From an uncultured Collinsella sp. (lineage in GTDB: Bacteria; Actinomycetota; Coriobacteriia; Coriobacteriales; Coriobacteriaceae), in assembly GCA_900550815.1 (NCBI GenBank), contig URTW01000010.1, forward strand, positions 1 through 20,728: a stretch of 20,728 nt of DNA. The letters run 5' to 3'. The position numbers and the translations under genes are program-made. The notes beneath the pieces were generated by a model that searched no databases, was not told where the DNA came from, and was given only the letters and a program-made list of their open reading frames with translations. Of the stretch, positions 1 to 20,728 are shown piece after piece (positions within the stretch are counted from its first letter, which is position 1; each line of letters begins with the position of its first letter).

Positions 1-22
1 GTCCGCCGGCGCGGGCGACAAA

Positions 23-226
23 TTAGGTGATGGGGCGGCGGGGGGCGGGGGCAGCGAGCAGGCGGAGCTGCTGGCATAGGTCGTGGGCCATCGGGGTTTC
101 GATGTTTCCCATGACGGAGAGCTCGCGACGGGCGAGCATCTCATCGTAAATGCTGGTGCGCGTGATACCTCGGGCGGATTCACGCATGGTGAGGGGGCTG
201 ATGATGGGGGAATGATTGGTGTCCAT
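23..226 (-). CDS. small hypothetical protein, 67 aa
   Basis: I do not recognise this protein. It starts at the ATG whose complement ends at 226, with a good ribosome binding site (AGAAAGGAG, complement of 232-240) about 5 nt upstream, and ends at a TAA. That ribosome binding site is the main reason to call it real. Residues 12-40 contain a stretch (ITRTSIYDEMLARRELSVM) that loosely resembles the helix-turn-helix of excisionase or MerR-like proteins, but the match is too weak to assign a function. It lies 63 nt downstream of the 296-aa gene on the same strand, so the two are probably co-transcribed. The frame ends 22 nt before the window edge. Confidence 0.55.
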   Translation of the reverse strand: MDTNHSPIISPLTMRESARGITRTSIYDEMLARRELSVMGNIETPMAHDLCQQLRLLAAPAPRRPIT

Positions 227-268
227 GAGGACTCCTTTCTGTTGGTTGTGTTGTGGAATAGGATTGTT

Positions 269-290
269 GCCCGCGGAGGGGCTGGCGGGC
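269..290 (-). terminator. GC-rich hairpin between two minus-strand genes
   Basis: Perfect 6-bp inverted repeat (GCCCGC / GCGGGC) with a 10-nt loop, touching the stop codon of the 296-aa gene. There is no T run after it in the direction of transcription, so it is at best a tail-less terminator or an element that tunes expression of the small downstream gene. Confidence 0.25.
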
Positions 291-1180
291 TACAGGGTTC
301 GTCCGAGCCTGAGATCGAGCTCGGTTGTGGGGCAGGCTGCCTGTTCGTGCGGCTCGCAAGCGCCAAGGGCTCCAAAGCGATGGAGCGTTGCGTCGGGCGT
401 GGTGTAGGCGAGCCGCAGCTGATGCTCGACAGGGGCACATCCGTCATTTTTGTAATGAGCCGCGTAGTACTGCGCGATGCTGGCGTTCATCTCGCTGCCA
501 TTGCGATGGCGCTCAAACTGGCGTCTGCAGGTCTCGATGATCTTTGCTTCCGACTTGGGCGCCGTCGCGGGAACAAGGGCGAGATAGCCCTCAAATAGCT
601 CGTTGATGCTCAGGAGGCACAGCAGGTCGATCAGCGTCCTTATGGCTGCTCCCTCGGCAGAAAAATGCGCGGTCATGCGGTTATATCGGTTGCGGTCGAC
701 GATGGCCGCATGGGGTCTTGGAGTTTTCCGCCCTGTGGTCCCGGGCTTTTGCCGCGCCTGTGTATTGAGCTCGACGTTGCAGCGCTTGAGGCCGTCCAAC
801 GGAAGGAACAGTGCGGTGCGCAGGGTGTTCCGCTTGCTTTCGAGTTCATGACGCTCGTCGGGTTCCCATTCGAGCTTGAGTTTCGTGTCGAGCGCCGTAA
901 GCATATGGGCTAGGCAGCCTACGGTAAGAACGTACGAATCGTTGCCGCGTTTTGGGGCATAGGGGTCTGTCAGCTTGCGAATGTCGGGGTCGCCCATGAT
1001 CTTTGTGCAGCGCTTCAGCAGTTGAGGGTGGTCGGCCAAGATCGTCGCGAGCGGTAGCGACGCGTAGTTCTTGATGGTCGCGGCGGCAAAGGCGGCGTCA
1101 TATTCGTTTGCATATGCTCGCTCAATGCGGGCATCCAGAATGCTTTTCTTATCGCCGTCTTCAGCGTGGTGGCTTGTCAT
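290..1180 (-). CDS. hypothetical protein, 296 aa
   Basis: No family is recognised. The frame is open to 1336, but I place the start at the ATG at 1180 (protein begins MTSHHAEDGDKKS), because GGAGAAG lies 4-5 nt upstream there and the ATG at 1336 has no ribosome binding site. The protein is soluble-looking, rich in Arg, Ala and Leu, with no signal peptide or membrane segment. Residues about 20-105 look helical, and there is a hydrophobic helix-like stretch near residues 180-200 (IRTLIDLLCLLSINELFEGY). The C-terminus holds a few Cys and His residues without a clear metal motif. Codon use looks normal for the window. It ends with TAG, with a GC-rich hairpin directly after it. It may be a lineage-specific Coriobacteriia protein. 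Confidence 0.6.
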   Translation of the reverse strand: MTSHHAEDGDKKSILDARIERAYANEYDAAFAAATIKNYASLPLATILADHPQLLKRCTKIMGDPDIRKLTDPYAPKRGNDSYVLTVGCLAHMLTALDTKLKLEWEPDERHELESKRNTLRTALFLPLDGLKRCNVELNTQARQKPGTTGRKTPRPHAAIVDRNRYNRMTAHFSAEGAAIRTLIDLLCLLSINELFEGYLALVPATAPKSEAKIIETCRRQFERHRNGSEMNASIAQYYAAHYKNDGCAPVEHQLRLAYTTPDATLHRFGALGACEPHEQAACPTTELDLRLGRTL

Positions 1181-1496
1181 AGCTTCTCCAATCGGTTGAT
1201 GTTCGTGCTGTTTGTTGATGTGTTGGTTGTCGTGAGTGATGTGCTTGCCGTGGGTGATGTGCTGACGTTGGGGTGCTATGCGGTTTTCAATGAGCCCGTG
1301 AGGCAGTTGCTGCAGGGGCGGGATGGAACGGCCCATGCAAGGCGGAAGGCATCGTGCTCAAAATCGAGACAGCAATGCCCTGGGTGCCTCACATGTGGCA
1401 GTTACCTCATTAAGTTGTCATTGCGTTTGGGGTTGTACTTTGCCGATCTTCCTTCTCTTACACGCTAAAACTCAAACTTCATATGCTCGATCTACT

Positions 1497-1521
1497 TAAA
1501 ACCGCAACGGCGGTCTTTTAT
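1497..1521. terminator. possible bidirectional intrinsic terminator
   Basis: Stem ACCGC / GCGGT (1501-1505 and 1510-1514) with loop AACG, flanked by AAAA before and CTTTTAT after, so either strand would give a short hairpin followed by U residues. No gene clearly needs a terminator here on the plus strand. Confidence 0.4.
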
Positions 1522-1706
1522 CAACTTATATGTCGGAACGCGTCTTTGCAAGTACTTTTTAGCGTTTGTTTCAAATGAGGTGGTTTTGCAACCGTCACGC
1601 GCCACGCTATGCGAACGTGCCCCGGCTCGGATAAAATGGTGCGATCGAGTTCTACCGCGCTCACCGCAAGTAGCCTTTGTTGCTGAGATGGGTCATGGCC
1701 GAAAGA

Positions 1707-1732
1707 GGCCCGTATCCCAACAGATACGGGCC
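1707..1732. terminator. perfect 10-bp hairpin, tail-less terminator candidate
   Basis: GGCCCGTATC and GATACGGGCC form a perfect 10-bp stem with a 6-nt loop. A run AAAGA precedes it and CCTTGCTATTT follows, so the U tract is weak. It may be a terminator or the 3' end of an unannotated small RNA. Confidence 0.45.
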
Positions 1733-1812
1733 CCTTGCTATTTAAATGGGCATGAGGGTGTATTAAGGGGGATGTCTTGCTGTCGGCATCCGCGTGCGGC
1801 GCCATTCGCTGT

Positions 1813-1832
1813 CTGTAAATATACGTTTACAG
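1813..1832. promoter_or_regulatory. inverted repeat upstream of deoC, candidate operator
   Basis: Arms CTGTAAA and TTTACAG are a perfect 7-bp inverted repeat with a 6-nt AT-rich spacer. The AT-rich dyad in GC-rich DNA, 119 nt before the deoC start codon, suggests a repressor site of the LacI or GntR type. The binding protein is unknown. Confidence 0.35.
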
Positions 1833-1893
1833 CTAATTTCATACCACTTGTCGGAATGCGGACGCTGTCCTTGCATGTCGGGCGTACATTGAA

Positions 1894-1917
1894 CGTGGTT
1901 TTTCGCGTGAAACCACG
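1894..1917. promoter_or_regulatory. hairpin in the deoC leader
   Basis: CGTGGTTT and AAACCACG form a perfect 8-bp inverted repeat with an 8-nt loop, ending 21 nt before the deoC ribosome binding site. It could be a leader hairpin or a second operator. Confidence 0.3.
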
Positions 1918-1951
1918 AATCGGTTGTCAGCCCTGAACAAGGAGGCCCAGC

Positions 1952-2626
1952 ATGACGCTTGCCAAACCCATCAATAAATACATCGACTATATCGATGCCC
2001 CCGAGGACACGTTTGAGCAGTATGTCGAGAAGGCGTTAAAGTACAACTTTCGCTGCGTATTTGCGAACCTGCAGGAGTACGAGACGGGCCGCGCCATGCT
2101 CGAGGGCTCTGACATCATCCTTGCCGGCGCTATCGACTTTCCCCAGGGCACTATGACGCTTGAGGAGAAGCTTGCGAGGTTTGAGGAATACGCTGCGTGT
2201 GGCTTTACCGAGATTGACTACGTTTTGAATCAGGAGTCGGTCGAGAACCGCGATTTTGATGCCATCGAGCGCGAGATGACTACCATTGCTGATTTTTGTC
2301 GCGCGCATGGCATCACTGACAAGGTGATCGTCGAGATGTGCAAACTGGACGGCGACGACGCCGCCAAGCGCCGTGTATGCGAGATCGCGCTGGAGGCTAA
2401 GCCGGGATTCCTTAAGACATCGACTGGCAGAAGCTTTGGCGGTGCTAAGCTCGAGGACGTGCGGCTGATGCACGAGGTGCTCGGCGATGCCGTGGCAATC
2501 AAGGCGGCGGGCGGTATCCATAATTACGAAGAGGCTTGCGCATTCATCGAGGCCGGCGCCAGCGCGTTGGGTGCCTCGGCGGGCATCGCGATCGTCGACG
2601 GCGCACCGACGGATGAGCGTCGCTAG
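1952..2626 (+). CDS. deoC: deoxyribose-phosphate aldolase (DERA), divergent
   Basis: Class I aldolase of the DeoC family, 224 aa, the usual length. DERA cleaves 2-deoxyribose 5-phosphate to glyceraldehyde 3-phosphate and acetaldehyde in the cytoplasm, the last step of deoxynucleoside catabolism. Visible active-site features are the Schiff-base lysine K155 in FLKTSTG, the second lysine K184 in IKAAGGI, and D89 in EIDYVLN. The N-terminus is less typical: it reads KYIDYIDAP where most family members have IDHTLL-like sequence, so the substrate could differ. AAGGAGG at 1939-1945 lies 6 nt before the ATG. The two genes that follow are HAD phosphatases. Two inverted repeats upstream hint at local repression. 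Confidence 0.85.
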   Translation: MTLAKPINKYIDYIDAPEDTFEQYVEKALKYNFRCVFANLQEYETGRAMLEGSDIILAGAIDFPQGTMTLEEKLARFEEYAACGFTEIDYVLNQESVENRDFDAIEREMTTIADFCRAHGITDKVIVEMCKLDGDDAAKRRVCEIALEAKPGFLKTSTGRSFGGAKLEDVRLMHEVLGDAVAIKAAGGIHNYEEACAFIEAGASALGASAGIAIVDGAPTDERR

Positions 2627-2775
2627 CAGACGTATTTGACCTGCGCGATAAAGCTTCACGACTACGCGCCGTTCATGTTCGAGACAATATGACTTTTTGC
2701 CCGTTGTAAACGGAGTCGCGATGGGGGTTCTGTATGATGGCTCAGACAAGGTTGTTCAATGACAGGGAGGCATAT

Positions 2776-3618
2776 ATGGCAATCAAAGCCATCGCGATGG
2801 ATATCGACGGTACGCTCACCAACGACCAAAAGGTCATCAGCCCGCGCACGCGCGAAAAGCTGCTCGCGGCGCAGGAGTCGGGCATTAAGCTCATTTTGGC
2901 TTCGGGCCGTCCCGCATGGGGACTACATGCTCTGGCGCAGGAGCTCGACCTTCAAAACCATGACGGTCTGCTAGTCGCTTTCAATGGCGCGCATGTGGTC
3001 GACGCTCAGACCGATGAGGTTCTTTTTGACCAGGCCATGCCGGCTGACGAGCTGCACCGTCTGATTGATCATCTGCAAAACTATGATGTGATCCCCATGA
3101 TCTCGCTCGGTCGCGACTTGCATGTCGAGGACTCGTACCACTGCATGATTACGCTGCCGGATGGCTCGCAGAAAAACATTGTCAAATACGAGCGCGATGC
3201 CTGCGACCTTAAGATCCGCGAGGTCGAGAGCTTGCATGAGGTCGTGGACACTTATCCCGTAGACAAGCTGCTGACGGCAGGCGACCCGGCATACCTGCAG
3301 GCGCATTACGAGGAGATGTATGCGCCCTTTAAGCAGACGCTTTCGGGCATGTTTACGGCCGACTGGTACTTTGAGTACACGGCGCCCGGTATCGACAAGG
3401 CTCGTGCGCTCGAGGGTGCCCTGCCCAAGCTCGGCATCGATGCCAGCGAGGTCGTATCGTTTGGCGACGGCCAGAACGACAAGTCCATGATTGAGTGGGC
3501 GGGTACCGGTGTTGCCATGGGTAACGCCGTCGATGAGGTTAAGGCGGTAGCCCAGATGGTGACCGCCAATAACAACGAAGACGGTATTGCGGTGGCGCTG
3601 GATAAGCTGCTGGGCTAG
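2776..3618 (+). CDS. HAD-superfamily hydrolase, Cof subfamily
   Basis: Cytoplasmic phosphatase of the Cof/HAD-IIB type, 280 aa, usual length. The nucleophile motif DIDGTLT holds D9 and D11, motif II is ASGR (residues 42-45), a lysine occurs in VDKLL, and motif III/IV is GDGQND near residues 235-240. The region between motifs II and III (about 85-195) is the C2B cap. Cof enzymes dephosphorylate sugar phosphates or cofactor phosphates; the substrate cannot be read from sequence. I chose the ATG at 2776 because AGGGAGG lies 5 nt upstream. The frame is open to 2734, but the extra 14 residues would place the ribosome binding site inside the gene. The next HAD gene is 64 nt downstream. Confidence 0.87.
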   Translation: MAIKAIAMDIDGTLTNDQKVISPRTREKLLAAQESGIKLILASGRPAWGLHALAQELDLQNHDGLLVAFNGAHVVDAQTDEVLFDQAMPADELHRLIDHLQNYDVIPMISLGRDLHVEDSYHCMITLPDGSQKNIVKYERDACDLKIREVESLHEVVDTYPVDKLLTAGDPAYLQAHYEEMYAPFKQTLSGMFTADWYFEYTAPGIDKARALEGALPKLGIDASEVVSFGDGQNDKSMIEWAGTGVAMGNAVDEVKAVAQMVTANNNEDGIAVALDKLLG

Positions 3619-3682
3619 AATCGCCGATTAATGCATGGTTCGGGCGCCTGCTCGCGGGCGTCCTTTTGTTAGGGAGGGTGCC

Positions 3683-4342
3683 GTGTCCGCATTTCCGTTC
3701 GACGCCGTTATCTTTGACATGGACGGTGTCATTGTCGATACCGAGTATTACTACCTGGGCGAGACTGCCGCGTTTGCCAAGGAGCTTGGGCTTAATCTGA
3801 CTCAAGAGGAGTTGAATGGGCAGGTCGGTACCTCGCATCAGTTCTTCCTGCATATGCTGGTCGATTGGTTTGAGCGCGCCGGTAAGGGGCATTTCACTGG
3901 GGAGGAAGCGTTGGCCCGTTGGGACGAATGGGCCCATAAGCGTCCGCGCGACTATCAGGCTTTGATTAACCCAGGCGCCGTGGATACGATTCGAGAGCTG
4001 CCGCGCCGCGGCGTTCGCGTGGCGCTTGCCAGCTCGTCTCCCATGGATAGCATCGAAGAAGTGCTCAACGCATGCGGGCTGTCGGATGCCTTTGAGTATG
4101 TGGTGAGCGGCGAGCAGTTTAAGGAGAGCAAGCCCGAGCCCGACATCTACCTGCATGCGCTGGACCTGCTGGGGCTGCCCGCGAATCGCTGCTGCTGCGT
4201 TGAGGATTCGGTGCCTGGCATCACCGCTGGCAAGCGAGCCGGCCTGACAGTCATTGCCAAGCGCGAGGAGCGCTTTGGCTTTAGCCAGGATGCCGCGGAC
4301 AAGATTATCGACCAGCTGCCGGAGCTGCTCACGCTTTCTTAG
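3683..4342 (+). CDS. HAD-superfamily hydrolase, subfamily IA (beta-phosphoglucomutase-like)
   Basis: 219-aa cytoplasmic HAD enzyme with a small helical C1 cap. Motif I is FDMDGVIVDTE (D12 and D14), motif II is ASSSP, motif III is the lysine in KESKPEPDIY, and motif IV is VEDSVPGI. This pattern is typical of phosphatases and phosphoglucomutases such as YcjU, PgmB and YniC. The start is a GTG at 3683, set by AGGGAGG at 3671-3677 (5-nt gap); an in-frame ATG at 3635 lacks such a site. RCCCVED contains three adjacent cysteines before motif IV. It probably shares a transcript with the preceding Cof gene, and two weak hairpins follow its stop codon. Confidence 0.83.
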   Translation: MSAFPFDAVIFDMDGVIVDTEYYYLGETAAFAKELGLNLTQEELNGQVGTSHQFFLHMLVDWFERAGKGHFTGEEALARWDEWAHKRPRDYQALINPGAVDTIRELPRRGVRVALASSSPMDSIEEVLNACGLSDAFEYVVSGEQFKESKPEPDIYLHALDLLGLPANRCCCVEDSVPGITAGKRAGLTVIAKREERFGFSQDAADKIIDQLPELLTLS

Positions 4343-4345
4343 GAG

Positions 4346-4395
4346 CGCGGTAGTTGCGCGTTTTTCGGGTCAGATGAGTAAATACCCGACATTTT
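4346..4395 (+). terminator. weak terminator structures after the HAD genes
   Basis: CGCG / CGCG with a 7-nt loop (4346-4360) runs directly into TTTTT. A second short stem, CGGGT / ACCCG at 4366-4388, is followed by ACATTTT. Either could end the deoC-HAD transcript, but the stems are short. Confidence 0.35.
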
Positions 4396-4422
4396 GGTGC
4401 GGCAGCAAGCATACTTTATGCT
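4394..4422 (+). promoter_or_regulatory. promoter of the GntR gene
   Basis: TTGGTG (4394-4399) and TATGCT (4417-4422) are separated by exactly 17 nt, close to the housekeeping sigma consensus. The predicted start of transcription is near 4429, at the first arm of the hairpin that follows. Confidence 0.5.
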
Positions 4423-4426
4423 AATG

Positions 4427-4465
4427 CGGGCTTAAGGACTTGTTGAATGCCCTTAAGCCCGTTTT
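4427..4465 (+). terminator. 11-bp hairpin with T run just upstream of the GntR gene
   Basis: CGGGCTTAAGG (4427-4437) pairs perfectly with CCTTAAGCCCG (4451-4461), followed by TTTT. The shape is that of an intrinsic terminator. It lies immediately downstream of the predicted GntR promoter, so it may be an attenuator, a terminator for the upstream operon, or an operator dyad. Confidence 0.55.
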
Positions 4466-4492
4466 AGACTTAATTGTGCTTGGAGAGGGTAT

Positions 4493-5236
4493 ATGCCACC
4501 GACTGAAGGGCTAACTGACGGTAAAGCAGCGATACCGCTGTACCAACAGGTTATTGATATCATCAAAAACGAAATCAACTCCGGCGCCTACAAGTCAGGC
4601 GCGCGGATACCCAACGAATTCGAATTGGCTGAGAGCTATAAAGTTGGCCGCGTTACCGTGCGACGCGCTATTGAGGAGCTCGTCCAGCAGGGCTATCTAA
4701 CGAAGCGGCAGGGGAAAGGCACGTTTGTCAATGCCCCCAAGCTAACGCGCAAGATTCGCCAGAAGGATGACGTCCAGAGTTTTTCGGACGCATGCCGCGT
4801 TAACGGAATGGAGCCGGGGGCGTGCGTCATTTCGAGAAAGATACTGCCGGCGGATTCCACCGAAGCGCAGTTCTTTGGTGTTCCCGTTGGAACTGACTTG
4901 ATTTGCGTTGAGCGCGTGCGCACTGCCGATGGCGTCCCTGTCATGCTCGAGAACAACATATATGTTTACGAGGACAACGCCTATCTATCAACGGCACCTC
5001 TATCTAACCAATCCATTTTTGAGTTCGTGCGCAACCGGACGGGCCGCACGCCCGCGTTTACCGACCCGTGCACGCTCGAGATCGCGTGCGCGTCGCCCGA
5101 GGTCGCTCGACTGTTGGCGGTTCCCGTTGGCGAACCCTTGTTTTATATGGAAGCCTTCTTTTTCGATGAGCAGCGGCGGCCGTTTATCATCGGTCGTCAG
5201 CGGATCGTTGGGTCTCGCTACGTTTTTGACATCTAG
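4493..5236 (+). CDS. GntR-family regulator, HutC subfamily (UTRA domain)
   Basis: 247-aa transcription factor. Residues 15-79 form the GntR winged helix (PLYQQVIDIIKNEI, then VTVRRAIEELVQQGYL and KRQGKGTFV). Residues from about 98 to 243 form a UTRA effector-binding domain, usual for regulators that sense sugars, amino sugars or histidine derivatives. FrlR, the regulator of the E. coli fructoselysine genes, is of the same type. The ATG follows GGAGAGG by about 4 nt. It is encoded just ahead of, and in the same direction as, the frl-like cluster. It most likely represses that cluster through the palindrome at 5390-5412, and the ligand is probably a phosphorylated intermediate (inference). It has its own promoter. 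Confidence 0.88.
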   Translation: MPPTEGLTDGKAAIPLYQQVIDIIKNEINSGAYKSGARIPNEFELAESYKVGRVTVRRAIEELVQQGYLTKRQGKGTFVNAPKLTRKIRQKDDVQSFSDACRVNGMEPGACVISRKILPADSTEAQFFGVPVGTDLICVERVRTADGVPVMLENNIYVYEDNAYLSTAPLSNQSIFEFVRNRTGRTPAFTDPCTLEIACASPEVARLLAVPVGEPLFYMEAFFFDEQRRPFIIGRQRIVGSRYVFDI

Positions 5237-5248
5237 GACATTGCGACT

Positions 5249-5284
5249 GGAAGCGCCCGGTGGATCATCTCACCGGGCGCTTCC
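5249..5284 (+). terminator. perfect 14-bp hairpin after the GntR gene
   Basis: GGAAGCGCCCGGTG and CACCGGGCGCTTCC form a perfect 14-bp stem with an 8-nt loop, starting 12 nt after the stop codon. There is no T run after it (ATACCG). It is probably a tail-less terminator separating the regulator from the cluster. Confidence 0.6.
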
Positions 5285-5346
5285 ATACCGTTCACGGCGC
5301 GAACGCAACCGTTCAACCGCGTTGCGGCAATCAGTTTGAAATTATC

Positions 5347-5375
5347 TTGATGAAGGAAAAAGCTGCTGGTAATCT
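5347..5375 (+). promoter_or_regulatory. promoter of the catabolic cluster
   Basis: TTGATG (5347-5352) and TAATCT (5370-5375) with a 17-nt spacer. The predicted transcription start is near 5382, directly before the 23-bp palindrome and about 73 nt before the carrier gene. Confidence 0.5.
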
Positions 5376-5389
5376 ATGGGACGTCATAG

Positions 5390-5412
5390 AACGTTTGCAT
5401 TGTGCAAACGTT
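5390..5412. promoter_or_regulatory. perfect 23-bp palindromic operator
   Basis: AACGTTTGCA and TGCAAACGTT are perfect 10-bp arms around the 3-nt centre TTG. It lies just downstream of the predicted promoter, the classic place for a repressor to block transcription. The adjacent GntR/HutC regulator is the obvious candidate to bind it (inference). I saw no second copy in the window. Confidence 0.65.
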
Positions 5413-5454
5413 GAAGCGAGATGCGATGCAGTCTCGAGTTCTTTGGAGGTATCT

Positions 5455-6918
5455 ATGTCAGATACGAAGGCGAAGAAGACAAACAGACGTTTTAAGTTCA
5501 AATTACCGCATGTCTATACGATCATGTTCTTGCTGATCGTTGTCTTTGCGGTCCTGACTTGGATCGTTCCCTCTGGTCAGTATCAGCGCAAGACGATTTC
5601 GACAGCGGCGGGCGAGCGTGAAGTCGCCGTTGCTGGAACCTATGAACAGGTCGATAAGAACTACACCGATTCCGAGACCGGCGAGACCATCAATCTGGGC
5701 CAGGATATCTTCGCGGTCCTGCAAGCGCCCACCAAGGGTATCCAGGAGGCTGCCGACGTCGTTGCGTTCGTCTTATTGATTGGCGGATCGTTCGCAATCA
5801 TCACCAAGACCAACGCTTTGAATGCCGGCATGAGCCGTGTGGTTAAAAAGCTCAAGAACAAGGACATCCTCATCATTCCCATCACGATGACGTTGCTGTC
5901 CATTTGCGGCACTACGTTTGGTATGTCTGAGGAAGCCCTGCCGTTCTATGCCATCTTCATTCCCATCATGATGGGTATCGGCTATGACTCGATGACGGCA
6001 TTCATCATCTGCTTCCTTGGTCCCAACCTGGGATATTGTGCTTCGACCATCGACCCGTTTAATGTTTTGATCGCCCAAGGCATCATTGGCATCGAAGGCA
6101 ATCCGCAACTGTGGCTGCGCGCCGTTTCTTGGGTCATCTTCACTGCCGTCGGTATCGCATGGGCCATGCGCTACGCCATGCGCGTCAAGAAAAACCCCGA
6201 GTCGTCCATTACGTACGAGGACGATAAGCTCAAGCGTATTGAGTTTTCCGTGACCGATGCCTCCATCGAGGAAGAGTTCACTATCCGTCAGAAGCTCGTG
6301 CTTATCGATTTTGCCTGCGGTATGGGCATTATCGTCTGGGATCTTGTTACCCAGGGCTGGTACATAAATGAGATTTCCGACATGTTCCTTGGCATGGGCT
6401 TGCTTGCCGGTATCCTGGGCGGTCTTGACCAGCAGACGATCGCTGAGGAGTTCGTTAAGGGTCTCGCCGACTTTGCGTACGCTGCCATCGTTATCGGTAT
6501 CGCTCGCGGTATTCTGGTCATCGCCGAGGGTGGCATGATCATCGACACCATCCTCCAGGCGCTCGCTACTGCGCTCGCCGGTGCACCAGCCGCCGTCTAC
6601 ACCACGTTTATGTATATCGTCCTTGGCCTGCTCTCTTTGCTGGTTCCCTCGAGTTCTGGCCTGGCGGCGCTCACCATGCCCGTTATGGGCTCCCTGACCG
6701 AGCTCATGGGCCTCAATCCCGAGGCGGCCGTCACCGCGCTCCAGTTTGCCAACCAGACCATCAACACCATCAGCCCCGTGGCGGGCATGACGGTCGCTGG
6801 CCTTGCCGTGGCTAGGATTTCGTTTGGCCAATGGTGGAAGTCCATTTGGAAGGTCGTCAGTTTCTTGGGCGTCTGTGGCCTGAGCGGACCGGCAAGCTCT
6901 GGCATGCTTCCGGTGTAG
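5455..6918 (+). CDS. YfcC-family membrane carrier
   Basis: 487-aa polytopic inner-membrane protein of the YfcC/DcuC-like family, whose members carry amino acids or C4-dicarboxylates. The N-terminus is basic and cytoplasmic (KAKKTNRRFKFKLPH). Transmembrane segments begin near residue 20 (TIMFLLIVVFAVLTWIVPSG) and continue as hydrophobic stretches to the end, about 11-12 in total. The family signature LLVPSSSGLAALTMPVM is present, as are FGMSEEALPFYAIFIP and the ANQTINTISPVAGM stretch. The start at 5455 is set by TTTGGAGG 5 nt upstream; the frame is open further upstream but crosses the promoter and operator. As the first gene of the frl-like cluster it probably imports the substrate, in place of the unrelated E. 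coli FrlA. The last segment is short and glycine-rich (FLGVCGLSGPASSGMLPV), weaker than usual for a terminal helix. Confidence 0.82.
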   Translation: MSDTKAKKTNRRFKFKLPHVYTIMFLLIVVFAVLTWIVPSGQYQRKTISTAAGEREVAVAGTYEQVDKNYTDSETGETINLGQDIFAVLQAPTKGIQEAADVVAFVLLIGGSFAIITKTNALNAGMSRVVKKLKNKDILIIPITMTLLSICGTTFGMSEEALPFYAIFIPIMMGIGYDSMTAFIICFLGPNLGYCASTIDPFNVLIAQGIIGIEGNPQLWLRAVSWVIFTAVGIAWAMRYAMRVKKNPESSITYEDDKLKRIEFSVTDASIEEEFTIRQKLVLIDFACGMGIIVWDLVTQGWYINEISDMFLGMGLLAGILGGLDQQTIAEEFVKGLADFAYAAIVIGIARGILVIAEGGMIIDTILQALATALAGAPAAVYTTFMYIVLGLLSLLVPSSSGLAALTMPVMGSLTELMGLNPEAAVTALQFANQTINTISPVAGMTVAGLAVARISFGQWWKSIWKVVSFLGVCGLSGPASSGMLPV

Positions 6919-6927
6919 GTGGCTGTG

Positions 6928-8511
6928 ATGTCTGATCGTTTGACGGTCCTGACGTCTAAGAGCGTCTTTACCGGTACGGGGGACCTGCCGTTTGAAGGTT
7001 TCGTAGCGGTCCGTGGCAATCGAATTGAGGCTGTTGGCACCAAGTGTGAGGTAGCTTCGTAGTTGACCCAGGCGGACGAGGTAGTTGACCTGGGCGACCG
7101 CACTGTCATGCCTGGCCTGATCGATGTGCATACCTTCTATACAGGTTGGGCGCTGCGGACGTTGGGGTCTGATCTGTCCGGCGTCGCTGATGCCAAAGAG
7201 GCCGTGTCGCTCTTGCGTGCATGGAAAGAAGATCATCCGGATTGCGCGGCGGCTTTTGGCCACAACCTGCCCGAAACGTTGGCATCGGATGCCGAGAACG
7301 CAAATACGGCAGCTGTGTTTGACGATTGTTTTGGCGATATCCCTGTCGTCTGCTTTACACCGGGTGCGGAGACCTGCGTTCTCAATGCTGCCGCCAGTGC
7401 GCGATACGGCTTTACGCCCCAGGCGTGCTATGCCGAGAAGATCTGGCGCATGATGAGCGATTTCCTCGCGCTGCCCGAGGTGCGTGCCGGGTATTCGGAC
7501 TACATGAGCATGCTTAACGAGCGCGGCGTTACCGCCATCAAGGAGATGGCGTTTGATGACTACTACGGCTTTGCCGACGAAATGGCTCGCCGTGAGGAAT
7601 CTGGTGAGCTGACGGTTCGCGTCTCTATGATGTCGCAGCCGGTAGGTGCCGGTGCAAATCTGTCATATGCCCGCGAGGCACGAGAGCGCTTCCGGGGATC
7701 GTTCGTTCGTTTTTCTGGCTTCAACCGTATGACCGATCGCGGCGTATGGGCGGGGCTTGCCGAGATGATAGACCCCTATGAGGACACGGCCGATGCGGGC
7801 GCTGCCGGCAAGACGGTCGTCGAGGAGCCAGAGTGGGATCTGATTGAGAGCGAGCTACGTGCAATTGATGCTGACGGCTTCCGATATTCCTTGCATTGCC
7901 AGGGCGATGGCGCCGTTCGTCGCACCGTGGCGCTCTATGCCTCGCTGCCTCGAGACGAGCGTGGACGGATGCTTCGCCGCCATGCGATTACCGATCTCGA
8001 GAACTCTGACCCGACCGATCTTGTCGAGTTTGGCAAGTTGGGTGGAATTTGCGAGGTCTATCCGCAGATTTTGACGCTGGACCGGCGCGAGGATTGCCTG
8101 TCGATGATGCGTCGACAAATTGGCGAGACGCGACTTTTGCACAGCTGGAATCGCCGCGGCATGGAAGATTCCGGATGCACAGTGTGCTGTGGCACTGATT
8201 TACCGCTGCTGATTCCGAGCCTGGGCGAGTCAATCTACAGCGCGTGCGGCGGATTCTTCGCCGACGGACTGCCCGTGAATGAGGTCAACACGCTGACGCT
8301 TGTCGAGCTCTTGTGCGCTTGGACTGCCGGGGGCGCGTACGACCTGATGCGCGAAGACGAGCTGGGTACGCTCGAGGTTGGCAAGCTTGCCGATATCTGC
8401 GTGCTCGATCGGGATGTGTTCGACCTCGATTATCGCGACGCACGTGATCTTGCGGTTGACATGACGATGTCGGACGGACAAATCGTGTTCGATCGAAATA
8501 AGGAGGCATAA
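6928..8511 (+). pseudogene. YtcJ-like amidohydrolase interrupted by an in-frame TAG
   Basis: Amidohydrolase of the YtcJ/AepA (amidohydrolase 3) family, 527 codons from the ATG at 6928 to TAA, interrupted by TAG at 7060-7062 (codon 45). Both sides are in the same frame and read as one protein: residues 1-44 give the N-terminal strands (VLTSKSVFTGTG, AVRGNRIEAVGTK), and after the stop come VVDLGDRTVMPGLIDVH, HCQGDGAV, GTDLPL and the C-terminal LEVGKLADICVLDRD strand. The product may be lost, truncated, made by readthrough, or restarted at TTG 7063, which abuts the stop and would lack the first strands. The usual metal-binding HxH after GLIDV is HTF, so one ligand is missing. AGGTGG precedes the ATG, overlapping the stop of the carrier gene. 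The family hydrolyses amides or cyclic amides; the substrate here is unknown. Confidence 0.75.
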
Positions 8512-8512
8512 G

Positions 8513-9364
8513 ATGTCTGAATCCAAACCGACGCTGCACCGCGAACAGATTGCGGGCATGAATATCCACTACATCATGTGGTCGCTCGATTACTTCCTTG
8601 ATGTGCAGCAGCGTTTGGGCTTTGAGTCCATTGAGCTGTGGTGTGCGGAGCCGCATGTGACGCTCGACCACACGGGCTACTTTGAGGCTGAGGTCCTGGC
8701 GAAAAAGGCTTCAGACCGTGGGCTTAGGTATCGTACTCTGTGCCCCGAGAATGTTGTCTATCCTTGGCAGTACTGCGCACGCAAACCGCTGCATGAACAG
8801 CGCAGCCTGGCGTACTTTAAGCACGGCATTGAGCTTGCCGAGGTACTTGGGTGCGACCGTATGTCCGTCAACTCGGGCTGGGGCGACTGGGACGAGGACC
8901 GCGGGGAAGCCTGGAAGCGTAGCCGCGAGCACTTGTCCATTCTGGCGGAGTATGCCGGCGAGCACGGTCTGGTGCTTACGATGGAAAGCCTGCGTCCCGA
9001 GGAGAGCAACCTTGTGACGACGGTTTCCGATGCGAAGCGCATGATTGACGAGGTCGCGAGCCCGTACTTACAGCCCATGGTTGATACAACCGCGATGGGC
9101 GTTGCAGGCGAGACGCTCGAGGACTGGTTTGCCGCCTTTGGTGATGGGGCAATTCACGAGATGCACTTTATCGACGGTGACCCGTATGGCCATCTGGTAT
9201 GGGGCGATGGCAAGCACGATATGGACGCCTTTGTCGCCACACTCAACGCCCATGGTTTCGACGGCATGCTGGGCCAGGAAATCACGGACGGTCGTTACTA
9301 CGATGACCCGGCGGCGGCAGATGCCAAGAACATGGCAGCATTCGAGAAATATCTGATTGACTAA
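8513..9364 (+). CDS. frlC: FrlC-like sugar (fructoselysine 3-) epimerase
   Basis: 283-aa TIM-barrel protein of the AP endonuclease 2 / sugar phosphate isomerase-epimerase family. The closest match I recognise is E. coli FrlC, which interconverts fructoselysine and its C3 epimer psicoselysine. Shared features include the IELW segment (residues 40-43), CPENVVYP, and the strand TMESLRPEESNLV, which parallels EPLTPYESNVV of FrlC. The four metal ligands expected in the family are present: E158, D191, H218 and E256. AAGGAGG lies ahead of the ATG, and the gene starts one base after the stop of the amidohydrolase, so translation is probably coupled. The exact substrate cannot be fixed from sequence; another ketosugar epimerase is possible. 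Confidence 0.78.
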   Translation: MSESKPTLHREQIAGMNIHYIMWSLDYFLDVQQRLGFESIELWCAEPHVTLDHTGYFEAEVLAKKASDRGLRYRTLCPENVVYPWQYCARKPLHEQRSLAYFKHGIELAEVLGCDRMSVNSGWGDWDEDRGEAWKRSREHLSILAEYAGEHGLVLTMESLRPEESNLVTTVSDAKRMIDEVASPYLQPMVDTTAMGVAGETLEDWFAAFGDGAIHEMHFIDGDPYGHLVWGDGKHDMDAFVATLNAHGFDGMLGQEITDGRYYDDPAAADAKNMAAFEKYLID

Positions 9365-9426
9365 AACAACTATCGGCCACGCAACCAACGTCATTGATTG
9401 CGGGCCAAATAAGAAAGGAACTGGAT

Positions 9427-10395
9427 ATGAACGCACACGATCTGATCAAAGAGGCAATTGCCGAGAAGGGCAAGTTCGACAGCGTCTACTGGATTGCTTG
9501 CGGTGGCTCCATGATCGATTTGATCCCGGCTCACGAGCTTCTGCAGCGCGAGGCAACCACCTTCACTTCGTATATCTATACGGCTCGCGAGTTCGATATC
9601 ATGCGTCCTCGTCGTCTGGGCGAGAAGTCCCTGGTCATTGCTTGCAGCCACAGTGGCAACACCCCCGAGGTCGTCGAGGGCTGCGAGATTGCCCTTGCTG
9701 CCGGCGCTACGGTGATCGCCCAGACCGACAACGCTGGATCTAAGATCGACTCCGGCAAGTGGACCACGTGGGTCTACCCGTGGGGCGAGGGTGTGCCGCA
9801 GGCCGAGGTCCCCGCTGGCATTTCGCTGTCGCTTGCGGCAGAGCTGCTCGATCAGCAGGAGGGCTACGCCGATCTTGCCGATATGTATGCCGGTATCGCC
9901 GAGATGGATAAGATTCTTCCTCCGGCACGTGAGAAGGTAAATGCCGAGCTGGGCGATCGCTTTGCCAAGCTTTGCCAGGAGCACGAGTTCTTCTATATTC
10001 TGGGCAGCGGTCCCAACTTTAGCCAGACCTACGGTTTCGCTATCTGCTCTCTTATGGAGATGCAGTGGCAGCACTGCAGCTACATCCACTCTGCCGAGTA
10101 CTTCCATGGCCCCTTCGAGGCTACTCAGGATGGCGTTTTTTACTTCCTGCAGATGGGCTCCAGCGAGTGCCGTGCTATGGACGAGCGCGCCCTGGCGTTC
10201 CTTAAGACGCATACCGATACGCTGATGGTGCTCGATGCCAAGGAGTACGGTATGGAAGCCGTGCCGGCGAGCGTCCGTGCCTATCTGGACCCGGTGCTGT
10301 TCTACGCCATGAACTGCGAGCTGCGTGCTGCACGCGGCAAGGTGTTCGATCACGATCCCGATTTCCGTCGCTATATGGGTGTTGTCGAGTACTAG
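9427..10395 (+). CDS. frlB: FrlB-like SIS-domain deglycase
   Basis: 322-aa cytoplasmic protein with two SIS domains, in the FrlB/FraB group that splits fructoselysine 6-phosphate (or fructose-asparagine 6-phosphate) into glucose 6-phosphate and the free amino acid. Domain 1 has the phosphosugar loop ACSHSGNTPEV (residues 72-82). Domain 2 carries LGSGPNFSQTYG and the family segment HSAEYFHGPFE (221-231), matching SGEFRHGPLE in E. coli FrlB. The C-terminal signature FDHDPDFRRYMGVVEY also closely matches the E. coli protein (DHNPDERRYYGGLVEY). The start is the ATG at 9427, with AAAGGAA 8 nt upstream; the frame is open 11 codons further but has no better site. It is the key evidence that the cluster handles an Amadori-type compound. 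Confidence 0.85.
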   Translation: MNAHDLIKEAIAEKGKFDSVYWIACGGSMIDLIPAHELLQREATTFTSYIYTAREFDIMRPRRLGEKSLVIACSHSGNTPEVVEGCEIALAAGATVIAQTDNAGSKIDSGKWTTWVYPWGEGVPQAEVPAGISLSLAAELLDQQEGYADLADMYAGIAEMDKILPPAREKVNAELGDRFAKLCQEHEFFYILGSGPNFSQTYGFAICSLMEMQWQHCSYIHSAEYFHGPFEATQDGVFYFLQMGSSECRAMDERALAFLKTHTDTLMVLDAKEYGMEAVPASVRAYLDPVLFYAMNCELRAARGKVFDHDPDFRRYMGVVEY

Positions 10396-10409
10396 AAGGG
10401 GCAAAGGCC

Positions 10410-11273
10410 ATGGCATTTAACGTTAACGCGCTCGGATTTGGCGACAACGTCGTCGATCGCTACGAGCATATCCACACCATGTATCCCGGCGGCAATGCGG
10501 TGAACTTTGCCGTTTATGCCAAGAAATGCGGTGCCGCACGCTCCGCATACATGGGCATTTTTGGCAATGACGCCGCTGCCGAGCATGTTATTGCAAGCCT
10601 CGAGGATGAGGGTATCGAGCTTGACAAGTGCGAGCAGATGATTGGCGAGAACGGAGCGGCTCGCGTGACCGTCGTTGACGGTGACCGTGTCTTCCTTGGC
10701 TCCAACGAGGGCGGTATCCGTGGCGATGCGCGCTATGTCCTCGATCGCTTTGACCTTGCGTACATGAAGCAGTTCGATGTGGTTCATTCGGGCAACTATT
10801 GCTTTACCGAGCGCGAGCTGCCCAAGTTGAAGGCTGCGGGCGTCACGGTCTCTTTTGACTTTTCGGACGACTCCACCGACGAGTACTACGAGCAGATTGC
10901 GCCCTACGTTGATTTCGCTTTCTTTAGTGCGGCGGATGCCGCGAGTGAGGACGAGATTCGCGAGCGTTTGGCATGGGTGAAGGGTCTGGGTCCGCGTTTT
11001 GTGTCGGCTACGGCGGGCGCCGAGGGCTGCATTGCTTACGACGGCGAGCGTTATTACCGCCAGCTGGCTAAACCGGTAACGGACATGAAGGACACCATGG
11101 GGGCGGGCGACTCGTTCCTCACCGCGTGTTTGATGTGCTATCTCGATTCAGCCAAGCGTGGTGAGGATGGCGCCGAGGCCATCGAGCGCGCGCTCGACTT
11201 TGCTGCCGGGTTTGCCTCGACCGTGTGCGGTATGGAAGGTTCTTGGGGTCACGGGGCACCAATCGTCGAATAG
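10410..11273 (+). CDS. frlD: FrlD-like PfkB kinase
   Basis: 287-aa sugar kinase of the ribokinase/PfkB family, closely resembling E. coli FrlD (fructoselysine 6-kinase). The N-terminus GFGDNVVDRYEHIHTMYPGG, followed by NAVNFAVYA, parallels IGDNCVDIYPQ and GGNAVNVAVY of FrlD. The substrate-binding GGNAVN is at 27-32, SFDFSDD lies mid-protein, and the catalytic base is D234 in DTMGAGDSF. It uses ATP to phosphorylate the imported compound so that the SIS enzyme can cleave it. A short gap of 14 nt follows the FrlB-like gene, with AAGGGG as ribosome binding site. A terminator-like hairpin follows, so this may be the last gene of the proximal transcript. Confidence 0.83.
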   Translation: MAFNVNALGFGDNVVDRYEHIHTMYPGGNAVNFAVYAKKCGAARSAYMGIFGNDAAAEHVIASLEDEGIELDKCEQMIGENGAARVTVVDGDRVFLGSNEGGIRGDARYVLDRFDLAYMKQFDVVHSGNYCFTERELPKLKAAGVTVSFDFSDDSTDEYYEQIAPYVDFAFFSAADAASEDEIRERLAWVKGLGPRFVSATAGAEGCIAYDGERYYRQLAKPVTDMKDTMGAGDSFLTACLMCYLDSAKRGEDGAEAIERALDFAAGFASTVCGMEGSWGHGAPIVE

Positions 11274-11343
11274 CTTAAGAAAGCGTACGGCGGTCTGGCT
11301 ATGAGGCCTTGGACAGCCGATGCAAAACAATATGCGAAACGCG

Positions 11344-11377
11344 AAAAGGGGGCTCGCCATATGGTGGGTCCCCTTTT
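11344..11377 (+). terminator. strong hairpin dividing the catabolic cluster
   Basis: A 34-nt nearly complete dyad: AAAAGGGG (11344-11351) pairs with CCCCTTTT (11370-11377), and the inner bases continue to pair with three G-T wobbles up to CCAT/ATGG. The A run before and T run in the second arm are typical of intrinsic terminators. It ends 7 nt before the ribosome binding site of the second kinase, so it probably reduces or conditions expression of the distal genes. Confidence 0.65.
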
Positions 11378-11394
11378 GAACATTGGAGAAGAGT

Positions 11395-12195
11395 ATGGGT
11401 ATTAAAGCGTGTGCGGCTGGTTTTTGCTGCGCGGACGTCTATCAAAACATCGGCGTGTTCTATCCGACTGGTAACGGCATTGACTGGGGTATCCATCTTG
11501 CACGAATGGGCGTTTCGGTATCCGCCGTGTCGGTTGTCGGCAAGGACGAGTACGGAGACAAGATGAGAGAGGCGCTGGCCGCTGAGGGGCTCGATATCTC
11601 ACATCTGCGGGTGGAGGATGGCGACACCTCGGTGATGCTCATGGCGTTGAAAGACGGCGTCGATCGCGTACATCTCGAGGCAATTGATGGCGTAATGGAG
11701 ACATATCGACCGAATGAAGACGACCGGGAGTTTATCCTAGAGCATGACATCATTCACACCGACCTGTTTGGCAATTGTTTGGACCTCCTGCCCGAATGGC
11801 ATAATGCGGGCAAGACGGTGGTTATGGACTTCTCGGTGTTCAGCCAGGATCCCGAATATGCATGCGAGGCTCATTTTCCTTACGTAGACTATGCGTTCAT
11901 GTCGTTTGAAGAGGACACTCCGGAGCTGCGGGACTGGGTACGCCACGTGCAGGGATTGGGACCGCGCGTTGCGGTTGCCACGCTTGGCGAGAAGGGGAGC
12001 ATTGCCTATGACGGTGAGCGCTTCTATGAGTGCGGGATCGTACCGGCGGAGAAGGTCGTTAATACCGTGGGTGCCGGCGACTCGTATATTGCCGGGTTTA
12101 CCAAGGGCGTGATCGATGGCCTTAATATTCCGGCGTGTATGAAGGCGGGTGCTGAGCTGTCGTCCCGAGTGATTGGTTCGTTTGAGCCGTACTAG
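11395..12195 (+). CDS. second, diverged PfkB/FrlD-type kinase
   Basis: 266-aa PfkB-family sugar kinase and a paralogue of the preceding gene. The catalytic motif NTVGAGDSY (base D229) and AVATLGEKGSIAYDGERFY are intact. The substrate-binding segment differs: TGNGID (25-30) stands where the first kinase and FrlD have GGNAVN. It therefore probably phosphorylates a different sugar or derivative. The start is the ATG at 11395, with GGAG 6 nt upstream; an in-frame TTG at 11383 precedes that site and is unlikely. The gene lies immediately after a strong hairpin, and 27 nt before the next amidohydrolase, so it appears to open the distal half of the cluster. Confidence 0.8.
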   Translation: MGIKACAAGFCCADVYQNIGVFYPTGNGIDWGIHLARMGVSVSAVSVVGKDEYGDKMREALAAEGLDISHLRVEDGDTSVMLMALKDGVDRVHLEAIDGVMETYRPNEDDREFILEHDIIHTDLFGNCLDLLPEWHNAGKTVVMDFSVFSQDPEYACEAHFPYVDYAFMSFEEDTPELRDWVRHVQGLGPRVAVATLGEKGSIAYDGERFYECGIVPAEKVVNTVGAGDSYIAGFTKGVIDGLNIPACMKAGAELSSRVIGSFEPY

Positions 12196-12222
12196 GGTCA
12201 AATGCCTGGAAAGGAGTACGAA

Positions 12223-13083
12223 ATGGTTATCGACATGTTGGTCCATCCTATGCTCTACGGCGAGATCTGTAAGCCGGGTGATGAGCCTGATGGATTCGGC
12301 TTTTGGTCACGAGAATTTGGTATGGGGCATATGGGCCCCATGGATTGGGATGAGCTTCAAGTCGAGATGGACGTCTGCGACGTGCAGAAGAGTGTACTCA
12401 TGCCGCTCGATGTAACCACGGCATGCGGAGGGCATTTTGGCACCAATGACCAGATTGCCATGCTGGTTGCCGCGCATCCCGATCGTCTATGGGGATTTGC
12501 GAGCGTAGATCCGCAGGTGAGCGGTGCCGCAGACGAATTGGAGCGCGCCTTTACCGAGTTGGGGGCAAAGGGGCTTTGCCTGCATCCTGCAAAGCAGGGT
12601 TTTGCCCCCGATGATGCTGTGGCCGAGCCGCTTTACGAGCTGTGCGAGCGCTATAACAATCCGGTGGTTTTCCATGCCGGTATGTCTTGGGAGCCTGGCG
12701 CAGAGCTCTCGCGCAGTAATCCGCTTGCATTTGAGCACACAATCGCAACGCATCCAAATGTGCGCTTTAGTTTGACCCACTTTGGCTGGCCCTGGGTGCG
12801 CGAGACCGTGGCGATGCTGCTCAAGTATCCCAACTGCTACACGGACACCTCTATCACTTACATCGATTCGCCCGAGGAGATGATGCAGCGTCTTTTCACG
12901 GTCGATATGGGGCCGCTGTGGTATGAGCGCGCGCTATCGCATCAAGTGATGTTCGCCAGCAATACACCGCGCTTCCGTGCGTTCAAACTCAAGCGGGCAC
13001 TCGATACCGTGTCCATGCGCGATGATGCGCGAGAAAGGCTCTACGGGGGTAATGCCCTGCGTTTTCTTGAAGGGGATGAGTGA
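12223..13083 (+). CDS. amidohydrolase-2 family TIM-barrel protein with altered metal site
   Basis: 286-aa protein related to the amidohydrolase 2 family (metal-dependent hydrolases and decarboxylases). Family-like elements are the N-terminal strand and turn VIDMLVHP, GFASVDPQ, GLCLHPAKQGFAPDD, VVFHAGMSW, SLTHFGWPWV and the C-terminal LYGGNALRFL. Two expected metal or catalytic positions differ: the usual H-x-H reads L-V-H (Leu at 12238-12240), and the usual Asp of FGSD-P reads Asn in FASNTP (residue 247). The activity may thus be unusual or lost. The start is the ATG at 12223, with GGAAAGGAG 6 nt upstream; the ATG at 12202 lies before that site. The stop overlaps the next gene's possible GTG start by 4 nt. 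Confidence 0.75.
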   Translation: MVIDMLVHPMLYGEICKPGDEPDGFGFWSREFGMGHMGPMDWDELQVEMDVCDVQKSVLMPLDVTTACGGHFGTNDQIAMLVAAHPDRLWGFASVDPQVSGAADELERAFTELGAKGLCLHPAKQGFAPDDAVAEPLYELCERYNNPVVFHAGMSWEPGAELSRSNPLAFEHTIATHPNVRFSLTHFGWPWVRETVAMLLKYPNCYTDTSITYIDSPEEMMQRLFTVDMGPLWYERALSHQVMFASNTPRFRAFKLKRALDTVSMRDDARERLYGGNALRFLEGDE

Positions 13084-13514
13084 ACATGGTGACACTCGAG
13101 ACATTGAGCTATCTATCGACTGCTCCGGACCAGTTCATCGATATTACCGAGGACGTGCACGCTGCCATCGAACGCAGCTCGGTGACCAATGGCTTGGCAG
13201 CGATTATTTTGTCGCATACGACCTGTGGAATCGTGGTAAACGAGGGGCTGCCCTGCGTGGAGACGGATCTTATGGAGACGCTTGCTCGCATCGCCCCACT
13301 CGATGCCCCCTATGCGCACGCACACTTCTTGCCGAGCTATGGAGCCACCGGTAACAACTCCTGTGGGCATATCAAGAGCATGATTTGTGGAAACAGTTGC
13401 TTCTTTCCCGTCCAAGATGGCCACATCGTGTGCGGAAGTGCCCAGAACATCTATCTTGCGGAGTTTGACGGTCCGCAGAAGCGAAAAGTGTACGTCGAGG
13501 TGCTGGGGGAGTAA
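13080..13514 (+). CDS. yjbQ: YjbQ family protein (UPF0047)
   Basis: 144-aa small cytoplasmic protein of the YjbQ/UPF0047 family, about the normal length. Members fold as beta sandwiches and some show a side activity of thiamine-phosphate synthesis; their real role is not settled. Conserved segments are LSHTTCGIVVNE (44-55), matching QHTSASLTLNEN in E. coli YjbQ, GHIKSMICGNSCFFPVQDG (96-114), and CGSAQNIYLAEFDG. The GTG at 13080 overlaps the preceding stop and sits 4 nt after AGGGG; an ATG at 13086 is an alternative. Its tight place between an amidohydrolase and a BtpA-family gene suggests a catabolic role rather than thiamine synthesis (inference). Confidence 0.82.
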   Translation: MNMVTLETLSYLSTAPDQFIDITEDVHAAIERSSVTNGLAAIILSHTTCGIVVNEGLPCVETDLMETLARIAPLDAPYAHAHFLPSYGATGNNSCGHIKSMICGNSCFFPVQDGHIVCGSAQNIYLAEFDGPQKRKVYVEVLGE

Positions 13515-13547
13515 CGTCCCTGCAATAACCCTATGAAGGAGCGCGTT

Positions 13548-14357
13548 ATGTCGTTTCTAACTTCGATGTTCAAGACCGAAAAGCCGGTTATCGGAATGCT
13601 GCACCTGCGTCCTCTGCCGGGCGATCCACTGTATTACCCGGGCGGAAGCGTGTCACAAGTCGTGGAAGCCGCCAAGCGCGATCTCGAAGCGTTGCAACAG
13701 GGCGGTGTCGATGGCATTTTGATTACCAATGAGCTCTCGATGCCCTATGAGCAGCACGTTTCTGCTTCAACCCTTGCATCGATGGGCTATGTAATCGGGG
13801 CTCTGTCCCATGATCTGTCGACCCCTTGGGGAGCCGAGGCTATTTACGACGGTGATGCCACAATCGAGCTGTGCGCTGCCGTCGACGCGCAGTTCACGCG
13901 CTGCAATTTTTGCGGTGCCTGGGCCGGTGATCTCGGGCTGATTAACCGAGATTTCGCGCACACCATGCGTCGCAAGGCGGCGCTGCGCCTGGACGACCTC
14001 AAGCTTTTTCACTTCATCACGAGCGAGGGGGAGGTTTATCTTAACGACCGCACGACTGCGGACATTGCCGATTCACTTCTCTTTAATTGCCTACCGGATG
14101 CGATGGTCATCGGCGGTTCGGCTGCCGGTCGTGGCGCTTCGGGCGAGCTTGCCGATGAGGTTCGCGAGCGTGTTGGCCAAGTACCTGTGGTATGTGGCAC
14201 CGGTTGTCGCGAAAATACCGTGGCTGGCGTATTTGCTCACTACGATGGCGCGTTTGTCGGCACGTGCTTAAAGCGCGACGGAAAGCTGGATGCCCCGGTC
14301 GATGTTGAGCGGGTAGCTCGTGTTATGGCTGCCGCTCGTACGGCGCGAGGGGAGTAG
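13548..14357 (+). CDS. BtpA/SgcQ family TIM-barrel protein
   Basis: 269-aa protein of the BtpA/SgcQ family, predicted TIM barrels of unproven function. BtpA is named for a cyanobacterial photosystem I biogenesis factor, and SgcQ is encoded in an E. coli sugar operon. Recognisable segments are KPVIGMLHLRPLPGDP, GVDGILITNELSMPY, CGAWAGDLGLINRD, DAMVIGGSAAGRGAS, VPVVCGTGCRENTV and the barrel-end AFVGTCLKRDGKLDAPVD. The latter two are typical of phosphate-binding barrel loops. The start is the ATG at 13548, with GAAGGAG 6 nt upstream; the ATG at 13533 lies before that site. It follows yjbQ by 33 nt and precedes the FGGY kinase by 6 nt, so it probably acts on a sugar-linked intermediate in the same pathway. 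Confidence 0.83.
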   Translation: MSFLTSMFKTEKPVIGMLHLRPLPGDPLYYPGGSVSQVVEAAKRDLEALQQGGVDGILITNELSMPYEQHVSASTLASMGYVIGALSHDLSTPWGAEAIYDGDATIELCAAVDAQFTRCNFCGAWAGDLGLINRDFAHTMRRKAALRLDDLKLFHFITSEGEVYLNDRTTADIADSLLFNCLPDAMVIGGSAAGRGASGELADEVRERVGQVPVVCGTGCRENTVAGVFAHYDGAFVGTCLKRDGKLDAPVDVERVARVMAAARTARGE

Positions 14358-14363
14358 GCACCT

Positions 14364-15881
14364 ATGGCGCTCTATCTGGGTATTGATATTGGGACAAGCG
14401 CCTCTAAAGGCGTTTTAATCGATGATCGATGCAACATCGTTTGCCAAGCCTCTTGTGGACACGAGACGGACAACCCGTGTGATGGATGGTACCAGCATGA
14501 TGCGGAGGCAGTTTGGTGGGGCGATTTTTGCCGCTTGTCGCGCGAGCTGGTGGCGCGATCGGGGGTTAACGCGGCGCAGATCGGATGCGTGGGCCTTTCC
14601 GCATTGGGTTGCGACTGTGTGCCGGTCGATACCGAGTGCAATGCGCTGGCGCCCGCGATTTTGTATGGAGTCGATGCACGTTCGAAGCCGCAGATTGACG
14701 AGCTTCTTTCCGAATATGGGTCAGACCGCGCACGCGAGCTTTTCGGGCACGATCCCTGTTCGTCAGATATTGCTCCCAAGATCTTGTGGTTTAAGGAGAA
14801 TATGCCCGAGGTGCACGAACGTGCCGCGAAGTTCCTGACGGCGTCGTCGTTTCTATGCGCAAAGTTGACGGGGCGTTTTACGGTGGACCGTTATTTGGCG
14901 GAGGATTTTCTTCCCCTATACGACCGCTTCACTTGGAAGGTTGATGCTCGGGAATGTGCTCGTTTCTGCCGGCCTGACCAGATGGCGGAGGTAATGTCGG
15001 CTACTGATATTGCCGGGGTGATTATGCAGCGTGCGGCAGAGGCGACGGGGCTCGCGGCAGGGACACCTGTCTTAGTGGGATCGGGCGATTCTGGTGCCGA
15101 GGCCATTTCGACGGGTGTATTCCGTCCTGGCGATATGATGGTTCAGTTGGGGAGTACGGCGTATTTCATCTACCTAGCTGATCATATGATCGATGATGCC
15201 CGCCTGTGGCCAGGGACGTTTATCATTCCCGGAACTTACGGGATCTGCGCGGGGACCATTACGGCGGGCGCACTCACATCGTGGCTGCGCCAAGAGCTGT
15301 ATCGCGACGCCGTAGAGGCCGAGGGCCACGGTGGTCCCGCTGCCTATTCGGTTATGGCGCATGATGCCGCCGATGTGGCGCCGGGTGCCGATGGGCTCCT
15401 GTGTCTGCCGTACTTTGCGGGGGAGCGTACTCCGCTCAACGATCCCGAGGCGCGTGGCGTCTTCTTTGGCCTGACCGGAAGGCATACGCGAGCCCATATG
15501 GTTCGCGCCGCCTTGGAAGGCGTCGCGTATACCGTTGCATCCCATGTCGACATTATCGAGCGAGAGCATGGTCTGCCAATTGGGCGCATTATGCTTGTCG
15601 GAGGTGGAACCAAGAATCCAGTTTGGATGCAAGCTATCGCCGACGTATGCGGGCGCGAGGTCTCGGTTGCCAAGGTTACGGTGGGTGCATGCTTCGGTGA
15701 TGCCATCATGGCAGCTCTCGCAGGTGGCGCCTATGCATCATGGGATGAACTTGCCCGAGTCCTTGGCGTTGCGCAAACAATCGAGCCCGATATGACTGCC
15801 CACGAGTTATATGCGTCGCGCCGTCATATCTTCGACGAATTGTATGCACGCAACCGTGATCTCATGCACGAATTGGTGTAA
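14364..15881 (+). CDS. FGGY-family carbohydrate kinase
   Basis: 505-aa kinase of the FGGY family (xylulokinase, gluconokinase, glycerol kinase and relatives), full length. Motifs are the phosphate-binding GIDIGTSASKG (6-16), the catalytic-Asp segment VGSGDSGAEA, GERTPLNDPEARGVFFGL, and the second FGGY signature MLVGGGTKNPVWMQAIADV. It would phosphorylate a pentulose, hexulose, polyol or aldonate; the sequence does not settle which. GAGGGGAG, overlapping the previous stop, lies about 9 nt before the ATG. It is the last gene of the cluster and is followed by a terminator. With the two PfkB kinases, the cluster encodes three sugar kinases, more than one linear pathway for an Amadori compound would need. 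Confidence 0.85.
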   Translation: MALYLGIDIGTSASKGVLIDDRCNIVCQASCGHETDNPCDGWYQHDAEAVWWGDFCRLSRELVARSGVNAAQIGCVGLSALGCDCVPVDTECNALAPAILYGVDARSKPQIDELLSEYGSDRARELFGHDPCSSDIAPKILWFKENMPEVHERAAKFLTASSFLCAKLTGRFTVDRYLAEDFLPLYDRFTWKVDARECARFCRPDQMAEVMSATDIAGVIMQRAAEATGLAAGTPVLVGSGDSGAEAISTGVFRPGDMMVQLGSTAYFIYLADHMIDDARLWPGTFIIPGTYGICAGTITAGALTSWLRQELYRDAVEAEGHGGPAAYSVMAHDAADVAPGADGLLCLPYFAGERTPLNDPEARGVFFGLTGRHTRAHMVRAALEGVAYTVASHVDIIEREHGLPIGRIMLVGGGTKNPVWMQAIADVCGREVSVAKVTVGACFGDAIMAALAGGAYASWDELARVLGVAQTIEPDMTAHELYASRRHIFDELYARNRDLMHELV

Positions 15882-15903
15882 TGCTGCCGAACTGTACTGC
15901 CTA

Positions 15904-15948
15904 CCAATAGGGACTGCGTTGTGCGATTCGCATGTCCCTTGGCATTTT
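15904..15948 (+). terminator. terminator of the catabolic cluster
   Basis: CCA, AGGGAC and TGCG on the left pair with CGCA, GTCCCT and TGG on the right, with two small bulges and a 10-nt loop, followed by CATTTT. It begins 22 nt after the FGGY kinase stop, in the convergent gap with tatD. Confidence 0.55.
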
Positions 15949-15960
15949 AGCCCACAGGGG

Positions 15961-16743
15961 TTAGCGAAGGTCAAAAACAGCGTGCGCATTTGCTAAAACT
16001 GCCGACTCGATGCGCTTTGCGTCACAGTTTTTGAGTGAGGCAATGCGCATCGAGGTCCTTGTGAGCGATCTGATGAGCGACTGTGCGCTTGTTTCTGTGT
16101 TTGGTTCGGCTGGTGCATCGGTCTCGAGCAGTAAACGATCGAGTGGAATCTGTCGTGCGTATTCGCGACCGCGCTTGGTCGCGAGCATGCGTTCGTTGAC
16201 GGAAAAATAACAGCCCGCATTACGCGCGCGGGCGAGTTCGTCCGAAGTGCCGCTAAACCAGTGGAAGATGATAGCGGGGGAGTCGGGGTTTGGGATGAGT
16301 AGTCCATGCGATTCGAGGATATCCAGTACGGTTCCTGCCGAACGAACGGCGTGAATTGATATCACGCGCTCGGCAAGAGGATGCTGCACGAGCGTATCGC
16401 AGAGCCGGTCAAATGCCTGTATTTGTAGCGGCTCACTTCCGGCAAAACGCGTGGAAAAGTCGAGCCCGACCTCGCCGATGTAGCGCGCTTGGGCAGCAAC
16501 TTCGCAAAGCAGATTGACTTCGGCAGGACCGCAGCGGCCGTCGGCGAGCCACCAGGGGTGAAGCCCAATGCCGGCGATGATGCCTGGTTGGCGACGGACG
16601 CGCTCGTTTGCGGCCGAAAAGTCGCGTGGATCGACGCCGCAATCAAATAGACCCAAGCCCAGCGCCGTTGCCTCATCGGCAACGGCGTCCGGGTGAGCCA
16701 TTAAATCAAGATGGCAGTGTGCATCAAATAACCGGGGCTCCAT
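15961..16743 (-). CDS. tatD: TatD-family metal-dependent DNase
   Basis: 260-aa cytoplasmic hydrolase of the TatD family, normal length. Metal ligands are visible: D7, H9 and H11 in FDAHCHLD, E91 in GEVGLDF, H131 in ISIHAVRS, H161 in IIFHWFSG and D209 in LLETDAP. TatD proteins are Mg-dependent 3'-5' exonucleases with roles in DNA repair and turnover. HWFSG where many members have HCFSG or HGFSG is a mild variation. The ATG at 16743 follows GGAGAG by about 8 nt. The gene lies 14 nt after the end of the full-length tcdA frame, so the two probably form an operon. It has no obvious link to the catabolic cluster, with which it converges. Confidence 0.88.
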   Translation of the reverse strand: MEPRLFDAHCHLDLMAHPDAVADEATALGLGLFDCGVDPRDFSAANERVRRQPGIIAGIGLHPWWLADGRCGPAEVNLLCEVAAQARYIGEVGLDFSTRFAGSEPLQIQAFDRLCDTLVQHPLAERVISIHAVRSAGTVLDILESHGLLIPNPDSPAIIFHWFSGTSDELARARNAGCYFSVNERMLATKRGREYARQIPLDRLLLETDAPAEPNTETSAQSLIRSLTRTSMRIASLKNCDAKRIESAVLANAHAVFDLR

Positions 16744-16757
16744 CTCGGCGCTCTCCG

Positions 16758-17555
16758 CTAGTCTAGGCGCTGACCATCGGCGCGCACGCGCGCGGGGCCG
16801 CGCCCACTGATCTGGCGGATAACCTCGCCGGCAATCATCTGACCCATGATGGGCGGCATAAAGCTGGCGGTTCCCAGCTCGGTACGCTCGTGGATATTGG
16901 AAGGGTCGCGGGGCTGTGTCTTAACCGATTCCTCACAGCTAAACAGTACATGCAGGCTCTTGATTCCGCGTTTCTAGCATTCTTTGCGAATAATGCGGCT
17001 CATGGGGTCACGTACCGTATCGAAGATGTCGACAAAGCGGAGGCACTCGGGATGGAGCTTGTTGGCCCCGCCCATGGAACTAACCAAACGAATGTCGTGG
17101 TCTTGAGCATATTTGGCAATGGTGAGCTTGGCCGAGATGGTGTCGATGGCGTCGACGACGTAGTCGATCTTGCCCTCCGTCTGCTCCAAAACGCTCGCGA
17201 AGAAATCATCGATGTTGTCGCTCAGCAGGTATTCGGTACGTTTGATGACGGTGGCGGCAGGATTGATATCGTGGATCATGGCTTCCATCACGTCAACCTT
17301 GCGCTTGCCGATGGTGCTGTGAAAGGCGATGGCCTGGCGATTGATATTGCTGGGCGCGACGATGTCCTTGTCCAGAATGACGAAATGACCAATGCCGCCG
17401 CGGGCGAGTGCCTCGCAGCAGTTGGAGCCCACGCCTCCGCAGCCGAGCACCAGCACCGTAGCATCGGCGAGCTTATCGAGTGCCTTGCGGCCCATGATGA
17501 TCTCGAGCTTGGTGTCGCGTGTCTCGTTGGGAGTTGCGGCTGTGGTTTCAGTCAT
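16758..17555 (-). pseudogene. tcdA: TcdA/ThiF-type E1-like enzyme interrupted by an in-frame TAG
   Basis: E1-like adenylating protein related to TcdA (CsdL), which dehydrates N6-threonylcarbamoyladenosine in tRNA to the cyclic form ct6A. The N-terminal 193 residues are intact: the nucleotide loop LGCGGVGSN (37-45), VILDKDIVAPSNINRQ (59-74, with the family Arg and Gln), DYVVDAIDT and SSMGGANKLHPE. The complement of 16974-16976 is TAG. The same frame then continues for 71 residues with clear family sequence (SLHVLFSCEESV, GTASFMPPIMGQMIAGEVI) to a normal TAG at 16758. The full frame is 265 codons, the usual length. The truncated protein would lack the conserved C-terminal part. The start is the ATG at 17555, 6 nt after GGAGG; the ATG at 17561 sits too close to it. 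Readthrough, a real mutation or a sequence error are all possible. Confidence 0.8.
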
Positions 17556-17599
17556 AGACATCCTCCGATGGGGAAGTGAATCGTGTTCTAGCTATCGCC

Positions 17600-17605
17600 A
17601 TTATA
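17600..17605 (-). promoter_or_regulatory. -10 element candidate for tcdA-tatD
   Basis: The complement reads TATAAT, a perfect -10 hexamer about 45 nt upstream of the tcdA start. No good -35 element is visible at 16-18 nt, so only the -10 is called. Confidence 0.35.
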
Positions 17606-17671
17606 GGTAATCGCCCATAGGCTGCGATGGCGTTTGCTTTGATGTGGTTTGAAGCATTGCGGTTAGATAGT

Positions 17672-17700
17672 TAGACAAACATCTAAATATCGAGTATAGT
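17672..17700 (+). promoter_or_regulatory. promoter and operator of the arsR-sdpI pair
   Basis: TAGACA (17672-17677) and TATAGT (17695-17700) are spaced 17 nt, near consensus. The inverted repeat TTAGA (17671-17675) and TCTAA (17682-17686) overlaps the -35 element and spacer, a fitting site for autorepression by the ArsR-type protein (inference). Confidence 0.55.
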
Positions 17701-17734
17701 GTGCACGTCATGAGAGATGATGAGAGGAGGTCTT

Positions 17735-18013
17735 ATGCCGGGAGAGGGTTTTAAGGCGCTGGCCGATCCTACACGGCGTCACATTTTGGAACTGCTGCGC
17801 GAGGGCAATCGCACGGCCGGGGAGCTTGCCGAGCATTTTGACATCAGCAAGCCGTCGTTGAGCCATCACTTGGCGACGCTCAAAAACGCCGGGTTGGTGA
17901 CCGACGAACGTCATGGCCAAAACATCGTTTACAGCTTAAACACCACCGTCATGCAGGACTTGATCGGTTGGTTTATGGGCTTTACAAACACGGAAGGTGA
18001 TAAGGATGAATAA
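17735..18013 (+). CDS. sdpR: ArsR-family repressor, SdpR-like
   Basis: 92-aa winged-helix repressor. Residues 3-75 hold the ArsR fold: FKALADPTRRHILELLREG, TAGELAEHFDISKPSLSHHLATLKNAGLV as the recognition region, and the wing ERHGQNIVYSLN. There is no CxC metal motif, so it is not a classical arsenic or metal sensor. The C-terminal VMQDLIGWFMGF and the neighbour fit SdpR, the autorepressor that B. subtilis encodes with SdpI. The start at 17735 follows GAGGAGG by 4 nt; the upstream ATG at 17717 lies before that site. Its last codons overlap the sdpI start by 8 nt, implying coupled translation. Confidence 0.85.
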   Translation: MPGEGFKALADPTRRHILELLREGNRTAGELAEHFDISKPSLSHHLATLKNAGLVTDERHGQNIVYSLNTTVMQDLIGWFMGFTNTEGDKDE

Positions 18014-18710
18014 CGAAAACAAGGGCATTCACCCCACGGGGGTATCGTCGCGCGTGTGGATTGCGCTGGTCGCTCTGTGCGGCGCCAATGTCGCAGCGCA
18101 CCTCATGGTGATGCCGAGCTTGCCGACGCAGATTCCCACGCACTGGGGAGCGAACGGCGCCGTCGACGGTTGGGGTCCTAGCTGGATGGCCTCCGCGCTC
18201 GGCGTGCTGCCTCTGGCACTTCTCGCAATGTTCTGCGTGGTGCCGCGCATCGATCCCAAAGGTGAGGCATATCGAACCTCGGGCAAGTTCTACCAGGGCT
18301 TCGTAATCGCCTTCACCTTGTTCATGTGCGCCATAAGCTGGCTGGGAGAGCTTACGGTCTGGGGCGTGGTGCCGGCGGTCGGTTCGGTTAACGTGCTGAT
18401 TTCCGGTGTTGTCGGTTTGCTGTTCATCGGCGTAGGCAACTACTTGCCGCGTGTGAAGCAGAACTATACGCTCGGTATCAAGACACCTTGGGCGATTGCC
18501 GATCCCGAGACCTGGCGCCGTACGCAGCGTTTTGGCGGCGCCTGCTTTATGGTGCTGGGTATTGGCCTGATTGTGATGGGCGTGGCAGGTGCGGTGCTTT
18601 CGAGTGAAGTCGTCGCCGCGGTGATTGCGGTTCTGGCGTTTGGTTCGGTCGGAGCCGTCTACGTCTACTCGTATCTGCTATGGCGCAAATCGCGGCGAGC
18701 CGCTCGTTAA
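18006..18710 (+). CDS. sdpI: SdpI-family membrane protein
   Basis: 234-aa integral membrane protein with about six transmembrane segments. The first half is a DUF1648-type domain with the signature IPTHWGANGAVDGWGP (about residues 39-54). The second half is the SdpI/YhfL domain with NYLPRVKQNYTLGIKTPWAI and DPETWRRTQRFGG. In B. subtilis, SdpI gives immunity to the SdpC toxin and signals by sequestering SdpR at the membrane. No SdpC-like toxin gene lies in the window, so here the pair may respond to foreign toxins or membrane stress. The ATG at 18006 lies inside the end of the arsR gene, with GGAAGG about 9 nt upstream. Confidence 0.87.
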   Translation: MNNENKGIHPTGVSSRVWIALVALCGANVAAHLMVMPSLPTQIPTHWGANGAVDGWGPSWMASALGVLPLALLAMFCVVPRIDPKGEAYRTSGKFYQGFVIAFTLFMCAISWLGELTVWGVVPAVGSVNVLISGVVGLLFIGVGNYLPRVKQNYTLGIKTPWAIADPETWRRTQRFGGACFMVLGIGLIVMGVAGAVLSSEVVAAVIAVLAFGSVGAVYVYSYLLWRKSRRAAR

Positions 18711-18783
18711 GGTTGCGGAAAACTAGCGTACGCAGTTCATAGTATGTTCCGGGGGACTTTTCCCAGGTAGTATTAGGGGGTGT

Positions 18784-18806
18784 GGGCAACCATGCCCCTT
18801 TTTATT
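18784..18806 (+). terminator. terminator after sdpI
   Basis: GGGCA (18784-18788), loop ACCA, TGCCC (18793-18797), then C and TTTTTATT. The stem is short but stable and the T run is good. It lies 73 nt after sdpI and 81 nt before ettA, so it could also act as an attenuator if an ettA promoter lies upstream of it. Confidence 0.6.
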
Positions 18807-18821
18807 AGAACGCGCGGACTG

Positions 18822-18849
18822 CCTCTCCGCTTTTTCCAAAACGGAGAGG
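18822..18849. promoter_or_regulatory. hairpin in the ettA leader
   Basis: CCTCTCCG pairs with CGGAGAGG (8 bp), and inner TTTT/AAAA can add four more pairs around TCC with one bulged C. It ends 24 nt before the ettA ribosome binding site. No T run follows, so it is a leader structure or tail-less terminator of unknown role. Confidence 0.35.
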
Positions 18850-18887
18850 GGGAGAAGATTTCCGCAGCTAGATAAGGAGAAATGACT

Positions 18888-20567
18888 GTGGCGGAGTTCA
18901 TTTATCAGATGTATCAGGCTCGTAAGGCCCATGGCGACAAGGTAATCCTTGACGATGTGACCCTGAGCTTCTACCCCGGTGCCAAGATCGGCGTCGTGGG
19001 CCCCAACGGTATGGGCAAGTCGACCCTGCTCAAGATCATGGCCGGCATCGAGGAGGTCTCCAACGGCGATGCCAGGCTTACCCCCGGCTACACCGTGGGC
19101 ATCCTGCAGCAGGAGCCGCCGCTCGACGACGACAAGACCGTCATCGAGAACGTGCGCATGGCATTTGGCGACATGATCGCCAAGGTTGATCGCTTCAATA
19201 AGATTGGCGAGGAGATGTGCGACCCGGATTGCGACATGGACGCCCTCATGGCCGAGATGGGCAAGCTCCAGGACGAGATCGACGCCGCCGATGGCTGGGA
19301 TATCGATTCCAAGCTCGGCCAGGCCATGGACGCCCTGCAGCTGCCCGATTCCGACATGCCGGTCAACGTGCTTTCCGGCGGCGAGCGCCGTCGCGTGGCC
19401 CTGTGCAAGCTGCTGCTCGAGGCTCCCGACCTGCTGTTGCTCGACGAGCCCACGAACCACCTGGACGCCGAGTCGATCCTGTGGCTCGAGCACTTCCTGC
19501 ATAACTACCAGGGTGCAGTGCTGGCCGTCACGCACGACCGCTACTTTTTGGATATCGTTGCCGAGTGGATCTGCGAGGTCGACCGCGGTCACCTCTATCC
19601 CTACAAGGGCAACTACTCCACGTATCTGGAGACCAAGGCCGCCCGTATCGAGGCGCAAGGCAACCGCGACGCCAAGCTCGCCAAGCGCATGGAGGCCGAG
19701 CTCGAGTGGGTACGCTCCAGCCCTAAGGCCCGTCAGGCCAAGAACAAGGCCCGCCTGGCTCGCTACGAGGAGATGGAGGCCGAGGCCCGTGCAAGCCAGA
19801 AGCTCGACTGGACCGACATCCGCATTCCCGTTGGACCGCGTCTGGGTAACAAGGTGCTCGAAGCCCATCACCTGCATAAGGAATTCGATGGCCGCGTGCT
19901 CATCGATGACCTTTCGTTCACCCTGCCGCGCAACGGCATCGTGGGCGTCATCGGCCCCAACGGTGTCGGTAAGACCACGCTGTTCAAGACGATTGTGGGT
20001 CTGGAGCCGCTGACTTCGGGCGAGCTCGAGGTGGGCGAGACCGTCAAGATTTCCTATGTCGATCAGAACCGATCTGGCATCGACCCCGACAAGAACCTGT
20101 GGGAGGTCGTCTCGGACGGCCTGGACCACATGATGGTCGGCGAGACCGAGGTTCCGAGCCGCGCTTATGTGGCGAGCTTTGGCTTTAAGGGCCAGGACCA
20201 GCAGAAGCGCGCTGGCGTACTCTCCGGTGGCGAGCGCAACCGTCTGAACCTGGCGCTCACGCTCAAGCAGGGCGGCAACCTGCTGCTCCTCGACGAGCCC
20301 ACGAACGCCCTCGACGTCGAGACGCTGTCCTCGCTCGAAGCGGCGCTGCTCGAGTTCCCGGGCTGCTCGGTGGTCATTAGCCACGACCGCATGTTCCTGG
20401 ACCGCGTCGCCACGCACATTCTGGCGTGGGAGGGCACCGACGAGAATCCGGGCAACTGGTATTGGTTCGAGGGCAACTTCGAGGCCTATCAGGCCAACCG
20501 CATCGAGCGCCTGGGCGAGGACGCGGCCAAGCCGCATCGTATTCACCGCAAGCTGACGCGTGACTAA
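18888..20567 (+). CDS. ettA: energy-dependent translational throttle protein EttA (ABC-F)
   Basis: 559-aa soluble ABC-F ATPase with two nucleotide-binding domains and no membrane segments. EttA binds the ribosomal E site and gates the start of elongation according to the ATP/ADP ratio. Domain 1 has Walker A GPNGMGKST (38-46), signature LSGGERRRVAL and Walker B LLLLDEPTNHLD. The linker is rich in charged residues (MEAELEWVRSSPKARQAKNKA). Domain 2 has Walker A GPNGVGKTT (from 356), signature LSGGERNRLNL and LLLLDEPTNALDVETL, the latter typical of EttA. The start is the GTG at 18888: it gives MAEFIYQM, aligning with MAQFVYTM of E. coli EttA, and lies 8 nt after AAGGAG. The ATG at 18882 is only 2 nt from that site. 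Confidence 0.93.
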   Translation: MAEFIYQMYQARKAHGDKVILDDVTLSFYPGAKIGVVGPNGMGKSTLLKIMAGIEEVSNGDARLTPGYTVGILQQEPPLDDDKTVIENVRMAFGDMIAKVDRFNKIGEEMCDPDCDMDALMAEMGKLQDEIDAADGWDIDSKLGQAMDALQLPDSDMPVNVLSGGERRRVALCKLLLEAPDLLLLDEPTNHLDAESILWLEHFLHNYQGAVLAVTHDRYFLDIVAEWICEVDRGHLYPYKGNYSTYLETKAARIEAQGNRDAKLAKRMEAELEWVRSSPKARQAKNKARLARYEEMEAEARASQKLDWTDIRIPVGPRLGNKVLEAHHLHKEFDGRVLIDDLSFTLPRNGIVGVIGPNGVGKTTLFKTIVGLEPLTSGELEVGETVKISYVDQNRSGIDPDKNLWEVVSDGLDHMMVGETEVPSRAYVASFGFKGQDQQKRAGVLSGGERNRLNLALTLKQGGNLLLLDEPTNALDVETLSSLEAALLEFPGCSVVISHDRMFLDRVATHILAWEGTDENPGNWYWFEGNFEAYQANRIERLGEDAAKPHRIHRKLTRD

Positions 20568-20570
20568 TTT

Positions 20571-20597
20571 GTTACGCGGTTTTCCAAACCGCGTAAC
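20571..20597 (+). terminator. perfect 12-bp hairpin after ettA
   Basis: GTTACGCGGTTT and AAACCGCGTAAC pair perfectly around a 3-nt TCC loop, starting 3 nt after the ettA stop codon. No T run follows (TGCTCG), so this is a tail-less terminator candidate. Confidence 0.6.
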
Positions 20598-20649
20598 TGC
20601 TCGACGCTGCAAATGCCCCAGAGCGGCAATCTGACGTTCAATCGTCGCT

Positions 20650-20665
20650 TGCGTACCAAAGTACG
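20650..20665. other. short hairpin in the right-edge non-coding segment
   Basis: GCGTAC and GTACGC are 6-bp arms around CAAA. The surrounding segment 20598-20728 shows no gene I can support and is cut by the window edge. Confidence 0.25.
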
Positions 20666-20728
20666 CGGCGCTCCTCATTCACGTCACCTTGCGCGCACTG
20701 GGACATTTACGCAGACATATGATCAACC

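What the first reader, a model, noticed from the sequence alone, without database searches (positions are those of the whole stretch)
4493..15881. Extended Amadori-product catabolic cluster with extra chemistry
Seen: FrlB-, FrlC- and FrlD-like genes lie together behind a HutC-type regulator, but the importer is a YfcC-family carrier and the run continues with two amidohydrolases, a second PfkB kinase, YjbQ, BtpA and an FGGY kinase. Known: the E. coli frl operon needs only FrlA, B, C, D and R, and I recall a report that Collinsella intestinalis consumes fructoselysine. Inference: the extra enzymes point to a substrate with an additional amide, ring or sugar unit, or to a second pathway feeding the same intermediates. 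I know of no description of this full gene set.
Basis: partly seen in the sequence, partly recalled or inferred. Interest (0 to 1): 0.75.

Follow-up and report, generated by a model that had tools for sequence, protein, structure and literature searches.

The report
Two-part gut glycation-product degradation cluster
A gut bacterium of the Collinsella aerofaciens group carries a cluster that probably takes up and breaks down sugar-amino acid compounds made when food is heated, and it includes a second, separable set of enzymes of unknown role that travels with such genes in other bacteria too.

Summary
The gene run is real: eleven + strand genes. Comparison splits it in two. Module A (GntR, DcuC/YfcC carrier, Ah3 amidohydrolase, FrlC-like, SIS deglycase, PfkB1) recurs in other Coriobacteriia and, without FrlC, in an Acetivibrio MAG, Klebsiella, Citrobacter and Enterococcus; it resembles Salmonella's fra locus with Ah3 where the asparaginase would be. 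Module B (PfkB2, Ah2, YjbQ, BtpA, FGGY) is present in 6 of 14 C. aerofaciens-type loci. In 246 Coriobacteriia genomes Ah2 and a distinct YjbQ subtype occur in the same 13, adjacent in 13 of 13, and all 13 also carry Ah3. Ah2-YjbQ also sits with PfkB and SIS genes in Enterococcus faecium and Niallia. The importer is not unusual (FraA precedent), and the 'extra amide' idea is weakened because both amidohydrolases have altered metal ligands. In this window Ah3 is interrupted by a stop, possibly a sequencing error. Likely a two-module fructosamine pathway: a new variant of a known kind. The substrate and the Ah2, YjbQ and BtpA reactions are unknown.

The parts
4493..5236 (+). GntR/HutC-type (UTRA) regulator
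   Evidence: PF07702 80.2 bits, PF00392 70.9 bits
5390..5412 (.). Perfect palindrome AACGTTTGCATTGTGCAAACGTT upstream of the carrier gene: candidate operator of the GntR regulator
   Evidence: same core in L031, L066, L079, changed centre in L078; not found as such in the other genera tested; function not tested
5458..6918 (+). DcuC/YfcC-family carrier (FraA-like role inferred); 6841-6896 looks error-prone
   Evidence: PF03606 361.5 bits; YfcC equivalog NF008611 318.2 bits, below cut-off 500
6928..8511 (+). Ah3, Amidohydro_3 protein with HxF instead of HxH; frame interrupted by TAG at 7060-7062 in this window (TTG at 7063 follows)
   Evidence: PF07969 126.8 bits for 7063-8511
8513..9364 (+). 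FrlC-like sugar isomerase/epimerase
   Evidence: PF01261 118.1 bits; best NCBIfam model fructoselysine 3-epimerase, 93.7 bits, cut-off 305
9427..10395 (+). SIS-domain deglycase (FrlB/FraB-like); lowest dN/dS of the run, 0.005
   Evidence: PDB 3eua E 5.6e-56, motifs, dN/dS
10410..11273 (+). PfkB1 kinase, FrlD-like
   Evidence: PF00294 100.8 bits; NF007321 181.8 bits, cut-off 247
11344..11377 (.). Terminator-like 15-bp hairpin between module A and module B
   Evidence: same hairpin in L035, L066, L078, L079
11395..12195 (+). PfkB2 kinase, passes the fructoselysine 6-kinase (FrlD) model
   Evidence: NF007321 264.8 bits, cut-off 247
12223..13083 (+). Ah2, Amidohydro_2 protein with altered metal ligands
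   Evidence: PF04909 133 bits; start chosen by homologue length (286 aa)
13086..13514 (+). YjbQ/UPF0047, frl-linked subtype
   Evidence: TIGR00149 104.2 bits, cut-off 67.75
13548..14357 (+). BtpA/SgcQ family protein, phosphate-binding TIM barrel by predicted structure; start chosen by homologue length (269 aa)
   Evidence: TIGR00259 183.1 bits, cut-off 153.4; model pLDDT 88.2, folds
14364..15881 (+). FGGY-family carbohydrate kinase
   Evidence: FGGY_C 140.9 and FGGY_N 121.5 bits; XylB model 278.8 bits, below cut-off 380.25

Best explanation
The locus is an Amadori-product (fructosamine) catabolic cluster made of two joined modules. Module A: the DcuC/YfcC carrier imports a carboxylate-bearing glycated amino acid, most likely alpha-glycated; Ah3 acts on its amino-acid side (the slot of the Salmonella asparaginase FraE), FrlC interconverts the fructosyl and psicosyl forms, PfkB1 phosphorylates C6 and the SIS enzyme releases glucose 6-phosphate and the amine; the GntR protein senses the substrate or its phosphate. 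Module B: PfkB2 (a FrlD) brings a second glycated amine, probably of the fructoselysine/psicoselysine type, to the same SIS enzyme, while Ah2-YjbQ and FGGY-BtpA convert a related by-product or sugar that the deglycase cannot use; BtpA would be an aldolase, lyase or epimerase on the FGGY product. Shown: gene content, motif conservation, modularity, linkage. Inferred: every substrate and reaction.
For: SIS nearest 3eua in the PDB (that this is B. subtilis FrlB is recalled) with the deglycase motifs kept; SIS protein 99-100% identical across C. aerofaciens-type strains, dN/dS 0.005. B. subtilis FrlB/FrlD prefer alpha-glycated amino acids (PMC12632257, passages). FraA is Dcu-like. Module A recurs as SIS-PfkB-Ah3-YfcC-GntR in Klebsiella and Citrobacter and as SIS-frlD-GntR-Ah3-YfcC in E. 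faecium, and as YfcC-Ah3-SIS-PfkB in an Acetivibrio MAG; in an Atopobium contig (L062) the gene after PfkB1 is a fumarase/aspartase-type lyase (PF00206, 345 bits), one case that would fit an aspartate-type amine. Module B: Ah2 in 13 of 246, frl-type YjbQ in the same 13, gap 5-12 nt, all 13 with Ah3 in the genome, 11 of 13 within 15 kb; with frlD, an amino acid permease and SIS in E. faecium DO plasmid 2 and with SIS and PfkB in Niallia; on the same island as a FrlA-like permease (343 bits, below its cut-off of 800) in Olsenella-type genomes. The capped top-120 homologue lists of BtpA, Ah3 and Ah2 share 10 (BtpA/Ah3), 11 (BtpA/Ah2) and 10 (Ah3/Ah2) contig lengths of 5 kb or more, chance mean 0.1-0.2. 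dN/dS of module B genes 0.07-0.13. PfkB2 passes the FrlD model.
Confidence: 0.55

Rival explanations
1. Module B is an independent sugar or lactone pathway (FGGY kinase plus BtpA barrel, PfkB2, Ah2, YjbQ) that merely became a neighbour of a fra-like operon; it does not feed on Amadori products.
For: BtpA stands with FGGY, SDR, DeoR and sugar ABC transporter genes, without SIS in the annotation shown, on Thermus (also an epimerase) and Labrenzia plasmids, and beside FGGY in a Rhizobium plasmid; hairpin and strain-level presence/absence; module B at a locus separate from the SIS homologue in G184, G191, G195.
Against: Ah2-YjbQ lies next to PfkB and SIS genes in Enterococcus and Niallia and on an island with a FrlA-like permease in Olsenella-type genomes; in 246 Coriobacteriia genomes it was found only where Ah3 is also in the genome, 13 of 13.
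Confidence: 0.2
2. The whole run is an epsilon-fructoselysine/psicoselysine pathway like E. coli frl with a different importer, the extra genes handling lysine-side or minor by-products.
For: PfkB2 passes the FrlD model, FrlC-like gene present. Collinsella spp. are named among genera with fructoselysine genes (PMC9749803, passages). C. intestinalis using fructoselysine is recalled; I saw only one sentence that it degrades dietary AGEs, in the discussion of PMC10255453 (passages).
Against: No FrlA-type permease in the run; Dcu-type carrier as in fra; best PDB match of the SIS protein is 3eua, recalled as alpha-preferring B. subtilis FrlB, while the E. coli FrlB model scores 110 bits (different programs, so a weak comparison).
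Confidence: 0.2
3. The SIS enzyme acts on another N-substituted amino sugar phosphate (Heyns product or opine-like compound), not an Amadori product.
For: SIS-type deglycases for glucoselysine 6-phosphate are known (PMC12675984, passages), and relatives are common on Agrobacterium and Rhizobium plasmids (60 and 18 of 414 records).
Against: The closest PDB chain is 3eua at 193 bits; 2a3n and 8glr, recalled as Gfr-type, score 114 and 113.
Confidence: 0.1

Closest known systems
Salmonella fra locus (fraR, fraB, fraD, fraA, fraE; fructose-asparagine)
   Same: GntR regulator, SIS-type enzyme, sugar kinase, Dcu-family carrier (PMC4072780, passages)
   Different: Ah3 instead of the asparaginase, FrlC-like gene added, plus module B
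E. coli frl operon (FrlA, B, C, D, R; composition as given in the finding and recalled)
   Same: SIS, epimerase-like and PfkB proteins, GntR-type regulator
   Different: No FrlA-type permease; FrlB and FrlC models missed; only PfkB2 passes the FrlD model
B. subtilis frlBONMD-frlP
   Same: Deglycase plus kinase (PMC12632257, passages); SIS protein nearest 3eua (identity as FrlB recalled)
   Different: ABC importer there, Dcu-type carrier here; extra enzymes
Klebsiella/Citrobacter SIS-PfkB-amidohydrolase-YfcC-GntR operon (no operon name in the records)
   Same: Same five families as module A, 34-48% identical
   Different: No FrlC, no module B, other gene order
E. coli sgc region (SgcQ)
   Same: BtpA/SgcQ family member in a sugar-type operon
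   Different: PTS subunits and M42 peptidase; no SIS, YjbQ or FGGY listed beside it

Membership tests
E. coli-type frl operon | FrlB equivalog | tested here: not met
   NF008481 110 bits, cut-off 430
E. coli-type frl operon | FrlC equivalog | tested here: not met
   NF007360 93.7 bits, cut-off 305
E. coli-type frl operon | FrlD equivalog | tested here: met
   PfkB2 264.8 bits, cut-off 247; PfkB1 181.8, not met
E. coli-type frl operon | FrlA-type amino acid permease in the operon | tested here: not met
   the carrier is DcuC, PF03606; no other transporter among the genes 4493-15881
Salmonella-type fra locus | Dcu carrier + SIS + PfkB + GntR together | tested here: met
Salmonella-type fra locus | Asparaginase (FraE) | tested here: not met
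   no asparaginase family among the Pfam hits of the genes 4493-15881
SIS fructosamine-6-P deglycase | Conserved Glu in MEMQW and His in the HS(A/G)E(F/Y)FHG motif | tested here: met
   alignment to 3eua and 9otj; PDB chain 9otu carries Ala at the Glu; their catalytic role is recalled
SIS fructosamine-6-P deglycase | Activity on a 6-phosphofructosamine | not testable with these tools
   needs an assay
Amidohydrolase superfamily metal centre (Ah3) | HxH on strand 1 | tested here: not met
   HxF: Phe in 110 and the first His in 109 of 112 aligned homologues; Lys, two His and Asp kept in 112 of 112; ligand roles recalled
Amidohydrolase superfamily metal centre (Ah2) | HxH and the C-terminal Asp | tested here: not met
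   window has LxH and Asn; family: first His in 85 of 113, Asn in 109 of 113; Olsenella-type Ah2 keep both His and Asp; ligand roles recalled
YjbQ/UPF0047 | TIGR00149 above cut-off | tested here: met
   104.2 bits, cut-off 67.75
BtpA/SgcQ | TIGR00259 above cut-off | tested here: met
   183.1 bits, cut-off 153.4; photosystem I equivalog NF045918 not met, 127.4 of 400
Xylulokinase | TIGR01312 above cut-off | tested here: not met
   278.8 bits, cut-off 380.25

The most novel reading that the evidence does not exclude
Ah2 and the frl-type YjbQ form a dedicated two-protein step of Amadori catabolism that has not been described, together with FGGY-BtpA as a route for a non-glucose or rearranged sugar; this would give the widespread UPF0047/YjbQ family and the BtpA family a physiological substrate in bacteria.
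Probability: 0.35. Interest if true: 0.8.

Novelty: new variant of a known kind. Interest (0 to 1): 0.6.

Why it matters
Amadori products are abundant in heated food and gut bacteria decide their fate. The cluster defines two testable modules in a common gut genus. Natural strains with and without module B allow a direct comparison. YjbQ and BtpA are widespread families whose physiological roles are, as far as I recall, open; a fixed Ah2-YjbQ pair in glycation-product loci makes their function testable.
Full report
What is there. The window comes from a Collinsella aerofaciens-like genome: the SIS protein is 99-100% identical to copies on 11 Collinsella contigs (L031-L041) and in 13 of 98 related genomes. 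Between 4493 and 15881, all on the + strand, lie eleven genes: a GntR/UTRA regulator, a DcuC/YfcC-family carrier, Ah3 (Amidohydro_3), a FrlC-like protein, a SIS protein, PfkB1, PfkB2, Ah2 (Amidohydro_2), YjbQ, BtpA and an FGGY kinase.

State of the window's copies. Ah3 should start at 6928 and is interrupted by TAG at 7060-7062. Of the 22 sequences aligned, the other 21 have no stop there. The preceding 6841-6896 differ at 11 positions from L078 and L066, 8 of the 11 to G against L078, in a stretch otherwise about 97% identical; I take base-calling error as a serious possibility for both. The SIS protein keeps the MEMQW glutamate and the HSAEYFHG motif.

Module A. In the 14 C. aerofaciens-type loci examined (L031-L041, L066, L078, L079) the order is GntR, carrier, Ah3, FrlC, SIS, PfkB1; the contig of L035 starts inside the carrier. 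A second, diverged copy (gntR-yfcC-frlC-sis-pfk1, 57-84% identical) is in four fetched loci (L067, L070, L071, L080), with Ah3 in two of the four. In plasmid records, tblastn found SIS-PfkB-amidohydrolase-YfcC-GntR in Klebsiella pneumoniae (beside pyrBI and argF, so of chromosomal type) and Citrobacter freundii (carrier labelled NhaC but 47% identical to the window's carrier), and SIS-frlD-GntR-amidohydrolase-YfcC in Enterococcus faecium. An Acetivibrio MAG has YfcC-Ah3-SIS-PfkB (L063). This is the Salmonella fra layout, where FraA is Dcu-like (PMC4072780, passages), with Ah3 in place of the asparaginase. The nearest solved chains are 3eua, 193 bits (recalled as B. subtilis FrlB), and 9otj, 190 bits. 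B. subtilis FrlB and FrlD prefer alpha-glycated amino acids, E. coli the epsilon form (PMC12632257, passages). In an Atopobium contig a fumarase/aspartase-type lyase gene follows PfkB1 (L062). Together this favours an alpha-glycated, carboxylate-bearing substrate; it is an inference.

Module B. PfkB2-Ah2-YjbQ-BtpA-FGGY follows PfkB1 in 6 of 14 C. aerofaciens-type loci (L033, L035, L040, L066, L078, L079; in L033 and L040 the contig ends inside the module, and for the genome of L033 the rest lies on another contig, L125) and is absent in 8 of 14 (L031, L032, L034, L036-L039, L041), where tatD follows PfkB1. The same five genes in the same order are in Enorma burkinafasonensis (L042) and in L073, a genome whose contig length (2,115,681) equals that listed for Coriobacterium glomerans PW2. 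In an Atopobiaceae MAG (L058) PfkB2-Ah2-YjbQ follow PfkB1 and FGGY and BtpA are divergent. G035 (L074) has PfkB2, Ah2 and YjbQ without a BtpA match. L072 (G020) has BtpA and a partial FGGY match; Ah2 and YjbQ were not found in that genome at the limits used. A 15-bp hairpin between PfkB1 and PfkB2 is also in L035, L066, L078 and L079.

Linkage. In 246 Coriobacteriia genomes: Ah2 in 13, from 8 of 110 genera; YjbQ of any kind in 68, of which 13 score 212 bits or more and the next best 115. These 13 are the same genomes, with 5-12 nt between the two genes in 13 of 13 (G007's Ah2 is cut by a contig end). Ah3 was found in 25, of which I keep 23; all 13 are among them (hypergeometric 8e-16, not corrected for kinship), within 15 kb of Ah2 in 11 of 13 (in G191 914 kb away, in G007 on another contig). 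BtpA at 46% identity or more is in 10 of the 13 and in G020; ten further genomes have only distant matches. SIS at 58% or more is in 33 of 246, including 10 of the 13 but not G229, G262, G268. In four of the five (not G191) the adjoining stretch holds a permease of the same cluster as one with 343 bits to the FrlA model (cut-off 800), a SIS-domain protein and Ah3; names come from nine proteins of G229 and one of G268, the rest by similarity. E. faecium DO plasmid 2 has SIS, GntR, frlD, GntR, amino acid permease, YjbQ, Ah2 (a shorter gene) and Ah3; Niallia taxi has SIS, Ah2, YjbQ and PfkB; their SIS proteins are distant (24 and 27%). In the top-120 homologue lists, contig lengths of 5 kb or more are shared 10, 11 and 10 times (chance mean 0.1-0.2, largest of 2000 trials 4); six lengths are in all three, among them 83,023 bp, Ruminiclostridium sufflavum, with tags LY28_03068, 03071, 03077. 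Equal length is a proxy for the same contig.

Selection. dN/dS pooled over 4-6 strains against the window: SIS 0.005, PfkB1 0.054, GntR 0.054, FrlC 0.09, Ah3 0.103, carrier 0.195, PfkB2 0.083, Ah2 0.133, YjbQ 0.073, BtpA 0.112, FGGY 0.131. Module B does not look neutral where present. The carrier's value is probably inflated by the odd 3' stretch.

Judgement. I saw no description of the combined set in the searches listed under Tried and rejected, but two key papers were not readable. Interest 0.6: a clear, testable extension of a known pathway with two poorly understood protein families inside it.

Noticed in passing
window 16974-17561 (-): ThiF/TcdA-like gene is 195 aa here but 263-317 aa in the C. 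aerofaciens relatives: shortened in this window, real or sequencing error.
   Followed up: partly
window 6841-6896: Eleven differences in 56 nt, 8 of them to G, at the end of the carrier gene; looks like base-calling error.
   Followed up: partly
L031 11894-12116, and the same place in L034, L036, L037: In these strains without module B a roughly 220-nt element with 26-bp perfect inverted ends (in L031) lies between pfk1 and tatD; MITE- or RUP-like.
   Followed up: no
window 1952-4342; L075, L076, L077, L082: deoC, cof-HAD and a second HAD gene lie upstream; in four genomes of two other genera of the family deoC, sis, pfk1 and cof stand side by side, in three of the four with tatD and thiF nearby (the fourth contig ends first), so these genes may belong to the wider neighbourhood.
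   Followed up: partly
window 2776-3618: The cof gene has high synonymous divergence in some strains (dS up to 0.5, neighbours mostly about 0.1), suggesting recombination.
   Followed up: no
L068; SIS at 74-78% identity also in L043-L057: A third SIS type with its own GntR, in L068 between a RecQ helicase and a malate/lactate dehydrogenase-type gene; a further SIS gene with PTS EIID lies nearby; G001 has 10 SIS matches.
   Followed up: partly
window 15961-16743 (-): The TatD family gene scores best against QatD (192.5 bits, cut-off 230); probably an ordinary TatD.
   Followed up: no
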